Source: Azospirillaceae bacterium (GTDB lineage: Bacteria > Pseudomonadota > Alphaproteobacteria > Azospirillales > Azospirillaceae). Taken from it: 64,000 nt of DNA. The notes under the pieces were generated by a model. The model searched no databases. It was not told where the DNA came from and was given only the letters and a program-made list of their open reading frames with translations. Positions 1 through 64,000 of this stretch are shown here, in pieces (position 1 is the first letter of the stretch; each line of letters opens with the position of its first letter). Location of the stretch: the NCBI GenBank assembly GCA_028283825.1, contig JAPWJW010000004.1, positions 314,292 to 378,291 on the forward strand. The letters run 5' to 3'. The position numbers and the translations under genes were made by a program.

Positions 1-522
1 CACGCGCTCGGCGATGATGGTGGGGGAGAACATCTCCGTCAGCGAGGAGGCGATGGCCTCCAGCACCGACCGGTCGCGCACCAGGGCGACATAGGCGTCC
101 ACGGCGTAGCGGGTGGCCGGCAGGATGCCGGCGGTGGATTCCACATAGTCGCGGTCCAGGCCCACGCCGGTGGCCAGCCGCAACCAGCGCTCAATGCCGC
201 CATTGGCGGGCGTATCGGCACCGGGGAAACCGTCGTGATCCTCAATCCGGCTGCGCCACAGGCGGCGCAGGTCGGGCGTGGGCAGGCGGGACAGCAGCAC
301 GGCGTCCTTCGCCGGGATACGGCTTTGATAATAATAGCGGTTCAGTGCCCAGGCTTGCACCTGCCCCCGGTCCAGGGCGCCGCTGTGCAGCAGCTTATGG
401 AAGGGGTGCAGGTTGTGATAGCGCGTGGCGCCCACCTGGCGCAGCGCCGCCTCCAGCGCGTCAGGCGACAGCGGTTCGTCAATGGCGGGGGTCGGGTTCA
501 GGGCGTGCACGGCTGCGGTCAT
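1..522 (-). CDS. pqqC: Pyrroloquinoline-quinone synthase PqqC (C-terminal part outside window)
   Basis: PqqC is the cofactor-free oxidase that catalyses the last ring closure and oxidation in PQQ synthesis in the cytoplasm. The frame is open for 174 codons from an ATG at 520-522 to the left edge, about 70 percent of the usual ~250 residues. Family segments are visible: RYHNLHPFHKLLHSG near residues 33-47, then LNRYYYQSRIPAKDA, and IERWLRLATGVGLDRDYV further on. The start overlaps the pqqB stop (ATGA), so the two are translationally coupled. The gene belongs to a leftward pqqABC operon; pqqD and pqqE would lie beyond position 1. Confidence 0.95.
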   Translation of the reverse strand, partial: MTAAVHALNPTPAIDEPLSPDALEAALRQVGATRYHNLHPFHKLLHSGALDRGQVQAWALNRYYYQSRIPAKDAVLLSRLPTPDLRRLWRSRIEDHDGFPGADTPANGGIERWLRLATGVGLDRDYVESTAGILPATRYAVDAYVALVRDRSVLEAIASSLTEMFSPTIIAERV

Positions 523-1445
523 AGGGTGATGTCCATTCCGTCGTAGGCCACCTCCCATCCCGCCCGGTCCACCGCCTGGCGTTCCAAGCTGTCGTCCATC
601 AGGATGGGGTTGGAGTTGTTGATGTGGATGAAGATGCGGCGACGCACGTCCAAACCGTTGAAGGCCCTCAACGTGGCGTCCACGCTCATGTGTCCCATGC
701 GCAGGCCGGTTTTCGCCCCAAGGCCCGCCTTGATCATTTCGGTATCGGTATAAAGCGTGCCGTCGAAAAACACCAAATCGGCACCGCGCAGGCGGTCGGC
801 CAGGGCCGGTGTCATCTCAGCACAGCCGGGAATGAAGAAGAGGCAGTGGTGGCCGTCGTCGATGGCGACACCCACCGTGTCCTCCCCCTCCGTGATCGGC
901 GGGGCGTCGCCGGGTTGAAGGTCGCCTTCAAGGTACAGGGGCACCTTGCCCGGCACGGGGAACAGTTCCACCCACAGGCCGCCCATTTCCGTGGCGAAAC
1001 CACCACCGGTCAGCGGTACGCGTTCGTTCAGGGCCAGGGGGCTGCGCGCCACGACGTCACGCGCCAGCACCTCGAAAATCGGGTTGGCGTCCAGGATGCC
1101 CAGGGTGCGCGCGGTGGCATGCACGGTGAAGGGCTGCCGTTCGCGCAGACTCAACAGGCCGGCGATGACATCCACGTCGCCGCCGCTCAGCACCACACCG
1201 GCAATGGGGGTGGACCGTTGGCCATGGTTGGGATGCAGGGCCGGTGTCGCCGCGATCTGTTCACGCAGGTCGGGCGACGCGTTCAGCAGGAACCACCGCC
1301 GGCCGTCGTGGCTAACCGCCAGCGAGGCTTGGGTGCGGGGCCGCACCGCCGGATCGCCGGCACGCGCCCGCCGACAGGCCACAGCGTGGGAATTCCATTG
1401 CGGGAACCCGCCGCCGGCCGCCGCGCCGAGGACAATGATATGCAT
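519..1445 (-). CDS. pqqB: PQQ biosynthesis protein PqqB (metallo-beta-lactamase fold)
   Basis: PqqB is a metallo-beta-lactamase-fold protein that acts in PQQ maturation, hydroxylating the peptide-derived intermediate according to family studies. The ATG at 1445 gives 308 residues, the usual length, and begins with the family signature MHIIVLGAAAGGGFPQWN. An in-frame upstream start at 1499 is rejected because it adds 18 residues unlike the family. Other family segments are LLNASPDLREQI near residue 70 and GHMSVDATLRAF and IHINNSNPIL near the C terminus. It lies 93 bp downstream of pqqA and overlaps pqqC by 4 bp. Confidence 0.95.
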   Translation of the reverse strand: MHIIVLGAAAGGGFPQWNSHAVACRRARAGDPAVRPRTQASLAVSHDGRRWFLLNASPDLREQIAATPALHPNHGQRSTPIAGVVLSGGDVDVIAGLLSLRERQPFTVHATARTLGILDANPIFEVLARDVVARSPLALNERVPLTGGGFATEMGGLWVELFPVPGKVPLYLEGDLQPGDAPPITEGEDTVGVAIDDGHHCLFFIPGCAEMTPALADRLRGADLVFFDGTLYTDTEMIKAGLGAKTGLRMGHMSVDATLRAFNGLDVRRRIFIHINNSNPILMDDSLERQAVDRAGWEVAYDGMDITL

Positions 1446-1538
1446 GGTTTTCAGGCAGTACGCCAAGGCAAAGGGGCCACCGCTAGCCTCAACCACCAAG
1501 GACCGAAGCCCACAGCGGCCCCTTAGTCGTTGAATTGA

Positions 1539-1619
1539 TTATTTTACGTCAGCGCAGGCGTAGCAGTTGATTTCCATGCCCAGCGCGATTTCAACGATCT
1601 TCGGAGTCTTCCAGCTCAT
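1539..1619 (-). CDS. pqqA: PQQ precursor peptide PqqA (copy 1)
   Basis: This 26-residue peptide is the ribosomal precursor of PQQ, with the essential Glu-x3-Tyr pair as E16 and Y20 in the segment GMEINCYACAD. A strong ribosome binding site (GGAGGAAATGTT) precedes the ATG. It leads the pqqBC operon. The upstream stretch 1640-1690 is AT-rich relative to its surroundings and is the likely promoter. A second copy differing mainly in the N-terminal half lies at 11140-11220. Confidence 0.95.
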   Translation of the reverse strand: MSWKTPKIVEIALGMEINCYACADVK

Positions 1620-1731
1620 AACATTTCCTCCGGTTTTTCGGAATCGGGCAGAGGCCCGTTCCTATATTTAAAATAATTCTAAAACGCCTTGCCGTCAAGG
1701 TGGGGCACCCGATTGAGCGGCACATTCATCC

Positions 1732-2202
1732 TTAAGACTTTGACCCCGCCGCTTGTTCCTTGCGGGCCTTCAGCGTCGCCGCCAGGTCCGACAGACCGAT
1801 GGAGTAGGCCTCACGCATGATGGCCCGTTGTTCCTCCCCCGCCTCATCCTCCACCAGGCCGACCTGGCCGGCCCATTCGATGAAGGTCTGGTCGGTGGTG
1901 GTCACCGGCACCACGCGCACCCGCGCCACATAGTCCGAAAACCCCAGGTTGGTGTCCGCCAGGGTGTAGCTGAACGTCATTCGTTCCACATCCCGCGACA
2001 GCAGCCGCTGCACCACCGTGGCCCCGTCCCGGCTGAACACCAGGCGCCGGACACAGCCGACGGTATTGTTGGGCACATCGCCAATCCGTTCACACACGCC
2101 GATACCCGACATCCACTTGTCGATGCCCAAGAAATCGCCGACCACTTCCCAGACCACATCCACAGGCGCATCCAGAACGGCGCTGGCGTAGGCTTTGCTC
2201 AT
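1732..2202 (-). CDS. SRPBCC-family (polyketide cyclase/dehydrase-like) protein
   Basis: This 156-residue protein has the START/Bet v1-like ligand-binding layout. An N-terminal strand and helix SAVLDAPVDVVWEVVGDF contacts the cavity, WMSGIGVCERIGD follows, the middle is strand-rich, and a long C-terminal helix (YSIGLSDLAATLKARKEQ) closes it. A GGAGGAGCAGGAGG ribosome binding site precedes the ATG. The family binds small hydrophobic ligands or acts as cyclase/aromatase; no substrate can be read from the sequence. It lies upstream of pqqA on the same strand (112 bp gap), a position that suggests co-regulation with PQQ-dependent metabolism. Confidence 0.8.
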   Translation of the reverse strand: MSKAYASAVLDAPVDVVWEVVGDFLGIDKWMSGIGVCERIGDVPNNTVGCVRRLVFSRDGATVVQRLLSRDVERMTFSYTLADTNLGFSDYVARVRVVPVTTTDQTFIEWAGQVGLVEDEAGEEQRAIMREAYSIGLSDLAATLKARKEQAAGSKS

Positions 2203-2354
2203 CCTCCTGCTCCTCCGTCCGCCACGACGGGGCCAGCCGGACGGCTGTCCCCGAGGCGGGCGTGAGTGCCGACCGCATGGCCTTGACGCTCACGCCCCCG
2301 TCCATGCGGCCGCAGTCCGCACGGGTTCCCAAACCATATAGGCATGGGCGCCCG

Positions 2355-3818
2355 TCAGAAGAAGGCAATGGCGCCCGCTGCGATTGTATCCTCTTGCGCC
2401 TTGTTCCCGCCATGGGCCGTGGCGGTTGTATGTGCGTATTCGCAGATAAGGTTAACCCAACTGGTTAGCTTGTACTTGCAGCCGGCGGCCCAGGACTCGT
2501 TGGTCTTAACCAGCAGGGGATTGACCTCACCCGATGCCAGGTCCAGGCGGCTCAAGCCATAACTGCCGGACAGGGTGAGCCGCTTGAAGAAGGTGTAGCT
2601 GCCCTGGACGTAATAGCCGTCCGATCCGCGTTTCTGGCCGGTGGCGCTGACGGCGTCGAAGAACAGGCCGGTGGTGCCCAACCCATCGCCCAGATAGCCG
2701 TAGGCCACCAATTCGGCGTCGGCGATGTCCACCTTGGCGCCGAAGTCCCAGCCCGTGCCGCTGACGCTGTGGCCCTGGGCCAGGGCCTCGGTCGACGAGA
2801 CGCTCTTCAGGTCTTGCGTCACGACGTTGGTCCACAACTGCGCCTTCACCAGGCTGCTGGCGTCGGCCGGCAGTTCAAAGTTCAGGCCCGCCTGGATTTG
2901 CGGATCGTCGTGGGCCGACAGCGTGCCGGACAATCCGGAGAAGTTGAAGGCGTCCAGCGGCTGGAAGATGCCGACCGTGGCCGTCAGTCCGCCGAACTTG
3001 GGCGTGGTGTAGCTGATCTGCGGCAGCCAGTCGGTGTAGACATAGCCGATGCCGATACGGCCCAGGGAGGTGTTGGACGGCGCCACGTTGCCGCCGGTGG
3101 ACCCCACGCCGAACAGGGTGAAGTCGTTCAGGATGGCCTGCTGGCCGAACAGGCCGATGTCGCGGCCCACCTTGAACGTGCCGATGTTGGCGTTGCCCAC
3201 CGTCAGGTACTGCTGGCGGAAGTCGATGCCGGAGGTGGCCAGGGCCCGGGTCGCACCACCGGAATTGGCGCTGCCGGCGCCCGTCACGCTGTTCAGGCCC
3301 GGATACATGCCGAAGTGGGCGACGATATCCAACCCTTCCTGCTGGGTCTTCAGTTCCACGGCGAAGTTGCCGGGCAACAGACCGTTGCGGATGGAGGAGT
3401 TGTCGCTGCTGCCCACCGCGGCCAGGCCGCCGGCGACGACATGGTTGGGCGCCACGCTGTCCGGGCTGTCATGGACGTAGAAGCCGTTGATTTCACCCGA
3501 CAGGGTGACATCGACCGGACCGACATGGACGCCGATGCCCTTGTCCGTCATGCGCACGATGGTGGGGTCGGGCGGCGCCGTCGCCGCGGTGGCCGCCGCC
3601 GCGGCGCTGGCCACGGCCGCCGGCGGGGGTGGGGGCGGTGCTTCCACCGCCTTGCGCTGTTTCAGCTGGTCGTATTCCTGCTGGGACAGGATGCCCTTCG
3701 CCAGCAGCTTGGCCAGCAAATCGTCCGTCGTATCCGCTTTTGCGATGTTGGCCGGCAGACACGCCAGCCCGCTGATCGCCGTCACGCCCAGAAACAAAGC
3801 CATCCGCATGGACTTCAT
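2355..3818 (-). CDS. Outer-membrane porin, putative
   Basis: The 487-residue protein starts at the ATG at 3818 behind a clean GGAGGAAACAAG ribosome binding site; a much longer upstream frame is not supported. An N-terminal signal peptide (MKSMRMALFLGVTAISGLACL) is followed by a short helical stretch (LLAKLLAKGILSQQEYDQLKQ) typical of trimerising porin N termini, a proline-rich linker, then a strand-rich barrel ending in GAIAFF with the terminal Phe of the BAM signal. Substrate unknown. The gene is divergent from the FIST sensor gene and sits between two PQQ loci, so uptake of an alcohol, acid or metal chelate is possible but unproven. Confidence 0.8.
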   Translation of the reverse strand: MKSMRMALFLGVTAISGLACLPANIAKADTTDDLLAKLLAKGILSQQEYDQLKQRKAVEAPPPPPPAAVASAAAAATAATAPPDPTIVRMTDKGIGVHVGPVDVTLSGEINGFYVHDSPDSVAPNHVVAGGLAAVGSSDNSSIRNGLLPGNFAVELKTQQEGLDIVAHFGMYPGLNSVTGAGSANSGGATRALATSGIDFRQQYLTVGNANIGTFKVGRDIGLFGQQAILNDFTLFGVGSTGGNVAPSNTSLGRIGIGYVYTDWLPQISYTTPKFGGLTATVGIFQPLDAFNFSGLSGTLSAHDDPQIQAGLNFELPADASSLVKAQLWTNVVTQDLKSVSSTEALAQGHSVSGTGWDFGAKVDIADAELVAYGYLGDGLGTTGLFFDAVSATGQKRGSDGYYVQGSYTFFKRLTLSGSYGLSRLDLASGEVNPLLVKTNESWAAGCKYKLTSWVNLICEYAHTTATAHGGNKAQEDTIAAGAIAFF

Positions 3819-4108
3819 TCTTGTTTCCTCCCGGCTTATATTCGCAGGGTACCGGCTTATGATCATGGCAATAGAAGCCACAGGGCGGAAGTTTCCGCGC
3901 GCCGATGATTTCCCTGCTGTTTGGCGGAGTCTTTCCGGGCCCCGCCTTAATTTCACACTTGAAGTCCTTTGCCTTGGTCGCGCAATAGAACTAAAGAACC
4001 GTTGCGGGCCCGGCACGGCTTGCGCAGGCTTTGGCTTATCCCATGAAATCATGGACGTGGATCCGCCATGCGGCAACGCAGCCGCCGGACGGACGCCCGG
4101 ATGGACCC

Positions 4109-5350
4109 ATGAAAACTCGGCCTGGCCCCGCCCTTCCGCCCCCGCCCGCACCCCTCGCCCCCCTGCCGTTTTCCCCCACATTCGGCGGGGTCGCCACCCC
4201 ACGCCAGGCCGGCCGCGCGGCGGGCCCCCGCACGCCGGTGCGCCGGGGCGGGTCGAACAAGGCGGACGCGCGGGCGGCGGTGGCGGAGCTGCACGGCCAG
4301 ATCGGCGGCGGCGAGCTGGCCTTCGTCCTGGTCTTCTGTTCCCCCGCCTATGACCGGACGGAAATGCTGGCCGCCCTGGCCGAGGCCTTCGGCGACACGC
4401 CGGTCTTCGGCTGCACCACGGCGGGGGAGATCACGCCCTTCGGCTATATCAGCGGCGGCCTCAGCGGCGTCAGTTTCCCCGCCGACGACTTCATGGTCCA
4501 CACCGCCCTGTTCGAGGGTTTGAGCCGTTTCCAGATCGCCGAGACCATCGAGCGCACCCACCAGCTGGTGACCCAACGCCATGTGGAGGCGCAGGGGCGG
4601 CCGGGATTCGGCCTGTTGCTGGTGGACGGCCTGTCGACGCGCGAAGAACAGCTGGTCAGCGCGCTGGGCAACGCGCTGGCCGGCCTGTCGCTGATCGGCG
4701 GATCGGCCGGCGACGGGCTGGATTTCAAATCCACCTTCATCCTGCATGGCGGGCGCTTCGTCGGCGACGCCGCCATCCTGCTGCTGGTCACCTCGCGCCG
4801 GCGCTTTTCCGTCTTCAAGACGGAGCATTTCGTGCCCACGGCGCACAAGATGGTGGTGACGGGCGCCGACCTGGAGTCGCGCACGGTGTTCGAGATCAAC
4901 GCCGAACCCGCCGCCCAGGAATACGCCCGCCTGCTGGGCCTGACGAATGAGCCGCTGACCCCGAAGATCTTCGCCGCCCATCCGGTGGTGGTGCGGGTGG
5001 GCGGGCAGTACCACGTCCGCGCCATCCAGAAGGTGAACCCGGACAACAGCCTGACCTTCCTGTGCGCCATTGATGAAGGGTTGGTGCTGACGGTGGCGCG
5101 CGGCATCGATATCGTGGAAAATCTGCACGAGCTGTTCCGCCGCCTGGAGCGGGAGATCGGGCGGCCGGAAACCATCGTGGGGTTCGACTGCGTGCTGCGG
5201 AACCTGGAAACCGAACAACGCAACCTGAAGGCCGCGGTCTCGGACCTGTTCGTCGCCCACCGGGTGACGGGCTTCTGCACCTATGGCGAACAGTACATGT
5301 CCATGCACGTCAACCAGACCTTCACCGGCGTCGCCATCGGTGCGGCATGA
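4109..5350 (+). CDS. FIST-domain sensor protein (NosP-like)
   Basis: FIST_N and FIST_C domains fill the protein: GGSNKADARAAVAELHGQI opens FIST_N, FGCTTAGEITPFGY is its core motif, and FIST_C runs to the C terminus (GFCTYGEQY near the end). FIST proteins bind small ligands; the Pseudomonas NosP type binds heme and NO and controls a partner hybrid kinase. Here the stop overlaps the start of a hybrid kinase (ATGA), the same arrangement as nosP-nahK. The start is uncertain: ATG 4109 gives 413 residues, an in-frame start at 4031 adds 26, and the first ~50 residues are low-complexity proline-rich sequence. Heme ligation cannot be judged from sequence alone. Confidence 0.85.
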   Translation: MKTRPGPALPPPPAPLAPLPFSPTFGGVATPRQAGRAAGPRTPVRRGGSNKADARAAVAELHGQIGGGELAFVLVFCSPAYDRTEMLAALAEAFGDTPVFGCTTAGEITPFGYISGGLSGVSFPADDFMVHTALFEGLSRFQIAETIERTHQLVTQRHVEAQGRPGFGLLLVDGLSTREEQLVSALGNALAGLSLIGGSAGDGLDFKSTFILHGGRFVGDAAILLLVTSRRRFSVFKTEHFVPTAHKMVVTGADLESRTVFEINAEPAAQEYARLLGLTNEPLTPKIFAAHPVVVRVGGQYHVRAIQKVNPDNSLTFLCAIDEGLVLTVARGIDIVENLHELFRRLEREIGRPETIVGFDCVLRNLETEQRNLKAAVSDLFVAHRVTGFCTYGEQYMSMHVNQTFTGVAIGAA

Positions 5351-8076
5351 TCGTGCCCCAGCCCCTGCCCGCCATTTCGGAGGATGCCGCCACGGAAGCC
5401 GGGCGCCGCATCGCCGAACTGGAACGGCAGGTGGCCAAGCTGACCCGCATCAACCAGTCCCTGATGGACCGGGTGGAATTGCATGTCGACGGCCAGGGCT
5501 CCGCCTTTTCCCTGTTCCAGACGGCCATTTCGCTGGAGGCGCAGGTGCGGTCGCGCACCCAGTCGCTGGAAGGCGCGCTGGTGGATCTGGAGCGGTCGTA
5601 TTACGAGGCCGCCAGCGCGCGGGAACAGGCGGAGACCGCCCGCCTGCGCCTGTTCACCGCCATCGAGGCGGTCAGCGGCGGCTTCGCCCTGTTCGATCCG
5701 GCCGACAAGCTGGTGCTGTTCAACCAGGATTACCTGACCTTCTGGCCCGGCATGGCCGGCGACGTGCACCCCGGCATGTCTTTCGCCGACATGCTGCACC
5801 TGGCGGTCCAGCGCAAGAGCGTGATGGACGCCTACCGCGACCCGGACGGCTGGGTGCGCCGCCGCCTGCGCCAGCACGCCGAATGCCAGGGCCCCAGCAT
5901 CCACGCGCTGAGCGACGGCCGCTGGATGCAGATCAACGAGAAGCGCACCAACGACGGCGGCGTGGTCGCCATCTACACCGACATCACCGCCCTGAAACGG
6001 CGTGAGACGCAGCAGTGGCAGGCCGCATTGGCCAGGAAGACCACCCTGCTGCAGGCCACCTTGGACAACATCTTCCAGGGTGTCGCCGTCTATGACGCGC
6101 AGCAGGCGCTGGTGGCCTGGAACAATGAATTCGTGCGCCTGCTGGACCTGTCGCCGCGCTGCGTGCGCCGGGGGGCGGTGTTCGCCGACTTCCAGCGCTT
6201 CAACGACAGCCTGGCCCCTCACGGCATCGTGGAGCCGCGCTTCCTGGACCCGGAAAGCGACCCCGTGCCCCTGCGCCTGGAACAGGCATGGTTCAACGGC
6301 CGCGTGCTGGATATCGAGCGCAACCCCATGCCGGACGGCGGCTTCGTCCTGACCTTCACCGACATCACCGAACGCAAGCGCAATGAAGAGGCGCTGCGCG
6401 ACAGCGAGCGGCGCATCCGCCTGGTGACGGACGCCATGCCGGCCCTGATCGCCTATGCCGACGCGGATGAGCGCTATCAGTTCGTCAACGCGCCCTATCG
6501 CCAGTGGGTGAAACGGCCGGAAACCGCCATCCTGGGCCGGCCCATGCGCACGGTGATGGCGCGCGACTTCTATGAGCGCTGCCAGCCCCACATCCACCAC
6601 GCCCTGACCGGCCAGTCGGTGGCCTTCGAGGTGGAACTGCCGGGCGACGACGCCGACAGCGGCCCCCGCTACACCCACGTCACCTTCGTGCCCCATCTGG
6701 GCCTGCCCCAGCCGGGCGGTGGCCCCGCCGTGCTGGGCCTGTTCACCCTGATGCAGGACGTGACGGAGCGGCGCCGGGCGGAGGCCGCGATCAAGGAGGC
6801 GAACGAGACCCTGGAACGCCGGGTGGGCGAACGCACCGCGGCGCTGACCGCCCTGAACGGCCAGTTGCAGCAGGAGATCGCCGAACGGCGGGAGGTGGAG
6901 CGCGCCCTGCAATCCGCCAAGGTGGAGGCGGAACAGGCCAACCTGTCCAAGACCAAGTTCCTGGCCGCCGCCAGCCACGACCTGCTGCAGCCGCTGAATT
7001 CCGCCCGGCTGTTCGTGTCGGCCCTGGCGGAACTGGAACATGGGCCCAAGAACCGGTCGCTGATCGACAACATCGACATCTCGCTGTGCGCGGTCGAGGG
7101 CCTGCTGGACGCCCTGCTGGACATCTCCAAGCTGGATGCGGGGGCGGTGTCGGCGGAGATCGTGGACTTCCCCATCGGCAGCCTGCTGGGCCCCTTGTCC
7201 ACCGAGCATGAGGTGCTGGCGCGCGAGCAGGGGCTGGCCCTGCGCTACGTGCCGTCCCGCGCCGTGGTGCGCAGCGACATCCGCCTGCTGCGCAGCATCG
7301 TGCAGAACTTCCTGTCCAACGCCGTGCGCTACACCCAGACGGGCACCGTGCTGCTGGGCTGCCGCCGGCGGGGCGATGCCCTGCGCATCGAGGTGTGGGA
7401 CAGCGGCCCCGGCATCCCGGCCGACCAGCTGGATGAAATCTTCAAGGAATTCCACCAGTTGCACCGGGGCCCCATGCTGGCCGGCCCGGCGGCGGATGGC
7501 GAGAAGCGGCGCGGGCGCGGCATGGGCCTGGGCCTGGCCATCGTGCGCCGCGTAGCCAAGGTACTGGATTTGAAGGTGGAGACGCGGTCCCTGGTGGGAC
7601 GCGGGTCGGTGTTTTCGGTGGAGGTGCCGCTGGGCGCCAAGACCGCGTCCACCACCCCGCGCCGCGTGGCCGGCAATGGCGCCGCCCGCCGCCTGGACGA
7701 TACCCTGGCCCTGGTGATCGATGACGAGCCCAGCGTGCTGATGGGCATGCAGGCCCTGCTGTCCACCTGGGGATGCGAGGCGCTGGTGGCCGCCACGGGG
7801 GAGGAGGCGCTGGGCATCCTGTCCCGCCTGCCCCGGCCGCCCGACGTCATCATCGCCGATTATCATCTGGGTGACGGCCGCACCGGCCCCGAAGAGGTCG
7901 CCCGCCTGCGCCGCACCATGAGTGCGGACGGCGGCACCGCCCCGCCCGCCATCATCATCACCGCCGATCACGGCCCCGAGGTCGAGGCCCAGGTGAAGCA
8001 GAAGCGCTATTGGATGCTGAAGAAGCCCCTGAACCCGGCGCAGCTGCGGTCGCTGCTGTCGGGGATATTGGGATAG
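5347..8076 (+). CDS. Multi-PAS hybrid histidine kinase/response regulator (NahK/ErcS'-like)
   Basis: This 909-residue kinase has no evident membrane segment. The order is an N-terminal coiled coil (residues ~15-100), three PAS domains (~100-220, ~225-345 ending ITERKRNEEAL, ~350-490 ending DVTERRRAEAAI), a coiled coil, then HisKA with phospho-acceptor His544 in AASHDLLQPLNSARLF. HATPase_c follows (QNFLSNAVRYT, WDSGPGIP, GMGLGLAIV), then a C-terminal receiver with Asp838 in IIADYHLGD. The H-box with DLLQPLNSARLF is characteristic of NahK/ErcS' kinases. It is coupled to the FIST gene by a 4-bp overlap. The likely outputs are a phosphorelay protein or the NarL-type regulator at 9837-10508. Confidence 0.9.
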   Translation: MIVPQPLPAISEDAATEAGRRIAELERQVAKLTRINQSLMDRVELHVDGQGSAFSLFQTAISLEAQVRSRTQSLEGALVDLERSYYEAASAREQAETARLRLFTAIEAVSGGFALFDPADKLVLFNQDYLTFWPGMAGDVHPGMSFADMLHLAVQRKSVMDAYRDPDGWVRRRLRQHAECQGPSIHALSDGRWMQINEKRTNDGGVVAIYTDITALKRRETQQWQAALARKTTLLQATLDNIFQGVAVYDAQQALVAWNNEFVRLLDLSPRCVRRGAVFADFQRFNDSLAPHGIVEPRFLDPESDPVPLRLEQAWFNGRVLDIERNPMPDGGFVLTFTDITERKRNEEALRDSERRIRLVTDAMPALIAYADADERYQFVNAPYRQWVKRPETAILGRPMRTVMARDFYERCQPHIHHALTGQSVAFEVELPGDDADSGPRYTHVTFVPHLGLPQPGGGPAVLGLFTLMQDVTERRRAEAAIKEANETLERRVGERTAALTALNGQLQQEIAERREVERALQSAKVEAEQANLSKTKFLAAASHDLLQPLNSARLFVSALAELEHGPKNRSLIDNIDISLCAVEGLLDALLDISKLDAGAVSAEIVDFPIGSLLGPLSTEHEVLAREQGLALRYVPSRAVVRSDIRLLRSIVQNFLSNAVRYTQTGTVLLGCRRRGDALRIEVWDSGPGIPADQLDEIFKEFHQLHRGPMLAGPAADGEKRRGRGMGLGLAIVRRVAKVLDLKVETRSLVGRGSVFSVEVPLGAKTASTTPRRVAGNGAARRLDDTLALVIDDEPSVLMGMQALLSTWGCEALVAATGEEALGILSRLPRPPDVIIADYHLGDGRTGPEEVARLRRTMSADGGTAPPAIIITADHGPEVEAQVKQKRYWMLKKPLNPAQLRSLLSGILG

Positions 8077-8088
8077 GGAAACCCGTCC

Positions 8089-8259
8089 CTACAGGTCATC
8101 GCAAAGATCATCGAAGAAGGCCTTGTCCGCCGCCAGTCCCGTGGCGGCCGGCAGGGGATTGCGGGCGCGGAACGCGGCAAAGCGCTCTCGCAACGGCAGC
8201 CCGACGTCATCGCGGTCATCACGAGCGACCGGCGGCCCCCTTTCATCATCAGTAGACAT
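8089..8259 (-). CDS. Small hypothetical ORF
   Basis: A 56-codon frame lies in the 323-bp gap between the kinase and the oxygenase genes. Its product is charged and helical-looking, including LRERFAAFRARNPL and ADKAFFDDLCDDL, which looks more protein-like than the neighbouring shadow frames and faintly recalls short antitoxin C termini. The ribosome binding site is weak (GGGGG, six bases before ATG). No toxin partner is seen next to it. It may be a remnant or a chance frame. The remainder of the gap (8260-8399) shows nothing recognisable. Confidence 0.3.
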   Translation of the reverse strand: MSTDDERGPPVARDDRDDVGLPLRERFAAFRARNPLPAATGLAADKAFFDDLCDDL

Positions 8260-8399
8260 TGCATGCCCCCGTAACCAAGCCGATCCCACCGTAGGCCAAA
8301 AGCCCCACCCCTGACAGTCCGGATTGACACCCGCCCACAACCAGCGATATCCCCAACCGGCAAGATCGACCACCGGGTAAGGGGGGTTCCGGCAGTTCC

Positions 8400-9182
8400 A
8401 TGCGTTCCCTGTTGGCCGGCCTCAGCGCCGCGGACATCCGCACCGATCCCTTTCCCCACATCGTGGCCGACCGGCCCATGGAGGCCGGGCTGTATGAGGC
8501 CTTGAGCGCTGGCTTTCCGCCGTTCCAGCGCATGGGCTGGGACTGCGGGCCGGAGGACATGCCCAACAACCGGCGGTTTGAGCTGTCGGCACGGATGATC
8601 CTGGACGCGCCCGACCTGCCGGAGGTGTGGAAGGATTTCGTGGAACGGCACAGCGGGCCGGATTTCCTGGCCGAGGTGGCCGCATTGTTCGACGGGCATT
8701 GGGATCCGGCCATGCTGGCCGCCCTGGACGGCCGCATCACCGGCCATGACACCGGGCGGCGCAGCCTGACGGACCAGGGCGACCACCGCATCATTCAGGA
8801 CGCGCGCATGGAGATCAACACGCCGGTGCGCGGCCGGCCGTCATCGTCGCGCAGGGCCCACCTGGACACGCCCAACCGGCTGTTCTCCTGCCTGTTCTAT
8901 CTGCGGACGCCGGAGGATGACGCCGTGGGCGGCGACCTGCTGCTGTACCGCTGGCGCCCCGGTGCCACCCGCCGGGCGGATACCTATGAGCTGCCGGAAG
9001 AGGCGGTGGAGGTGGCGGCCACCGTGCCCTATGCCGCCAACCGGCTGGTGATCTTCCCACAGAACATTGACGCGCTGCACGGCGTCGGCATCCGCCATCC
9101 CACGCCGCACACCCGGCGGTATGTCTTCATCACGGCGGAACTGACCCACGATTGGCTGGTCCCGCCCGCGACGAAAGCCTGA
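8400..9182 (+). CDS. 2-oxoglutarate/Fe(II)-dependent oxygenase superfamily protein
   Basis: This 260-residue protein carries the facial triad of the superfamily: His154 and Asp156 in RRAHLDTPNRLF, distal His227 in DALHGVG, and Arg239 or Arg240 in HTRRYVF as the likely 2-oxoglutarate anchor. The strand pattern around LFSCLFYLRTPEDD and GGDLLLYRW fits the double-stranded beta-helix of prolyl-4-hydroxylase-like proteins. The substrate is unknown. The gene is four bases upstream of a sulfotransferase-like gene, which suggests a two-gene tailoring unit acting on a peptide, carbohydrate or small molecule. Confidence 0.8.
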   Translation: MRSLLAGLSAADIRTDPFPHIVADRPMEAGLYEALSAGFPPFQRMGWDCGPEDMPNNRRFELSARMILDAPDLPEVWKDFVERHSGPDFLAEVAALFDGHWDPAMLAALDGRITGHDTGRRSLTDQGDHRIIQDARMEINTPVRGRPSSSRRAHLDTPNRLFSCLFYLRTPEDDAVGGDLLLYRWRPGATRRADTYELPEEAVEVAATVPYAANRLVIFPQNIDALHGVGIRHPTPHTRRYVFITAELTHDWLVPPATKA

Positions 9183-9186
9183 GCCC

Positions 9187-9832
9187 ATGCGTCTGTTGAT
9201 CCACGGCATGCAGTCCAGCGGCGCCACCGCCTTCACCCGCGCGCTGGCGGAGCGGCCGGGCTGCCTGGCCATGGTGGACATCGCCAACAACTTCGCCGCC
9301 CCGCGGGTGACGACCACGGCCGACTTCGTGGCCAAGGTGGTGGTGACCACCGCCTATACCCTGGCGGAGCATGTGGCGCGCTTCCGCCCCGACCGCACCA
9401 TCCTGCTGCTGCGCGATCCGCGCGACAATTACGTTAGCCTGGCCGACAAGAACTATCGTCACCATTCCGGCCTGATGGACGAGAAGTTCGAACTGCTGGA
9501 CCAGATTTTCGCCGACCGGCACCAGTACGACGCCGTCGTGCATTACGAGGATTTCGTGGCCCGGTCGCCGGCCGTGCACCAGGTGCTGGCCGACCTGGGC
9601 TGGCCCATCGGCGAGGAGAACTACACCTTCCGCCGCGACTACAATGATCTGCTGGGCACCCTGTGGGACGCGGAGCCCGTCCTGCAAGACACCATGACGG
9701 TGGTGTTCGGCAACGCCCAGGGCAAGGGCGTCAGCGACAAAGTACCGGGACAAGCCGCGCACCCCGGAAGTGGAGGCCGAGGTGGCACGCCTGTGCCCCC
9801 GCCTGCTGGCATATTATCAGGCGCGCGACTGA
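9187..9832 (+). pseudogene. Sulfotransferase-like P-loop protein, frameshifted near the C terminus
   Basis: The N-terminal 5'-phosphosulfate-type loop (LIHGMQSSGATAFTRAL) and the 3'-phosphate motif (LLLRDPRDNYVSLADKNY) mark the sulfotransferase superfamily. The frame is coherent to codon 184 (GAC at 9736), then enters an AAAG run. One extra A (within 9739-9741) shifts it into a glycine/proline-rich tail that would run on to 9912 and into the opposing regulator gene. Removing one A restores KYRDKPRTPEVEAEVARL and a stop at 9830-9832, four bases before the convergent regulator stop. It is either a genuine frameshift mutation or a sequencing error. Confidence 0.75.
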
Positions 9833-9836
9833 CCCT

Positions 9837-10508
9837 TTACCCCTCGACCACGTCGGCGAAGCTGTCCAGGTGCAGGCGGCCGGCCATGACCACCGCCTGG
9901 GTGCGGCTGTAGACCCGCAGCTTGTGCAGGATGCTGGACACGTGGGCCTTCACCGTCGTCTCGGCGATGTCCAGGTCGTAGGCGATTTCCTTGTTCAGCT
10001 TGCCGGTGCCCAGCAACTGCAGCACGCGGCGCTGCTGCGGCGTCAGGGTCAGCACCCGTTGCAGGAAATCGTCGTCCGCCCGCTGGCCTTTCCCGTCCGC
10101 GGCGGGTGCCGACTCCGGCAGATTCTCCGGCTGGTAGATGCCGCCGCCGGCCACCAGGGCCAGGGCCGCGATGATTTCCTGCCGGGGGGTGGATTTGGGG
10201 ATGAAACCCACGGCACCCAGGGCCAGGGCCTCCCGCACCAGGCGGGCGTCCTCCAGCGCGGAGATCACCACCACCGGCGTGGCCGGGAATTGGGTGCGGA
10301 CCCGCAGCAGCCCTTCGAAGCCGTCCACCCCGGGCATGCGCAGATCCAGCAGAAGAAGATCGGCCATCCCAATCTCCCCCAGCAGCTGCATTACGGCCCC
10401 GAGATGGGCGCATTCAAGGATTTCCGCCTGGTCGAAGGCGGATTCCACGGCGAGCGCCAGCGCGCCCCGGACCATGGGGTGATCGTCGGCAATGATTATT
10501 TGCGTCAT
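9837..10508 (-). CDS. NarL/FixJ-type response regulator (LuxR HTH)
   Basis: This 223-residue regulator has an N-terminal receiver (acidic D8/D9, phospho-acceptor Asp55 in LLLLDLRMPG, VISALED, GFIPKST with the conserved Lys) and a C-terminal LuxR helix-turn-helix (LTPQQRRVLQLLGTGKLNKEIA, TTVKAHVSSILHKL). Regulators of this type (ErbR/AgmR, ExaE) control PQQ-dependent alcohol oxidation in pseudomonads. Its position between the hybrid kinase and pqqA2-xoxF fits such a role. It converges on the sulfotransferase-like gene with a 4-bp gap and is divergent from pqqA2. Confidence 0.9.
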   Translation of the reverse strand: MTQIIIADDHPMVRGALALAVESAFDQAEILECAHLGAVMQLLGEIGMADLLLLDLRMPGVDGFEGLLRVRTQFPATPVVVISALEDARLVREALALGAVGFIPKSTPRQEIIAALALVAGGGIYQPENLPESAPAADGKGQRADDDFLQRVLTLTPQQRRVLQLLGTGKLNKEIAYDLDIAETTVKAHVSSILHKLRVYSRTQAVVMAGRLHLDSFADVVEG

Positions 10509-11139
10509 GCGTCGCCTCGTTTACGGGCGATTGTCGTTAGGCGTTTCCTCACCCCGACGATATGCGATCTTATCCGCCTGGGCTAGTACCTGAGAGGGTT
10601 AGGCGTGAAGATTGTGGAAGATTCCACCGCACCCGTTTGGCGTGCCACGCCCCTAACCTTGGACATAGACCATCATTATATTGATAATAAAAGATTATTC
10701 AGGGATGGGAACGTGTACACTCAGCCCTGAAGGCCGCGCACCATGGCTGCAGGATTTACCCTTGTACCAAAGTACAATTGGCACCTGGGACGGGCTTCTT
10801 GAAGATGGCCCCCATGCTGAACCGCGTACCCTTCCCCCCACCGTTTCAACGGGATGTACCAAGGGAAGGGACGTGGCCGGCAAGGTTCTGTGGATAATCC
10901 CGGGACCGCCTGTAAGGTTTGGATCGGGCCGGGTCAAAATCAGCCAAGACCAGCTTCAAAAACAACGCGGGCGCCGCCACCCTCCGCTTCAGAAACGGCA
11001 GTTTGACGGTCGCCCCAGTTCTTGAACATGGTCCCGGCGGATCACCCCCTCAGTTCCCGTCGGCGGATGGGGAACGGGGGTGGAAAAAGACCCTGACCGG
11101 CCTATCCTTTTTTAAAAAATGAACACGGAGGAGACAGCC
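10509..11139. other. Intergenic region between the divergent response regulator and pqqA2
   Basis: No convincing gene is present; the frames here have poor composition and no ribosome binding site. It must hold the promoters for the regulator and for pqqA2. A sigma70-like arrangement is visible on the plus strand: TTGGAC at 10659-10664, 18 bases, GATAAT at 10683-10688, in an AT-rich patch about 450 bases upstream of pqqA2. A long leader or a second promoter nearer to 11100 (TTTTTTAAAAAAT) is possible. Confidence 0.4.
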
Positions 11140-11220
11140 ATGCGTTGGAAAAAGCCCACCGTCACCGAAGTCGCCCTGGGCATGGAAATCAACTGCTACG
11201 CCTGCGCCGATCTGGCGTGA
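11140..11220 (+). CDS. pqqA: PQQ precursor peptide PqqA (copy 2, solitary)
   Basis: This second 26-residue PqqA has Glu16 and Tyr20 in the conserved core ALGMEINCYACAD and differs from copy 1 near the N terminus (MRWKKPTVTEV) and at the last two residues. A GGAGGAGACAGCC ribosome binding site precedes the ATG. No pqqB-E genes follow. The next gene on the strand is xoxF, 318 bases away, so the peptide supply may be co-induced with the PQQ enzyme that uses the cofactor. Confidence 0.93.
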   Translation: MRWKKPTVTEVALGMEINCYACADLA

Positions 11221-11538
11221 CGTTTCAGGTGACGGCCCAGTCCTGAGACTATCGTCGCGCCCCTGGCGTGTCGCCGCCAGGCGGGTTCCCCAGGCCCGCT
11301 TGCGGTCGAGAGACAGGGTTCGGCCATAGACCCGACATAAGATTATGGGCGGCGAACCAACGCCGCCTTCCCGCGTTCGCACTTGCCTGCCCGCCGGCCC
11401 ACCCGCACCGATCCCCAGTCGGTTCGGGACCCATGTGACCCGGCGGCCCTGAAGCCAGGCACCCCAGCGTCGCCCATCCGCCGGCCAGGCGGACACCAAA
11501 TTCGGCCGGACCTACCGGCCAATCCCAGGGAGGGAATA
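11221..11538 (+). other. Intergenic region between pqqA2 and xoxF
   Basis: There is no supportable gene: an in-frame extension of xoxF upstream to 11383 exists, but it lacks a signal peptide and a ribosome binding site. The region probably contains the xoxF promoter or leader. No clear terminator hairpin was seen directly after pqqA2, so read-through into xoxF is possible. Confidence 0.35.
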
Positions 11539-13338
11539 ATGAATCAGCGGAAAAAGCTTCTGTTGTCCTGGTCGGCCTTGGTGGCGGCCAGCCTGTTGTC
11601 CAGCCAATCGGTGCTGGCCAACGATGAACTTTCCAAGCTGTCCAAGGACCCCAAGCAGTGGGTCATGCAGGCCGGCGATTACGCCAACCAGCGCACCAGC
11701 ACGCTGAAGCAGATCACCACGGCCAACGTGAAGGACCTGCGCCCGGTGTGGACCTTCTCCACCGGCGTGCTGCGCGGGCATGAGGGCGGGCCGCTGATCG
11801 TGGGCGACATCATGTACGTCCACACCCCCTTCCCCAACACGGTGTTCGCGCTGGACCTGAACAACCAGGGCCGCATCCTGTGGAAGTATGAGCCCAAGCA
11901 GGACCCCAGCGTCATTCCGGTCATGTGCTGCGACACGGTGAACCGCGGTGTCGCCTATGGTGACGGCAAGATCATCCTGGACCAGGCCGACGCCAGCGTG
12001 GTGGCCCTGGACGCCAAGACCGGCAAGGAATTGTGGAAGGTCGCCAACGGCGACGCCAAGAAGGGCGAGACCATGACCTCCGCCCCCCTGGTGGTGAAGG
12101 ACAAGGTGCTGGTCGGCATCAGCGGCGGCGAATTCGGTGTGCAGGGCCGCATGACGGCGCTGAACCTGAAGGACGGTTCCGTCGCCTGGAAGGCCTATTC
12201 GGTCGGCCCGGACGACCAGATCCTGGTCGATCCGCAGAAGACCCTGAGCCTGGGCAAGCCGGTGGGCGCCAATTCGTCCCTGTCCACCTGGCAGGGCGAC
12301 CAGTGGAAGACCGGCGGCGGTGCCGTCTGGGGTTGGTTCAGCTATGACCCCGCCCTGAACCTTGTCTATTACGGGTCGGGCAACCCCTCGACCTGGAACC
12401 CTAGCCAGCGGCCGGGCGACAACAAATGGTCCATGACCATCTTCGCCCGCGACGCCGACACCGGCATGGCCAAGTGGGTCTATCAGATGACGCCCCATGA
12501 CGAATGGGACTATGACGGCGTCAATGAGATGATCCTGGCCGACATCAAGGTGAAGGGCACGCCCGTCAAGGCGCTGGTCCACTTCGACCGCAACGGCTTC
12601 GCCTACACCATGAACCGCGAGACCGGCGAACTGCTGGTGGCGGAGAAGTACGACCCCGCCGTCAACTGGGCCACGCATGTGGACATGAAGACCGGCCGGC
12701 CGGAGGTGGTGGCCAAGTACAGCACCCAGTCGGGTGGCGAGGACCACAACACCAAGGACATCTGCCCGTCCGCCCTGGGCAGCAAGGACCAGCAGCCGGC
12801 CTCGTTCTCGCCGGAGACCGGCCTGTTCTACGTGCCGACCAACCACGTCTGCATGGATTATGAGCCGTTCAAGGTGTCCTACACCGCCGGCCAGCCCTAT
12901 GTCGGCGCCACCCTGTCGATGTACCCGCCCAAGGGCGAAAGCCACCTGGGCAACTTCATCGCCTGGGATCCCAGTGCCGGCAAGATCGTGTGGAGCAACA
13001 AGGAAACCTTCTCCGTCTGGTCGGGCGCCCTGACCACGGCGGGCGGCGTCGCCTTCTACGGCACGCTGGAAGGCTACCTGAAGGCGGTCGATATGAAGAC
13101 CGGCAAGGAGCTTTACAAGTTCAAGACGCCGTCCGGCATCATCGGCAACGTCACGACGTATGAGCACGCCGGCAAGCAGTACATCGCCGTGCTGTCGGGC
13201 GTGGGCGGCTGGGCCGGCATCGGCATGGCGGCCGGCCTGGGTGGCGACCAGGAAGGCCTGGGTGCCGTCGGCGCCTACAAGCAGTTGGCCAACTACACGC
13301 AGTTGGGCGGCGTGCTGACCGTCTTCGCCCTGCCCTGA
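11539..13338 (+). CDS. xoxF: XoxF-type lanthanide-dependent methanol dehydrogenase (PQQ)
   Basis: This periplasmic quinoprotein oxidises methanol (and often ethanol or formaldehyde) and passes electrons to XoxG. The 599-residue product starts at ATG 11539 behind AGGGAGGGAATA and has a signal peptide cut near VLA-ND. Visible features are the adjacent-Cys disulfide C130-C131 and the metal ligands E198 (GGEFG), N282 ([10 protein letters not shown]) and catalytic D324 in [11 protein letters not shown]. The extra Asp D326 two residues on is the lanthanide signature that calcium MxaF enzymes replace with Ala. Tryptophan-docking repeats of the eight-bladed propeller recur. It is followed by a terminator and then xoxGJ. 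Confidence 0.96.
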
Positions 13339-13358
13339 CCCCCTCTCCCTCCACTGAC

Positions 13359-13390
13359 ACCCTGCCTGGGTTCCCCCACCCAGGCAGGGT
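13359..13390 (+). terminator. Rho-independent terminator between xoxF and xoxG
   Basis: A perfect 12-bp stem (ACCCTGCCTGGG at 13359-13370, matching arm at 13379-13390) with an 8-nt loop is followed by TTCTTT. It lies 20 bases after the xoxF stop and 72 bases before xoxG. It would end most xoxF transcripts and leave xoxGJ to read-through or a weak own promoter. Confidence 0.85.
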
Positions 13391-13462
13391 TTCTTTACCC
13401 CGCCGCCCGGCCAACACCGCAGACGCGGGAACCGGGGCGGTTCGAACAAAGAGGTCTGACTG

Positions 13463-13939
13463 ATGCCGAAATGTCTGGCGCTGGCCGCCACCGTTGCCGC
13501 ATTGGCCCTGTCGCCGCTCATCCCCGCCGCCGCCCCCATGGCCCGCGCAGCGGAGGCCGGCAACGGCAGCGCCCCTTCCGTCACCAAGGTCGCCGCCGAA
13601 GCCAAGCCCTATACGGTCGAGGGCGGCAAGGTCGACAAGGGCACCTACAACGGTTATCGCCGCTACGGCGACGCCTGCATGCGCTGCCACGGGCCTGATG
13701 GCGCCGGCAGTTCCTATGCCCCGGACCTGACGGACAGCCTGAAGCATATGGACCACGACACCTTCGCCGAGACGGTGATCAACGGCCGCAAGAACGTGAA
13801 CACCGCCAACAGCAACGTCATGCCGTCGTTCGGCACCACCGAGGACGTGGTCAATTACCTGGACGACATCTATTCCTATCTGAAGGCCCGGTCCGACGGC
13901 GTCCTGGGGCGCGGCCGGCCGCAGCGCATCGGTGATTGA
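13463..13939 (+). CDS. xoxG: Cytochrome c XoxG, electron acceptor of XoxF
   Basis: This 158-residue periplasmic cytochrome c(L) has a signal peptide (cleavage near ARA-AE) and one heme site C72-M-R-C75-H76. The distal Met is probably within NSNVMPSFG, as in XoxG/MxaG. It accepts electrons from the PQQ enzyme. The ATG follows an AAAGAGGTCTGACTG ribosome binding site. The stop overlaps the xoxJ start (TGATG). Confidence 0.92.
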   Translation: MPKCLALAATVAALALSPLIPAAAPMARAAEAGNGSAPSVTKVAAEAKPYTVEGGKVDKGTYNGYRRYGDACMRCHGPDGAGSSYAPDLTDSLKHMDHDTFAETVINGRKNVNTANSNVMPSFGTTEDVVNYLDDIYSYLKARSDGVLGRGRPQRIGD

Positions 13940-14808
13940 TGGCCCGGCAAGCGATGAAAGGCATACGCCTGGCCCTGGCGGCCCTGCCGCTGATCCCGCT
14001 TTTCGCCCTGATGCCGCAGATGGCGCGGGCACAGACGGCGGAACTGGTTTCCCGCACCGAACTGCGCATCTGCGCCGACCCCAACGACCTGCCCTATTCC
14101 AATGAAAAGGGCGAGGGGCTCGAGAACAAGCTCGCCGCCCTGATCGGCCAGGATCTGCAGCGGCCCGTCAGCTACGTCTGGTTCCCCCAGGTCATGGGTT
14201 TCGTGCGCAACACGCTGCGGGCGCGGCAATGCGACCTGGTGATGGGCACGGTGGCGGGCGATCCGCTGATGGACAACACAAACGCCTATTACCACAGCGG
14301 CTATATGATCGTGACGCGGACGGATTCCGGCATCAACGCCACCGCGCTAGGCGATCCGGCATTGGCCGACAAGCGTTTCGGACTGGTGGCCGCCACCCCC
14401 CCCACCGACCTGCTGCTGCGCCATAACCTGATGGACCACGCCACCTCCTACGCGCTGGCGGTGGACACGCGGTATGAATCGCCGGCGCGGTCCATGTTGC
14501 AGGATCTGGTGGACCACAAGATCGACGTCGGCCTGCTGTGGGGGCCCATCGCCGGTTATTACATCAAGCAGGACAAGCTGCCGCTGAAGGCGGCATTCCT
14601 GGACCCGGAAGGCGGCCGCCTGGACTTCCGCATCGCCATGGGCGTACGGGCGAATGAGCCGGAATGGCGGCGCACGGTGGACCAGGCCCTGCAACGCCAC
14701 AAGCCGGAGGTGGAACGCCTGCTGGCCGACTACGGCATCCCCCTGCTGGATGAACAGAACAAGCCCATCCCGGCCAGCATGCCGGGTGCGGTTTCGGGCG
14801 GCAAATGA
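13939..14808 (+). CDS. xoxJ: XoxJ periplasmic solute-binding-like protein
   Basis: This 289-residue protein has a signal peptide (ALAALPLIPLFALMPQMARA) and a type 2 periplasmic binding fold beginning ELRICADPNDLPYSNEKGEG, as in XoxJ/MoxJ and quinoprotein-associated ABC-type binding proteins. XoxJ is thought to help assembly or activation of XoxF rather than transport. The ATG at 13939 overlaps the xoxG stop; a TTG three bases earlier and an internal ATG at 13954 are alternatives. A repeat element begins at its stop codon. Confidence 0.9.
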   Translation: MARQAMKGIRLALAALPLIPLFALMPQMARAQTAELVSRTELRICADPNDLPYSNEKGEGLENKLAALIGQDLQRPVSYVWFPQVMGFVRNTLRARQCDLVMGTVAGDPLMDNTNAYYHSGYMIVTRTDSGINATALGDPALADKRFGLVAATPPTDLLLRHNLMDHATSYALAVDTRYESPARSMLQDLVDHKIDVGLLWGPIAGYYIKQDKLPLKAAFLDPEGGRLDFRIAMGVRANEPEWRRTVDQALQRHKPEVERLLADYGIPLLDEQNKPIPASMPGAVSGGK

Positions 14809-14968
14809 TACCAGCGGTACAAGACCTCGACTTGTGCCGCTGTAGGCCGGCGACTGCCGGCCCCGGAGCGAGCACCGCAGGGCGGAACGAGGACAGCCAA
14901 GCCAGCGGATGCTGGCGCCCGGCGCTTGAGGGGGCCTTTGATCGGTTACGATTAAAGGCCGCGCGTAA
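14808..14968 (+). repeat. Interspersed modular repeat, copy A
   Basis: About 160 bases starting at the xoxJ stop. A head hairpin (AGCGGTACAAG, 7-nt loop, CTTGTGCCGCT) is followed by a conserved middle (CCGGCGACTGCCGG, then CAGCCAAGCCAGCGGATGC) and a tail hairpin (GGCCTTTGATCG, GTTA loop, CGATTAAAGGCC). The same order recurs at 16058-16230, 30600-30733, 31800-31945 (reverse) and around the IS110 at 43321/44551. It has no coding capacity. Confidence 0.75.
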
Positions 14969-14987
14969 GAAGCGTGCCCCGGTCACC

Positions 14988-15605
14988 ATGGCGGCAACGC
15001 TGGCGTCCTGCCTGTTGCCGTTATTGGCGACCGGCGCGCTGGCTGGCACCGTGCCCGCTGATCCGGGGTCCAACACGGTGCCGGAGCCGCCTGGCTATCG
15101 CCTGGACGATTACCGCGCGCCGGTGCCGGCCACGGTGGCCGGTGGCCGAGTGCTTCATACTTCCGAACTGCGCGCCCTGCTGGACAGCCAGGCTGACGGC
15201 CCGGTGGGGGAAAAGACCCACGCCATCCTGATCGACGTGCTGCCGGTCCCGCGCCGGCCGGCGGGCATGAGTCCCGGCACCCCCTGGATGCCGCTATCCC
15301 ATACCGACCTGCCAGGCAGTGTCTGGCTGCCCGAGGTCGGCCGCGGCGCCCTGGCCCCCGCTATCGAATCCTGGTTCCGACAGCAATTGTCAGAATTGAC
15401 GACAGGCGACAAGGGCCGGACGCTGATATTCTATTGCCAACCAGAGTGTTGGATGAGTTGGAACGCCGCGAAACGGGCGGCCGGCTACGGCTACACCAAC
15501 ATCATCTGGTATCCGGACGGCGTCGAAGGCTGGCGCGCCGCCGGACTGCCCCTGGCGCCAGCCACGGCGATCCCTCCCCCCGAGGCATCACCGGGCACGC
15601 CTTAA
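14988..15605 (+). CDS. PQQ-dependent catabolism-associated Cys-Trp motif protein (rhodanese-like)
   Basis: This 205-residue secreted protein has a short signal peptide (LASCLLPLLATGALAG) and a C-terminal rhodanese-like fold. It carries the motif CQPECWMSWNAAKRA followed by GYGYTNIIWYPDGVEGW. This matches the family called PQQ-dependent catabolism-associated CXXCW motif protein, which is always found beside PQQ dehydrogenases and c-type cytochromes. Its function is unknown; redox or cofactor-handling roles have been guessed. The ATG at 14988 is preferred because the upstream in-frame extension runs through repeat copy A. Confidence 0.88.
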   Translation: MAATLASCLLPLLATGALAGTVPADPGSNTVPEPPGYRLDDYRAPVPATVAGGRVLHTSELRALLDSQADGPVGEKTHAILIDVLPVPRRPAGMSPGTPWMPLSHTDLPGSVWLPEVGRGALAPAIESWFRQQLSELTTGDKGRTLIFYCQPECWMSWNAAKRAAGYGYTNIIWYPDGVEGWRAAGLPLAPATAIPPPEASPGTP

Positions 15606-15656
15606 TTCTTGGCGATCACGAACAGCAAAGACTGGCAGAGAGAAGGAGAACGTAAC

Positions 15657-16037
15657 GTGCGACGTATCGGATTTTGGGCGGCGACGGCCGCCACGATCAT
15701 CGCCGGCATGACGGCCGGGACGGCCCTGGCGGCAGGCGACCCGGCCGCCGGCCAGATCGTCTTCAAGAAATGCGCGGTGTGCCATTCACCTGACGCCGGT
15801 GTGAACAAGGTGGGCCCCAGCCTGCACGCCGTCGTCGACCGCAAGTCGGCCACCGTCGCCGGCTTCGACTATTCCGCCGCCATGAAGGCCGCCAACAAGA
15901 CCTGGACGGCCGCGGAACTGGACGTCTACCTGACCAACCCGCGCGCCGAAGTGCCGGGCACCAAGATGGTGTTCGTCGGCCTGCCGGTCCAGGCGGACCG
16001 CGACAACGTCATCGCCTATCTGGCGACGCTGAAGTAA
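15657..16037 (+). CDS. Class I cytochrome c (c550/c2-like)
   Basis: This 126-residue periplasmic cytochrome has a GTG start behind GAAGGAGAACGTAAC, a signal peptide ending ALA-AG and heme motif C39-A-V-C42-H43. It has the class I features KVGPSLHAVVDR, FDYSAAMKAA and the distal Met in PGTKMVFVGL. It probably carries electrons from XoxG to the terminal oxidase. It is the last gene of the rightward xox group and converges on the TonB receptor. Confidence 0.92.
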   Translation: MRRIGFWAATAATIIAGMTAGTALAAGDPAAGQIVFKKCAVCHSPDAGVNKVGPSLHAVVDRKSATVAGFDYSAAMKAANKTWTAAELDVYLTNPRAEVPGTKMVFVGLPVQADRDNVIAYLATLK

Positions 16038-16057
16038 GCGGCAACCTCCGTGTAAAT

Positions 16058-16230
16058 GATCCTGGCAGCATGCAACCCTGTTTCATGCCGCTGTAGGCCC
16101 CGACTGGGGCCGCCGGAGATTTGCGGGGAGCGTAGCGGACTGGAAATCGAGGAAGCCCAAGCCCACGGGATGTGGGCGCCCGGCGTCTGAGGAGCCTTTG
16201 ATCGGTCACGATCAAAGGCTGCGCGTATAA
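16058..16230 (+). repeat. Interspersed modular repeat, copy B
   Basis: Same architecture as copy A. The imperfect head hairpin (CAGCATG ... CATGCCGCTG) is followed by CGCCGGAGATTTGCGGGGAG, GGACTGGAAATCGAGGA and GCCCGGCGTCTGAGG. A perfect 11-bp tail hairpin (GCCTTTGATCG, GTCA, CGATCAAAGGC) ends it. It lies between the convergent cytochrome and TonB receptor genes. Confidence 0.75.
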
Positions 16231-16233
16231 GCA

Positions 16234-16267
16234 AACACCCCCGCCTGGGCGACCGGGCGGGGGTGTT
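16234..16267. terminator. Bidirectional terminator between cytochrome c and TonB receptor
   Basis: A perfect 12-bp stem AACACCCCCGCC (16234-16245) pairs with 16256-16267 around a 10-nt loop, with TTCTC on one side and A-rich bases on the other. It separates two convergent genes and can serve both. Confidence 0.8.
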
Positions 16268-16292
16268 CTCATTTCAGCTCAGCCGAACCCGA

Positions 16293-18686
16293 TCAGAACT
16301 TGACCGAGGCGGTGATGCCGTAGCTGGCCCGGTCGCCGTAGGACGGCGCGTACTGGCGCAGGCTGGGGATGATGAAGCTGCTGCTGATGTACTGCTTGTC
16401 GAAGATGTTCTTGCCCCATAGCCAGATCTTCCAGCGATCGTTGTCCACACCCAGGCGGGCGTCGGTCAGGAAGAAGCCGTCGATGGAGACCAGGTTTTCA
16501 GCATCGGCGTACATCTTGTTCTGCCAGGTCTCGTCAACCCCGGCGAACCAGTCCCAGTCGCCGCGCAGCGGCTGGCGCCATTCGCCGCCCAGGTTGGCGG
16601 TGATGGAGGGCGAGCCTTCGATCTGCTTGCCGCCGATGCTGCCATCGGCCTTGCAGATGATGTTGTCGCACAGGCCGATGTAGTTCACCGCCACCGAGCC
16701 GGCGTCGTACCGCGCATGGGTCCAGGCCAGACCGTAGTTGAAGGTCAGCGGGTGGATGGGGCGGTACATGCCGTTGACCTCGATACCGTAGGAGGTCGCG
16801 TTGCCCGTGTTCTCATAAATGCTGGGCGGGGTCGTGCCCAGGTTGACGGTGGTGGAGTGGTAGTTGGACGGCACCACGGCCGACTGCTTGTTGGCCCAGG
16901 TGATGTAGAAGAAGTCGGCGTTCACCGTCAGGGTGTCGTGCAGGAAGGTGTTCTTCGCACCCGCCTCGTAGGTCCAGTTGGACTCTTCACCGAACGACTG
17001 TTCCCCCTTGGTCAGGGTGGTGGTGCTGGCGGTGTAGCCGTTGAAGCCGCCGGCCTTCACGCCCTTGGCCGCCGAAGCGTACAGCATGGTGTCCGGCGTC
17101 AGGTGGTATTCGGCCGTGGCGCGCGGAATGAAGTCCTTATAGTCGCTGGTCAGCAGCGGCAGCGCCGGGTTCTTGGTCCGGCTCAGGATGTCGTTGAAGT
17201 CGATGCTGTTGTCGGAATAGCGGCCCTCAAGCGAGATCTTGGCCTTGTCACCCAGGAAGCTGTACGACGCACGGGCGAACACCGCGTCGGTGTCGTACAT
17301 CGTGTCGTAGTCGTTGTAGACGATCAGGCCGCTGGGGTTCAGCGGGTTGTCCGACAGGCGGGTCAGCGTGGCGCCGGGCGACACCAGGCGGATGCCGAAC
17401 AGGAACTGGTCGCGGGCGCTGGAGTGCATGCCGCCGATGTCGGCCTTGAACGGGCCGCCATCGTCCCAGGCCAGCCGCAGTTCATGGCTGGTGGAGTTCA
17501 GCACGCCACCTTCATGCTGCTGCGAAATCACGCCGCCGCCGGTCGGGTTGTAGGTGTTGGGCGCGAAGGACAGATCCTCCTGCGCCTGGCCGCGCGCCTG
17601 GCCGTAGATGTAGTGCAGGGTCAGGTCCGGCGTGATGTCCCAGTCGGCGGAGATGCGGTAGACCTTGGTCTTGATCTCCGTCGGCGGTTCGGACGCGGCG
17701 AACAGGCCCTCCGGACGGTTGCCGACGCCGGACAGCAGGGCGCTGGGGTTGGTGGGCAGCGTGCCGCAGAACATGGAGTTGCTGGGGCCGCAGTTCAGCT
17801 TGTCCTCACTGAAGGTGCCGCTGACCTCGTAATACGGCCGCAAATATTCCGTGCGGTTGTCTTCCTTGTAGAAGGCGCTGATCTTGATGGTGTCGGTGGG
17901 GGTGAAGTTCACCAGGCCGGACACGGCGTCGCGCTTGTAGGCGCCGAAGTTGGCGGTGTCGCCCGAGGCGCCCGGCAGGTTGTTCTTCCAGGTGCCGTTG
18001 CTGTCCTCACGCCCCACGAAGATGCGCGCCGACAGCACGTTGTCGATGATGGGGCCGCCCACGGCCGCCGTGAAGCGGCGGGTATCGTCGCTGCCGTAGC
18101 TGACCAGCGCCTCACCACCCAGCTTGTCGCCCGGCTCCTTGGGGATGTAGTTGATGGCGCCGGAGAAGGTGTTGGAACCGTAGAGCGCGCTCTGCGGACC
18201 CTTGATCACCTCGATGCGTTCCCAGTCGCCCAGGGTGGAACTGGCCATGTAGCCACGCTGCATGTAGACGCCGTCGATGAAGGCGCCGACGTTGCCCACC
18301 GCGTTCTGCACGTTGGCCTGCGACAGGCCGCGCAGGTTCATGTCGCCATGGAAGGCGGTCACGAAGTCCTTGAACTGGAAGCCGGGCGTGAAGCGCGCCA
18401 GGCCTTGCAGGTCGGTGATGCCGTGCGATTCCAGCTGTTCGGAACTCATGGCGGCGACCGCCAGGGGCACGTCCTGCAAACGTTCCGCCGTCTTACGCGC
18501 GGTGACGACGATTTCCTCCAGCCCATCGCTATCGGTGCTGGCGGTGGTGGCCGGCGTCGCGGCCGGGGCGGCGGGCGCCGGCGCCTGGGTGGAAGCGGTC
18601 TGGGCGAAAGCACCGGTGGACGCGGAGGTCGCCACCAGGATCGCGAACGCGGACAGCGACGTGGCGAGCATGTCCTTGGATTTCAT
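16293..18686 (-). CDS. TonB-dependent receptor
   Basis: This 797-residue outer-membrane receptor has a signal peptide ending GAFA-QT, an Ala/Pro-rich linker, and a TonB-box-like segment (GLEEIVVTARKTAERLQDVP). The plug domain (ITDLQGLARFTPGFQF, INYIPKEPG) and a 22-strand barrel ending ASVKF follow. It imports a scarce ligand using TonB energy. The ligand cannot be read; the 'sphingomonad-type' plug is common for siderophores, sugars and aromatic compounds. Its place directly after the xox cluster makes a lanthanide chelate a testable option. ATG 18692 (two codons upstream) is an alternative start. Confidence 0.9.
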   Translation of the reverse strand: MKSKDMLATSLSAFAILVATSASTGAFAQTASTQAPAPAAPAATPATTASTDSDGLEEIVVTARKTAERLQDVPLAVAAMSSEQLESHGITDLQGLARFTPGFQFKDFVTAFHGDMNLRGLSQANVQNAVGNVGAFIDGVYMQRGYMASSTLGDWERIEVIKGPQSALYGSNTFSGAINYIPKEPGDKLGGEALVSYGSDDTRRFTAAVGGPIIDNVLSARIFVGREDSNGTWKNNLPGASGDTANFGAYKRDAVSGLVNFTPTDTIKISAFYKEDNRTEYLRPYYEVSGTFSEDKLNCGPSNSMFCGTLPTNPSALLSGVGNRPEGLFAASEPPTEIKTKVYRISADWDITPDLTLHYIYGQARGQAQEDLSFAPNTYNPTGGGVISQQHEGGVLNSTSHELRLAWDDGGPFKADIGGMHSSARDQFLFGIRLVSPGATLTRLSDNPLNPSGLIVYNDYDTMYDTDAVFARASYSFLGDKAKISLEGRYSDNSIDFNDILSRTKNPALPLLTSDYKDFIPRATAEYHLTPDTMLYASAAKGVKAGGFNGYTASTTTLTKGEQSFGEESNWTYEAGAKNTFLHDTLTVNADFFYITWANKQSAVVPSNYHSTTVNLGTTPPSIYENTGNATSYGIEVNGMYRPIHPLTFNYGLAWTHARYDAGSVAVNYIGLCDNIICKADGSIGGKQIEGSPSITANLGGEWRQPLRGDWDWFAGVDETWQNKMYADAENLVSIDGFFLTDARLGVDNDRWKIWLWGKNIFDKQYISSSFIIPSLRQYAPSYGDRASYGITASVKF

Positions 18687-19001
18687 AGTCATCAACCTAA
18701 AACCCCCTGTTCTCATTTTTTTGGAACTGAGGAAATCGTATGGGAGGGGAACGGATATGAGTCTGAATTTCCGAGATGTGATTGCCTGGCGAATAGATCA
18801 CAAGACAACACACTGTACAAAGGCGTTCGTTTCCAGGTTATTAACTTGGAACGCCAAAAAGACCGCCACCGTTTCCGGGGCAGTTTATTTAAAATTACAG
18901 ATAACATTGCCCTAAGACTTGCCCTGTACCACGCCCGGCCGCGGAAAAGCGGCCATCCCATCATCTTTGCCCACTGTCCCTGTTCCGTTTCCGGACTTCA
19001 T
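18687..19001. other. Intergenic region upstream of the TonB receptor
   Basis: It holds the TonB receptor promoter. It is AT-richer than its surroundings (for example 18770-18910). Nothing else is recognisable: no ferric-uptake-type palindrome and no supportable small gene. Confidence 0.3.
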
Positions 19002-19910
19002 TCACACGGTTTGATCCCCTCCCCCCAGGAAGGTCGCCGCCAGCCGGCGGAACTGCGCCACCACGGCGCGCACCGGCGGACGCTCCAGACTGTCGGCGCG
19101 ATAGACCAGGCCGGCGCGCGGCCGCCCGGCCGGTGCGCTGATGTCCAGGCGCACCAGGCCCCGGGCCGCCGCGATGGCGTCCGGCACCAGGGTCAGCAGG
19201 TCGCGCCGGGCCACCAGATCCAGCAGCAAGGTCAGCGAGGCGCTCTGCGCCACCCGGGCCGGCGGGGCCACGCCCGCCGCCTCGAACCCGGCATCGAACG
19301 CCTGGCGCAGATGCACCGCCCCGCTCAGCACCCAGGGGTGGGGGGCGAGGTCGGCCAGGTTAAGGCCCGGCAGCATGGCCAGCGGGTGGGCCGCGCGGGC
19401 ATGGATGCCGCAGGCGACCGTGCCCAATTCCTCATACACCAGGCCCGGCACGCGCACGCCGTCGGCGAACATGGTGAGCGCCAGGTCCAGCCGCGCGTCC
19501 TCCACCTCCGCCGCCAGGGAGAAGGTGGCGCCGGTGGACACCGACAGCTGGATGTCCGGGTAGGCCGCCATGAAGGGATCCAGCGCGTCGGCCGCCCCCA
19601 GATGGGCGAACACGGTGTGCAGACCCAGGGTCAGGTCGCCGGTTTTCAGCGCGCGGAAGGCCCGCGCCTCGGCCATCGCCCGGGCGTGCTCGTTACAGAT
19701 GATGCGGGCGCGGGCCGCCAGGCTTTCGCCGTAGCTGGTCAGCGTGACGCCCCGCGCCTCGCGTTCGAACAGGGGCAGGCCCAGGGCGCGTTCCAGCGCC
19801 CGGATGCTGCGGCTGACACCCGATTGCGTCAGGTTCAGCGCCTCGGCCGCGCGGCCCACGCTGCCGTAGCGGGCCGTCGCCAAAAAGTGCTGAAGCTGCT
19901 GCATTTCCAT
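19002..19910 (-). CDS. LysR-type transcriptional regulator
   Basis: This 302-residue regulator has the N-terminal winged HTH of the family (LQHFLATARYGSVGRAAEALN, then QSGVSRSIRALERALG, LFEREARGVTLT) and a two-lobed effector domain (residues ~90-295). It is on the same strand as the TonB receptor downstream and the methyltransferase pair upstream; the upstream partner gene ends 27 bases before it begins, so it may be last in that operon. The effector is unknown. Confidence 0.9.
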   Translation of the reverse strand: MEMQQLQHFLATARYGSVGRAAEALNLTQSGVSRSIRALERALGLPLFEREARGVTLTSYGESLAARARIICNEHARAMAEARAFRALKTGDLTLGLHTVFAHLGAADALDPFMAAYPDIQLSVSTGATFSLAAEVEDARLDLALTMFADGVRVPGLVYEELGTVACGIHARAAHPLAMLPGLNLADLAPHPWVLSGAVHLRQAFDAGFEAAGVAPPARVAQSASLTLLLDLVARRDLLTLVPDAIAAARGLVRLDISAPAGRPRAGLVYRADSLERPPVRAVVAQFRRLAATFLGGGDQTV

Positions 19911-19937
19911 GAAGGGCCGCCCCGTTTCGGTTTCAGG

Positions 19938-20252
19938 TCAGGACGCGACGGGCCGGGAATAGCCGGCGCGGGCCAGGATCTGGTCCACCCCGCGTTCCCG
20001 CGCCGCCAGCGGCGCCCCCAGCACGGTGGACACGAACTGGTCACGCTGGCGTTCCAGGTCGGCCTTGAAGGCGGGGTCGCCGGCGTAGTCGTCGATGTCG
20101 GCGGCGGTGATGCCGGCCTTTTCCGCCAGCAGGCGCTCGGTGATCGCCATGCGATCACGCATCACCCACACCTCGGTCACCAACGTCATCAGGATGCGGG
20201 CGACGTCGTCGATGTCGGTGGGGGCCAGGTAGGGGCCTGTCATGTCACTCAT
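19938..20252 (-). CDS. Small methyltransferase-partner protein (module 1)
   Basis: This 104-residue soluble, helical protein has no recognised domain. It starts 2 bases after the stop of the methyltransferase gene. It shares spaced residues with the protein at 45975-46274: L(x)3-4EVW(x)3-4DR(x)2-3I.E near residues 25-40, as TLVTEVWVMRDRMAITERLL here. That one also lies directly after a methyltransferase gene. The conserved order suggests an obligate complex or regulatory subunit. No function can be assigned. Confidence 0.8.
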   Translation of the reverse strand: MSDMTGPYLAPTDIDDVARILMTLVTEVWVMRDRMAITERLLAEKAGITAADIDDYAGDPAFKADLERQRDQFVSTVLGAPLAARERGVDQILARAGYSRPVAS

Positions 20253-20254
20253 CT

Positions 20255-21415
20255 TCACGCTCCCACGGCGGCGGTGTCGGGCTTGCGGGCCCGGACGATC
20301 CACGGGTACTGGTCCTGGCCGATGGCGTAGGACTCCACATTCTCGAACCCGGCATCGCGCAGCATCTGTTCCTGGTCGGAATGCAGCACGGCGGTGAAGA
20401 ACGGCTCATTCCGGTGCCGGGTGTCCCAATCCAGGATGACGGCGTGGAACATGCTGACGGCGCGGAAGGGCGGCGGGTCGGACATGACGATGTCCCCGCC
20501 GGGCTTCAGGATGCGGAACATCTCGCGGTAGAGATCCCCGTTCACCTTGGGCGGCAGCTCATGGTGCAGGGCGTAGGTGATGACGGCGTCGAAGCTCGCG
20601 TCCGGTTCGCGCGTGTCGACCACGTCGCGCTGCTTCAGGTGCACCTTCAGGCCCATGCGCTCGGCCATGCGGTGGCCGTTCTTCAGCAGCAGGGGCGACA
20701 GGTCGCACCCCACCAGTTCCGCGTCCGGGAACACGGTGTTCAGGGCGCGGGCGGTGGTGGCGCCGCCGCAGCCGGGCTCATAGATGCGGTCGTAGCGGTC
20801 CTTGGGGAACTGGCGGATGGCCTGGACGCGCTGCTGGGTGATGTCATCGCCCACGCCCACCGCGGCGTAGCCGCCCAGGCGGAAGACCAGCGGGCCGACG
20901 GCGAAGGCGAACAGCGGACCGTACAGGTCATAGCCATCCCAGCCGCCCGGCTCCAGATGCCATTCGACGGCGTCGTAGTATTTGGGCGGGACGATGCTGT
21001 CGTCCAGTTCCAGCGTGCCACCAGCACTCTGGTCCAGCGGCGCCGTGACGAAGCGTTCGAACTGGGCGCGGCGTTCCTCGATCGCGGGGATGCCGCGGTT
21101 GAAGTTCTCCTCCCCCACGAAACGCTGGCAGAAGCGTTCCAGACGGTACAGCGGCAGGCTTTCGGCCAGGTCGCGGGCCTGGGTGAGGCGGGCGCCGGCG
21201 CCCTTGGTGCCGGCCGTGTCGGCGGCATGCTCGGCCGTCAGGCGGGCACCCTCCGGATCGGCGGCGAAGGCGGCGGCGGCGCGCGGACGGAACTGGCCGG
21301 ACGAGAATTTCTGGAGGGAGCCCAGCAGCTCCATCCCGGCGCGGCCGCGCTGGCTGAGACCGAAGGCCGGCTTGGCGCCGGCGGGGGTCGAGTCCAGTTT
21401 GGTCAGGAAGGTCAT
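20255..21415 (-). CDS. Class I SAM-dependent methyltransferase (module 1)
   Basis: This 386-residue protein has a helical N-terminal third (FGLSQRGRAGMELLGSLQKF) and a Rossmann methyltransferase domain in the C-terminal half. Motif I is IYEPGCGGATTARAL, the acidic loop AELVGCDLSPLLL, the post-motif ALHHELPPKV, then FRILKPGGDIVMSDPP. ATG 21415 has an AGAGG site nine bases upstream; ATG 21451 is an alternative. The N-terminal QRGRAG segment and the HELPPK motif recur in the methyltransferase at 46271-47326, so the two are paralogues. The substrate is unknown. Confidence 0.87.
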   Translation of the reverse strand: MTFLTKLDSTPAGAKPAFGLSQRGRAGMELLGSLQKFSSGQFRPRAAAAFAADPEGARLTAEHAADTAGTKGAGARLTQARDLAESLPLYRLERFCQRFVGEENFNRGIPAIEERRAQFERFVTAPLDQSAGGTLELDDSIVPPKYYDAVEWHLEPGGWDGYDLYGPLFAFAVGPLVFRLGGYAAVGVGDDITQQRVQAIRQFPKDRYDRIYEPGCGGATTARALNTVFPDAELVGCDLSPLLLKNGHRMAERMGLKVHLKQRDVVDTREPDASFDAVITYALHHELPPKVNGDLYREMFRILKPGGDIVMSDPPPFRAVSMFHAVILDWDTRHRNEPFFTAVLHSDQEQMLRDAGFENVESYAIGQDQYPWIVRARKPDTAAVGA

Positions 21416-21792
21416 GAATTCAGCCCTCTTGTCCCTGAATGATTTTGGCAACTGTCAGCCTAAGGACACGCGGCACCCCCAGGAAGGCCCATGTCGGACT
21501 GGATCCCCGAGGCTTCGTCATGGTGTGCCGCCCGCACCGTTGTCCCTGCTGTCCCAAACCACCCGCCCTGTTTCTGGCCCGGCCCCTGCACGGCCGATCC
21601 CGCCCAGGGATTAAAGTTCTTTATTACGGTGATCAATAAATACTGCGTTAACACGGGCAATGCCTACCACGGTAAGCGGTCGCGTTAGTCGCCTGGCGAA
21701 TAGATTGGGCCGCCGGACCGGCGCCCACCCCCCGCTCTGCTACCGTTTTTCGTGAATTGATGACGATTAAAAACGGGAATGGGGTGATTTCC
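21416..21792. other. Divergent intergenic region, methyltransferase and lipase promoters
   Basis: It separates two divergent genes. An AT-rich patch at 21610-21660 and another at 21750-21780 are the likely promoter areas. No supportable gene, repeat or hairpin was seen. Confidence 0.3.
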
Positions 21793-23115
21793 ATGGGGGC
21801 GCTTTTTCGCAAACGGCTGATGGCGGCCGCGGCCGGCCTGGTGCTGCTGTCGCAGGGCATGGCCTTCGCCGACACCGTCGCGAACCCGTATTCGGGTGAC
21901 GGCGGGGTCAGCGACTTCTACCGCTGGAACGCCCCCATCCCCGCCCCCGGCCGCATGCTGCGCTGGGAGACACTGCCGGCCGACCAGGCGCTGGACGGCG
22001 CCGCCCGGGGCGACCGCATCCTCTACAGTTCCACCGACGGCTGGCTGCCTGACGGCGCGCCGGCAACGGGCACCGTGGTGTCCGGCCTGGTCTACCTGCC
22101 CAAGGGCGCGCCGCCGGCCGGCGGCTGGCCCGTCATCGCCTGGGCGCACGGCACCACCGGCACGGCGGACGTCTGCGCCCCGTCCTGGCAGCCCAAGGCG
22201 GAGAGCGAATCCCAATACCTGAACCGCTGGCTGGCCCAGGGCTATGCCATCGTGGCCAGCGACTACCAGGGCCTGGGCACCGCCGGCCCCCACCCCTACA
22301 TGGGCCTGAAGGCGGCGGCCTACGGCATGCTGGACGCCGTGCGCGCCGCCCGCGCCGCCTATCCCGCCCTGTCGCCCAAGACCATCGTGGTGGGCCAGTC
22401 GCAGGGTGCGCACGCCGCCCTGGGCACCGGCCTGCTGGCACCCGATTACGCGCCCGACGTCAAGCTGCTGGGCGTGGTCGCCACCGGCGTGCCGGGGGAA
22501 CCCGACTTCGCCCCCACCCTGCCGGCCGACCTGGACCAGTCCACCACCATCGCCAAGGCGGCGGTGATCGACCCCGCCACCCCGCGCGGCGCGGTACGCG
22601 GCCTGGCGTTGGACCGCTTCGACCCCTGGGCTGTGGTCTACCTGAACTATTTCACCAGCTATGCCACGGTGGATCCGGCCTTCAAGGCGGCGGACTACCT
22701 GACGCCGCGCGGGCTGGAGCTGCTGCGCGACGTGGCCGGCGGCTGCCATTCCACCGCCCTGGCGGCGGTATTCAAGGAACGGCCGCCGCTGTCGGCCCTG
22801 TTCACCCGCGACCCGGCGCCGTATGAGGCGAAAATGGCCGTGCGCCGCCGCTATCCCGACCCGGCCTTCCGCATGCCGGTCTTCATCGGCATCGGCTTGA
22901 AGGATCTGTACACGGCGCCGGAGCTGTCGTTCAACGTGGCCCGCGCCGCCTGTTTGCGCGGGTCCACCGTGGCGGTGCGTTTCTATCCCGGCCAGGACCA
23001 TTCCGGCGCCGTCCTGCCCTCGCAAGCCGACAGCCTGCCCTTCGTCCAGGCCCTGTTCGCGGGCCAAGCGGTGGCCGGCAATTGCGACGGGCTGGCCTGG
23101 CCGGGGCGCAGCTGA
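21793..23115 (+). CDS. Secreted lipase-like alpha/beta hydrolase (LIP family)
   Basis: This 440-residue protein has a signal peptide (LMAAAAGLVLLSQGMAFA-DT) and the fold of secretory lipases. The segments are VIAWAHGTTGTADVCAPS (oxyanion region), YAIVASDYQGLG, nucleophile elbow GQSQGA, and late acid/base residues around GLKDLY and GQDHSG. A substrate ester or polyester is likely but not specified. The start at 21793 precedes the signal peptide directly; ATG 21760 is an alternative. It is a stand-alone gene between the methyltransferase module and the RND operon. Confidence 0.85.
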   Translation: MGALFRKRLMAAAAGLVLLSQGMAFADTVANPYSGDGGVSDFYRWNAPIPAPGRMLRWETLPADQALDGAARGDRILYSSTDGWLPDGAPATGTVVSGLVYLPKGAPPAGGWPVIAWAHGTTGTADVCAPSWQPKAESESQYLNRWLAQGYAIVASDYQGLGTAGPHPYMGLKAAAYGMLDAVRAARAAYPALSPKTIVVGQSQGAHAALGTGLLAPDYAPDVKLLGVVATGVPGEPDFAPTLPADLDQSTTIAKAAVIDPATPRGAVRGLALDRFDPWAVVYLNYFTSYATVDPAFKAADYLTPRGLELLRDVAGGCHSTALAAVFKERPPLSALFTRDPAPYEAKMAVRRRYPDPAFRMPVFIGIGLKDLYTAPELSFNVARAACLRGSTVAVRFYPGQDHSGAVLPSQADSLPFVQALFAGQAVAGNCDGLAWPGRS

Positions 23116-23393
23116 GGCCGATCCGGCGCCGATTGTGTCCGGCGCCGGACCATGATTCTGCCGATTAATGAATCTGCTTCATCATAGCATCCAAGACTCA
23201 ATGCGTAGTCGCGCGCGGATCGGGCTGGTATCAGCTGCCCCTCATCAAGGCTGAGCCGCTTCCCGCCGGGGTCCTGTCACCCCGTGGGCGGGCATCACCG
23301 ATCAACAGCGTTCGGCTTATGGACGGGCGTCCCTTCGCCCTTGCCGCGTCGCATGCGCGCGGTGTCCGACCGGGTATCTTGGAGACTATGGTA

Positions 23394-24569
23394 ATGAGGC
23401 TAAGCATCGGCCAGGTGTTGGCCATGGGCGCAATTCCGCTCGCCCTGTCCGCCTGTTCCCCCAAGGACACGCCCAAGACGGGCGCCGTTGCCGAGGTCGG
23501 CATCGTCACCCTGCAGGAACAGGACACCGCCCTGACGACCTCGCTGCCCGGGCGGGTCGTGGCGTTCGAGACATCGGAGGTCCGTCCCCAGGTCAACGGC
23601 GTCATCCGCCGCCGCCTGTTCGAGGAAGGCGCGCTGGTTCATGCCGGCCAGGTGCTGTACGAGATCGAGGACGCCCCCTATCGCGCGGCGCTGGCCGGCG
23701 CCAAGGGCAATCTCTCCACGGCCCAGGCCACGATCCGCTCCACCCAGCTGCAGGCCGAGCGCTACCGGCGCCTGATCGCCATCAAGGGCGTCAGCCAGCA
23801 GGACGTCGACAACGCCGAGGCATCCGCCGCCGAGGCGCGGGCGGTGGTCGACGCGCGGAAGGCCGACGTCATGGCGGCGGAGGTCAACCTGGATTTCACC
23901 CGCGTGCGGGCCCCCATCACCGGCCGCATCGGCCGGTCGCTGGTGACGGTCGGCGGCCTGGCCCAGACCGGGCAGACCCAGCCGCTGGCGATGATCAGCA
24001 ATATCGGCGACGTCTATGTCGACGTGACGGAACCGGCGGGCAAGCTGCTGGACCTGCGCGACGCCATCCGCCAGGGCGGCCTGTCGCGTGACATTCCCAC
24101 GGCGGCCAAGGTCCAGCTGATCCTGCCCAACGGCAAGATGTACCCGGCCGAAGGCACGCTGGCCTTCACCGACACGACGGTGGACAACAACTCCGGCTCG
24201 GTCACCATCCGCGCGCGGTTCACCAATCCGGACGGCGTGCTGCTGCCCGGCATGTATGTGCGCGCGCAATTGGTCCAGGGTGTGCGCCACCACGCCATCC
24301 TGGCGCCGCAGCAGGGGGTGACGCACGACGCCCGCGGCGACGCCGTGGCCCTGGTGCTTGGCGCGGATGGCAAGGTGGCGCAGCGCCGGCTGACGCTGGG
24401 TCCGCCCGTCGGCGATCGCTGGCTGGTGGAAACGGGCCTCAAGGCCGGCGACCGCCTGATCGTCGAAGGCCAGATGACTGTGAAGCCGGGCGACGCCGCC
24501 ACCGGCGCGCCGCCCCAGCAGATCGCGGCGGGCGACACCGGTCGCCCCGACGCCGCCGGCAAGGATTGA
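23394..24569 (+). CDS. RND efflux periplasmic adaptor (membrane fusion) lipoprotein
   Basis: This 391-residue adaptor has a lipoprotein signal with lipobox LSAC. The order is the first barrel-sandwich half (SEVRPQVNGVIRRRLFEEGA), an alpha-hairpin (residues ~95-165), the second lipoyl half (DFTRVRAPITGRIGRSLV), then beta-barrel and membrane-proximal domains. It links the inner-membrane pump to the outer-membrane channel. ATG 23394 is chosen because the GGAG is nine bases upstream; the ATG at 23388 would be too close. It is first gene of a three-gene operon, six bases before the pump gene. Confidence 0.93.
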   Translation: MRLSIGQVLAMGAIPLALSACSPKDTPKTGAVAEVGIVTLQEQDTALTTSLPGRVVAFETSEVRPQVNGVIRRRLFEEGALVHAGQVLYEIEDAPYRAALAGAKGNLSTAQATIRSTQLQAERYRRLIAIKGVSQQDVDNAEASAAEARAVVDARKADVMAAEVNLDFTRVRAPITGRIGRSLVTVGGLAQTGQTQPLAMISNIGDVYVDVTEPAGKLLDLRDAIRQGGLSRDIPTAAKVQLILPNGKMYPAEGTLAFTDTTVDNNSGSVTIRARFTNPDGVLLPGMYVRAQLVQGVRHHAILAPQQGVTHDARGDAVALVLGADGKVAQRRLTLGPPVGDRWLVETGLKAGDRLIVEGQMTVKPGDAATGAPPQQIAAGDTGRPDAAGKD

Positions 24570-24575
24570 CCTGCC

Positions 24576-27500
24576 ATGTCCCGTTTTTTCATCAATCGAC
24601 CCATCTTCGCATGGGTGATCGCCATCATTCTGATGCTGGGCGGCGGGATCGCGCTGCGTTCCATGTCGGTGGCGCAGTTCCCGGCCATCGCCCCGCCCAT
24701 GGTGCAGATCGCCACGACCCTGCCGGGTGCGGACGCCGGCACGCTGGAGCAGACCACCACCCAGGTGATCGAGCAGCAGATGAGCGGCCTCGATCACCTT
24801 GAGTATTTCAGCTCCACCAGCGACAGCGCCGGCAACCTGACCATCATCCTGACCTTCGCCCAGGGCACCAACGCCGACACGGCCCAGGTGCAGGTCCAGA
24901 ACAAACTGCAGCAGGCGACGCCGATGTTGCCCGAGGAGGTGCAGCGCCAGGGCCTGACCGTCACCAAGGCGGCCAAGAACTTCCTGCTGTTCTTCGCGCT
25001 CTATTCCACCGACGGCAGCCATTCGCAGCAGGATCTGGGCGACATCATCGCGTCCAAGCTGAAGGACCCCATCAGCCGCGTGACCGGCGTGGGCGACACC
25101 CAGCTGTTCGGGTCGCAATACGCGATGCGCGTCTGGGTGGACCCGATCAAGCTGACCAACCTGAACCTGTCGATGCAGGACGTGACGGCGGCCATCCGGG
25201 CGCAGAACGCCCAGGTCTCCGCCGGCCAGGTCGGCTCCCTGCCCTCACCCAAAGGGCAGGCGCTGAACGCCGTGATCACGGCGCAGACGCGCATGACCAC
25301 GCCGCAGGAGTTCCGCGACATCATCCTGCGCACCAATCCCGACGGGTCCAACGTCCGGCTGTCGGAGGTGGCCCGGGTGGAACTGGGCGCGGAGGTGTAC
25401 AATTTCCAGCCGACCTACAACAACGGGCCGGCGTCCGGCTTCGCCATCAAGCTGGCCCCGGGTGCCAACGCCCTGGCGACCGTGGACGGCGTGAAGGCCA
25501 GGATCGACGAGATCTCAAAGCGCTTCCCGCCCGACGTCAAGGTCGTCTACCCGCTGGACAATTCCGCCTTCGTCAAGATTTCGATCGAGGACGTGGTCCA
25601 CACCCTGTTCGAGGCGATCATCCTGGTCTTCCTCGTCATGTTCGTGTTCCTGCAGAACTGGCGCGCCACGCTGATCCCCACCATCGCGGTGCCGGTGGTG
25701 CTGCTGGGCGCCGTCGCCGTGCTGTATTACGCCGGCTTCACGCTGAACACGCTGACCCTGTTCGGCATGGTGCTGGCCATCGGCCTGCTGGTCGATGACG
25801 CCATCGTCGTGGTCGAGAACGTGGAACGCCTGATCCATGAGGAAGGGCTGACGCCCAAGCAGGCCGCGCTGAAATCGATGGAGGAAATCTCCGGCGCGCT
25901 GGTCGGCATCGGCCTGGTGCTGTCGGCCGTGTTCCTGCCGATGGCGTTTTTCGGCGGGTCGGCGGGCGTCATCTTCCGCCAGTTCTCGCTGACCATCGTC
26001 ATCTCCATGGTGCTGTCGGTGCTGGTGGCGCTGGTCCTGACCCCCGCCCTGTGCGCCACCATCCTGAAGCCGGGCGACCATTTCGGGGACGATGTCGAGG
26101 ATCCCGCGGCCAGGGGCCCCGCCCGGATCCTGGGCCGCTTCTTCGCCTGGTTCAACCGCACCTTCAACCGGACGCGCGACGGCTATGAGGGCGGCGTGCG
26201 CCGGGCGGACCGCAACTGGGGCCGCACGCTGGCGGTCTACGCCATCATCGTCGTCGGCATGGGCGTCATCTTCATGCGCCTGCAGGGCGGCTTCCTGCCG
26301 CAGGAGGACCAGGGCTTCATCTTCACCCAGGTGACCCTGCCGGTCGGCGCCTCGCTGGAGGAAACCCAGGCGACGATGGCGCGCGTCACCGACTATTACC
26401 GCCAGAAGGAAGGGGCCAACGTCGAAGGCGTGTTCAACGCCCCCGGTTTCGGTTTCGTCGGGCAGGCGCAGAATGTCGGCCTGACCTTCATCCGCCTGAA
26501 GGACTGGTCGGAACGCAAGGGCGAGGCGAACACCGCCGACGCCATCGCCGCCCGGGCCAACGGGGCCTTCCGCGCCATCCGGTCGGCGCAGGTGCTGGCC
26601 TTCGGGCCGCCGGCGGTGTTCGAACTGGGCAACGCCACCGGCTTCGACTTCGAACTGAAGGACGAGGCGGAACTGGGCCACGAACAGCTGATCGCGGCCC
26701 GCAACCAGTTGCTGGCGCTGGCGGCCAAGGACCCGCGCCTGGCCCTGGTCCGTCCCAACGGCCTGGAGGACACGCCCCAGATCAAGCTGCACGTCGACAA
26801 GAACAAGGCGGGTGCCTTGGGCCTGGCGCTGGCCGACGTGAACGATACGCTGACCACGGCCTTCGGCGGCACCTACGTCAACGACTTCATGGATCGCGGC
26901 CGCGTCAAGAAGGTCTACGTCCAGGCGGACCAGGACTTCCGCACCACGCCCGACGCCATCGGCGATGTGTATGTGCGCGGCTCATCGGGGGCGATGACGC
27001 CGTTCTCGGCCTTCGCCACCTGGAAGTGGGCCTTCGGCCCGACCAAGCTGGAACGCTACAACGGCGAACCCTCGGTCGAGATCATGGGCGCGCCCGCCCC
27101 CGGGCATAGCTCGGGAGAGGCGATGCAGGCCATGGAGGAACTGGCCGCCAAGCTGCCGGCGGGCATCGGCCACGAATGGACGGGCATCAGTTATGAACAG
27201 CAGAACAGCTCGGGCCAGGCCGGCGCCCTCTACGGCCTGTCGCTGCTGATCGTGTTCCTCTGCCTGGCCGCCCTTTATGAAAGCTGGTCGGTGCCCATCG
27301 CGGTGCTGCTGGTGGTGCCGCTGGGCGTGTTCGGCGCCGTGCTGGCGTCGTGGCTGACGGGCCAGGCCAACGACATCTATCTTCAGGTCGGCCTGATCAC
27401 CACGGTCGGCGTCTCGGCCAAGAACGCGATCCTCATCATCGAGTTCGCGGAAGAGAAGATGCGCGCGGGCATGGGCGCTGCGGCGGCGGCACTGGAAGCG

Positions 27501-27740
27501 GCCAAACTGCGCCTGCGCCCGATCCTGATGACCAGCTTCGCCTTCACGCTGGGGGTGTTGCCGCTGGCCCTGTCGCATGGCGCCGGTTCCGGCGGTCAGA
27601 ACGCCATCGGCTGGGCCGTCGTCGGCGGCATGCTGTCGGCCACCGTGCTGGCCATCTTCTTCGTTCCCACCTTCTTCCGCATCGTCAAGCAGCTGTTCCG
27701 CCAGGACCAGCCCACTGGCGACGCCGCGCGGGATTTCTGA
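24576..27740 (+). CDS. RND multidrug efflux pump, HAE-1 family (AcrB/MexB-like)
   Basis: The 1054-residue inner-membrane proton antiporter has full family length, beginning [18 protein letters not shown]. The proton-relay pair D407-D408 sits in [16 protein letters not shown] at exactly the AcrB positions, and [16 protein letters not shown] marks TM10-11. Two large periplasmic loops follow TM1 and TM7. It exports drugs, solvents or metabolites as a trimer. No local repressor gene (TetR or MarR) lies beside the operon, so control is probably elsewhere. Confidence 0.96.
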
Positions 27741-27743
27741 TCC

Positions 27744-29210
27744 ATGCCCATTCATCGCAAGACGCTTGCCCGCAAGATGGCGGCGCTGCTGGCGCCGGGC
27801 CTGCTGCTCGCGGGCTGTAACCTGGCCCCCGATTATGTCCGGCCCGACCTTCCCGTGGCACCTGCGGTCACCTCCGGCGTGGCCGGGCAGGAGACCGCCG
27901 CCGCACGCGGCACGGACACGGGCCCCACCGGCTGGCGCGACTATTTCACCGACCAGCGCCTGCGCCAGGTGATCACCCTGGCGCTGGACAACAACCGCGA
28001 CCTGCGCGTCGCCCTGGCCAACGTGGCCCAGGCCCGCGCCCAGGCGCGTGTCCAGGGGGCCGACCTGTTCCCCACCATCGCCGTCGGCGCCAGTGCCGAT
28101 TACGAGCGCACACCCGCCGGCCTGAACAGTGTCGGCGCCACCGGCACCCGCTATGACCTGTACCAGGCGCAGGTCGGCGTATCGGCGTGGGAACTGGACC
28201 TGTTCGGCCGGATGCGCAACCTGACGCAAGCGGCCCAGGAACAGTATTTCGCCAGCGCCGACCATCGCGACGCGGCACAGGTGACGCTGGTGGCGGAGGT
28301 GGCCGACGCCTGGCTGCAACTGGCCGCCGACCGTGAACAACTGGCGATCGCGGGCGACACCGCCGACACCTTCGCCGAGACGCTGAAGATCACGCAAGGC
28401 CGTGCCGGCACCGGCGTCTCCTCCGATCTCGACGTCCATCAGGCGCAGACCACCTATCAGCAAGCGCGCGCCGACATCGCGCGCCTGACCGCCACCGTGG
28501 CCCAGGACCGCAACGCCCTGGACCTGCTGGCGGGATCCCATGTCGGGGATGCGCTGCTGCCCGATGGCCTGGGCGACCAGGACGCCACCATCGAACGGCT
28601 GCCGGCGGGGCTTTCCTCCACCGTCCTGCTGAAGCGTCCCGACGTGTCGGCGGCCGAGCACGCGCTGAAGGCGGCCAACGCCGACATCGGTGCCGCCCGG
28701 GCAGCCTTCTTCCCCCAGATCTCGCTGACCTCGGCATTCGGCACCATGAGCCTGGGCGCGTCGAACCTGTTCGGGGGCGGCAGCCAGGCATGGTCGGTCA
28801 CCCCGACGGCCACCTTGCCGATCTTCGACATGGGCCGTAACGCCGGCAATTTGGACTATGCCAAGGCCACCCGCGACGCGATGGTGGCGACCTATGAGAA
28901 GGCGATCCAGACGGCCTTCCGCGAAGTGGCCGACGCCCTGGCGCGGCGCGAGACGATCGACGGCCAGCTTGAGGCAGAACGCACGCGGACGACCGCCGCC
29001 AGCGGCGCCCTGCAAATATCCCGCGCGCGCTTCGAGGAGGGCGTCGATCCCTTCCTGGCCACGCTGGACAGCGAACGGACCTATTATTCGACGCGGCAGG
29101 ACCTGGTCTCCACCCGCCTGGAACGGCAGACCAACGCGGTCGAACTGTTCCGGGCGCTGGGTGGCGGCAACGACGCCCCGGCGCCCGGGCCCGACGCGGA
29201 AGCACCCTGA
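27744..29210 (+). CDS. RND outer-membrane channel lipoprotein (OprM/NodT family)
   Basis: This 488-residue TolC-fold channel has lipobox LLAGC followed by NLAPDYVRPDLPV, typical of NodT-family proteins. Two repeats of helical-barrel sequence follow (LRVALANVAQARAQARVQG; the second repeat begins near DVSAAEHALKAANADIGAAR). It completes the tripartite pump. The ATG is three bases after the pump stop. Confidence 0.95.
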   Translation: MPIHRKTLARKMAALLAPGLLLAGCNLAPDYVRPDLPVAPAVTSGVAGQETAAARGTDTGPTGWRDYFTDQRLRQVITLALDNNRDLRVALANVAQARAQARVQGADLFPTIAVGASADYERTPAGLNSVGATGTRYDLYQAQVGVSAWELDLFGRMRNLTQAAQEQYFASADHRDAAQVTLVAEVADAWLQLAADREQLAIAGDTADTFAETLKITQGRAGTGVSSDLDVHQAQTTYQQARADIARLTATVAQDRNALDLLAGSHVGDALLPDGLGDQDATIERLPAGLSSTVLLKRPDVSAAEHALKAANADIGAARAAFFPQISLTSAFGTMSLGASNLFGGGSQAWSVTPTATLPIFDMGRNAGNLDYAKATRDAMVATYEKAIQTAFREVADALARRETIDGQLEAERTRTTAASGALQISRARFEEGVDPFLATLDSERTYYSTRQDLVSTRLERQTNAVELFRALGGGNDAPAPGPDAEAP

Positions 29211-29250
29211 AACCTCGAATCCATCCGCCATCAGCGGGAACCGGTTTGGC

Positions 29251-29283
29251 GCCCGCCGCGTTTGATCGGAAACGCGGGCGGGC
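29251..29283 (+). terminator. Putative terminator after the RND operon
   Basis: The arm GCCCGCCGCGTTT (29251-29263) pairs with AAACGCGGGCGGGC (29270-29283), with one bulged base and a 6-nt loop, followed by TCTACCTTCTT. It lies 40 bases after the channel gene stop. Confidence 0.6.
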
Positions 29284-29388
29284 TCTACCTTCTTGATCCG
29301 CCGGTGGATTAGGCGATTGCGCCGTTCCGTGATCCGCTTTATGGGCACGGGCGGACCCTTGCAGCATGACCCCGGATGGAGAGGTTAA

Positions 29389-30585
29389 ATGGCGATTCCC
29401 CACCCAAGCGCCCGACAACAAAGCCGATGGCTGAAAGCCGGCATCGCGCTGCTGACCGGCATTTTTCTGGGCACGGCCGCAAGCACCGTCTCCTATGCCC
29501 AACCCCAGCGGCATGCCGACCTGATCAAGGGGATGAACCTGGTAAACCCCGAGCGGCTGTCCGCCGACCAGCAGAACGCCATGTTGGACGCCATGAAAGC
29601 GGCCGGCGTCAAAACCATCCGCTGCGGGATCACCCCGGACGACAAGGGCCTGGACTTCGCCAAACGTGCGGCGGAGCGGGGCATCAAGATCGACTGGATC
29701 ATGGGTTTTGGCGGCTATCGCCCCGACGCCCCCACCCGGGCCTATCAGCCGGACAAATATCCCGAGATGTGGGGCGGCCACCCCCTGTCCGCCGCCGACC
29801 CGGAACAGTTCCGTGCCAAGTACGCCCCCTTCCTGAAACGGCTGGAGGAGGCCGGAATCGTGCTCGCCAGTTTCGAGGTGGGCAACGAAATCAACTGGAC
29901 GGCCTTCAATCAGGACTTCCCCCTGCCCGGCAAGGGGAAGATCTTCGGCCTCAAGGATCTTTACGACGACCCCGAAGCCAAGCAAGTGGCCGAGGGTTTC
30001 AAAGTGTACATCAAGATTCTGTCGGCGCTTAAGGAGATACGGGACGCGTCGACCCTGAACCGCAAGACGCCCATCCTTACCGCCGGCCTGTCCGCATATG
30101 ATGGTCCCGAGGGCCAGCTGCCCAATGGTTACCATTATGATTCCGTCAGCACCAATGCGACGCTTGAATATTTGCGGACCTTAGGCCTGGACGACATCGT
30201 GGATGAATATGCCGTTCACATCTATCCATCAGCCGTGGGCGGCGATTCGGCCGCCGCGAATGACAAGCGCAAGGCGTTCCTTGATAATTACGCGCTGAAC
30301 CAGTGCCTGTCAGGAAATGGCAAAAAGAAATGCGCGGTAACGGAATGGAACTTCCCACAAAATAACAAATCATGCCCACTGGACGACACCGATCATGCCA
30401 AGCTGGTGGCGGACATGACGAACATGTTCCAGAAATACGCCGATGAAGGGCGGGTTAGCAGCCTGTATTATTTCGCGTGGAATGATGACGCGTGGTCAAA
30501 AAACGTGACCTCGGCCAGCCTGTTTCGGTGCGGCGCCTTGACCGAAAGCGGCAAGGTCTTTCTGGACCAAAGTGCCGGCAAATAA
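29389..30585 (+). CDS. Secreted clan GH-A glycoside hydrolase-like protein
   Basis: This 398-residue protein has a signal peptide (ALLTGIFLGTAASTVSYA-QP) and a (beta/alpha)8 layout. The expected clan GH-A catalytic pair is present: acid/base Glu167 in FEVGNEINW and nucleophile Glu319 in CAVTEWNFP. The N-terminal strand motif GMNLVNPERL and the HIYPSAVGG segment also fit. It resembles GH39/GH5-type enzymes; the substrate glycan is unknown. The last third of the gene is less GC-rich than its neighbours. It is a single-gene unit flanked by a terminator and repeat copy C. Confidence 0.75.
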   Translation: MAIPHPSARQQSRWLKAGIALLTGIFLGTAASTVSYAQPQRHADLIKGMNLVNPERLSADQQNAMLDAMKAAGVKTIRCGITPDDKGLDFAKRAAERGIKIDWIMGFGGYRPDAPTRAYQPDKYPEMWGGHPLSAADPEQFRAKYAPFLKRLEEAGIVLASFEVGNEINWTAFNQDFPLPGKGKIFGLKDLYDDPEAKQVAEGFKVYIKILSALKEIRDASTLNRKTPILTAGLSAYDGPEGQLPNGYHYDSVSTNATLEYLRTLGLDDIVDEYAVHIYPSAVGGDSAAANDKRKAFLDNYALNQCLSGNGKKKCAVTEWNFPQNNKSCPLDDTDHAKLVADMTNMFQKYADEGRVSSLYYFAWNDDAWSKNVTSASLFRCGALTESGKVFLDQSAGK

Positions 30586-30599
30586 ATAGAGCCCCGTCC

Positions 30600-30733
30600 C
30601 CGCGGCACGAGGGCTTGACCCGTGCCGCCGTAGGCTGCGACCGCAGCCGCCGGAGATTTCCGGGGAGCCGAAGGCGGACTGGAAATCGAGGATAGCCCAG
30701 CCAGCGGATGCTGGCACCGGCGTCCGGGGGGAC
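30600..30733 (+). repeat. Interspersed modular repeat, copy C
   Basis: The head hairpin is GCGGCACG ... CGTGCCGC (8 bp, perfect). The conserved middle follows: GTAGGCTGCGACCGCAGCC, GCCGGAGATTTCCGGGGAGC, GGACTGGAAATCGAGGATAG, CCAGCCAGCGGATGCTGGC. The usual tail hairpin is absent; the element runs into a terminator at 30744. Confidence 0.75.
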
Positions 30734-30743
30734 CCAAAAAAGA

Positions 30744-30775
30744 GGGGCCCGGTCCACCCCAATGGACCGGGCCCC
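30744..30775 (-). terminator. Terminator of the leftward catabolic cluster
   Basis: A perfect 13-bp stem GGGGCCCGGTCCA (30744-30756) pairs with 30763-30775. On the minus strand it is followed by CTCTTTTTTGGG. It lies 33 bases after the stop of the last deacetylase-like gene. Confidence 0.85.
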
Positions 30776-30807
30776 CCTCCCCCACTTAACTCTTTGAACC
30801 GGCGGGC

Positions 30808-31725
30808 TTACTTGCCCAGCTGGCCCGGGATGTGGCTTTGCTGCTGGGTCAGGTACCAGTCCGCCATTTCCTCGCGGGTGGCCCACCAGACGCCGGGCAG
30901 CGACTGGGCGTGCTGGATGAACTCCCGCAACGCACGGACGCGGTGGGCGCGGCCGGAAACGTGGGGATGCAGGCCCACGTTCATGATGCGGGCGGTCTTC
31001 GCACCCTCGGCATACAGCACGTCCAGTTCCTCGATCAGCGCGTCGCGGAACTGGTCGGTGGTGAAGTTCTTGCGCGTGATGAAGGTGAAGTCGTTGATCT
31101 CGTTGGAATAGGGCGTGGCCACGATGGGGCCCTTGTCGGTGCGGATCATGAACGGCTGATCGTCGTTCATGATGTCGCAATAGAACTTGAAGCCCTGTTC
31201 CGCCAGGATGCCGGCGGTGTTCAGCGTGCCGCGCAGCGACGACGACAGCCAGCCCTTGGGCCGGCGGCCCACGTGCTTTTCATACATCTCGATGGAACGC
31301 AGGATGATTTCGCGTTCCTTCTCCGGCGCATGGGCGAAGTTGGTCAGCAACTCGCCCTGCTCGTAATTATGCGCCAGCAGTTCCCAGCCGCGTTCCAGGC
31401 AGGCGTCCACCATGGCCTTGCGGCGTTCGAAGGTGACGGCGTTGGTGGTGCAGCTGGCCTTCACGCCCAGTTCGTCGAACAGGTCGTACAGGCGCCAGAT
31501 GCCGACGCGCTGGCCGTATTCACGCCAGGTGTAGTTCGGGAAGTCCGGGGTGTTACCGGGCAGGATGTCGGGCAGGATGGCGGGGCCGCCGGCATAGTAG
31601 GGCTTGTCCGTGTCCTTCGTCAGATCCCAGGTTTCCAGGTTGAAGGTCAGGATCAGCGCGACGCGCTTGCCTTCCGGCCAGGCCAGCGGCTTGCGCTGCG
31701 GCAAGGGGACGTAATCGTATTCCAT
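30808..31725 (-). CDS. PuuE/NodB-fold polysaccharide deacetylase-like hydrolase (copy 1)
   Basis: This 305-residue protein has the NodB-like fold with the long N terminus of the allantoinase PuuE group. Features are VALILTFNLETW (strand 1 with metal acid), REYGQRVGIWRLYDLFDELG, LLAHNYEQGE (metal His region), GWLSSSLRGTLNT and the C-terminal GLHPHVSGRAHRVRALREF. PuuE-type members hydrolyse cyclic amides or ureides rather than sugars. The start at 31725 has GGGAG ten bases before; an upstream frame crosses repeat copy D. It is last gene of the cluster, with two paralogues at 38458 and 39389. Confidence 0.85.
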   Translation of the reverse strand: MEYDYVPLPQRKPLAWPEGKRVALILTFNLETWDLTKDTDKPYYAGGPAILPDILPGNTPDFPNYTWREYGQRVGIWRLYDLFDELGVKASCTTNAVTFERRKAMVDACLERGWELLAHNYEQGELLTNFAHAPEKEREIILRSIEMYEKHVGRRPKGWLSSSLRGTLNTAGILAEQGFKFYCDIMNDDQPFMIRTDKGPIVATPYSNEINDFTFITRKNFTTDQFRDALIEELDVLYAEGAKTARIMNVGLHPHVSGRAHRVRALREFIQHAQSLPGVWWATREEMADWYLTQQQSHIPGQLGK

Positions 31726-31799
31726 GACTGAGCTACTCCCTGCTTGTGGCGCCCGGCCTTCCCCGGACGGACAGCCTGTAATCCCCGCATACTCATGTG

Positions 31800-31945
31800 C
31801 CTCAGACGCCGGCGGGCCATCCGGCCCTTGGCTATCCTCGTTTCGCGGTCCGCCTTCGGCTCCCCACAAAACTGCGGCGGCCGCAGTCGCGGCCTAGAAT
31901 GCCAATAGGTGATTGAGGGCAATCCCCACTGCCCTCAACCACCGC
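31800..31945 (-). repeat. Interspersed modular repeat, copy D (reverse)
   Basis: Read on the minus strand: a head hairpin (TTGAGGGC ... GCCCTCAA), CTAGGCCGCGACTGCGGCCG, GTGGGGAGCCGAAGGCGGAC, AACGAGGATAGCCAAG, then GCCGGCGTCTGAGG. It lies inside the catabolic cluster between the isomerase-like gene and deacetylase copy 1. It could act as a transcript-processing or partial-termination site there. Confidence 0.7.
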
Positions 31946-31964
31946 ACTGTCGCTTTAATTAACC

Positions 31965-32744
31965 TCAGAACTCTTCCAGCAGACGGCCCAGGCCGAAAAT
32001 CTTGTCCTGTATGCCGCAGGCGCGCAGGGCGTGCCAGTAGGTGGCCGTGTTGATGGCGATGACCGGCTTGCCCAGCCACAGCTCGGCGGCGGCGGCGAGG
32101 CGCACCATGGACAGGTTGGTGCCGACCTGCACGATGGCGTCGACGTCGTCGCCGTCCAGCTTCTTCAGCACCTCGCGCAGTTCAGGTTCCTGCACCTGGG
32201 CGATGGCGGTCCAGCTGGGGCACTGCAAGGGGGTGTCGCGCACCACGTCGAAGCCGTTGTCGCCCAGGAAGCGGGTGACCTCACGGTTGGCCGTGGGGAA
32301 GTAGGGGGAGACGAAGGCCACCCGCTTGATGCCGCCGTAGGCGCGCAACGCGGCGGCCACGGATTCCGACCCGATGGAGGCGCCGACGTCGGTGACGTCA
32401 CGGATGCGCTGCTGGAACGCCTCCGACCCCTTCTGGCCGCCATAGAAGGTGATGGCCGACATGCCCATGACCAGATAGTCGGGCTTGCAGGTCAGGACGC
32501 CCTTCACCGCGTCGATGGTGTTATCGGAAATCAGGGTAGTGCCCATGCGGAAGGTCTCATCCGAGACCGCCTGGGCATCGTCCACGATGATGCGGCTGTA
32601 GTGGTTGGTGACGCCATAGGGGCGCATCGCCTCCATATCCGGCTGCACCGTGGTGTTGGTGGACGGGCCCAGGACACCCAGCTTCAGGCGCCAACCCTGG
32701 GCGTCACGGCCGGGAACGTACCGATCTTTGCGCGCGATGGTCAT
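31965..32744 (-). CDS. Maleate isomerase/arylmalonate decarboxylase-like protein of the Asp/Glu racemase superfamily
   Basis: This 259-residue protein has the two-domain Asp/Glu racemase fold: LGVLGPSTNTTVQPDMEAMRP, LVMGMSAITFYGGQKGSE, VAFVSPYFPTANREVTRFLG and AIVQVGTNLSMVRL. The first and third segments are those of maleate isomerase and arylmalonate decarboxylase. Aligned by eye, neither usual catalytic Cys is present: the first position is in MGMSA and the second is in VQVGT. A decarboxylase-like, isomerase or ligand-binding role remains open. The start overlaps the monooxygenase stop by 4 bases. Confidence 0.75.
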   Translation of the reverse strand: MTIARKDRYVPGRDAQGWRLKLGVLGPSTNTTVQPDMEAMRPYGVTNHYSRIIVDDAQAVSDETFRMGTTLISDNTIDAVKGVLTCKPDYLVMGMSAITFYGGQKGSEAFQQRIRDVTDVGASIGSESVAAALRAYGGIKRVAFVSPYFPTANREVTRFLGDNGFDVVRDTPLQCPSWTAIAQVQEPELREVLKKLDGDDVDAIVQVGTNLSMVRLAAAAELWLGKPVIAINTATYWHALRACGIQDKIFGLGRLLEEF

Positions 32745-33934
32745 TGGATGCCCTCTTCCTGTTTCAGGCTGCCGAACATGGACTGGGTGATCAGGTACTG
32801 GCGGCGGGCGACGGGGTCGTTGACCAGCCGTTCCATCTCCGCATGGCGCTTGCGATGGCCGGCCGCCTGGCCTTCCCGCATGAATTCCATGTTCTTGATG
32901 GTCTGCGCCTGGGTGAAGTCGTGCGTCACCGTCCGCCGCTGACGGTCGAACCGCGACAGCAGGGCATCGGCATCGCCACCGTTGTAAGCCGCCACCAGCT
33001 TGGCACACAGGTTGAAGGCATCGTGGATGCCGCTGTTCATGCCGAAGCCGCCGATCGGGTTGTTCAAATGGGCGGCGTCGCCGATGATCAGCACCCGGTC
33101 CTGGCGGAACGACTTCGCCACCCGCTGGTGCACGCGATAGATGGTGCGGTGGTGGGTCTTGACCTCATCCGTCAGGCCGATCAGCCCGCCGAACACCGCG
33201 TTCTTCTTCTCATCCGACACCAGCATCTGGTCCGAGACATCGCCCGCCGGCACCAGGATGCGCCACAAGGACGGCACGCGCAGCAGCACCAGCCATTCGG
33301 TGGCGTCCGACACGTAGTTCACATGGCACAGGCCGTCGATGTACTTCTCCAGCGGGGTTTCCGTCGTCAGGCACAGGAACTTTTCCGGGTACGTGAACCC
33401 GTCGAATTCCACGCCCAGCCACTTGCGCACCAGGCTGCTGGCGCCGTCGGCGCCGATCAGGTAGTCGCCGCGCACCTTTTCCAGGCTGACCGGCGTTTCC
33501 GCCGTCACCGTCACGCCGTCCGAATCCTGTTCGAAATGCACCAGGCGGTGGTTGAACAGCACCTCCGCGTTCGGCTCATTCTCCAGCTTGGTCGCCAGCA
33601 GGCGGGACAAATGGTACTGCTCACATTGGACGCGGAAGGGATACCGCGTGATGTCCGACAGTTCCGACATGTCGAAGGAATAGACATCGCCGCTGCCCCG
33701 GTCGCGGAACTGGTAGACCGGCGCCTTCAGGCCGCGTTCCAGCAGGGTCGGCGTGATGCCCAGGGTGTCCAGCATCTCAAGCGTCGGCGGGTGCAGGGTG
33801 GAGGCGCGCAGGTCCATGGCGCAGTCCGGCCCCGCCTCCAGCAACACCACCTCGATCCCGTGGCGGGCAAGGTAATAGGCCGCGACCGTGCCGACAGGCC
33901 CCGCGCCCGCGATGATAACCTTCGTCTTTTTCAT
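32741..33934 (-). CDS. FAD-dependent aromatic-ring monooxygenase (class A flavoprotein)
   Basis: This 397-residue flavoprotein has the FAD-binding GxGxxG (VIIAGAGPVGTVAAYYLA), the DG motif (LIGADGASSLVRKWLG) and the second FAD motif (VLIIGDAAHLNNPIGGFGMN). These define PHBH-like hydroxylases, which also include ring-opening pyridine monooxygenases. The start at 33934 follows AGGTGGTTGC. The gap to the upstream lyase gene (185 bp) may hold a second promoter. It is translationally coupled to the isomerase-like gene, so the two steps are probably consecutive. Confidence 0.88.
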   Translation of the reverse strand: MKKTKVIIAGAGPVGTVAAYYLARHGIEVVLLEAGPDCAMDLRASTLHPPTLEMLDTLGITPTLLERGLKAPVYQFRDRGSGDVYSFDMSELSDITRYPFRVQCEQYHLSRLLATKLENEPNAEVLFNHRLVHFEQDSDGVTVTAETPVSLEKVRGDYLIGADGASSLVRKWLGVEFDGFTYPEKFLCLTTETPLEKYIDGLCHVNYVSDATEWLVLLRVPSLWRILVPAGDVSDQMLVSDEKKNAVFGGLIGLTDEVKTHHRTIYRVHQRVAKSFRQDRVLIIGDAAHLNNPIGGFGMNSGIHDAFNLCAKLVAAYNGGDADALLSRFDRQRRTVTHDFTQAQTIKNMEFMREGQAAGHRKRHAEMERLVNDPVARRQYLITQSMFGSLKQEEGIQ

Positions 33935-34119
33935 GCAACCACCTGTCATTCCGGGTGCACAGGATTTGCGGGAACAGAATTCGCACCGCGATTATTTTGC
34001 GGCCGAACCGATCATTCCCCGCGAACCAACACCAGTTCTTTATGTGCCCAAGTATCCATTAGGCGGGGCGGGCCGTCCTGGACGGCCACGGCCATAACCG
34101 CCTAGTGGATATGGCCCCT

Positions 34120-35082
34120 TCAGATGCCGCCGGGGCCGACACCCCAGCCAGGGCCGGTACCGTCGGCGACAAAGCCCTTGGGCAGGCCGGCATCGGGGGT
34201 GAATCCATAAAGTTCAACGCCCGGCAGCGCGTCCTTCACGATGGTGCGGACGGTCAGCAGCTTGTCCAGGTCAATGCCGGTGGACACGCCCGAGGCCTCC
34301 AGCATGAACACCAGATCCTCGGTGACGATATTGCCGGAGGCGCCGGGCGCGAACGGGCAGCCGCCGATGCCGCCCAGGCTGCTGTCCAGGGTGGTGATGC
34401 CTTCCTCCAGCGCCGCGTAGGCGTTGGCCAAGCCCTGGCCCCGGGTGTTGTGCAGGTGGACACCGGTGCAGGCCGCCGCCCCCACCACGCCGCGCACCTG
34501 GCGGATCAGGCGGCGCACCTGGGCCGGGTTGCCGTAGCCGGTGGTGTCGGACAAGCCGACCTCGTCACAGCCGGCGGCCATCAACGCCTCCGCCAGGGAC
34601 AGCACGCGGGCCTCCGGCACCATTCCTTCCAGGGTGCAGCCGAAGGCGGTGGACAGCCCGCCCTCGAACTTCGGCCGCTGGTCGGCCGGCAGGCTTTTGA
34701 TCAGGTCGGCGATGCGGCGCGTTTCCTCGATCATCTGGACATGCGTGCGGTTGACGTTGCGCAGGCTGTGCGTCTCACTGACCGACAGGGGGATGGTGAT
34801 CTTGTGGGCGCCGGCCGCCACCGCACCCTCCGCCCCCCGGAAGTTGGGCACCAGCACCGCCACCGTCAGGCCGGGCAGGGTGCGGGCGTAGGCCACGATC
34901 TCCGCCGTATCGGCCAGCTGGGGCAGGATCCTGGCCGGAACGAAGGACCCGACCTCGATCTCGCGCACGCCGGCGGCGTATTCCGCCGCGATCCAGGCCT
35001 TCTTGGCCGCCGTCGGCATGATGGGGCTGATGCTTTGCAGGCCGTCGCGGGGGCCGACCTCGCTGATTTCCACGTGCGCCAT
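34120..35082 (-). CDS. HMG-CoA lyase-like aldolase (CoA-thioester lyase)
   Basis: This 320-residue TIM-barrel protein has DRE-TIM/HMG-CoA lyase signatures: EVGPRDGLQS with catalytic Arg-Asp, the metal HxH in GVHLHNTRGQGLANAY, and the catalytic Cys loop GGIGGCPFAPGASGNI. The family cleaves 3-hydroxyacyl-CoA thioesters. Paired with a CaiB transferase it could cleave a citramalyl-CoA-like ester to acetyl-CoA or propionyl-CoA plus a 2-oxoacid. It begins 3 bases after the CaiB-type gene stop. Confidence 0.88.
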   Translation of the reverse strand: MAHVEISEVGPRDGLQSISPIMPTAAKKAWIAAEYAAGVREIEVGSFVPARILPQLADTAEIVAYARTLPGLTVAVLVPNFRGAEGAVAAGAHKITIPLSVSETHSLRNVNRTHVQMIEETRRIADLIKSLPADQRPKFEGGLSTAFGCTLEGMVPEARVLSLAEALMAAGCDEVGLSDTTGYGNPAQVRRLIRQVRGVVGAAACTGVHLHNTRGQGLANAYAALEEGITTLDSSLGGIGGCPFAPGASGNIVTEDLVFMLEASGVSTGIDLDKLLTVRTIVKDALPGVELYGFTPDAGLPKGFVADGTGPGWGVGPGGI

Positions 35083-35085
35083 GGC

Positions 35086-36315
35086 TCAGGCCTCCTCAGT
35101 TTCGGCGACGATGCCACGCGCCAGCAGGTCGGCGATGGTGTCCGGCGAATACCCCGCCTCGGCCAGGACGGCGCGGGTGTCCTGGCCCGGCCGGGCCAGG
35201 TCGCGCTGCTTGCCGATGCGGCGACCGTCCAGTGAGATGGGCAGGGACGGCAGGCGGGTTTCGGTGCCGTCGGGCAGGGTCACATCGACCAGGCCGCCGC
35301 CCTCCACCAGCTGCGGATCCTCGAACATCTCTTCCGGCTTGGCGACGGGGGCGAAGGGCAGGCCCACTTTTTCCAGCAGCGGCAGCAGCTCATCCCGGGT
35401 GTAGCCGGCCACCAGGGCCTGGACGCGCGGGATGATGATGTCGCGGGCCTTCACCCGGCCGTTGTTCTTCTCAAACGCCGGGTTGCCGCCCAGATCGTCC
35501 AGGCCGAAGGCCTGGCAGAAGGCGCGCCACTGGCCGTCGGTCACCACGCCGACGAACACCTGCTGTTCGTCCTTGGTGGTGAACAGCTCATAGATCGCCC
35601 AGGCGCTGATGCGCACGGGCATGGGCCGGGCCGGCTGGCCGGTCACCGCGTACTGGGCCATGTGCTGGCCCACCAGGAAGATGCAGTTCTCAAACAGGGC
35701 GCTGGTGATGCTGGCCCCCTTGCCCGTGGTGGCGGGGCCCTGCCAGCCGCGCTGCATCAACGCCGCCAGCACGCCGATGACGCCGAACAGGCCGCCCATC
35801 ACGTCGATGACGGAGGCGCCGGCGCGCAAGGGCCGGCCGGGCGGGCCCGTCATGTAGGCAAGGCCGCCCATCATCTGCGCCACCTCATCCAGGGCGGCGC
35901 GTTCCTGGTAGGGGCCGGACAGGAAACCCTTGGCGGAGCAATGGACCAGGCCGGGGTTCAGTTGGCGCAGGGCCTCGGCGCCCAGGCCCAGCTTGTCCAT
36001 GGCGCCGGGACGGAAGTTTTCCACCATGACGTCGGCGCCGGCCACCAGGTCGGTCACCAGCTTCAGGCCTTCCGGCGACTTCATGTCCACGCACAGGCTG
36101 CGCTTGCTGCGGCCGTACATGGGGAAGTAACCGGCGCCGGAGCCCAGCAGGCGGCGGGTGTTGTCACCGCCGATGGGTTCGATCTTCAGCACGTCGGCGC
36201 CCAGATCGCCCAGCACCATGCCCACCGTGGGGCCCATCACCATGTGGGTGAATTCCACCACCTTCAGGCCCGCCAGGGGCAGCGCTTCAGTGGGAATCGT
36301 GTCGTTATGCGTCAT
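35086..36315 (-). CDS. CaiB/BaiF family (class III) CoA-transferase
   Basis: This 409-residue protein has class III CoA-transferase features: the N-terminal LAGLKVVEFTHMVMGPTVGM, LGADVLKIEP, MVENFRPGAMDKLGL, and the catalytic Asp in QERAALDEVAQMMGG. It moves CoA between carboxylates without covalent CoA intermediates on Cys. The ATG 36315 (AGGTTCGATC upstream) matches the family N terminus; an upstream in-frame start inside leuD is not credible. Its position between the hydro-lyase and the lyase suggests it activates the hydration product. Confidence 0.92.
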   Translation of the reverse strand: MTHNDTIPTEALPLAGLKVVEFTHMVMGPTVGMVLGDLGADVLKIEPIGGDNTRRLLGSGAGYFPMYGRSKRSLCVDMKSPEGLKLVTDLVAGADVMVENFRPGAMDKLGLGAEALRQLNPGLVHCSAKGFLSGPYQERAALDEVAQMMGGLAYMTGPPGRPLRAGASVIDVMGGLFGVIGVLAALMQRGWQGPATTGKGASITSALFENCIFLVGQHMAQYAVTGQPARPMPVRISAWAIYELFTTKDEQQVFVGVVTDGQWRAFCQAFGLDDLGGNPAFEKNNGRVKARDIIIPRVQALVAGYTRDELLPLLEKVGLPFAPVAKPEEMFEDPQLVEGGGLVDVTLPDGTETRLPSLPISLDGRRIGKQRDLARPGQDTRAVLAEAGYSPDTIADLLARGIVAETEEA

Positions 36316-36323
36316 GATCGAAC

Positions 36324-36980
36324 CTAAAGGGTGGGTACGGGCAGCGCCCACGGCGTGGCGGCGCGGTAATCGGCCTCGAAGGACTGGATGGCCGGCAGGC
36401 GCTTCAGCGTCAGGCCGATGGCGTCCAGCCCTTCCAGCAGCATGTCGCGGTCGGCCGGCGACAGGGTGAAGGGGTAGGTTCCGGGGTCGCTGCCCAGGTG
36501 CGGACCGGTCAGCAGGCCCTGGCGCAGATCGACCGTCAGGCGGGCGGGGGCGGGATCGTCGGATGTCGCCTGGCCGGCAGCCGTGGCCAGCGCCGCCACC
36601 GCGTCGGCCGGCAGGGTCACGGGCAGGATGCCGTTGCGCACGCAGTTGCCGTGGAAGATGGCGCCGAAGCTGGGCGCCACGATGCAGCGTACGCCCCATT
36701 CCTTCAGCGCCCACACCGCGTGTTCGCGCGACGAGCCGCAGCCGAAGTTGGACCCGGCCAGCAGGATGGTGGCCTGGCGGAAGGGCGCGCGGTTCAGGAT
36801 GAAGTCAGGGTTTTCCGTGCGCGCCGCCACGTCGGCGTAACGCCAGTTGGCGAACAGGCCGCCGGACAGGCCGGTCTTGCCCACCGTCTTCATCTCCCGC
36901 GAGGGGATGATGGCGTCGGTGTCGATGTTCTGGCGCTGCAAGGGGGCGGCGACGCCGGTCAGGGTGACGAACGGTTCCAT
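36324..36980 (-). CDS. leuD: LeuD-type hydro-lyase small subunit
   Basis: This 218-residue swivelling-domain subunit has QNIDTDAIIPSREMKTVG, the LeuD core SNFGCGSSREHAVWALKEWG and NGILPVTLP. In the leucine pathway it dehydrates and rehydrates isopropylmalate with LeuC. The context (CoA-transferase, lyase, amidases, no other leu genes) suggests a different substrate such as a maleate or citraconate type diacid. It begins 4 bases after leuC. Confidence 0.85.
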   Translation of the reverse strand: MEPFVTLTGVAAPLQRQNIDTDAIIPSREMKTVGKTGLSGGLFANWRYADVAARTENPDFILNRAPFRQATILLAGSNFGCGSSREHAVWALKEWGVRCIVAPSFGAIFHGNCVRNGILPVTLPADAVAALATAAGQATSDDPAPARLTVDLRQGLLTGPHLGSDPGTYPFTLSPADRDMLLEGLDAIGLTLKRLPAIQSFEADYRAATPWALPVPTL

Positions 36981-36984
36981 GGTC

Positions 36985-38394
36985 TCAATCCATCAGGTCG
37001 CGGACGTCGGCGATGCGGCCGGCGATGGCCGACGCGGCGACGCTGGCCGGGCTGGCCAGGTGGGAGCGCGTGCCGGGACCCTGGCGGTTCTCGAAATTGC
37101 GGTTGGTGGAGGTGATGACCCGCTGGCCGGCGCCGAAATGCTCCCCACCCGCGAAGAAGCACATGGAACAGCCGGCCTCCCGCCATTCGAACCCGGCATC
37201 CAGGAACACGCGGTCCAGGCCCTCGGCTTCCGCCGCAGCCTTCACCTGCATGGATCCCGGCACGACGATGGCGCGCACGCCCCGCGCCACGTGCCGGCCC
37301 TTCACGATGGCGGCGGCGGTGCGCAGGTCCGACAGGCGGCTGTTGGTGCAGCTGCCGATGAAGGCGGCGTCGATGGCCAGGTCCGCCAGACGATCGCCCG
37401 GGTTCAGGCCCATATAGGCCAGGGCGCGGCGCTGGGCCTCGCGGTTGTTGGGGTCGGGATCGGCCGCCGGGTCCGGCACCTGGCCCGTCACCGCCATGGC
37501 ATGCTGCGGGCTGGTGCCCCAGGTGACGACGGGCGCCACCTCGGTGCAGTCCAGTTCGATTTCCTTGTCGAAGACGGCGTCGGCGTCGCTGCGCAGGTCA
37601 GCCCAGGCGACCACCGCGCGGTCCCAGTCCGCACCCTTGGGCGCGAAGGGACGGCCGGCCAGCCAGGCCACCGTCTTGTCGTCCGGCGCGCACAGGCCGG
37701 TCCAGGCGGCGAACTCCACCGCCATGTTGCACAGGGTCATGCGCGCCTCGACCGCCATGGCCTCCACCACCGGGCCGGCGAATTCGATGACATAGCCGCT
37801 GCCCCCCGCCGCCGTATGCCGGCCGATCAGGGTCAGCACCAAATCCTTGGCGGTGACGCCGGGCGCCAGGGCGCCGGTCAGGGTGACGCGCATGCGTTTC
37901 GGCCGGCGCACCGCCAACGTCTGGGTCGCCAGCGCGTGCTCACCCTCGGTGGAGCCGATGCCCCAGGCGAGCGCGCCCAGGCCGCCTTGCGTGCAGGTAT
38001 GGCTGTCAGGGCAGACCACCGTCAGGCCCGGCAGGGTCAGGCCCTGTTCCGGGATGACGACGTGGACGATGCCCTGGCGCGGGTCGCCCAAATCGAACAC
38101 CTGGATGCCGGCGGCATTGGCGGCGGCGCGGGTTTCCTGGATGAAGGCCTTGCCGCCCGGCATCAGGGTATCGTCGCTGCGGCCCGGCAGGGTGTCGACG
38201 ATATGGTCCATGCAGACGAAGGCCTGGGCCGGGTTGCGTACCGTGCGCCCGGCCTCGCCCAGGCTTTTCAGGGCGACGGAGCCCGTGCGCTCATGCAGCA
38301 GCACGCGGTCGACATACAAGAGGTCGGTCCCATCGCCCAAATCGGCGACGCGGTGCCGATCCCAGATCTTCTCCACCAGCGTCTTGCCGGGCAT
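36985..38394 (-). CDS. leuC: LeuC-type hydro-lyase large subunit (aconitase family, 4Fe-4S)
   Basis: This 469-residue aconitase-superfamily subunit opens KTLVEKIWDRH and has CPDSHTCTQGGLGALAWGIG. The cluster Cys ligands lie in IGSCTNSR and GCSMCFF. The residues after the CSMC ligand pair (FFAGGEHF) differ from the usual LeuC sequence (CSMCLAMN), and this loop lies near the substrate pocket. True isopropylmalate isomerase is therefore not assured; a maleate, citraconate or dialkylmaleate hydratase is an alternative. A hairpin with a minus-strand T-run precedes the gene. Confidence 0.87.
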   Translation of the reverse strand: MPGKTLVEKIWDRHRVADLGDGTDLLYVDRVLLHERTGSVALKSLGEAGRTVRNPAQAFVCMDHIVDTLPGRSDDTLMPGGKAFIQETRAAANAAGIQVFDLGDPRQGIVHVVIPEQGLTLPGLTVVCPDSHTCTQGGLGALAWGIGSTEGEHALATQTLAVRRPKRMRVTLTGALAPGVTAKDLVLTLIGRHTAAGGSGYVIEFAGPVVEAMAVEARMTLCNMAVEFAAWTGLCAPDDKTVAWLAGRPFAPKGADWDRAVVAWADLRSDADAVFDKEIELDCTEVAPVVTWGTSPQHAMAVTGQVPDPAADPDPNNREAQRRALAYMGLNPGDRLADLAIDAAFIGSCTNSRLSDLRTAAAIVKGRHVARGVRAIVVPGSMQVKAAAEAEGLDRVFLDAGFEWREAGCSMCFFAGGEHFGAGQRVITSTNRNFENRQGPGTRSHLASPASVAASAIAGRIADVRDLMD

Positions 38395-38422
38395 GAGGCA
38401 CCTGTTCTCAACAAAGAAAAGC

Positions 38423-38450
38423 GGGACCGGCCGGTCGTGCGGCCGGCCCC
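38423..38450 (-). terminator. Hairpin/attenuator inside the catabolic operon
   Basis: An 11-bp stem with one mismatch (GGGACCGGCCG with CGGCCGGCCCC) and a 6-nt loop is followed on the minus strand by GCTTTTCTTTG. It lies between the stop of deacetylase copy 2 and the LeuC start. It would reduce downstream expression or mark the end of one transcription unit. Confidence 0.65.
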
Positions 38451-38457
38451 GTACGGT

Positions 38458-39375
38458 TTACTTGCGCCAGGCGTCCAGGATGGCGCCGCCGGTCATGGCG
38501 CGGACGCCGGGCCGGGCCAGCGCCTGTTCCAGGCTGTCGGCCAGGGGACGGATGCGGTAGGCCTGGCCCGAGATGTGCGGGCGCAGGGTCAGCGACAGCA
38601 CGCGGCCGCCGAAGCGGTCGGCCTCATCCACCAGCCAGTCGGCGGAATCGGCCACCTGGGCCACCCATTCCTCTTCCGGACGACGGTAGGTCACCAGGAT
38701 CTGCCAGTCGTCCAGCATGTCGGACAGCGGCATGGCCGTCAGGTCGCCGGCGGTGGTGCGGAAAGCCGTGGGCAGTTCATCGTGCGCCCAGTCGGCGAAC
38801 CATTCCACCCCGCCCTCCTTCAGGCGATCCGGTGTGGCGAAGCCCTCGGCACGGGCGGGGCTGAGCCAGCCCTGGGGTGCGGTACCGGTGACATCCTTCA
38901 GCGTCGCCAGGGTGTCGGCGATGGCCTTGCGTTCCGCCCCCTCATCCATGGCGGTGTGGTGGATGGTGTCGGTGTCCCAGCCATGGGCGCCGATCTCATG
39001 CCCCGCCGCCTGAATGTCGCGGATCAGGGTGGGGTAGCGTTCCGCCACCGCCCCTTGCGCCCAGAAGGTGGCGGGGATGCCCAGCCGGTCCAGCACCTTC
39101 AGGATGCGGTAGACGCCGACACGGTTGCCGTAGTCGCGGGTGGTGTAGTGGCGCAGGTCCGGGTAGGGCGTCTGCATGGCGCCCGGCGCCTTGAAGGGTT
39201 TGCCGGACGGGTTCAGGGGGAAGAATTCCAGCAGGACGTTGACCCACAGGGCCACCTTCGCCCCATCGGGCAGCACCAGCGGCGCGCGGTCGCGCACGGG
39301 CGAGGCGTCGTAACGCTCATGGTCGGGGCCCAGGCGGCGCTTGGGGTAGACCAGGTAGTCATCGGGAAGCGGCAT
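38458..39375 (-). CDS. PuuE/NodB-fold polysaccharide deacetylase-like hydrolase (copy 2)
   Basis: This 305-residue protein has VALWVNVLLEFFPL, RDYGNRVGVYRILKVLDRLG, the metal His segment IGAHGWDTDTIHHTAMDEG, GWLSPARAEGFATPDRLKEG and LRPHISGQAYRIRPLADSL. These match the PuuE-like branch more than chitin or peptidoglycan deacetylases. The ATG 39375 begins MPLPDDYLVYPKRRLGP. The gene follows copy 3 by 13 bases. A cyclic amide or imide is a plausible substrate. Confidence 0.85.
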   Translation of the reverse strand: MPLPDDYLVYPKRRLGPDHERYDASPVRDRAPLVLPDGAKVALWVNVLLEFFPLNPSGKPFKAPGAMQTPYPDLRHYTTRDYGNRVGVYRILKVLDRLGIPATFWAQGAVAERYPTLIRDIQAAGHEIGAHGWDTDTIHHTAMDEGAERKAIADTLATLKDVTGTAPQGWLSPARAEGFATPDRLKEGGVEWFADWAHDELPTAFRTTAGDLTAMPLSDMLDDWQILVTYRRPEEEWVAQVADSADWLVDEADRFGGRVLSLTLRPHISGQAYRIRPLADSLEQALARPGVRAMTGGAILDAWRK

Positions 39376-39388
39376 CGTTGATCCCCCC

Positions 39389-40339
39389 TCAGCCGGCAAC
39401 GGGATTGAAGCCCGACCCGCCGCGCGCGTTGCCGCGCCGGGCGATGTCGGCGACGGCGCCGTCATAATGGTTGGCCAGGTAGAACTCCGCGATTTCGGCG
39501 GCGGTGGTGATCCAGATGTCGTCCTTGTGGCCGGTGATGTATTCCAGCGCCTCCTGGAACGGGCCGATGCGGTTGGGGTGCGACACCAGATAGGCGTGCA
39601 GCGGGATGCACATGACGGTGCCGCTTTCCTCACCCTCTTCCAGCAACTGGTCGAAGTGGCGCTTCAGCACGTCGGCATAGGCGCGGGGGCTCTGGTTGTA
39701 GACGCCATAGGTGATGACGTCGTTGACCTCCAGGCTGTAGGGCATGGAGATCAGGCGGCCGTCCTTCACCTTCACCGGCTGCGGCTGGTCATCCTGGAAC
39801 AGGTCGCAGGTGTACCAGAAGCCGTATTCGGCCAGCAGGTCCATGGTCTTTTCGGTGTGGGTCAGGGCGGGGGCCAGGTAACCCCGGATGCGCTGGCCCG
39901 TGGCCGCCTGCACCGACCGGATGCTGTCTTCCAGCACGGCGCGCTCCTGCGCCTCATCCATGCCGTAGGAATAGCGGGTGTTGTAGATGCCGTGGCTGAA
40001 GAATTCCCAGTTGCGGGCCACGCACGCCTCGATGATCTCCGGGTGATGGTCCAGCATCGCCACGGAGAGCGAGATGGAGCCGCGCACGCCGGCCTTGTCC
40101 ATCACCTCCATCAGGCGCCAATGGCCCACCCGGTTGCCCCAGTCGCGCGCCGAATAGGGCACGATGTCGGGGGACGGGGCGGCCCAGGGCTTGCGGCTGG
40201 GGTTGCCGGGCGGATCGAACTCATAGAACTCGATGTTCGGGGCCACCCAGAAGGCCAACTTCTTGCCGCCCGGCCAGACGATCTTGGGGCGTTCCTTGTA
40301 CGGCCAGTAGTCGTAGAGGTTGGGATCGCGATGGGTCAC
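39389..40339 (-). CDS. PuuE/NodB-fold polysaccharide deacetylase-like hydrolase (copy 3)
   Basis: This 316-residue protein starts at a GTG (40339) that overlaps the stop of the cysteine hydrolase (GTGA). Features are LAFWVAPNIEFYEF, RDWGNRVGHWRLMEVMDKAG, FFSHGIYNTRYSYGMDE, GYLAPALTHTEKTMDLLAEYG and IPLHAYLVSHPNRIGPF. The C-terminal HPHxSGxAxR motif of copies 1 and 2 is altered to HAYLVSHPNR, so substrate or role may have diverged. Confidence 0.85.
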   Translation of the reverse strand: MTHRDPNLYDYWPYKERPKIVWPGGKKLAFWVAPNIEFYEFDPPGNPSRKPWAAPSPDIVPYSARDWGNRVGHWRLMEVMDKAGVRGSISLSVAMLDHHPEIIEACVARNWEFFSHGIYNTRYSYGMDEAQERAVLEDSIRSVQAATGQRIRGYLAPALTHTEKTMDLLAEYGFWYTCDLFQDDQPQPVKVKDGRLISMPYSLEVNDVITYGVYNQSPRAYADVLKRHFDQLLEEGEESGTVMCIPLHAYLVSHPNRIGPFQEALEYITGHKDDIWITTAAEIAEFYLANHYDGAVADIARRGNARGGSGFNPVAG

Positions 40340-41031
40340 TTCTGCCCCCCCAGCGTCGCCAGATGGTCGATGGCCTCGGCCACGCCCACCACGTCGGCGT
40401 ACTTCAGCAGCAGGTCGGTCAGGTTGGCGTAGTGGTAGGACTCGTGCTTGTCGGCCACGCACTCTTCCGGAACGATGGTGCGGTAGCCGTGGGACAGGCT
40501 GTCCACCGCCGTGGCGCGCACGCAGCCGCTGGTGGACCCGCCGGTGATGACCACCGTGTCGATCTTGTGCCAGACGAGATAGCTGGACAGCTGCGTCTCA
40601 AAGAACGCGGACGGCATGCGCTTGGTGTACAGCAGATCGACGGCGTGATCGATTTCCACGCGCGGGTCGAAGGCGTGGCGGTCGCTGTCGTACTTGATGT
40701 TCTGCAGGCTGTCGGGCGTGTTGGTGCGCGTCCCCCAGACCCCGGCGTCACCGGCGTCGGCCTTATAGGCCACACGGGTCCAGATCACCGGCATGCCGGC
40801 CGCCCGCGCGGCGGCGGACAGGGCGTTGGTGTGGGCGATCTGGTCGGGATCGGTGACGTAGGCCGTCTTGGGGAACAGGTCGGGCCGGGTGTAGGCCTGC
40901 TGGAAATCAATGTTCACGATGGCCAGGCGCTGGCCGAAGCCGAACTTCGCCCGCGCAGGATTGGCCTTCACCTGCTCATACAATTGGCGGGCGGTCTTTT
41001 CTTCCCGCACCATGGTGCTTTCGAACCGCAT
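40336..41031 (-). CDS. Cysteine hydrolase, isochorismatase/N-carbamoylsarcosine amidase family (copy 1)
   Basis: This 231-residue amidase-like protein has the catalytic triad Asp42 (IVNIDFQQAY), Lys137 (YTKRMPSAF) and Cys170 (GSTSGCVRATAVDSLSHGY). Family members cleave maleamate, N-carbamoyl amides or nicotinamide. It is first gene of the leftward cluster, so it probably marks the promoter-proximal step; the promoter lies in 41032-41100. A paralogue is at 50655-51296. Confidence 0.9.
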   Translation of the reverse strand: MRFESTMVREEKTARQLYEQVKANPARAKFGFGQRLAIVNIDFQQAYTRPDLFPKTAYVTDPDQIAHTNALSAAARAAGMPVIWTRVAYKADAGDAGVWGTRTNTPDSLQNIKYDSDRHAFDPRVEIDHAVDLLYTKRMPSAFFETQLSSYLVWHKIDTVVITGGSTSGCVRATAVDSLSHGYRTIVPEECVADKHESYHYANLTDLLLKYADVVGVAEAIDHLATLGGQK

Positions 41032-41097
41032 CGGTCGATCTCTCCAGTCTGGTTGGCCCCCTGCCCCGCCACGATGGAAGCCGAAGCCGCCCCCCGC

Positions 41098-41180
41098 CAT
41101 GCCCAGACCCCGCTTTGTCCGCAGGACGGATAGGGGGCCGAACGGCGGGGCGGGTGAACCGATGCGCAGGTGGGGATTTG
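41098..41180 (+). repeat. Repeat pair upstream of higBA, copy 1
   Basis: Similar sequence occurs at 44722-44800: GACCCCGCTTTGTCCGCAGG and GACGGATAGGGGGCCG, then GGGTGAACCGAT. Both copies precede higA-type operators and genes, so this is part of a duplicated TA locus. Confidence 0.65.
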
Positions 41181-41226
41181 GGCTGGAGCGTGGGGTGGGG
41201 ATTCCGCCGGGCGGATAGGGAAGCGC

Positions 41227-41276
41227 GTAGCATGGCGTGCTACATCACCATTGCCGGATGTTGCATGTCGTGCTAC
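41227..41276 (+). promoter_or_regulatory. Tandem operator-like palindromes upstream of higBA
   Basis: GTAGCATGGCGTGCTAC (41227-41243) and GTTGCATGTCGTGCTAC (41260-41276) share arms GTxGCA and TGCTAC. They are 33 bp apart, about three helical turns, and end 38 bases before higB. A third version lies before the higA fossil at 44875-44891. They are probable HigA binding sites for autorepression. Confidence 0.6.
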
Positions 41277-41314
41277 AAAACTGAGCGCCTGAGCGTTCGA
41301 CGGATCAGCCTCAC

Positions 41315-41596
41315 ATGATCCAAAGCTTTGTCGGCAAGATCGCCGAAGGAATCTGGACCGGCACGCTCAAGAAGGGCTTTCCGGCCGACGCCGTGCGACG
41401 GGCCGAACAGGCGCTGTACATGCTGTCAGCGGCGCCCAGCCTGGAAAGCCTGCGCAGTCCACCGGGCAACCGGCTGGAAGCGCTGTCCGGTGACCGGAAG
41501 GGCCAGCACAGCATCCGCATCAACGACCAGTGGCGGGTGTGCTTCCGCTGGCAGGATGGACATGCCCACGACGTGGAAATCGTCGATTACCATTGA
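41315..41596 (+). CDS. higB: HigB/RelE-family toxin
   Basis: This 93-residue RelE/ParE-fold mRNA interferase has the HigB signature SIRINDQWRVCFRW and HAHDVEIVDYH at the C terminus, with LESLRSPPGNRLEALSGDR in the middle. Toxin-first order followed by higA 11 bases later is typical of higBA. Two palindromic operators lie just upstream. Confidence 0.92.
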   Translation: MIQSFVGKIAEGIWTGTLKKGFPADAVRRAEQALYMLSAAPSLESLRSPPGNRLEALSGDRKGQHSIRINDQWRVCFRWQDGHAHDVEIVDYH

Positions 41597-41607
41597 ACGG
41601 ACTGATT

Positions 41608-41925
41608 ATGGATAAGACCGACATCGCCCAGTCGTTCAGGATGCGCCCCATCCACCCCGGCGAAATCCTGCGGGAACAGTTCATGGAGCCGCTGAACCTC
41701 ACCGCCGGAAAGGTGGCCAAGGCGTGCAACCTGCCGCGCAGCCGCATCGAGCGCGTGGCGGGAGAGGCGACGGACATCACGCCGGACACCGCCCTGCGCC
41801 TGGGCAAGTGCTTCAGCGTGGAGCCCGAGTTCTGGCTGAACCTCCAAAGCCTCTACAATCTGGCCCTGGCGCGGCAGAATGCCACCGACCTGGATGCCAT
41901 CCGGGTGTTGCGCGCGGCGGAGTAA
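41608..41925 (+). CDS. higA: HigA antitoxin (XRE-family)
   Basis: This 105-residue antitoxin has the HigA opening RPIHPGEILREQFMEPL, an XRE helix-turn-helix (TAGKVAKACNLPRSRIERVA, ITPDTALRLGKCFSVEP) and EFWLNLQSLYNLALAR. It neutralises HigB and represses the operon. Its first ~47 codons are duplicated at 44905. Confidence 0.93.
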   Translation: MDKTDIAQSFRMRPIHPGEILREQFMEPLNLTAGKVAKACNLPRSRIERVAGEATDITPDTALRLGKCFSVEPEFWLNLQSLYNLALARQNATDLDAIRVLRAAE

Positions 41926-41983
41926 ATGAAAGTTACGGTGTTTCAGTTTGAAGTTTCTTTTCCTTCGGCAGCAAACAAAGGAT

Positions 41984-42289
41984 TCATTTTTCTAATCGGG
42001 AAACCATAGAGGCCAGAGGACTTGTCGAGACATAGCACTCCTGCAATAGGACTCGCTGTGGATCAAGCATTGGACAGAATGGTGGCCGGACAGTTATTTC
42101 ATAACCAGCTTTACCCATACACTCCTGAATATAAGAAGCAGAAATTGAGTATGGCTCAAATGACGCCTCCTTGAATTCAACGATTGCCTGCATCTTACAT
42201 GAATGATACTGATAATAAGTAGCATTTGGGGTGATAAAAATATAAATTGCAACACCAGCTACAGGTATGAACCATAAAGCTCTATTCAT
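41984..42289 (-). CDS. Small low-GC single-pass membrane or secreted protein
   Basis: This 101-residue hypothetical protein has an N-terminal hydrophobic helix (ALWFIPVAGVAIYIFIT) and a soluble domain with four Cys (SCKMQ, QECMGK, FCPML, QECYV) that could form two disulfides if exported. Base composition is far more AT-rich than anywhere else in the window, indicating recent acquisition. No family recognised. Confidence 0.6.
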   Translation of the reverse strand: MNRALWFIPVAGVAIYIFITPNATYYQYHSCKMQAIVEFKEASFEPYSISASYIQECMGKAGYEITVRPPFCPMLDPQRVLLQECYVSTSPLASMVSRLEK

Positions 42290-42754
42290 GACGGTCACGT
42301 CCCAGGTCGTGGAATAGGAGCGCGTCCACCAGGCAAGACTTGGTTGTCAGCGTAGCTGGCTGAAGGTCTGACCTAGCGAGCGGTTATCGCGGCTCTTTCG
42401 CCGTCACGTCTCCTAAACGAGAAAACCCACGATGACCGACCCGATGATGGCGCCATGCGTGATGCTTGAAAAGAGTGCTTGCGCTCATGCTCTCAGAGAG
42501 ATGATCAGCTTAGCTGTTCCGTGGCTGATTGAGATGGAGGTGTAGAGGTTGACTTGCGCCAACCACGGACCGAATACCTAGTCTTACACCCACCCCTTCA
42601 AATGTTAGTCAACCTGACTATTCCCCAACGACTAAATCGAACGGGGTGCCAAAAAAAATCAACTTTAAGGTGGACGAATACCAGATGGGCAGTCCTTCAG
42701 GCCCAGCCCCGGCAACCCGGTGTCGATACGATCCCCCTGCTTGACCGCGCACCC
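42290..42754. other. Low-GC intergenic stretch in the accessory island
   Basis: It has mixed composition and no supportable gene. AT-rich bases at 42590-42670 lie upstream of the mazEF-like promoter. It is probably debris from insertion events. Confidence 0.3.
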
Positions 42755-42783
42755 GTAACGCGTTACGACTTGTAACGCGTTAC
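42755..42783 (+). promoter_or_regulatory. Two perfect palindromic operators of the mazEF-like pair
   Basis: GTAACGCGTTAC occurs twice, at 42755-42766 and 42772-42783, with starts 17 bp apart. The second ends 15 bases before the antitoxin ATG. Such tandem palindromes are the usual autoregulatory sites of type II TA operons. Confidence 0.75.
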
Positions 42784-42798
42784 GGAAGGGTGAAGGCG

Positions 42799-43005
42799 AT
42801 GGCCAGCGTGGCGGAACGGATGCAAGCGATGCGGGCACGGCGGCGTGCCGATGGCCTGCGCGAGGTGCGGTTGGTGGTGCGGGACGTCCGTGCCGCCGCC
42901 ACCCGGCGCCGGATTGCCGACCAGGTGGCCCGCCTGTCGCCCACGCCGGAAAAGGACGCCCTGGACTGGAACGAACAGGTTGGCGAGTTTGATGAGGCGC
43001 GGTGA
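42799..43005 (+). CDS. MazE-like antitoxin (DUF3018 type)
   Basis: This 68-residue antitoxin is Arg-rich at the N terminus (RMQAMRARRRADGLREVRLVV) with an acidic C-terminal tail (SPTPEKDALDWNEQVGEF), as in short antitoxins paired with MazF/PemK toxins. The ATG at 42799 has GGAAGGGTGAAGG upstream. It overlaps the toxin gene by 14 bases. Confidence 0.85.
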   Translation: MASVAERMQAMRARRRADGLREVRLVVRDVRAAATRRRIADQVARLSPTPEKDALDWNEQVGEFDEAR

Positions 43006-43321
43006 CGTGGTGGTGGTCGCCGCTACCGGCAACTACGGCAAGCCCCGACCGGCAGTGGTGGTGCAGACCGATGCCTTCCCTGAAACCCACGCCTTCGTCA
43101 TCATTTGCCAGATGACCAACGAATTGGTGGATGCGCCGGATTTCCGGATCGATATCGAGGCCGATCCGCGCAATGGTCTGCGAGAGCCGTCGCAGATCAT
43201 GGTGGACAAGCCAGTGACGGTGCGGCGGGAGCGCATTGGGCAAGTCATCGGCCACCTCGACCCGAATGAAATCGCCAAGCTGGACGCCGCCATCGCCCTG
43301 GTGATGGGGCTGGCGGACTAA
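42992..43321 (+). CDS. MazF/PemK-family toxin (endoribonuclease)
   Basis: This 109-residue toxin has the CcdB/MazF fold signatures RRGDVVVVAA, GKPRPAVVVQTD and VDKPVTVRRERIGQVIGHL. It cleaves mRNA when free of its antitoxin. The stop codon is the first base of a repeat element interrupted by an IS110. Confidence 0.9.
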   Translation: MRRGDVVVVAATGNYGKPRPAVVVQTDAFPETHAFVIICQMTNELVDAPDFRIDIEADPRNGLREPSQIMVDKPVTVRRERIGQVIGHLDPNEIAKLDAAIALVMGLAD

Positions 43322-43405
43322 TACCAAATTGCGTTGAGTGGAACTCATCGCGGTTTGGTATCGGCGGCGACTGCCGCCGCGCGCCGTAAGGTGCGGAAGC
43401 CAAGC
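43321..43405 (+). repeat. Interspersed modular repeat, copy E, left part (split by IS110)
   Basis: The head hairpin ATACCAAATTGCG...TTTGGTAT (8-bp outer stem plus inner GCG/CGC and TGAGT/ACTCA pairs) is followed by CGGCGGCGACTGCCGCCG and GTGCGGAAGCCAAGC, matching the first half of copies A-D. The second half resumes at 44551 beyond the IS110. Confidence 0.6.
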
Positions 43406-43413
43406 AACTGTCT

Positions 43414-44361
43414 TCATGAGGCGTGAGCCGGATCGTATTCGCGCTGTTGCCTGAGGATTGAGTTTGCGAGGACGATGATTTTCCGCATGAGTGCGGTGAG
43501 AGCGACCTTGGGCTTTTTGCCGGCGGCGATGAGCTTTTTGTAGAAGGCGGCCAGGGGTGGGTTGTGGCGGCTGGCGACGACGGCGGCCATGTAGAGAACG
43601 TTACGGACGGCGGGTCTTCCGCCGTAGATGCTCCGGGGCCCGTCGCGTTTTCCGCTTTGATTGTCCATGGGTGCGACGCCGGCGAGGGCGGCAGCCTGTT
43701 GGCGTGTAAGGGCGCCCAGTTCGGGCATATGGGCCAGCGCGGTACTTGCGAAGACAGGGCCTATGGCGGGGATGGAGCGGAGGAATTTGTTCTTGGTCTT
43801 CAAGACCTCCGAGGCGGCGATGTGGCTGGCGATGCGCTTATCGACCAGGACGATCTGAAGGGCGATGGATTTCAATCGTCGCTTGGCCAGTCGGCGCAGT
43901 TCGGCGTTCTCCAGCCGTCTGGCCTGGTTGGTGATCGTGGTCCGATCCTCAAGCAATTGGCGGCGGTATGTTGTCAGCTCAGCCAACGCTTCCCGGTCTT
44001 TGTCCGGCTTGTGGTCTTCCCCTTTGATCGCCTTGGCATAGGCTGCGATCATGCGGGCGTCGAGCCGATCATTCTTGGCCCAACGACCGGAAGCTTTGGC
44101 GTAGTAGCGAACCTTGCGGGGGTCGACGATCCGAACTGGGATCTCGGCCTTCACCATGGTCTGAGCGACGGGCCGTTCATAGCCACCGCTGGCCTCCATG
44201 ACGATCTGCACGGTGCGTTTCCGGCAGCGTTGCCGCAAAGCCACGTAGCCAGCCGGGGAATTCTCAATTTGGAAGACATCCCCGGTTTCATCGTCGAAGC
44301 CGTCGAGACGGTCCTTGCTGACATCCAGGGCGATGATAGAGTCGTTCTGCGCCATCTTCAT
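43414..44361 (-). CDS. IS110-family transposase (bridge-RNA-guided recombinase type)
   Basis: This 315-residue transposase has a RuvC-like DEDD N-terminal domain (Asp13 in IIALDVSKDRLDGF, Glu in IVMEASGGYE, Asp pair in KNDRLDARMIAAYAK). Its C-terminal Tnp domain has IPAIGPVFASTALAHMPE, AALAGVAPMD and the catalytic Ser region NQSGKRDGPRSIYGGR. The frame is intact. The start is ATG 44361 or 44355. Confidence 0.93.
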   Translation of the reverse strand: MKMAQNDSIIALDVSKDRLDGFDDETGDVFQIENSPAGYVALRQRCRKRTVQIVMEASGGYERPVAQTMVKAEIPVRIVDPRKVRYYAKASGRWAKNDRLDARMIAAYAKAIKGEDHKPDKDREALAELTTYRRQLLEDRTTITNQARRLENAELRRLAKRRLKSIALQIVLVDKRIASHIAASEVLKTKNKFLRSIPAIGPVFASTALAHMPELGALTRQQAAALAGVAPMDNQSGKRDGPRSIYGGRPAVRNVLYMAAVVASRHNPPLAAFYKKLIAAGKKPKVALTALMRKIIVLANSILRQQREYDPAHAS

Positions 44362-44550
44362 ACTCCCAGCCTTGCGCATGCGGGGCGGCGACCCCGTGCA
44401 ACTGTTCGGGCTAATGAAGGGGCCGACCGGAGAGCCTTGCTTGGCTACGGAGCCGGAACTTCCCGCCGTTGGAACGGTCTTCCGGTCGGATCACGGGCTG
44501 GGGCATGCCCCAGCCCGTGACGGCGCTACTTTACGCAGATTGGGAAGATA
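44362..44550 (-). ncRNA. Candidate IS110 bridge RNA region
   Basis: IS110-group elements encode a bridge RNA in the non-coding end upstream of the transposase. Here that end is about 190 bases long and rich in inverted repeats, including a 30-bp perfect palindrome at 44491-44520. The RNA itself, its limits and loops are not demonstrated. Confidence 0.4.
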
Positions 44551-44635
44551 CAAGCCGCCGGATGGCGGCGCCGGCGCCTGAGGGCGATGAGCCAGGCCGT
44601 AGGTCGGGATCATCGCTACCTGGTATAAGGTGTCC
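44551..44635 (+). repeat. Interspersed modular repeat, copy E, right part
   Basis: CAAGCCGCCGGATGGCGGCG then CCGGCGCCTGAGGG matches the latter half of copies A-C (AAGCCAGCGGATGCTGGC, then CGGCGTCTGAGG). A tail hairpin GCGATGA ... TCATCGC follows. Confidence 0.6.
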
Positions 44636-44721
44636 GGTGAGGGAGGGCTGCCGCCGGCCTTCCTGCACCGAGAGGCAACAAGGTGACCGCATGGCCATAA
44701 ACGCCGCCACCAGCGTCCCAC

Positions 44722-44800
44722 CATGCCGTGACCCCGCTTTTGTCTGCAGGACGGATAGGGGGCCGGACGGGGTGCGGGGTGAACCGATAGGCGGAGGGGG
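44722..44800 (+). repeat. Repeat pair, copy 2, upstream of the higA fossil
   Basis: Counterpart of 41098-41180 (GACCCCGCTTTTGTCTGCAG, GACGGATAGGGGGCCGGACG, GGGGTGAACCGATAGGCGG). It supports duplication of the TA promoter region. Confidence 0.65.
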
Positions 44801-44874
44801 AAAGGCGCCGGCGCGCGGACTGGTGATCCTCCTGCGCCGATAGGGACCGGCTACCAGGAATCCAATGCAGGCAT

Positions 44875-44891
44875 GTTGCACAGCATGCTAC
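44875..44891 (+). promoter_or_regulatory. HigA-type operator, third copy
   Basis: GTTGCACAGCATGCTAC has the same GTTGCA and TGCTAC arms as the sites before higBA. It ends 13 bases before the ATG of the truncated higA copy, with no higB in between. Confidence 0.5.
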
Positions 44892-44904
44892 AATTGGTCT
44901 CATC

Positions 44905-45267
44905 ATGGATAAGACCGACATCGCCCAGTCGTTCCGGATGCGCCCCATCCATCCCGGCGAAATCCTACGGGAACAGTTCCTGGAACCGCTGGGCCTCACC
45001 GCCGGCAAGGTGGCCAAGGCGTGCAACCTGCCGCGCAGCCGCATCGCGCAGCACAAGGTGAAGGAACCGAAGATGTCGCAAAATCCAAATGTACCCCACG
45101 ATGATTTTCGCGCTGGATTTGAGGTTGGATGGCAAACCGTAGTAGGCACTGGCGCATCCGTCCCATTGGCACCGCTGACGCCACTCACGCCCTTAGGCTC
45201 GACACCCTTCCTCGAAGGGGTGAAAGCAGGACTTGAAGCTGCCGGCATCGACCTTGATCGCCGGTAG
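44905..45267 (+). pseudogene. Truncated higA duplicate fused in frame to an unrelated tail
   Basis: Codons 1-47 are nearly identical to HigA (MDKTDIAQSFRMRPIHPGE, GKVAKACNLPRSRI). Similarity stops after the first HTH helices, and the frame continues for 73 codons in unrelated sequence. The DNA-recognition helix end and the C-terminal half of HigA are missing. No higB is present. It is probably a recombination scar; whether the fusion is expressed is unknown. Confidence 0.7.
45073..45267 (+). CDS. Small hypothetical protein (possible independent start inside the fusion)
   Basis: A 64-residue frame starts at an ATG preceded by AAGGAACCGAAG. It contains FRAGFEVGWQTVVGTGA, a PLAPLTPLTPLGSTPF stretch and FLEGVKAGLEAAGIDL. 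It reads like a complete small protein and may be the original gene into which the higA copy was fused. Function unknown. Confidence 0.45.
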   Translation: MSQNPNVPHDDFRAGFEVGWQTVVGTGASVPLAPLTPLTPLGSTPFLEGVKAGLEAAGIDLDRR

Positions 45268-45301
45268 ACCGTCCTGACCACAAGGTGAAGCCTTGACGAA
45301 A

Positions 45302-45344
45302 GAAAGGAAAATCCTTACCTTTCAAGGAAAGGAAAATCCTTACC
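45302..45344 (+). promoter_or_regulatory. Direct-repeat operator of the AbrB/PemK pair
   Basis: GAAAGGAAAATCCTTACC is repeated exactly at 45302-45319 and 45327-45344. Each copy contains the dyad AAGGA-AAA-TCCTT. It lies directly upstream of the antitoxin start and is a likely autoregulatory site. Confidence 0.7.
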
Positions 45345-45356
45345 GGAGAGGTGGCC

Positions 45357-45572
45357 GTGATCACCAGCAAGCTGACCAGCAAGGCACAGACAACGATCCC
45401 CCAGCCCGTTCGAGCGGCATTGCACCTGCAAGAGGGTGACGAGATCGTGTACGCGATCGACGGAGACCGGGTGGTATTGACCCGCGCCGCGAAGGAACGG
45501 CTGGATGATCCCTTTGCCACCTTTAGCGAATGGGCCGGCGAGGCTGATCGGCGGGCCTATGCCGGACTTTGA
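45357..45572 (+). CDS. AbrB/MazE-type antitoxin
   Basis: This 71-residue protein has the swapped-hairpin AbrB DNA-binding domain (SKLTSKAQTTIPQPVRAALH, GDEIVYAIDGDRVVLTRA) and an acidic C-terminal toxin-binding tail (DPFATFSEWAGEAD). GTG 45357 is chosen because GGAGAGG is at the right distance; GTG 45351 is too close. It overlaps the toxin gene by 14 bases. Confidence 0.88.
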   Translation: MITSKLTSKAQTTIPQPVRAALHLQEGDEIVYAIDGDRVVLTRAAKERLDDPFATFSEWAGEADRRAYAGL

Positions 45573-45906
45573 TGCCTGGGACGTCATCAAGGTTCCCTTT
45601 CCCTATACTGATCGCCCTGTGCGGGAACGCCGACCGGCGGTCGTCGTCGCAGCTAACGGCATCCAGCAGGAGCATGGGTTGCTGTGGGTACTGATGATCA
45701 CCAGCGCCGCGAACCGTGGATGGTCAGGTGACGTGGCTGTGTCTGATCTGGTTCATGCCGGCCTTCCGGCTGAATCAGTGGTGCGCACGGCTAAGATCGC
45801 AACGATTGAGGCCAAGGAAGCCGAACGCATCGGCAGTTTGCCCGCACCGGATCGTGTCGATGTGGTACGCCACCTTATGCTGCAACTGACGCGCGCACCG
45901 AACTGA
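45559..45906 (+). CDS. PemK/MazF-like toxin
   Basis: This 115-residue toxin has the MazF-fold opening FDAWDVIKVPFPYTD, RRPAVVVAANGIQ, LMITSAANRGWSGDV and VVRTAKIATIEAKEAERIG, as in PemK-like toxins paired with AbrB antitoxins. It is the last gene before a bidirectional terminator. Confidence 0.87.
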   Translation: MPDFDAWDVIKVPFPYTDRPVRERRPAVVVAANGIQQEHGLLWVLMITSAANRGWSGDVAVSDLVHAGLPAESVVRTAKIATIEAKEAERIGSLPAPDRVDVVRHLMLQLTRAPN

Positions 45907-45910
45907 CACA

Positions 45911-45954
45911 GGATGAAGGGCGGAACGCCGTCGCCAGCGCCCCGCCCTTCATCC
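45911..45954. terminator. Bidirectional terminator between PemK-like toxin and methyltransferase module 2
   Basis: A perfect 13-bp stem GGATGAAGGGCGG (45911-45923) pairs with 45942-45954 around an 18-nt GC-rich loop. It sits between convergent genes. Confidence 0.75.
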
Positions 45955-45974
45955 ACAATTCAGCGCTTCAAATC

Positions 45975-46274
45975 CTACTGGATCCCCTGCCCCGTCAGCG
46001 GCGCCACCACGGCGTCGATCAGGCGCTTGCGCAGGGCGTCCAGTTCGGCCTGCAACTCGGGGCCGACCTGGTAGCGGTTCACCGCCTCGTGCACGTCCAC
46101 GCCCTTGTCTTCCAGCACCGCCTCCAGGATGCGGACGCGGTCGGTCAGGATCCAGACTTCGCGGGTCAGGCTCAGCAGGGCCTCGCCCACGGCGTCGATC
46201 TGTTCCGGCTTCAGGATGCGGCGGTCGACGGGTTCGGAGATGATGCGGGTGTCGGGGTTGGCGCGGGCGTTCAC
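45975..46274 (-). CDS. Small methyltransferase-partner protein (module 2)
   Basis: This 99-residue protein starts at GTG 46274, overlapping the methyltransferase stop (GTGA). It shares LTREVWILTDRVRILEAVL with the LVTEVWVMRDRMAITERLL segment of the protein at 19938-20252, and the same charged C-terminal half. No recognised domain. It is probably a dedicated subunit of the adjacent methyltransferase. Confidence 0.8.
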   Translation of the reverse strand: MNARANPDTRIISEPVDRRILKPEQIDAVGEALLSLTREVWILTDRVRILEAVLEDKGVDVHEAVNRYQVGPELQAELDALRKRLIDAVVAPLTGQGIQ

Positions 46275-47326
46275 TGGGCGGTTCCTTCGGGCTTGCGGCC
46301 ACGGACGAGGTAGGGTTGGCCGCCCGGCAGGGCGTAGGCCTCGACATCGGTGAAGCCGACGGACTCCGCCGCGGCCTTCAGGTCCATGGTGGCCGACGAG
46401 CGCCAGTATGGCTCCCCACCCCACCGGGCCATCCAGTCGAAGCGCCAGGAGGCCAGCTTGTCCAGGTCGGCATAGCGCGGCACGTCGGCCATCACCATGT
46501 GGCCGCCGGGTTCCAGCACGCGGAGGGCCTCGGCGAAGATGGCCTTGATGATCTTGGGCGGCAGTTCGTGCAGCAGGTTGTAGCTGGCCACCAGGTCGAA
46601 GCTGCCGTCCGCGAACTTGGTGTCCTCCGCCGCGCGCTGGTGCAGCGCCCAGGGCAGGCCCGCCTCATTGGCCGTGCGCTTGGCGTGTTCCAGCATGCGG
46701 GGGGAGAAGTCGATGCCGGTGATGGCCGCACCCGGGAACGTCTCCGCCAGCGCCAGGGTGAAGTGGCCGGAGGAGGCGCCCATGTCCAGGATGCGGGTGT
46801 AGTCGCGGCGCGGCGCCTGTTCCGCCACCTTGCGACGCAGGGCGAAGATGTTGGCGCCGAACGCCTTGGTGATGATGAACTTGTGGATCAGTTCACCATG
46901 GACGTAGCCGTTGTCGGGGCTCGCGTCCCAGCCGCCGGTGGTGCGGTGGAACCACACGCGGCTGAAATAGGTCGGGATCTCCAGATCCGGGTCCAGTTCC
47001 AGGGTGGCGGGCCCCTCGTCCAGGCGGGCCAGCACGGGGTCGATCTCGTGCCGGATTTCCTCAAACGCGCGCAGCGCCGTGGGGCCGTGGTCCTTGGCCG
47101 TCCATTCCACCAGCAGGGCCCGGACGCGGTAGGGATCGTACCCCTCCAGCGCCGCGTCGATCACCTGGTGGCGGTCGTCCATGTCGTCGGGCAGGGTGGC
47201 GGCTGTCAAGGACTGGGCCGCCAGTTCCTGTTCCACCCCGGCCTGAAGGCGGCCGGCGGCGGCGCGGACGCCGCAATGGAAATCGATGGCGGCGCGTCCG
47301 CGCTGGGCAAGGCGAGGGGGTTCCAT
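46271..47326 (-). CDS. Class I SAM-dependent methyltransferase (module 2)
   Basis: This 351-residue protein has a helical N-terminal third opening with LAQRGRAAIDF and a Rossmann methyltransferase domain: motif I ILDMGASSGHFTLALAE, ITGIDFSPRML, ASYNLLHELPPKI and ALRVLEPGGHMVMADVP. It is paralogous to the enzyme at 20255-21415 (shared QRGRA and HELPPK). It lies downstream of a flavoprotein dehydrogenase in the same direction. Substrate unknown. Confidence 0.87.
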   Translation of the reverse strand: MEPPRLAQRGRAAIDFHCGVRAAAGRLQAGVEQELAAQSLTAATLPDDMDDRHQVIDAALEGYDPYRVRALLVEWTAKDHGPTALRAFEEIRHEIDPVLARLDEGPATLELDPDLEIPTYFSRVWFHRTTGGWDASPDNGYVHGELIHKFIITKAFGANIFALRRKVAEQAPRRDYTRILDMGASSGHFTLALAETFPGAAITGIDFSPRMLEHAKRTANEAGLPWALHQRAAEDTKFADGSFDLVASYNLLHELPPKIIKAIFAEALRVLEPGGHMVMADVPRYADLDKLASWRFDWMARWGGEPYWRSSATMDLKAAAESVGFTDVEAYALPGGQPYLVRGRKPEGTAQ

Positions 47327-47362
47327 GGCTTTACTCCCGATTGTTGCGCGACGATGGGAAAC

Positions 47363-48763
47363 TTATTCAGCACCTGTCACCTGGCGCGCCGCCGCCCGTC
47401 CGGCCAGCTTGCCCAGGGTGGTGGCGGTCAGCAAGCCGTTGCCGGCGAGATAGCCCGAGGCGTCGGGGCCGGAGATGCCGCGGGCGGCACCGCCGCCGGC
47501 GAACAGGTTGGGGAACACCGTGCCGTCCGCCCGGCGCACCCGCGCGTCCCCGTCCACCGCCAGGCCGCCCTGGGTGTGGAACAGGGCGCCCGTCACCTTG
47601 GCGGCGTAGAAGGGACCGGCCAGCGGCGGCTTGCCGGTGAAATCGCGGCCGAAGGCGTCGGCCTGATCGCCAGCGACACAAGCGGCGACAATGGCCAGCG
47701 TATCGGCCAGGGCGTCGGCCGGCAGGCCGGTGGCCGCCGCCAGGGCGGCGACGTCGGGGGCGGTGACAATGGCGCCGGCACGCAGCGCGTCCTGGTAATC
47801 GTCGAAGGCCAGCATCAGTTCATGCAGGCGCTGGTCGAACACCGACCAGGCGACGCCACCCGGCTGGGCGATGACGTTCATCGCCTGTTCCGAATAGCCC
47901 GCCGCTTCGTTGGAGAAGCGCCGGCCGTCCAGGTTCACCTGGATGCCGCCCTCCATGATCAGCGGCCACAGGATGGGCACGCCGTGGCCCACCGCCAGGC
48001 CGCCGTGACCCTGGTAGCCGGTCATGTCGGCCAGTTGCGCGCCCAAGTCCCGGCCCCAGCGCACGGCGTCGCCCTTGTTGCCGGGATGGCCGTGGTAGAG
48101 GGCGCCCGCCATCTCGGGGATATGGTCGCGCACCATGTCGGCATCGCCGCCAAAACCGCAGCAGGCCAGGATCAGGGCGTCGCACCCGATATCCTCGGTG
48201 GCGCCATCGGGCCGGTTTATCCGCAGGCCGATCACGCGGTCATCCTGCACATACAGGTCGGTGACCGTGGCCTGGGTCAGCAGGCTGGCTTCGGTGGCGC
48301 CCAGTGCGGCCTCCAAGGCGCCCTGCAATTCACCGCCGGTGCGGTTGGGCGTGCCGTACATGCGTTTGGCGGTGTGGCCGGCGTAGAGGAAGCCGTCCAC
48401 CAGGGCCAGCGGCACCTGGTGGCGGTCACGCAGCCAGGCGACGGTGTCGGCCGATTCCCCAGCGATGCGGCCGGCGAAATCGGCGTCGGTGCGGCCCTTG
48501 GTCTTGGCAAGGATATCGGCCAGGAAACGCGCCGGGCTGTCATCGATGCCGGATGCCGCCTGTTCCGGCGTGCCGGCGGCGGGGATCAGGCCGGTGGACA
48601 TGGCGGTGGAGCCCAGGGGCGTGTCGTCCCGTTCCAGGACCAGCACATCCGCCCCGCCGTCGGCGGCGGCCAAGGCGGCGCTGAGGCCGCAGGCGCCGGC
48701 GCCCACCACCACCACCTGCACGGCCAGGTCCAAGGGTGGAATATTGTCCCGGATGATGCCCAT
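47363..48763 (-). CDS. FAD-dependent oxidoreductase (fumarate reductase/KstD-type flavoprotein)
   Basis: This 466-residue flavoprotein has the N-terminal FAD site (VVVVGAGACGLSAALAAADG) and an FAD_binding_2/fumarate-reductase cap. The C-terminal motif NLFAGGGAARGISGPDASGY and LAGNGLLTATTLG fit family members such as ketosteroid and tricarballylate dehydrogenases. It probably dehydrogenates a carboxylate or cyclic substrate. It is first gene of a leftward unit with methyltransferase module 2 and is divergent from an IclR regulator. Confidence 0.88.
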   Translation of the reverse strand: MGIIRDNIPPLDLAVQVVVVGAGACGLSAALAAADGGADVLVLERDDTPLGSTAMSTGLIPAAGTPEQAASGIDDSPARFLADILAKTKGRTDADFAGRIAGESADTVAWLRDRHQVPLALVDGFLYAGHTAKRMYGTPNRTGGELQGALEAALGATEASLLTQATVTDLYVQDDRVIGLRINRPDGATEDIGCDALILACCGFGGDADMVRDHIPEMAGALYHGHPGNKGDAVRWGRDLGAQLADMTGYQGHGGLAVGHGVPILWPLIMEGGIQVNLDGRRFSNEAAGYSEQAMNVIAQPGGVAWSVFDQRLHELMLAFDDYQDALRAGAIVTAPDVAALAAATGLPADALADTLAIVAACVAGDQADAFGRDFTGKPPLAGPFYAAKVTGALFHTQGGLAVDGDARVRRADGTVFPNLFAGGGAARGISGPDASGYLAGNGLLTATTLGKLAGRAAARQVTGAE

Positions 48764-48792
48764 CGCGCCCTGCCCTGCCCCGTTGTCACTAT

Positions 48793-48851
48793 ATGCTTGT
48801 ATGCTTGTGATTAGGATGCTTGTTCACCACGCCTTAACCGGTCGAGGTTAA
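48793..48851 (+). promoter_or_regulatory. Direct repeats and dyad in the oxidoreductase-iclR divergent promoter
   Basis: ATGCTTGT occurs at 48793, 48801 and 48816. A dyad TTAACC-6 bases-GGTTAA spans 48834-48851. Both lie in the 194-bp region between the divergent genes and are candidate binding sites for the IclR regulator. Confidence 0.5.
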
Positions 48852-48957
48852 CCTGCCGATGTATTCGACAGGCGAATAGGCATGAGGCTAAACCTGCCGC
48901 CGGAAAACGGTTCAGGCAGGATGCGAAAACCGCAAGGCGGATAAAAAAGGGGCAGTT

Positions 48958-49758
48958 ATGGACAGAGGCATTCCCATCCGGGCGATCAGCCGGGCCATCG
49001 TTGTTCTACAGGCGATCAACCGTCACCATTCCCTGACGTTGATGGAGATCGCGACCGAGACCAAGCTGCCCTACCCCACGGTATGCCGCATCGTCCAGAC
49101 CCTGCTGTACGAATATCTGATCGAACAGGAACCGGCGCAGAAGAAGTACCGGGTGACCGCCCTGGTGAAGACCCTGAGCGTCGGCTACCAGGACGACGAC
49201 ATGCTGGTGACCGTCGCCCACCCTCTGCTGATCGAGCTGTGCCGCAAGGTCAGCTGGCCGGTGTCCATCGCCACGCGGGTGGGCAATTCCATGGTGCTGC
49301 GCGACACGACGCACGCCATGACCTCGCTGACCTTTTCCGTCTACCATCCCGGTTTCAAGCTGCCGCTGCTGGAGTCCGCCTCGGGCAAGGCCTACGCCGC
49401 CTTCTGCGCGGAGGATGAGCGCCAAAGCATCCTGAAGGGCATGCAGCGCCTGGACAGCATGGAGGACCGCTACGGCAGCGTCATGCTGAACAACGCCGCC
49501 CTGCTGGATGACATCCGCCGCCAAGGTTACGCCACACAGTCGCGCAACCAGTACACCGCCAACCCCGGCAAGACCTCCAGCCTGGCGGTGCCGGTGCTGT
49601 ACCAGAACCGGGCCATCGCCTCATTGACCATGAGTTTCTTCGCCAACGCCCTGACGCTGGAGGGTGCCGCCGCCAAGTACCTGGGCGATTTGCAGGCGGC
49701 GGCGGCCGAGATCGGCCAGGGCTTCACCGCCGCCATCCAGGGTGGCCTGGCGGCCTGA
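48958..49758 (+). CDS. IclR-family transcriptional regulator
   Basis: This 266-residue regulator has an N-terminal winged HTH (RAIVVLQAINRHHSLTLMEI, YPTVCRIVQTLLYE) and an effector domain with LPLLESASGKAYAAF, QYTANPGKTSSLAVPVL and the ALTMSF-like core of the family. IclR proteins usually control aromatic or carboxylate catabolism. The divergent flavoprotein-methyltransferase unit is the obvious target. Confidence 0.92.
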   Translation: MDRGIPIRAISRAIVVLQAINRHHSLTLMEIATETKLPYPTVCRIVQTLLYEYLIEQEPAQKKYRVTALVKTLSVGYQDDDMLVTVAHPLLIELCRKVSWPVSIATRVGNSMVLRDTTHAMTSLTFSVYHPGFKLPLLESASGKAYAAFCAEDERQSILKGMQRLDSMEDRYGSVMLNNAALLDDIRRQGYATQSRNQYTANPGKTSSLAVPVLYQNRAIASLTMSFFANALTLEGAAAKYLGDLQAAAAEIGQGFTAAIQGGLAA

Positions 49759-49845
49759 CACCACATCGCTGGCCGCGACGGTGAATATTCGCAACCGGTC
49801 TTCCCGAATTCCCCGTGCAAGCGAAGGGAATCGGGAAGATGATTT

Positions 49846-50691
49846 ATGCAATTATACTTCTTTTGCCATCACAAAGCGGGAACGGAATTAATCGCCAGAA
49901 TTCTTGACCGTTTTGCCTTTATATTCGGTTGGAATAATGGATCCATTCTTGGACTGGCACGGGATGTCGACCTCACCAAGACGGCGGTGCTTTTCGCACA
50001 TACCCTGATCGGTTTCGACCTTGGGGCCCGTCCGCACCGGGGCGTGCGCCTGGTCCGCGACCCGCGCGACATCTGGCTTTCCGGTTACCTGTACCATCGC
50101 CGCTGTGACGAGGCCTGGTGCACCAACACTGATTTCAGCCGGCAGGCCCCCATCCGCTTCCCCCAGGTGCCCCATTCGCGCCAGCACTGCGCGGAGGATT
50201 GGAAGCGGTCCTACCTGGCGGGGCTGGGCGGGCGGTCTTACCAGCAGAACCTCATGGCCTTGGACCGGGACGCCGGCCTGGCGTTCGAACTGGATCGCTA
50301 TACCGGCTGGACCCTGGAGGCCATGGCCGCCTGGCGGCCCGATCCCGACACCATCGACGTGCGGATGGAGGATTTCATGGCCGACTTCGACGGCACCCTC
50401 ACCCGCATCGTGCGCCATTGCGGCATGGAGGAGGCGATGATCCCCGCGGCATTGGCCGTGGCCACGTCCGGCGCGGTGGCGCCGTCACTGGACATGAACC
50501 GCATGTCGGACGCCCAGGTGGCGTCCGATCCCCACATCCATTCCCGATCCATCACCAAATGGCCGGACCTGCTGAGCCCGGCCCAAATGGCGATGGTGGA
50601 GGACCGCCACGGCGCCCTGATCCAGGCGCTGGGTTATCCCGTCGGCTCACACCCTCAGCGCTGCGCCGGCGGCGGCAGGGCGCGCAGGTAG
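49846..50691 (+). CDS. Sulfotransferase-family protein
   Basis: This 281-residue protein has the sulfate-donor loop CHHKAGTELIARIL at the N terminus and the 3'-phosphate motif GVRLVRDPRDIWLSGYLYH. MEDFMADFDGTLTRIVRHCG and SITKWPDLLSPAQMAMVED at the C terminus also fit the fold. It transfers sulfate from PAPS to an unknown acceptor. The upstream 100 bases are AT-rich. The 3' end overlaps the convergent cysteine hydrolase gene by 37 bases. It resembles in type the broken gene at 9187. Confidence 0.8.
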   Translation: MQLYFFCHHKAGTELIARILDRFAFIFGWNNGSILGLARDVDLTKTAVLFAHTLIGFDLGARPHRGVRLVRDPRDIWLSGYLYHRRCDEAWCTNTDFSRQAPIRFPQVPHSRQHCAEDWKRSYLAGLGGRSYQQNLMALDRDAGLAFELDRYTGWTLEAMAAWRPDPDTIDVRMEDFMADFDGTLTRIVRHCGMEEAMIPAALAVATSGAVAPSLDMNRMSDAQVASDPHIHSRSITKWPDLLSPAQMAMVEDRHGALIQALGYPVGSHPQRCAGGGRARR

Positions 50692-51296
50692 GCGACCACC
50701 TCATCCTCGGGCAGGACGTCGGCGTACTTGGCGTTCATGTCGAACAGGTTGGCGCGGTGCGGATCAGGGTGGCGGTCGCCGCAGGCCTCGGCCGCGACGA
50801 TGGTGCGGAAACCGTGGGAGCACGCGTCGATGCAGGAGGCGCGCACGCAGCCGCTGGTGGTCAGGCCCGTCAGGATGACGGTGTCGATGCCGGCCGCGGT
50901 GAAGGTGGAGGCCAGGCTGGTCCCGAAAAAGGCGCTGGGATACTGCTTGGACAGGATGATCTCATCCTCCTGCGGCTCCAGCCCCTGGGGCCAGGCGCCA
51001 TAGGGGCTGCCGGGCAGGAAATGGCGCAGCGGCAGCGCCTTCTGGAAGAAGCGGCCGCCGTCCAGGCCGCCCGCCTGATAGGTGACACGGGTCAGGATGA
51101 CGGGCACACCCGCCGCCCGCGCCGCCTCACGGATGCGCAGGGCGGAAGCCAGGGCATCGTCCACGCCGGCGTACAGGTCGCATTCCGGGGAGAAATAGGC
51201 CTGGACGAAATCCACCAGCACCAGGGCCGGTTTGCGGCCGAAACCGATGCGGCCGTTGTAGACGGACTGGTAGTTGCTTTCCAACGTGGTGCTCAT
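50655..51296 (-). CDS. Cysteine hydrolase, isochorismatase/N-carbamoylsarcosine amidase family (copy 2)
   Basis: This 213-residue protein has the triad Asp29 (LVLVDFVQAYF), Lys117 (LSKQYPSAFF) and Cys150 (TTSGCVRASCIDACSHGF). It is similar in layout to the copy at 40336-41031, including the C-terminal ANLFDMNAKYADVLPEDEV. It is divergent from an alpha/beta hydrolase gene; the 177-bp gap holds both promoters. An amide or N-carbamoyl substrate is likely. Confidence 0.9.
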   Translation of the reverse strand: MSTTLESNYQSVYNGRIGFGRKPALVLVDFVQAYFSPECDLYAGVDDALASALRIREAARAAGVPVILTRVTYQAGGLDGGRFFQKALPLRHFLPGSPYGAWPQGLEPQEDEIILSKQYPSAFFGTSLASTFTAAGIDTVILTGLTTSGCVRASCIDACSHGFRTIVAAEACGDRHPDPHRANLFDMNAKYADVLPEDEVVAYLRALPPPAQR

Positions 51297-51473
51297 GGGT
51301 GCCCGATCCCGCGTTTGCGATCCAAAGGGAGGCCACCATCCCCCTGAAGCGGCCTGGGACGGTAGTACCGCCCCACCCTCTATCCGCCTGACGGCCAAGT
51401 CGCCAAGCCATGCTGGTCCACACAAGTCACGCGGGCAATCGTGAACCCGGTAAAACAACGGCCTGCGGGGAGC

Positions 51474-52328
51474 ATGAGGGGCATGGGGGACACGGTAGGG
51501 GGCAGCACCTTGGGCGCGGACACACGGTCGGACACCATCAGCCGGACCTTCGTCGAGACGCCGTCGGGCCAGATCCATGTGCGGGAAACGGGGCCGCGCG
51601 ACGGCGACGCCGTCCCCCTGTTGTGCCTGCACCAGAGCCCCGCCTCCAGCCTGACCTTCGCGCCCATCCTGCCGCATCTGGCGCAGGGAAAGCGCCGGGT
51701 GCTGGCGCTGGACACGCCGGGTTTCGGTGAGTCCTTCCGGCCGGCGCACAAGCCCGGCATCGTCGATTACACCCAGTGGATCGCCGACGTGCCCGACACG
51801 CTGGGCCTGCCGCGGGTGGATCTGCTGGGCTATTTCACCGGTGCCGCCATCGCCGCCGAACTGGCCCTGCTGTACCCCGACCTGGTGCGCCGCGTGGTGA
51901 TGGTGGGCCCGCCGTGGTTCAGCGAGGAACAGCGGCAGAAGGCGCGCGAAAACGCCTGGCCCGGCCGGCCCCGCCCCGACGGCGGCCACCTGATGAAGGA
52001 ATGGGACCGGGTGATGACCCGCTATCCCGACACCCTGCCGCTGGACATCAAGGCCGACCTGTTCCAGGAATTCTTCCGCGGTGGCGCCAACGCCATCTGG
52101 GGGGAGGAGGCGGTGGCCGAATACGATTTGAGCCAGCGCCTGGGCGGCGTCACCCAGCCCGTGCTGGTGATGCAGCCCGACGCCTTCCATGGCGATGGCG
52201 AGGCCGCCCATCGCGCCCTGCCCGACAGCCGTTACCTGCGGCTGGAGGGCGTGCCGCCCCTGGGCCTGTTCCACCTGAACACGATGGAGATCGCCACGGC
52301 GGTGACTGCCTTCCTGGACCAGCCGTGA
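51474..52328 (+). CDS. Alpha/beta hydrolase-fold protein lacking the Ser nucleophile
   Basis: This ~284-residue alpha/beta hydrolase has the oxyanion strand PLLCLHQSPASSLTF and the elbow region DLLGYFTGAAIAAELALLYP. The nucleophile position (GxNxG) is Phe121 instead of Ser. The later acid/base region (MQPDAFHGDGE, GLFHLNTMEIA) is retained. It may be a non-hydrolytic member (lyase or isomerase) or use another residue. The start is uncertain: GTG 51441, ATG 51474 and ATG 51483 are in frame and none has an ideal site. Its stop overlaps the next hydrolase gene (GTGA). Confidence 0.8.
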   Translation: MRGMGDTVGGSTLGADTRSDTISRTFVETPSGQIHVRETGPRDGDAVPLLCLHQSPASSLTFAPILPHLAQGKRRVLALDTPGFGESFRPAHKPGIVDYTQWIADVPDTLGLPRVDLLGYFTGAAIAAELALLYPDLVRRVVMVGPPWFSEEQRQKARENAWPGRPRPDGGHLMKEWDRVMTRYPDTLPLDIKADLFQEFFRGGANAIWGEEAVAEYDLSQRLGGVTQPVLVMQPDAFHGDGEAAHRALPDSRYLRLEGVPPLGLFHLNTMEIATAVTAFLDQP

Positions 52329-53086
52329 ACCAGGGCACGGCCGGCAAGCGTCCCTTCGTCCTGGTCCATGGCGCCTATCACGGCGGCTGGTGCTGGTCGC
52401 CGGTGGCCGAGCGCCTGCGGGCGGCGGGGCATGCGGTGCACACCCCCACCCTGATCGGCCTGGGCAACCGCGCCCATCTGGGCCACCCTGGCATCGGGCT
52501 GGAGGACCACATCCTGGATGTGGTCGGCCTGGTGCGGCGCCTGGGCCTGAACGATTTGGTGCTGGTGGGCCACAGCTATGCCGGCATGGTGATCGAGGGG
52601 GCGTGCGACCGGCTGCGCGACGCGGTGGCCCATGCCGTCTTCCTGGACGGCGCCATCCCGGCGGATGGGGAAAGCGCCTTTCCGGCCCTAGACGCGGCCA
52701 CCCTGGAACAGCGCTTCGGCCCCTATGTCGACGGCTATCTGGTGCCGGTGCCGCGCGATGTCGCCCGCCTGGGCATCCCGGCGGCGAATGTCGAACTGAC
52801 GGAACTGGTGCGCCGCCAGCTGACGCCCCACCCCATGCGGGCCTGGACCGACCGGCTGCGCCTGCGCCACGGCGGCTCATCCGGCCTGACGCGCAGTTAT
52901 GTCTACTGCACCGTCAAGGGGCCCGACCAGAAGCCCAACGCCCGCGTTGCCATCGTGCGCGACGACCCGGCCTGGGGTTATCACGAACTGGCCTGCGGGC
53001 ATGACGCCATGCTGGCCGCCCCCGACCTGACCACCGCCCTGCTGTTGCGGCTGGTGGCGCAGGACGCGCCGGAGAAGGGCCTATGA
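52325..53086 (+). CDS. Alpha/beta hydrolase (esterase/hydroxynitrile-lyase-like)
   Basis: This 253-residue protein starts at GTG 52325. It has FVLVHGAYHGGWCWSPVAERL, the elbow VGHSYAGMVIEG with Ser, and the C-terminal catalytic His in CGHDAMLAAPD. The layout resembles salicylate esterase/MES and EstC-type proteins. It is translationally coupled on both sides in a three-hydrolase operon. Confidence 0.85.
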   Translation: MNQGTAGKRPFVLVHGAYHGGWCWSPVAERLRAAGHAVHTPTLIGLGNRAHLGHPGIGLEDHILDVVGLVRRLGLNDLVLVGHSYAGMVIEGACDRLRDAVAHAVFLDGAIPADGESAFPALDAATLEQRFGPYVDGYLVPVPRDVARLGIPAANVELTELVRRQLTPHPMRAWTDRLRLRHGGSSGLTRSYVYCTVKGPDQKPNARVAIVRDDPAWGYHELACGHDAMLAAPDLTTALLLRLVAQDAPEKGL

Positions 53087-54039
53087 TGCGCCTGCTGGTC
53101 CTGCTGCTGCTGATCCTGCTGCCGGCGCTGGCCATGGCACAGGAGCTGGCATCCACCACCGTCACCTTGGCCACCGGCACGGCCCGGGGCGACATCGTGA
53201 TGCGGGTGACGGCGCCGCCGGGAACAGGACCCCTGCCCCTGGTGCTGTTCTCCCACGGCAACTTCTATTCCAAGGACGACTACCAGCCGCTGGTGGCGGC
53301 CTGGGCCAAGGCCGGCTTCGCCGTCATCCAGCCCACGCACCTGGACGCCCGCGTGCTGGCCCTGCCGGCGGACGACCCGCGCAAGCCCGGCATCTGGCGG
53401 TCGCGGCGCGACGACCTGGTCTATGTGCTGGACCACCTGGACCAGGTGACGGCGCAAGCGCCGGCCCTGCGTGGCCGCGTCACGGCATCCCGCGTGCTGG
53501 TGGCCGGCCATTCCTATGGCGGGCACACGGTGGAGATGCTGCTGGGCGCCCGGGTGCGCGATCCCGAAACCAAGGCCTGGCTGGACCTGTCGGACGCCCG
53601 CGTGGCCGGGGGCGTCCTGCTGGCCCCACCGGGTCCCTGGGCCGACCTGGCACCGAACTGGAAACCGCTGGGCGTGTACCTGGACGTGAACTGGAGCGCG
53701 ATGCGCCGCCCCGCCCTGGTGGTGGTGGGCGAGTTGGACCACGGCCCCATGAGCCCGCGCGACTGGTCGTGGCGGGGGGAGGCCTACAGCCAGAGCCCAG
53801 TGGGCCTGCCCGACGGCGCCCACTGCCTGTTGCTGCTGCACGATGTCGGGCATTTCCTGGGCGGCATCGGCGGCCCCAACGCCACGGAAGCCGGCACCAA
53901 CCCGGCCGCCGTCACCCTGGTGGCCACGGCCACCGCCGACTATCTGCGCACCCTGGCCGCCCCCAGCGACCCCGCCTGGCCGCGCGCGCTGGCACGTTTG
54001 CGCGACCTGCCCCTGGTGGCTCGGGCGGAGTGCCGGTGA
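53083..54039 (+). CDS. Secreted chlorophyllase/PAF-acetylhydrolase-like alpha/beta hydrolase
   Basis: This 318-residue protein has a signal peptide (LLVLLLLILLPALAMA-QE), LPLVLFSHGNFYSKDDYQPL, the elbow VAGHSYGGHTVEMLLGA, an acid in VVGELDHGPM and His in LLHDVGHFLGG. It acts in the periplasm or outside on an ester. The ATG overlaps the upstream stop. It ends one base before the convergent VapC stop. Confidence 0.85.
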   Translation: MMRLLVLLLLILLPALAMAQELASTTVTLATGTARGDIVMRVTAPPGTGPLPLVLFSHGNFYSKDDYQPLVAAWAKAGFAVIQPTHLDARVLALPADDPRKPGIWRSRRDDLVYVLDHLDQVTAQAPALRGRVTASRVLVAGHSYGGHTVEMLLGARVRDPETKAWLDLSDARVAGGVLLAPPGPWADLAPNWKPLGVYLDVNWSAMRRPALVVVGELDHGPMSPRDWSWRGEAYSQSPVGLPDGAHCLLLLHDVGHFLGGIGGPNATEAGTNPAAVTLVATATADYLRTLAAPSDPAWPRALARLRDLPLVARAECR

Positions 54040-54417
54040 TTATCCGATAGTCGGAACCGCATACCGGCGAACCTGGGGATCAATGCTCACCAGGGTCATG
54101 CCTTCATGTTGCGCTTGGGCAATCAACAGCCGATCGAAGGGGTCATGATGGAGCGGCGGAAGGGCACCGGCGCGCATGGTATGCGCGACCTGAATTGCCA
54201 AAGGTTCAAAACCCGCTTCCTCCAGCATTGCCTCAATCCGGTCCACCGGAAAAGCCAACTTACCCAGCGCCTGCTTGATCGCGATCTCCCATGTCGTGGC
54301 GGCGCTCACGAAAACGTCAGCGTCGAGGCGGATGATCGCGTCCCGCGCTGGCATGGGCAGTGCCGGATCGCCCGACATCCACCACAGGACGATATGGGTA
54401 TCAAGAAGCAGCCTCAC
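54040..54417 (-). CDS. vapC: VapC-type PIN-domain toxin
   Basis: This 125-residue PIN ribonuclease has the acidic residues in LLLDTHIVLWW, SAATTWEIAIKQ, HHDPFDRLLIAQAQHEG and VSIDPQVRRY. The start overlaps the antitoxin stop (ATGA). It is the closest kind of neighbour to Phd-type antitoxins. Confidence 0.92.
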   Translation of the reverse strand: MRLLLDTHIVLWWMSGDPALPMPARDAIIRLDADVFVSAATTWEIAIKQALGKLAFPVDRIEAMLEEAGFEPLAIQVAHTMRAGALPPLHHDPFDRLLIAQAQHEGMTLVSIDPQVRRYAVPTIG

Positions 54418-54659
54418 GTGCCGTCGCCCAGAAACGCTTTGGCAATTTCTTCCGGCAAGGGCGCGTCAAAATCCGGCCCGATGTGAATCTGGCCCTTGAA
54501 CTGTCCCGGCTGTCGAAGTTTGGGCCGTGCCGCCAATGGCACCAAACGCGCCAATGGGCGGCCGGCCTTCGCTATGACAATCTCCTCACCTGCCGCCGCA
54601 CGCTCAACCAACTGCGACAGGTTGGTTTTCGCTTCATACAGGTTGATGGGTTGGGACAT
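54414..54659 (-). CDS. Phd/YefM-family antitoxin
   Basis: This 81-residue antitoxin has the Phd DNA-binding fold (INLYEAKTNLSQLVERAAAG, EEIVIAKAGRPLARLVPL) and a flexible C-terminal toxin-binding tail. AGGAGGGCCCGCC precedes the ATG, and a perfect palindrome lies immediately upstream. Confidence 0.92.
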   Translation of the reverse strand: MSQPINLYEAKTNLSQLVERAAAGEEIVIAKAGRPLARLVPLAARPKLRQPGQFKGQIHIGPDFDAPLPEEIAKAFLGDGT

Positions 54660-54671
54660 GGCGGGCCCTCC

Positions 54672-54687
54672 TGACCAATATTGGTCA
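54672..54687 (-). promoter_or_regulatory. Palindromic operator of the Phd/VapC pair
   Basis: TGACCAATATTGGTCA is a perfect 16-bp palindrome that ends 12 bases upstream of the antitoxin ATG, abutting the ribosome binding site. It is a likely autorepression site. Confidence 0.7.
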
Positions 54688-54711
54688 AGGATACCACCAA
54701 TCCGCTTTTGA

Positions 54712-55659
54712 TCAAGCAGTGAGGAACGCCCGCAGCATCGCCGCCGTCTCCGCCGGTTTTTCCTGGTGCAGAAAGGACCCGGCGTCGGCCATGTGATCGA
54801 TGGTGACGTTGGGGATGAGGCGGCGGCCCACCTCCTCATACTTGGTGTAGAAGCCCCGGTCGCCATAGACCAGCAGGGTCGGCGCCTGGATGCGGTGCAG
54901 GTAGCCGGAGATGCCCATGCGGCCCACGCCGCGTTCCGTGGGGCGCACCCAGGCGCCGGCGCGGGCGCGGCTGAGGGCCTGTTCCGCCTCCACCCTCGGG
55001 TCGAAGGAGGCGAAGCGGGCGGTCTGCGCCGCCGTGCGCGGCAGGGGCACGCCGTTGGCGTCGAACTGGTCGCGCACCGCCGCGTCCTGCTTGGCCAGTT
55101 CCTCACGGCTGTAGCGGTCCGCGAGGCTGACGCTGACCAGCGCCAGGCGCTTCACCGCGTCCGGCCACAGGGCCGCCATGGCGATGGCGATGCAGCCGCC
55201 CAGGGAATTGCCGGCGACGTTGAACCGCTCCACCCCCAGTTCGTCCAGTGCCGCCATGATCATGGCGGCACTCTCCAGCGTGCTCTGCAGATAGGGCGGC
55301 GATCCCGCCATGACGGAGCCGCCATGGCCGGGCGGATCGATGATCAGGATGCGGAAACGGTCGGCCAAAGCCAGGGCCACCTGGCGCCAGTCCGCGGCCC
55401 AGCCGCCCACCTTGGGCATCAGCACCAGGGGTTCGCCATCCGCCGGGCCCAGCGCCACATAGTGGATACGGCCGCCGGCGCGGACCACGTCGCCTTCCGT
55501 GATGCCGGGCGCCTGCGTCCAGGACAGCACCCCGGCTTCCGTCAGGGGGCTTTCAGCGGTTTGCGTCATCGTGGTTTCCCCGGCATTGGCATTCATGGGG
55601 GCCCCTGCGGTCATGAAGGCGCCCCCCGTGATCAGCAGGCTGCGGCGGTCGAGACTCAT
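54712..55659 (-). CDS. Exported alpha/beta hydrolase
   Basis: This 315-residue protein has a twin-arginine-like signal (MSLDRRSLLITGGAFMTAGA), PLVLMPKVGGWAADWRQVAL, ILIIDPPGHGGS, the elbow VAGNSLGGCIAIAMA and a late catalytic acid/His (LLVYGDRGFY, MADAGSFLHQE). Start 55659 is chosen for the signal peptide; an in-frame start at 55761 would overlap alkC. Substrate unknown. Confidence 0.83.
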   Translation of the reverse strand: MSLDRRSLLITGGAFMTAGAPMNANAGETTMTQTAESPLTEAGVLSWTQAPGITEGDVVRAGGRIHYVALGPADGEPLVLMPKVGGWAADWRQVALALADRFRILIIDPPGHGGSVMAGSPPYLQSTLESAAMIMAALDELGVERFNVAGNSLGGCIAIAMAALWPDAVKRLALVSVSLADRYSREELAKQDAAVRDQFDANGVPLPRTAAQTARFASFDPRVEAEQALSRARAGAWVRPTERGVGRMGISGYLHRIQAPTLLVYGDRGFYTKYEEVGRRLIPNVTIDHMADAGSFLHQEKPAETAAMLRAFLTA

Positions 55660-55757
55660 GGGTTGCTGGCCCTTTATTGTGGAAAGGCCATTAGGCAACG
55701 ATCCGCATCGACCGGAAAAGGGCGCCAGCCCAACTGTTCGCCAGATGAAAAGGCGCT

Positions 55758-56870
55758 TCAAACCATCAAATCAAAATGGCTTTCCGCCAGGCAGGCGCCG
55801 TTGACCAGCAGTTCCACCCGGTGGCGGCCGGCGTTGTGGGTGCGGGTGGTGAAGTCGCGCACCACCTGGGACAAGGCCAGGCGCGCGGTGGCACCGGCCG
55901 CCAGATCCAGCACCTTCCATTTGAAGACCTTGCGCGAGGTGCTGCCGTTCTTCTTCACGTAGTGCACGGCGTAGTCGACCACCAGGCGCTGGGCCGTGGT
56001 GGCGGTGGAGGCCAGGTCGGCCGAGAGGGCCAGCGTGCCGCCCAGCGCCAGGGCCGTGGGCGCCGCCCGGAAATCCGCCACCCGCGCCTGCGCCGCCTCG
56101 CCGGCACCCATCACCGCCAGGGCGCGGCGGTTGCCCGCCTTGATCAGGGTGCGCAGGGCGTGGCGGGCGATCCAGGCGGTGGCACGGTCCTGCAATGGCC
56201 AGGTGGCCAGCCGGTCCAGCACCCAATCCGGATGGTCCTTGGTGATGTCGTTCAGGTGGTTGGCGACCGACTTGCGGACATACGCGCTGGGGTCCGCCTT
56301 CAGGGCGTCCAGGATGGGCGCCGTGGGTGACGGGTCGGCCACCAGCGCGTCCAGGCGGAAGGACCAGGGCAGGCGCGGCCGGCACCCTTCGCTGGCCAGG
56401 CGGCGGACATGCTCGTCACTGTCGGACGCCCATGTGGTCATCACCGCCAGCGTGCGGTTCAGATCCCGTCGCAGGAAGGGACGGATGGCGAATTCAGACG
56501 AGCCGAAGCGCGTGAAATGGGCCAGCGCTTTCATTGCGATATCGAAACGACCGTCGAAATCCTCCATCGCGCGCAGCATGGCGTACTCCGGCAAGGCCAT
56601 GCTGGCAAAGGCGCTGTCCAGGTGCGGGGCCGCCTGGTACAGCACATCCAGCGCCGCGGTGAAATCATCCGGCAGGGTGGCCACCAGGCTGGATGCCACC
56701 TGCCGCAGGCGCTGCATGATGCTGAGGTCCACCAGGTTGGCGGACGCCAGCGCCAGGAAAGCCGCGCGGTCGAAGGACGGGTAGACCGTCGCCACCTGGG
56801 CCGCAATATGGGCCAGGCGGGCCGGGTTGAAGATTTCCTTCAGGGCGGGGGCGGCGTCGGTCATGGGCAT
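55758..56870 (-). CDS. alkC: DNA alkylation repair protein AlkC with C-terminal Ig-like domain
   Basis: This 370-residue protein has a HEAT-like alkyl-DNA glycosylase domain (residues ~1-250: IFNPARLAHIAAQVATVYP, WASDSDEHVRRLASEG, YVRKSVANHLNDITKDHP with conserved Asp/Trp environment). A C-terminal beta-rich domain (RVADFRAAPTALALGGTLAL, VDYAVHYVKKNGSTSRKVF) follows, as in AlkC variants carrying an Ig-like fold. It excises N3-methyladenine-type lesions. ATG 56864 is an alternative start. It is a single gene, apparently not in an ada operon. Confidence 0.9.
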   Translation of the reverse strand: MPMTDAAPALKEIFNPARLAHIAAQVATVYPSFDRAAFLALASANLVDLSIMQRLRQVASSLVATLPDDFTAALDVLYQAAPHLDSAFASMALPEYAMLRAMEDFDGRFDIAMKALAHFTRFGSSEFAIRPFLRRDLNRTLAVMTTWASDSDEHVRRLASEGCRPRLPWSFRLDALVADPSPTAPILDALKADPSAYVRKSVANHLNDITKDHPDWVLDRLATWPLQDRATAWIARHALRTLIKAGNRRALAVMGAGEAAQARVADFRAAPTALALGGTLALSADLASTATTAQRLVVDYAVHYVKKNGSTSRKVFKWKVLDLAAGATARLALSQVVRDFTTRTHNAGRHRVELLVNGACLAESHFDLMV

Positions 56871-57618
56871 TTGCTTCCGGGAAATGGCCGGCCGATAGGA
56901 ACCCGGGAGCCCTGGGACCGTCCAGCGCCGCCATCACACCCAACGCCGTCGCGATACCGGAACGGCTGGGATTCAGTTTGGTGGAACACGCGCGCGGCCA
57001 TGCCGAAAGGCTAGGTCGGGACGGGGGCGAACGGGTGTTCCGGCTGGGCGGGCCGGACACCTGATTCCGTCACCCGACACATCTTTCCGGTTGCACATCA
57101 CTACATCAACTTAAGTATTGGTGCAACGCAGCAACATCTTACCTGCAAGTAAAGCCGCCGTGCGCCTTCGGCGCAGGGCTGAGACCGCTTTTTCGCATGC
57201 TTCCCAGGCCTCTGAGGGCAAAAAACCTAACCCCCCGCATAGGCGGTTCATTAACCGGGTCTTAACCCCATCGATTGGATTATCATACCTAAGGGCCGGC
57301 CTTACCCAGTCAGCCGCACAGTCTCATGCAGTTATGATAAATTCTGACATTTTCTGGATTACTTGTGATGAGTTCTGCCCGTCGTTGTTGATTTCTTCAT
57401 CCACGACAAAGTCGATGCCAAGAATCCGCTAGGAAAACCGGGCTCGGCCGTGACAAATCTCTATCACTTTCGGGTTCATGCACCGTTGGAGGCGACCGCG
57501 TCGCCTACGGCCTACGGTTGTATGGTCAATCCCCGGTGGATGCATGGGACCTATCCCGATTTCCACTTGGTACTGGTGTGACGCCTGCCCTAAACCTATA
57601 GCGGAAGATGTATCTCTA
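56871..57618. other. Intergenic region between alkC and the exopolysaccharide locus
   Basis: 748 bases without a credible gene. AT-rich stretches (57090-57130 and 57270-57430) probably contain the exopolysaccharide promoter and regulatory sites. An inverted pair TTGCAC (57091-57096) and GTGCAA (57121-57126), 24 bases apart, is noted without assignment. Confidence 0.35.
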
Positions 57619-59136
57619 ATGGACAGGATCGTGGAACATGCCACTGGGCCGGTCCGGTCTCGGACCAACGGCACCGCCGCCATGGACATGCACGCGCCCC
57701 CTCAAACGACCGTTCATAGCTTCGGCCTGAACCGCCTGAGCTTTGAAATCCTGTGGTCGCTTGGCGAAGGTGCGGTGGTCTTCGGCATCGGCCGCATCCT
57801 CCTGTCCCTGTCCGCCCTGGTCATCGGTGACGACGCCGCCATCGACAGCGGCCGTATCGCCTTCTGCCTGGCGGCCGGTCCCGCCTATGCCCTGCTGGCC
57901 TGGTTGCTGGGCCGTTTCCCCCGGTCGCCGCGTGTGACCGATGCCGCCGCCACCGCCGCCGTGCCGCGCGTGGCCGCCGCCCTGTTCATCTGCCTGCTGT
58001 CCGTCACCATCGCGGAGGGCAGCACCACCGCCGCCGACGTGGCCTGGGTCCTGTCCTGGTTCGCGCTGACCACCGGCGCGCTGATGCTGACCCGCCGGCT
58101 GGAAACGGCGGTCGTTCCCCATGTCGTCAGCCGACGGTCGCGCATGCGCCGCGCCGTCATCGTCGGCGCCGGGCCCGCAGCCCTGCAACTGATCGAGGAC
58201 ATGGCCGGCCAGATGGGCCACGAGATCGACTTCGTCGGCTTCTTCGATGATCGCCAGACCCGGTCGGTGGGCCTGCTGAAGCGCCACGTCCCCTATCTGG
58301 GCGGCCTGAACGCTCTGATCGACTTCGCGGCGGAGAATGACGAGATCGACGTGTACATGGCCCTGCCGTGGACCGCCGGCGCCCGCATCTCCGCCCTGCT
58401 GGAACGCCTGCGCTTCCTGCCCCTGACCGTCTGGCTGGTGCCCGATCCCGAGCTGTCGGCCCTGTCGCTGCAAAAGACCAGCGCCTTCGACGGCGTGGTC
58501 ATGCCGACGCTGATGACGCCGCCTTTCTCGCATTGGGGCCGCATCGCCAAGAACAGCTTCGACTTCGTCGCCGGCATGGCCATCCTGCTGCTGATCTCGC
58601 CCATCCTGATGGCCACCGCCATCGCGATCAAGCTGGACAGCCCCGGCCCCGTGTTCTTCCGCCAGCAGCGCAGCGGGCAGTACGGCCGCAAGTTCAGCAT
58701 CTTCAAGTTCCGGTCGCTGCACGTGGCGGCGGCGGACGCGGAGGCCGCCACCCTGGTCAGCAAGGGCGACAACCGCGTGACCCGCGTGGGCCACTACATC
58801 CGCAAGTATTCCATCGACGAACTGCCCCAGATCCTGAACGTGCTGCGGGGCGAGATGTCGCTGGTCGGTCCCCGCCCACACGCCCCCAAGGCCAAGGCCG
58901 ACGGCAAGCTGTACGGCGAGGTGGTGCCCGACTACGCCCTGCGCTATCGCGTGAAGCCCGGCATGACCGGCTGGGCACAGGTCAACGGCTGGCGCGGTGA
59001 GACGGACACCGAGGAAAAGCTGCGCAAGCGGGTCGAATTCGATTTCGACTACATCAAGAACTGGTCGTTCTGGCTGGATATGGTCACGCTGTTCCGCACC
59101 ATTCCGGCCATGCTGTTCCCCAAGAACAACGTTTGA
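57619..59136 (+). CDS. Exopolysaccharide polyprenyl glycosylphosphotransferase (WcaJ/PssY-like)
   Basis: This 505-residue inner-membrane enzyme transfers the first sugar-phosphate to undecaprenyl phosphate. Four N-terminal membrane helices (~residues 40-150) and a CoA-binding-like domain (AVIVGAGPAALQLIEDMAG) come first. The catalytic bacterial sugar transferase domain follows, after one more hydrophobic helix (FVAGMAILLLISPILMAT): GPVFFRQQRSGQYGRKFSI, STDELPQ-type YSIDELPQILNVL and MSLVGPRPH. ATG 57619 has GGAAGA nine bases upstream; 57682 is an alternative. It is first gene of the locus. Confidence 0.92.
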   Translation: MDRIVEHATGPVRSRTNGTAAMDMHAPPQTTVHSFGLNRLSFEILWSLGEGAVVFGIGRILLSLSALVIGDDAAIDSGRIAFCLAAGPAYALLAWLLGRFPRSPRVTDAAATAAVPRVAAALFICLLSVTIAEGSTTAADVAWVLSWFALTTGALMLTRRLETAVVPHVVSRRSRMRRAVIVGAGPAALQLIEDMAGQMGHEIDFVGFFDDRQTRSVGLLKRHVPYLGGLNALIDFAAENDEIDVYMALPWTAGARISALLERLRFLPLTVWLVPDPELSALSLQKTSAFDGVVMPTLMTPPFSHWGRIAKNSFDFVAGMAILLLISPILMATAIAIKLDSPGPVFFRQQRSGQYGRKFSIFKFRSLHVAAADAEAATLVSKGDNRVTRVGHYIRKYSIDELPQILNVLRGEMSLVGPRPHAPKAKADGKLYGEVVPDYALRYRVKPGMTGWAQVNGWRGETDTEEKLRKRVEFDFDYIKNWSFWLDMVTLFRTIPAMLFPKNNV

Positions 59137-59146
59137 TCAACCATTC

Positions 59147-59192
59147 AGCCGGTAGGATGCGCCAAGGTCAAGGCCGGCGCATCCTGCCGGCT
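59147..59192 (+). terminator. Long hairpin after the glycosylphosphotransferase gene
   Basis: A 17-bp stem with one mismatch (AGCCGGTAGGATGCGCC with GGCGCATCCTGCCGGCT) and a 12-nt loop lies 10 bases after the stop. There is no long T-run, so it may be a partial terminator or an mRNA processing/stability element. Confidence 0.55.
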
Positions 59193-59232
59193 TGATGCTA
59201 TACGGGTCTACAATCACCGGCTTCAATTAACC

Positions 59233-60372
59233 ATGTCCTATCCCATTTACATCAACGGCCGGTTCCTGAACCAGCGGCAGACGGGCGTGCAGCGCTTCGC
59301 CCGCCAGACGGTGCAGGCGATCGACCATCTGCTGGACCAGCCCACGCACCAGTCCCTGAGGGACCACGTCGTGCTGCTGGTTCCGGCCGGAATGGAGGAT
59401 GTGACACCCGTATTGCGCAACGTCCGCGTCCAGGCGGGCGGACGCTTCCGGGGCGGCTATGCCTGGGAACAGCTGGACCTGCCGCGCCTGGCGACCGATG
59501 GCGTGCTGTTGAACCTGTGCAACCTGGGGCCCCTCGCCAAACGGCGCCAGGTGGTGGTGGTGCACGACGCCACGCCGCGCGTCAGCCCGGAAAGCTTCTC
59601 CCTGCCCTTCCGCCTGGCCTATCGCGTGCTGGTGCCCCTGCTGGGCCGCGTGGCGCGCGGCATCGTCACCATCAGCGACTTCTCCCGCAATGAGATCGCG
59701 CAGTGGTATGGCATTCCGGCCAACCGCATCACCCTGTGCAGCGAGGGCGGCGACCATATCCTGGACGTCACCGCCGACAGGGGCGTGCTGGACCGCAACG
59801 GCCTGGCGGCCCAAGGCGGCCTGACCAACCGGCCCTATTTCCTGGCGGTGGGCGTGGGCAGCGCCAACAAGAACGTGGACCTGGTCATCCAGGCCTTCGA
59901 AAAGGCGGCGCTGGACGGCGTGCGCCTGGTCCTGACCGGCAAGCGCGACACCCGCGTGCACCCCGCCGCCGGCGTCCAGGCGGTGGCGGCGGCCAGCGAC
60001 AGCCTCTGCCCCGTCGGCCATGTCAGCGACGGCGAACTGCGCGCGCTGTATGAGAACGCCCTCGCCCTGGTCTATCCCTCCCGCTACGAGGGTTTCGGCC
60101 TGCCGCCGGTGGAGGCCATGACCTGCGGCTGCCCCGTCGTCATCAGCGACCAGGAAGCGCTGATCGAGGTCGCGGCACCGAAGGAGACGGGCGCCGCCCT
60201 GGTCTGCGGCATGGACGATGCCGACGGCCTGGCCCTGCTGCTGCGCCGGCTGGCAACCGAAGATTTGCTGCGCCGGCAGCTGTCGGTCCGCGGCCGCACC
60301 CGCGCCGGCCGTTTCCTGTGGTCGCACACGGCGAAAAACCTGCTGGACCGCTGCCTGGCGGTGGCGTCGTGA
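59233..60372 (+). CDS. Glycosyltransferase family 4-type (GT-B)
   Basis: This 379-residue cytoplasmic GT-B enzyme has the N-terminal segment FLNQRQTGVQRFARQTVQAI, VVVHDATPRVSPESF, VTISDFSRNEIAQWYG and NRPYFLAVGVGSANKNVDLV. The donor-site motif YPSRYEGFGLPPVEAMTCG contains the E-x7-E pair. It adds a sugar to the lipid-linked repeat unit. Its stop overlaps the flippase GTG. Confidence 0.92.
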   Translation: MSYPIYINGRFLNQRQTGVQRFARQTVQAIDHLLDQPTHQSLRDHVVLLVPAGMEDVTPVLRNVRVQAGGRFRGGYAWEQLDLPRLATDGVLLNLCNLGPLAKRRQVVVVHDATPRVSPESFSLPFRLAYRVLVPLLGRVARGIVTISDFSRNEIAQWYGIPANRITLCSEGGDHILDVTADRGVLDRNGLAAQGGLTNRPYFLAVGVGSANKNVDLVIQAFEKAALDGVRLVLTGKRDTRVHPAAGVQAVAAASDSLCPVGHVSDGELRALYENALALVYPSRYEGFGLPPVEAMTCGCPVVISDQEALIEVAAPKETGAALVCGMDDADGLALLLRRLATEDLLRRQLSVRGRTRAGRFLWSHTAKNLLDRCLAVAS

Positions 60373-61700
60373 GCGGCCGGTTGGGAAAGCTTCTGTCCGG
60401 CCCCTTCCTGCGTTATCTGACGCTGCGCGGCGGCACGGCGGCGGCCACCCTGCTGGCCGGCGTCTGCCAGACCTACACCTTCGCCCGCGTGCTGGACCCG
60501 CACCTGTTTTCGCTGTTCATCGTCATCGGCAATCTGGGCCTGTCGCTCTGGCTGTTCGACCTGGGCATCGCCAAGGTGCTGTACGTCAATTTGCGCCAGC
60601 GTTTCCTGGCGGCCGGCGCGCCGGCCGAGTTGAAGGCCGACCCGATCTCGGCCCAGGCCACCGGCGTGGTCGGCCTGTACGGCGCCCTGGTGGCCTTGGG
60701 CTCCCTGGTTTGCCTGGGCATCATGGCCGGGCGCGGCACCGCGGCGGAGGGGGTGGAGTTCGCGCTGTTCTTCGCCTATTCGGCGCTGAACCTGGTGTGG
60801 TTCACCCTGCGCAACATCAGTTCCGCCACCGACCAGTTCCTTTATTTCGAAACGCTGGAGGCGGCGCGGCGCTTCGGCCACCTGGCCCTGATGTTCTGCC
60901 TGCTGGCGTCCATGCCCTTCCTGGCCTTTCTGCTGTTGAGCAACCTGGTGTGGGCGGTGCTGCTGGTGCTGGCCTGCCGCCGCCTGGCGGCCGTGGGCGG
61001 GCTGGACGGCCGCGTGGCCCGGGCGCCCGCAGCATTGGCCGCCTTCTTCCGTGGTCATCGCCCCATCCTGCTGGCCAGCGGCAGTTACGCCGCCGGTGAG
61101 ATGTACATCTACAACTTCCCCAGCGTGCTGGTGCCGGCGGTCCACGGCCTGGGCGCGCCCGTCATCATCTTCGACACCGCCTTCAAGATCTTCCGCAGCG
61201 CCACCGTGCTGTTCTCCGCCGTGTGCGACGTTCTGGTGCCGCGCCAGACCCGCGCCCATGCCGAGGGCGACGTGCCCGCCCTGCGCCGCGCCACCGGCCT
61301 GGCCCTGGCCCTGGCGGCCGTGCCGGCGCTGGCCCTGTGCGGCCTGCTGCTGGTGGCGGGTGATCGCATCTACAGCCTGCTGCTGGGCCCCGCCGCCGTC
61401 ATGCCGTCCAGCTTCACCCCCATCCTGGTGGTGCTGGTGCTGGCCAACCTGGTGCAGACGGTGTCCAACTTCGTGCTGGTGCACACCGGCTTCTTCCCCC
61501 TGATCGCCCGGTCGGCAGCATTGGTGGCGGGCCTGATGACCGTGGTGGCCGCGGCCGACGCCTGGCTCAAGCCGGACATCCACGGCTTCGCCGCGATGTA
61601 CATGGCGGCCTACGTCGTCAGCGCCCTGATCTATGGCGCGCTGGCCTTGCGCCACCCCTTGCGCGGCCGGGAACGGCCGGCGGCGGGGGCGGCGGCATGA
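60369..61700 (+). CDS. Polysaccharide repeat-unit flippase (Wzx/MATE-like)
   Basis: This 443-residue membrane protein has about twelve hydrophobic segments, beginning LTLRGGTAAATLLAGVCQTY and including LALMFCLLASMPFLAFLLLS and ALAAVPALALCGLLLVAG. The pattern is that of oligosaccharide flippases. GTG 60369 overlaps the upstream stop; the start upstream at 60318 is inside the previous gene. Confidence 0.85.
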   Translation: MSGRLGKLLSGPFLRYLTLRGGTAAATLLAGVCQTYTFARVLDPHLFSLFIVIGNLGLSLWLFDLGIAKVLYVNLRQRFLAAGAPAELKADPISAQATGVVGLYGALVALGSLVCLGIMAGRGTAAEGVEFALFFAYSALNLVWFTLRNISSATDQFLYFETLEAARRFGHLALMFCLLASMPFLAFLLLSNLVWAVLLVLACRRLAAVGGLDGRVARAPAALAAFFRGHRPILLASGSYAAGEMYIYNFPSVLVPAVHGLGAPVIIFDTAFKIFRSATVLFSAVCDVLVPRQTRAHAEGDVPALRRATGLALALAAVPALALCGLLLVAGDRIYSLLLGPAAVMPSSFTPILVVLVLANLVQTVSNFVLVHTGFFPLIARSAALVAGLMTVVAAADAWLKPDIHGFAAMYMAAYVVSALIYGALALRHPLRGRERPAAGAAA

Positions 61701-63016
61701 TCCAGATCGACATCTGGCAGATCCTGGGGCGCATCCCGTTCGGCAACTGGCTGCTGCTGGCGGTCTGCGCCGCAGCCTTCATCGGCTTCTACGTGCTGGA
61801 CTACCGCAAGTGGGGCTGCCTGTCCTTCGCCAGCTATTTCTTCGGCTTCAACTACCTGCTGAAGATCATCGTGATGTACCCGTTCGCCTGGTCGGCGAAC
61901 AACATCCTGGCGACCAGCCGGCATTTCGAATCCATCGTCGTCCATATCGACAAGGCGCTGTACATCACCATCGGCGGTTTCGTCTGCATGGTGCTGGGCA
62001 TCCTGGCGGCGCGCGTGCTGAACCGCCGCCAGCCGGCGGGGTGTGAGCTGATCTACCACACGCTGGCGCGCGGCTGGCAAAGCGGCGGCGGCGTCGCCCT
62101 GGGCGTGATGATCGTGGCCGGCCTGACGGGCGTGCTGTTCCTGATGGGTTTCCAGGCCTTCGTCGCCCGCAGCCTGGTGTTCGAACGCAACGACCTGCGC
62201 CCCTTCTATAACCTGTGGAGCCAGGTCGTCCCCTTCTTCGCCATCAACGCCATCGTCTTCGGTGCCGTGAACCGCAAGTGGGGGGCGGTCGCCATTGGCC
62301 TGGCCATGGCGGCCCTGGGCATCATCGGCGGCAACCGCACCGTGGCCATCCTGACCATGATGCAGGTGGGCGTGATCCTGGCCATGCCCAAGCGCTTCCG
62401 CAACCTGCCGGTCATGCTGCTGGCGGCATTGGGCCTGGCCTCGTTGGCCGTCACCATCGGGTCGCTGCGCGACGCGTCGATGACCGACCAGCGCGATTTC
62501 CTGTTCAGCCTGCTGTACGGCAACGACCTGTCGGACCTGCGCGACTTCGCCTGGATCCTGACCGGCATGGACGACAGCCCGCTGTACTGGGGCAAGACCT
62601 ACATCGCGGGTTATCTCAGCTTCATTCCCGCCTTCATGTTTCCCTTCCGCGAGGAATTCGGCTTCGGCCGCGTCAGCCCGCAGCTGGCTGGCCTGGACCC
62701 CCTGTTCCACAGCGGTCTGCGTCCGCCGATCTTCGGCGAGATGTACGTGAATTTCGGCCTGCCCGGCGTGCTGATCGGCGGCTTCATCTACGGCGTGCTG
62801 GTGGGCCGGGTGATGCATTGGATCACCCGCACGCTGAACCTGCCCAACACCCCGGACAAGCCGGTGTCGCCGGTGGTGGTGTGGACGGGCTTCGTCATGC
62901 TGCAGATCATCGACAGCGTCGTGTTCACGCCGGCCTTCTTCGGCGTCTACGTGCTGGTGGCGCTGCTGTTCCTGGGCCAGATGCTGGCCCGCATCGGCGC
63001 CCGGCGCTGGGCGTGA
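61697..63016 (+). CDS. O-antigen/EPS polymerase-like membrane protein (Wzy-like)
   Basis: This 439-residue protein has about ten membrane helices and large loops. The helices include WLLLAVCAAAFIGFYVLDY, ITIGGFVCMVLGILAARVL and FLMGFQAFVA. The loop near residues 300-350 (MFPFREEFGFGRVSPQLAG) is the probable active periplasmic loop. Polymerases are too divergent for firm naming; context and topology carry the call. ATGA overlap with the flippase gene. Confidence 0.8.
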   Translation: MIQIDIWQILGRIPFGNWLLLAVCAAAFIGFYVLDYRKWGCLSFASYFFGFNYLLKIIVMYPFAWSANNILATSRHFESIVVHIDKALYITIGGFVCMVLGILAARVLNRRQPAGCELIYHTLARGWQSGGGVALGVMIVAGLTGVLFLMGFQAFVARSLVFERNDLRPFYNLWSQVVPFFAINAIVFGAVNRKWGAVAIGLAMAALGIIGGNRTVAILTMMQVGVILAMPKRFRNLPVMLLAALGLASLAVTIGSLRDASMTDQRDFLFSLLYGNDLSDLRDFAWILTGMDDSPLYWGKTYIAGYLSFIPAFMFPFREEFGFGRVSPQLAGLDPLFHSGLRPPIFGEMYVNFGLPGVLIGGFIYGVLVGRVMHWITRTLNLPNTPDKPVSPVVVWTGFVMLQIIDSVVFTPAFFGVYVLVALLFLGQMLARIGARRWA

Positions 63017-63024
63017 GGGTGGAT

Positions 63025-64000
63025 ATGATGGACGGAACCCTGCCCCCGGCCGACACGGCCGTCATCCCCGCCCAAACGGCGGTGGCGCGCCCCTTGCGCG
63101 TGCTGCACATCGTGGAATCGGCCGCCACCGGCGTGGGTCGCCACCTGCTGGATTTGCTGGAGGGCACGCTGGCGCAGGGGCATGGCGCCGACGTCCTGTT
63201 CTCCCCCACCCGGGAGGACGACATCTTCCGCCAGGGCCGCGCCCGGCTGACCAACGTTCATTTCCGCGCCATCGCCATGCGCCGCGCGCCCACCCCCACC
63301 GACCTGAAGGCGCTGTGGGCGGTGAAGCGGCACATGGCCAGCTTCGGCCCCTACGACATCATCCACGGCCATTCGTCCAAGGGCGGCATGCTGGCCCGCC
63401 TGGCCGGCATCGGCACCAAGGCCCGCGTGGTCTACACCCCCCATGCCATCTCCACCCTGGACCCCAACCTGACGGGGCCGAAGCGCGCGCTGTTCCATGT
63501 GGGCGAGGTGGCGCTGGCCTGCCTGACCGACCAGATCATCGCCGTCTCGACCGGGGAGCGTGAACACATCATCGGCCTGGGCATCCCGGCCGACAAAGTC
63601 ACCACCATCACCAACGGGATCGAACCGCCGGTAACCGCCCCGCGCGACGACACGCGCCGCGAACTGGGCCTGGCGCCCCATCATCTGGCCATCGGTTTCG
63701 TCGGCCGCCTGACAGCGCACAAGGGCATCGACATCCTGATCGATTCCTTCGCCCGGGCACATGCCGTGGCCCCGCACGCCCGCCTGATCATCATCGGCGA
63801 CGGCGATGCCGGCGACGACGCACGGACGCGGGCCGAGGCGCTGGGCTGCAGCACCGCCATCACCTGGCTGGGGGCCCGCGACGCCGTGCGGTATTACGGC
63901 GCCTTCGACCTGCTGGCCCAGCCCAGCCGGTACGAGGGCCTGAGCTATACCCTGCTGGAGGCCGCCGGCCTGGGCCTGCCCATCATCGCCACCGACGTGG
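63025..64000 (+). CDS. Glycosyltransferase family 4-type (C-terminal part outside window)
   Basis: The frame is open from ATG 63025 to the right edge, 325 codons. Features are VLHIVESAATGVGRHLLDLL (N-terminal GT4 motif), IIHGHSSKGGMLARLAG, VVYTPHAIST, AVSTGEREHI, ITNGIEPP, IGFVGRLTAHKGIDILIDSF and QPSRYEGLSYTLLEAAGLG with the E-x7-E pair. It resembles EPS transferases that start GVGRH. It lies 8 bases after the polymerase gene. Confidence 0.92.
   Translation, partial: MMDGTLPPADTAVIPAQTAVARPLRVLHIVESAATGVGRHLLDLLEGTLAQGHGADVLFSPTREDDIFRQGRARLTNVHFRAIAMRRAPTPTDLKALWAVKRHMASFGPYDIIHGHSSKGGMLARLAGIGTKARVVYTPHAISTLDPNLTGPKRALFHVGEVALACLTDQIIAVSTGEREHIIGLGIPADKVTTITNGIEPPVTAPRDDTRRELGLAPHHLAIGFVGRLTAHKGIDILIDSFARAHAVAPHARLIIIGDGDAGDDARTRAEALGCSTAITWLGARDAVRYYGAFDLLAQPSRYEGLSYTLLEAAGLGLPIIATDV

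Follow-up and report, generated by a model that had tools for sequence, protein, structure and literature searches.

Results

All ten genes that the initial annotation had described as leftward members of named families are present at positions 30808-41031 of the window (the whole stretch of 64,000 nucleotides analyzed here), on the - strand, and profile searches place each in the family listed. The first seven, which we refer to as module A (34.1-41.0 kb), are CysHyd1 (40336..41031), an isochorismatase-family amidase of the N-carbamoylsarcosine/maleamate amidase type (PF00857, 102 bits) and putative amic-acid hydrolase; PuuE_A (39389..40339), a PuuE-like putative imidase, i.e., a cyclic-imide hydrolase (TIGR03212, 124 bits, below cut-off); PuuE_B (38458..39375), a second PuuE-like hydrolase (PF01522, 57.6 bits); the large and small subunits of a hydratase, LeuC (set 1; 36985..38394) and LeuD (36324..36980); CaiB (35086..36315), a family III CoA-transferase resembling succinate-glutarate transferases (PF02515, 346 bits); and HmgL (34120..35082), an HMG-CoA-lyase-like lyase. 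They are spaced by -4, 13, 63, 4, 8 and 3 bp, as calculated from gene-call coordinates with the start of PuuE_B taken separately. A wider gap of 185 bp separates HmgL from FMO (32741..33934), an FAD monooxygenase of the PHBH/MhpA type in its short form (FAD_binding_3; PF01494, 210 bits; best NCBIfam model PRK08132, below cut-off), which overlaps by 4 bp with MalIso (31965..32744), a protein of the AMDase/maleate-isomerase fold (PF17645, 63 bits, cut-off 25.9). PuuE_C (30808..31725), the third PuuE-like hydrolase, lies 239 bp further on.

Related genes that had been overlooked lie to the right of the ten, at 46.0-51.3 kb, beyond a toxin-antitoxin/IS110 stretch (41315..45906) containing HigB/HigA-like genes, a PemK-like gene and an IS110-type transposase (43414-44361), all named by eye from the gene calls, as well as a 154-bp direct repeat found by a repeat search. 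They include a small protein (45975..46274, - strand) paired with a SAM methyltransferase (46271..47326, - strand, start uncertain), with similar pairs in loci L161, L165 and L183 and a methyltransferase homolog of 57% identity in L165; an FAD dehydrogenase resembling flavocytochrome c and tricarballylate dehydrogenase (47363..48763, - strand; TIGR01813, 213, cut-off 285); an IclR-type regulator (48958..49758, + strand) that recurs with FMO, MalIso and PuuE_C and has homologs of 46-52% identity in L111, L160, L161 and L163; and a second cysteine hydrolase, CysHyd2 (50655..51296, - strand; PF00857, 119.7 bits), whose homologs (62-72%) lie beside or near PuuE_C in L111, L160 and L161. We group the regulator and CysHyd2 (49-51.3 kb) with FMO, MalIso and PuuE_C (30.8-33.9 kb) as module B.

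In CysHyd1 residues D42, K137 and C170, which we take to be the Asp-Lys-Cys triad of isochorismatase-type amidases, are invariant in 8 of 8 aligned sequences, and the protein matches PDB entries 26st (E 7e-32) and 3ot4 (E 2e-22). The PuuE-like proteins are related to the PuuE / polysaccharide deacetylase fold (TIGR03212, E 1e-44 to 2e-23); this is the best NCBIfam model for all three, with 152.7 (PuuE_C), 82.8 (PuuE_B) and 124.2 bits (PuuE_A), and none reaches the cut-off of 424.6 for PuuE allantoinases. A search for an imidase profile model for PuuE-like proteins found none. PuuE_A matches PDB entry 3cl6 (E 7e-30) and is 51-84% identical to 7 homologs that adjoin a CysHyd gene. Imidases of the PuuE type are known to hydrolyze cyclic imides (PMC9304392), and we propose from homology that PuuE_A is a putative imidase that would open an imide ring.

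Both hydratase subunits pass leucine-family cut-offs (LeuC, TIGR00170, 587 bits, cut-off 560; LeuD, TIGR00171, 194, cut-off 116). The initial annotation had allowed for the LeuCD pair being the sole copy in its genome, which does not apply here: there are four LeuC, the window copy and three others, and a tree (midpoint root, of which only clades are used) places the window copy in a separate clade of 26 rows, the set-1 LeuC, with support of 100/100. A biosynthetic isopropylmalate isomerase would be expected to be the sole copy or to group with the others, and neither holds for the window LeuC. The window LeuD carries the substrate loop PSREMKT in place of P[KA][QV]FL, and the two LeuCD sets, both found on the window's contig and on one Novosphingobium plasmid, differ in this loop (EMK(T) versus RFLLI). 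Because ordinary LeuD also carries the loop Lys, the argument that the loop proves an acidic substrate is weakened, and we retain it as consistent with one.

CaiB has NF052585 (succinate-glutarate CoA-transferase) as its best NCBIfam model, with 233 bits, below the cut-off of 750, and PDB entry 9br6 (E 4e-54) as its second structural match after the unnamed 4ed9. HmgL passes the HMG-CoA lyase family cut-off (NF004283, 279 bits, cut-off 246) and, in alignments to 6nds and human 2cw6, has HNTRGQ where HMG-CoA lyase has HDTYGQ.

Conservation of the modules

HmgL, CaiB, LeuD and LeuC occur together in 13 of 14 stretches from relatives with LeuC of at least 69% identity, the 14th ending at a contig edge, whereas stretches centered on more distant LeuC have them in 0 of 6 cases; CysHyd and PuuE_A accompany them in 7 of the 13 and in the contig-cut 14th. 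The 4.4-kb loci L001 and L007-L018 have longer stretches (the window, L026-L038) that carry HmgL. All seven module A genes are found on sphingomonad plasmids and on an Acidiphilium plasmid, with leuCD following PuuE_B in the latter. Across 385 genomes of the class PuuE_A is present in 39 and HmgL in 36, with 12 shared versus 3.65 expected, and under stricter identity cuts, chosen after the lists were inspected, 22 and 9 genomes share 7 versus 0.51 expected. The grouping of module A genes is thus more than chance.

The ten genes are two joined modules rather than a single unit. Modules A and B share one contig in Caulobacterales and one megaplasmid in Novosphingobium. They also recur apart, B without A nearby in N. 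capsulatum and in Niveispirillum locus L163 (there with LeuCD2 and a lyase), and A without B in relatives' stretches. Because the modules recur separately we reject the single ten-gene pathway of the initial annotation, FMO-MalIso-PuuE_C being a separately conserved unit.

We regard module B as a second, separately inherited module that probably serves a related ring needing a monooxygenase first. Homologs of PuuE_C at 80.6-84.2% identity are carried on 7 plasmid records from Novosphingobium. MalIso, which had been taken for a relative of maleate isomerase and arylmalonate decarboxylase, has M95 and V207/G208 at the two catalytic Cys positions and no Cys at either; in an alignment of 20 distinct rows the first cysteine is present in 0 of 20 and a Cys at the V207 position in 3 of 20. 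An ordinary enzyme of this kind, working by the usual cysteine mechanism, is rejected for the window protein. The cysteine-free AMDase-fold family co-occurs with PuuE_A in 24 genomes versus 5 expected. Module B may be a urate-type (hpx) cluster: HpxO is not among the best 25 of 82 models for the window FMO, but is listed, below cut-off, for another FMO present in L161 and L165. Hydrolysis of the riboflavin/lumichrome ring was set aside, the hydrolases in the accessible part of PMC12746152 being of other sizes.

At least 574 PuuE_A loci were confirmed among 591 pattern stretches in genome contigs, and the counts that follow refer to the best 80 of these. Of the best 80, 64 have PuuE_B and 51 have CysHyd no more than 400 bp away from PuuE_A. 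An HmgL branch (62-85% identical, with LeuC or CaiB) is present in 12 of the 80, and a PrpB-like lyase with archaeal-type LeuCD in 18. Both lyase branches in one locus occur in 0 of the 80 versus 2.7 expected, a weak result (p 0.036) from loci that are related; L076 carries both if HmgL-like genes of 39-43% identity count, and the own-genome and plasmid cases L046, L047 and L161 hold both sets. From these arrangements we read the two branches as alternative ends for what would be one hydrated maleate. In Phenylobacterium (L063) the LeuC, LeuD, lyase, imidase and imidase genes overlap or abut (7320-8606, 8606-9106, 9103-9987, 9998-10945 and 10932-11846). The LeuD of this branch passes the LeuD/DmdB cut-off (TIGR02087, 175.8, cut-off 108.95; passed for L063 and L095), and PrpB is the best model for the lyase (296, below the cut-off of 354). 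A LeuD/DmdB subunit adjoining a lyase of the PEP-mutase/ICL type, as expected of dimethylmaleate hydratase and lyase, is found in this alternative branch and not in the window. Neither branch is in view in 50 of the best 80 PuuE_A loci or in 28 of the 50 full-length ones among them, examples of the latter being L120, L123 and L131 from Bacteroidota, and since PuuE_A so often lacks a lyase branch the imide module must have some further role as well. Extra neighbors, FAO, VOC proteins, a nitrilase and an SSS symporter, are not accounted for by the pathway proposed below.

Discussion

We infer, with a probability of roughly 60%, that the genes of module A form an operon by which a substituted cyclic imide of the maleimide type is broken down. 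Ring opening by PuuE_A and/or PuuE_B would give an amic acid, from which CysHyd1 would remove ammonia to leave a substituted maleate; LeuCD would hydrate this to a substituted malate, CaiB would convert the malate to its CoA ester and the HMGL-like lyase would cleave the ester to a 2-oxoacid and an acyl-CoA, the 2-oxoacid being pyruvate if the carbinol carbon bears a methyl. In other bacteria a PrpB-like lyase acting on the free acid would replace the CaiB and HmgL steps. The initial annotation had linked imide opening, amide hydrolysis, maleate hydration, CoA transfer and lyase cleavage in one pathway, and for module A this is supported by the conserved and overlapping gene orders and by the two alternative lyase branches.

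A disubstituted maleimide fits the neighbor genes better than the methylpyridines, hydantoins and pyrimidines suggested earlier, to which none of the neighbors noticed points, and in these soil and water bacteria the rings may be pigment fragments, of heme or chlorophyll for example, as gene neighbors in relatives hint. A narrower form of the main reading, which we put forward tentatively, is that hematinic acid (2-methyl-3-(2-carboxyethyl)maleimide) is the substrate of module A, and methylvinyl- or methylethylmaleimide that of a sister set (LeuCD2, PrpB-like lyase, ADH, HyuAB), these being the monopyrrole pieces of heme, bilins and chlorophyll. The lyase would then yield pyruvate in both branches, together with glutaryl-CoA in that of HmgL and with glutarate in the PrpB-like one; glutarate as a product would point to hematinic acid, a tetrapyrrole fragment. 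Consistent with this, a glutaryl-CoA-dehydrogenase-like gene is present in 11 of the best 80 of at least 574 loci, in 9 of 18 with the PrpB branch and 0 of 12 with HmgL (p 9e-6, kinship ignored). The PrpB-branch count becomes 10 of 18 under slightly looser lyase limits, and the remaining two dehydrogenase loci are L114, with LeuC and a lyase just below the limit, and L113, with a lyase and no LeuC match. On a B. plantarii plasmid (L050) imidase, LeuCD and lyase have the dehydrogenase and ETF as neighbors, along with a CaiB resembling succinate-glutarate CoA-transferases (542 against the NF052585 cut-off of 750); the window CaiB is nearest the same transferase family, and the two LeuCD sets with their different loops would suit two kinds of fragment. 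However, 6 of the 11 dehydrogenase loci are from Caulobacteraceae. In the two genera tested, 17 of 17 genomes have the dehydrogenase whether or not they carry module A, and it receives no NCBIfam name above cut-off. No glutarate or glutaryl-CoA genes were seen beside the window, and the loop Lys is shared with ordinary LeuD. A heme link through TonB receptors was dropped, 0 of the 6 nearby receptors tested scoring above any heme-receptor cut-off, and the heme oxygenase family, which 9 of 12 genomes have (this one at C4:89434) away from the cluster, is uninformative.

Extended further, these genes would form the lower half of bacterial tetrapyrrole mineralization, in which disubstituted maleimides from heme, bilins and chlorophyll would be opened, hydrated and cleaved, hematinic acid giving pyruvate and glutaryl-CoA and the neutral methyl-vinyl/ethyl-maleimides passing through LeuCD2, the PrpB-like lyase and HyuAB, with a separate imidase for each fragment and shared mobile islands. 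We consider this broader scheme doubtful as it stands.

An unlikely alternative substrate is citraconimide, processed via citraconamate, citraconate, (R)-citramalate and citramalyl-CoA to pyruvate and acetyl-CoA. LeuCD, CaiB and an HMGL-like lyase are the minimum gene set for this route, and its final steps are known chemistry, as carried out by Sct and Ccl of Chloroflexus, but it predicts neither the glutaryl-CoA dehydrogenase and glutarate transferase neighbors nor the alternative PrpB-like lyase, known relatives of which cleave 2,3-disubstituted malates. We think it quite improbable that the substrate is of the glutarimide type, PuuE and CysHyd yielding glutarate directly and LeuCD and the lyases belonging to a second, neighboring pathway: glutarate genes are nearby in loci and HxnM, a PuuE-like imidase, opens a hydroxyglutarimide in Aspergillus (PMC9304392), yet LeuC, LeuD and the lyase stand in overlapping or abutting order with the imidase genes, which HmgL-CaiB-LeuCD accompany in other lineages. 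A chance gathering of leucine-biosynthesis paralogs and unrelated hydrolases would agree with the leucine-family scores of LeuC and LeuD but is already contradicted by the linkage, with four LeuC in the genome, a separate clade and a gene order conserved in several lineages, and is very improbable.

Module A is currently annotated as isopropylmalate dehydratase, polysaccharide deacetylase and HMG-CoA lyase. Should the maleimide-type reading of module A be correct, a recurring module would be recognized as a cyclic imide pathway and annotation corrected in many genomes. Were the substrate hematinic acid, the loss of maleimides derived from pigments, of which very large amounts are produced each year, would have genes assigned to it and could be tested directly with compounds that are for sale or can be prepared. 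Apart from either reading, the AMDase-fold family that lacks the cysteines is a place to look for new chemistry on this fold.

Relation to known systems

A description of this gene set was not found in the literature, as judged by titles and abstract openings among the matches listed, with subscription journals mostly outside the scope. The nicotinate nic cluster, with NicF (maleamate amidase) and NicE (maleate isomerase), likewise brings together a cysteine hydrolase, an FAD monooxygenase and an Asp/Glu-racemase-fold protein; in contrast, no ring dioxygenase or deformylase family is among the ten window genes and the window isomerase-fold protein is without the cysteines. In nicotinate fermentation DmdAB (dimethylmaleate hydratase) and Dml (2,3-dimethylmalate lyase) combine an archaeal-type LeuCD with a lyase of the PEP-mutase/isocitrate-lyase family, a combination shared with the 18 alternative-branch loci, whereas the window has a bacterial-type LeuCD, CaiB and HmgL, plus imide-opening genes. 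The succinyl-CoA:citramalate CoA-transferase and citramalyl-CoA lyase of Chloroflexus pair a family III CoA-transferase with an HMGL-family lyase, as in the window, which adds the LeuCD hydratase and imide hydrolases and whose CaiB is nearer to the succinate-glutarate transferase. Closest to the first steps proposed here is cyclic imide catabolism (the P. putida YZ-26 imidase and Aspergillus HxnM/HxnN; PMC9304392), where a PuuE-family imidase is likewise followed by an amide hydrolase. To this imidase and half-amidase the window adds a hydratase, a CoA-transferase and a lyase, and with the imidase genes so linked the product would be cleaved rather than handed on as a simple diacid.

Organization of the catabolic region

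All ten leftward genes that the initial annotation placed at 30808-41031 are present and belong to the families named there. With refined gene starts (that of PuuE_B set from its translation, the others from refined gene calls) the seven genes from CysHyd to HmgL, encoding a cysteine hydrolase, the putative PuuE-like imidases PuuE_A and PuuE_B, LeuC, LeuD, the CoA-transferase CaiB and an HMG-CoA-lyase-like protein (module A, 34.1-41.0 kb), are closely packed with gaps of -4 to 63 bp. Gaps of 185 and 239 bp lie ahead of FMO, a FAD monooxygenase, and the third PuuE-like gene, PuuE_C, respectively, which together with MalIso form the left-hand part of module B (30.8-33.9 kb). To the right of the ten genes are toxin-antitoxin-like genes, an IS110-type transposase and a 154-bp direct repeat (92%), followed by a methyltransferase, a tricarballylate-dehydrogenase-like flavoprotein, an IclR regulator and a second cysteine hydrolase (CysHyd2), relatives of which recur with modules A and B in other loci. 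At 41114-45906 the repeat doubles the start of a HigA-like gene, flanking the transposase and PemK-like genes, and this stretch divides the catabolic region in two. Read by eye, the translations from 1-16037 include PQQ-biosynthesis-like proteins as well as a PQQ-type alcohol dehydrogenase with cytochrome c; this is probably an ordinary alcohol oxidation locus.

Twenty stretches were fetched around LeuC matches, 14 with LeuC of at least 69% identity and six more distant. HmgL, CaiB, LeuD and LeuC occur together in 13 of the 14 (L026-L038), in the same order in 11 and rearranged in L037 and L038; the fourteenth, L045, ends at a contig edge. Seven of these 13 (L031, L032, L033, L035-L038), and also L045, include CysHyd and PuuE_A. 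Neither HmgL nor CaiB was found in the six stretches around more distant LeuC (L039-L044; three are the genome's own other copies). FMO, MalIso and PuuE_C are absent from L026-L038 and L045 and recur as a block elsewhere, so that a single ten-gene unit, as originally proposed, is not supported. In Niveispirillum (L163) FMO-MalIso-PuuE_C is followed by IclR, a PrpB-like lyase and LeuD2-LeuC2 of a sister LeuCD set; N. capsulatum (L160) has CysHyd2, PuuE_C, an IclR-like gene, lyase, FMO and MalIso, and the block is also found in L165.

The modules do meet in places. They are adjacent on a Caulobacterales contig (L111), and about 56 kb of an N. humi megaplasmid holds CysHyd2, LeuD2-LeuC2, PuuE_C, IclR, ADH, lyase and HyuAB (84-88% identity to their counterparts in the window's genome) as well as FMO-MalIso, CaiB-HmgL-LeuD-LeuC, FAO, FRD, methyltransferase and, farther along, PuuE_B-PuuE_A-CysHyd1. 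PuuE_C matches seven Novosphingobium plasmid records at 80.6-84.2%, six of which also match PuuE_A and HmgL; N. capsulatum is not among the matches listed for these two. Among 385 genomes of the class, at stated cut-offs, PuuE_A, HmgL and MalIso have matches in 39, 36 and 49, respectively. PuuE_A and HmgL share 12 genomes (3.65 expected, p 5e-5), PuuE_A and MalIso 24 (4.96, p 6e-15) and HmgL and MalIso 17 (4.58, p 6e-8), all p-values ignoring kinship; leaving out the window's own family the counts are 9, 21 and 14.

The isomerase role suggested for MalIso finds no support, as the first catalytic cysteine is missing in 20 of 20 distinct rows of the family, three of which have a Cys close to the second; when the window protein is aligned by HMMER to maleate isomerase and AMDase, the second position is taken by V207 or G208. 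This family (31965-32744; AMDase/maleate-isomerase fold, no catalytic cysteines) has up to six matches per genome.

Several further features were observed. One genome (G067; L030, L031) has two copies of LeuCD-CaiB-HmgL, and its gene place C4:82993-84165 is that in a plasmid record of Niveispirillum cyanobacteriorum, an isolate from cyanobacterial aggregates. Membrane proteins of ∼220 aa recur in these islands (L047, 9101-9760; L064, 16535-17215) with no Pfam match at 1e-5, and runs of VOC-fold genes with a RidA-like gene lie downstream of PuuE_B (L114, 12674-16157; L116, 11945-16407).

Proposed alternative lyase branches

The window's genome (7.16 Mb, five contigs) holds a second set on the same 620-kb contig, C4:146.5-166.4 kb, comprising GntR (named by eye), HyuA, HyuB, a PrpB-like lyase and ADH, then LeuC and LeuD. 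The nearest families of its HyuAB and lyase, caprolactamase CapAB and PrpB, respectively, are both below cut-off. This genome contains four LeuC, besides two aconitase-type proteins that match more weakly. In a 40-row tree the window LeuC groups with 25 others in a set-1 clade (100/100), whereas the copy at C4:155866 joins set-2 sequences of plasmids and Niveispirillum (100/99), and the genome's two remaining copies fall elsewhere. In L043 (15104-17274), UbiX-like and UbiD-like decarboxylase genes (by eye) lie close to that genome's second LeuCD/HyuAB set.

Scanning genome contigs with the PuuE_A alignment gave at least 574 relatives, and the best 80 loci were read. At the chosen identity limits these contain CysHyd (72), PuuE_B (66), PrpB-like lyase (21), LeuC (19), archaeal-type LeuC (19), LeuD (17), HmgL (12), CaiB (11) and HyuA (6). 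HmgL (62-85% identical) with LeuC or CaiB occurs in 12 of the 80 and PrpB-like lyase with a LeuC in 18, never both (2.7 expected, p 0.036; p 0.046 on 50 full-length loci), and we propose from these gene neighborhoods that the two are alternative ends of one pathway. If HmgL-like genes at 39-43% in five more loci are counted, L076 has both branches (3.4-3.8 expected); as a lone exception that depends on a distant HmgL-like gene, it leaves the likelihood of these readings unchanged, and the presence of FMO in N. humi weighs in the opposite direction. Two sphingomonad plasmids (L046, L047) combine the two ends, and each end has a LeuCD of its own. Fifty of the 80, 28 of them full-length, show neither branch in view, including Bacteroidota L120, L123 and L131. 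These additional, more distant HmgL-like genes (L076, L103, L105, L107, L108; likewise L048, 26562-30903) lie beside genes resembling CaiB and HyuA/HyuB and may belong to a third related module.

In Phenylobacterium sp. Root700 the LeuC, LeuD, lyase, PuuE_A and PuuE_B genes overlap or abut; no other observation speaks as strongly for a joint function of hydratase, lyase and imidases. In the PrpB-like branch LeuD exceeds the LeuD/DmdB cut-off and LeuC the homoaconitase-family cut-offs. The pathway type put forward initially, in which an imide would be converted via amide and maleate to a malate, activated with CoA and cleaved, is well supported by such comparison, for module A only.

Candidate substrate

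A gene with the glutaryl-CoA dehydrogenase motif DSG[YL]RS lies within 11 of the best 80 of at least 574 PuuE_A loci, six of the 11 from Caulobacteraceae. It is found in 9 of 18 PrpB-like lyase loci versus 0 of 12 HmgL loci (p 9e-6, ignoring kinship), and in 10 of 18 with looser lyase limits (p 3e-7). Of the 40 plasmid matches listed for one such protein, a single record names it gcdH and the rest call it 'acyl-CoA dehydrogenase' or leave it unnamed; none of the NCBIfam models names it above cut-off. On a B. plantarii plasmid a CaiB resembling succinate-glutarate CoA-transferase, the dehydrogenase and ETF adjoin the lyase, LeuCD and imidase genes. For the window the presence of the dehydrogenase adds nothing, since all 17 genomes checked carry it with or without module A.

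If the PrpB-like lyase yields glutarate and a 2-oxoacid, it would act on a malate bearing a carboxyethyl group, and carboxyethylmaleimide would be the imide upstream; with an added methyl group this is hematinic acid, which arises by oxidation of heme and chlorophyll. Cleavage in the HmgL branch would release glutaryl-CoA, consistent both with a CaiB nearest, among named families, to succinate-glutarate/HMG transferases and with the lack of the dehydrogenase there. Hematinic acid is the most specific candidate substrate that we can infer. Differences in the LeuD loop are only suggestive: in place of the Leu-Arg of homoaconitase it mostly reads EMK in set 1 and xMK in archaeal-type LeuD, with L037, L038 and L048 as exceptions and no loop located in 3 of 16 archaeal-type sequences, and it reads RFLLI in LeuD2. 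Lys at this position is also possible in ordinary LeuD.
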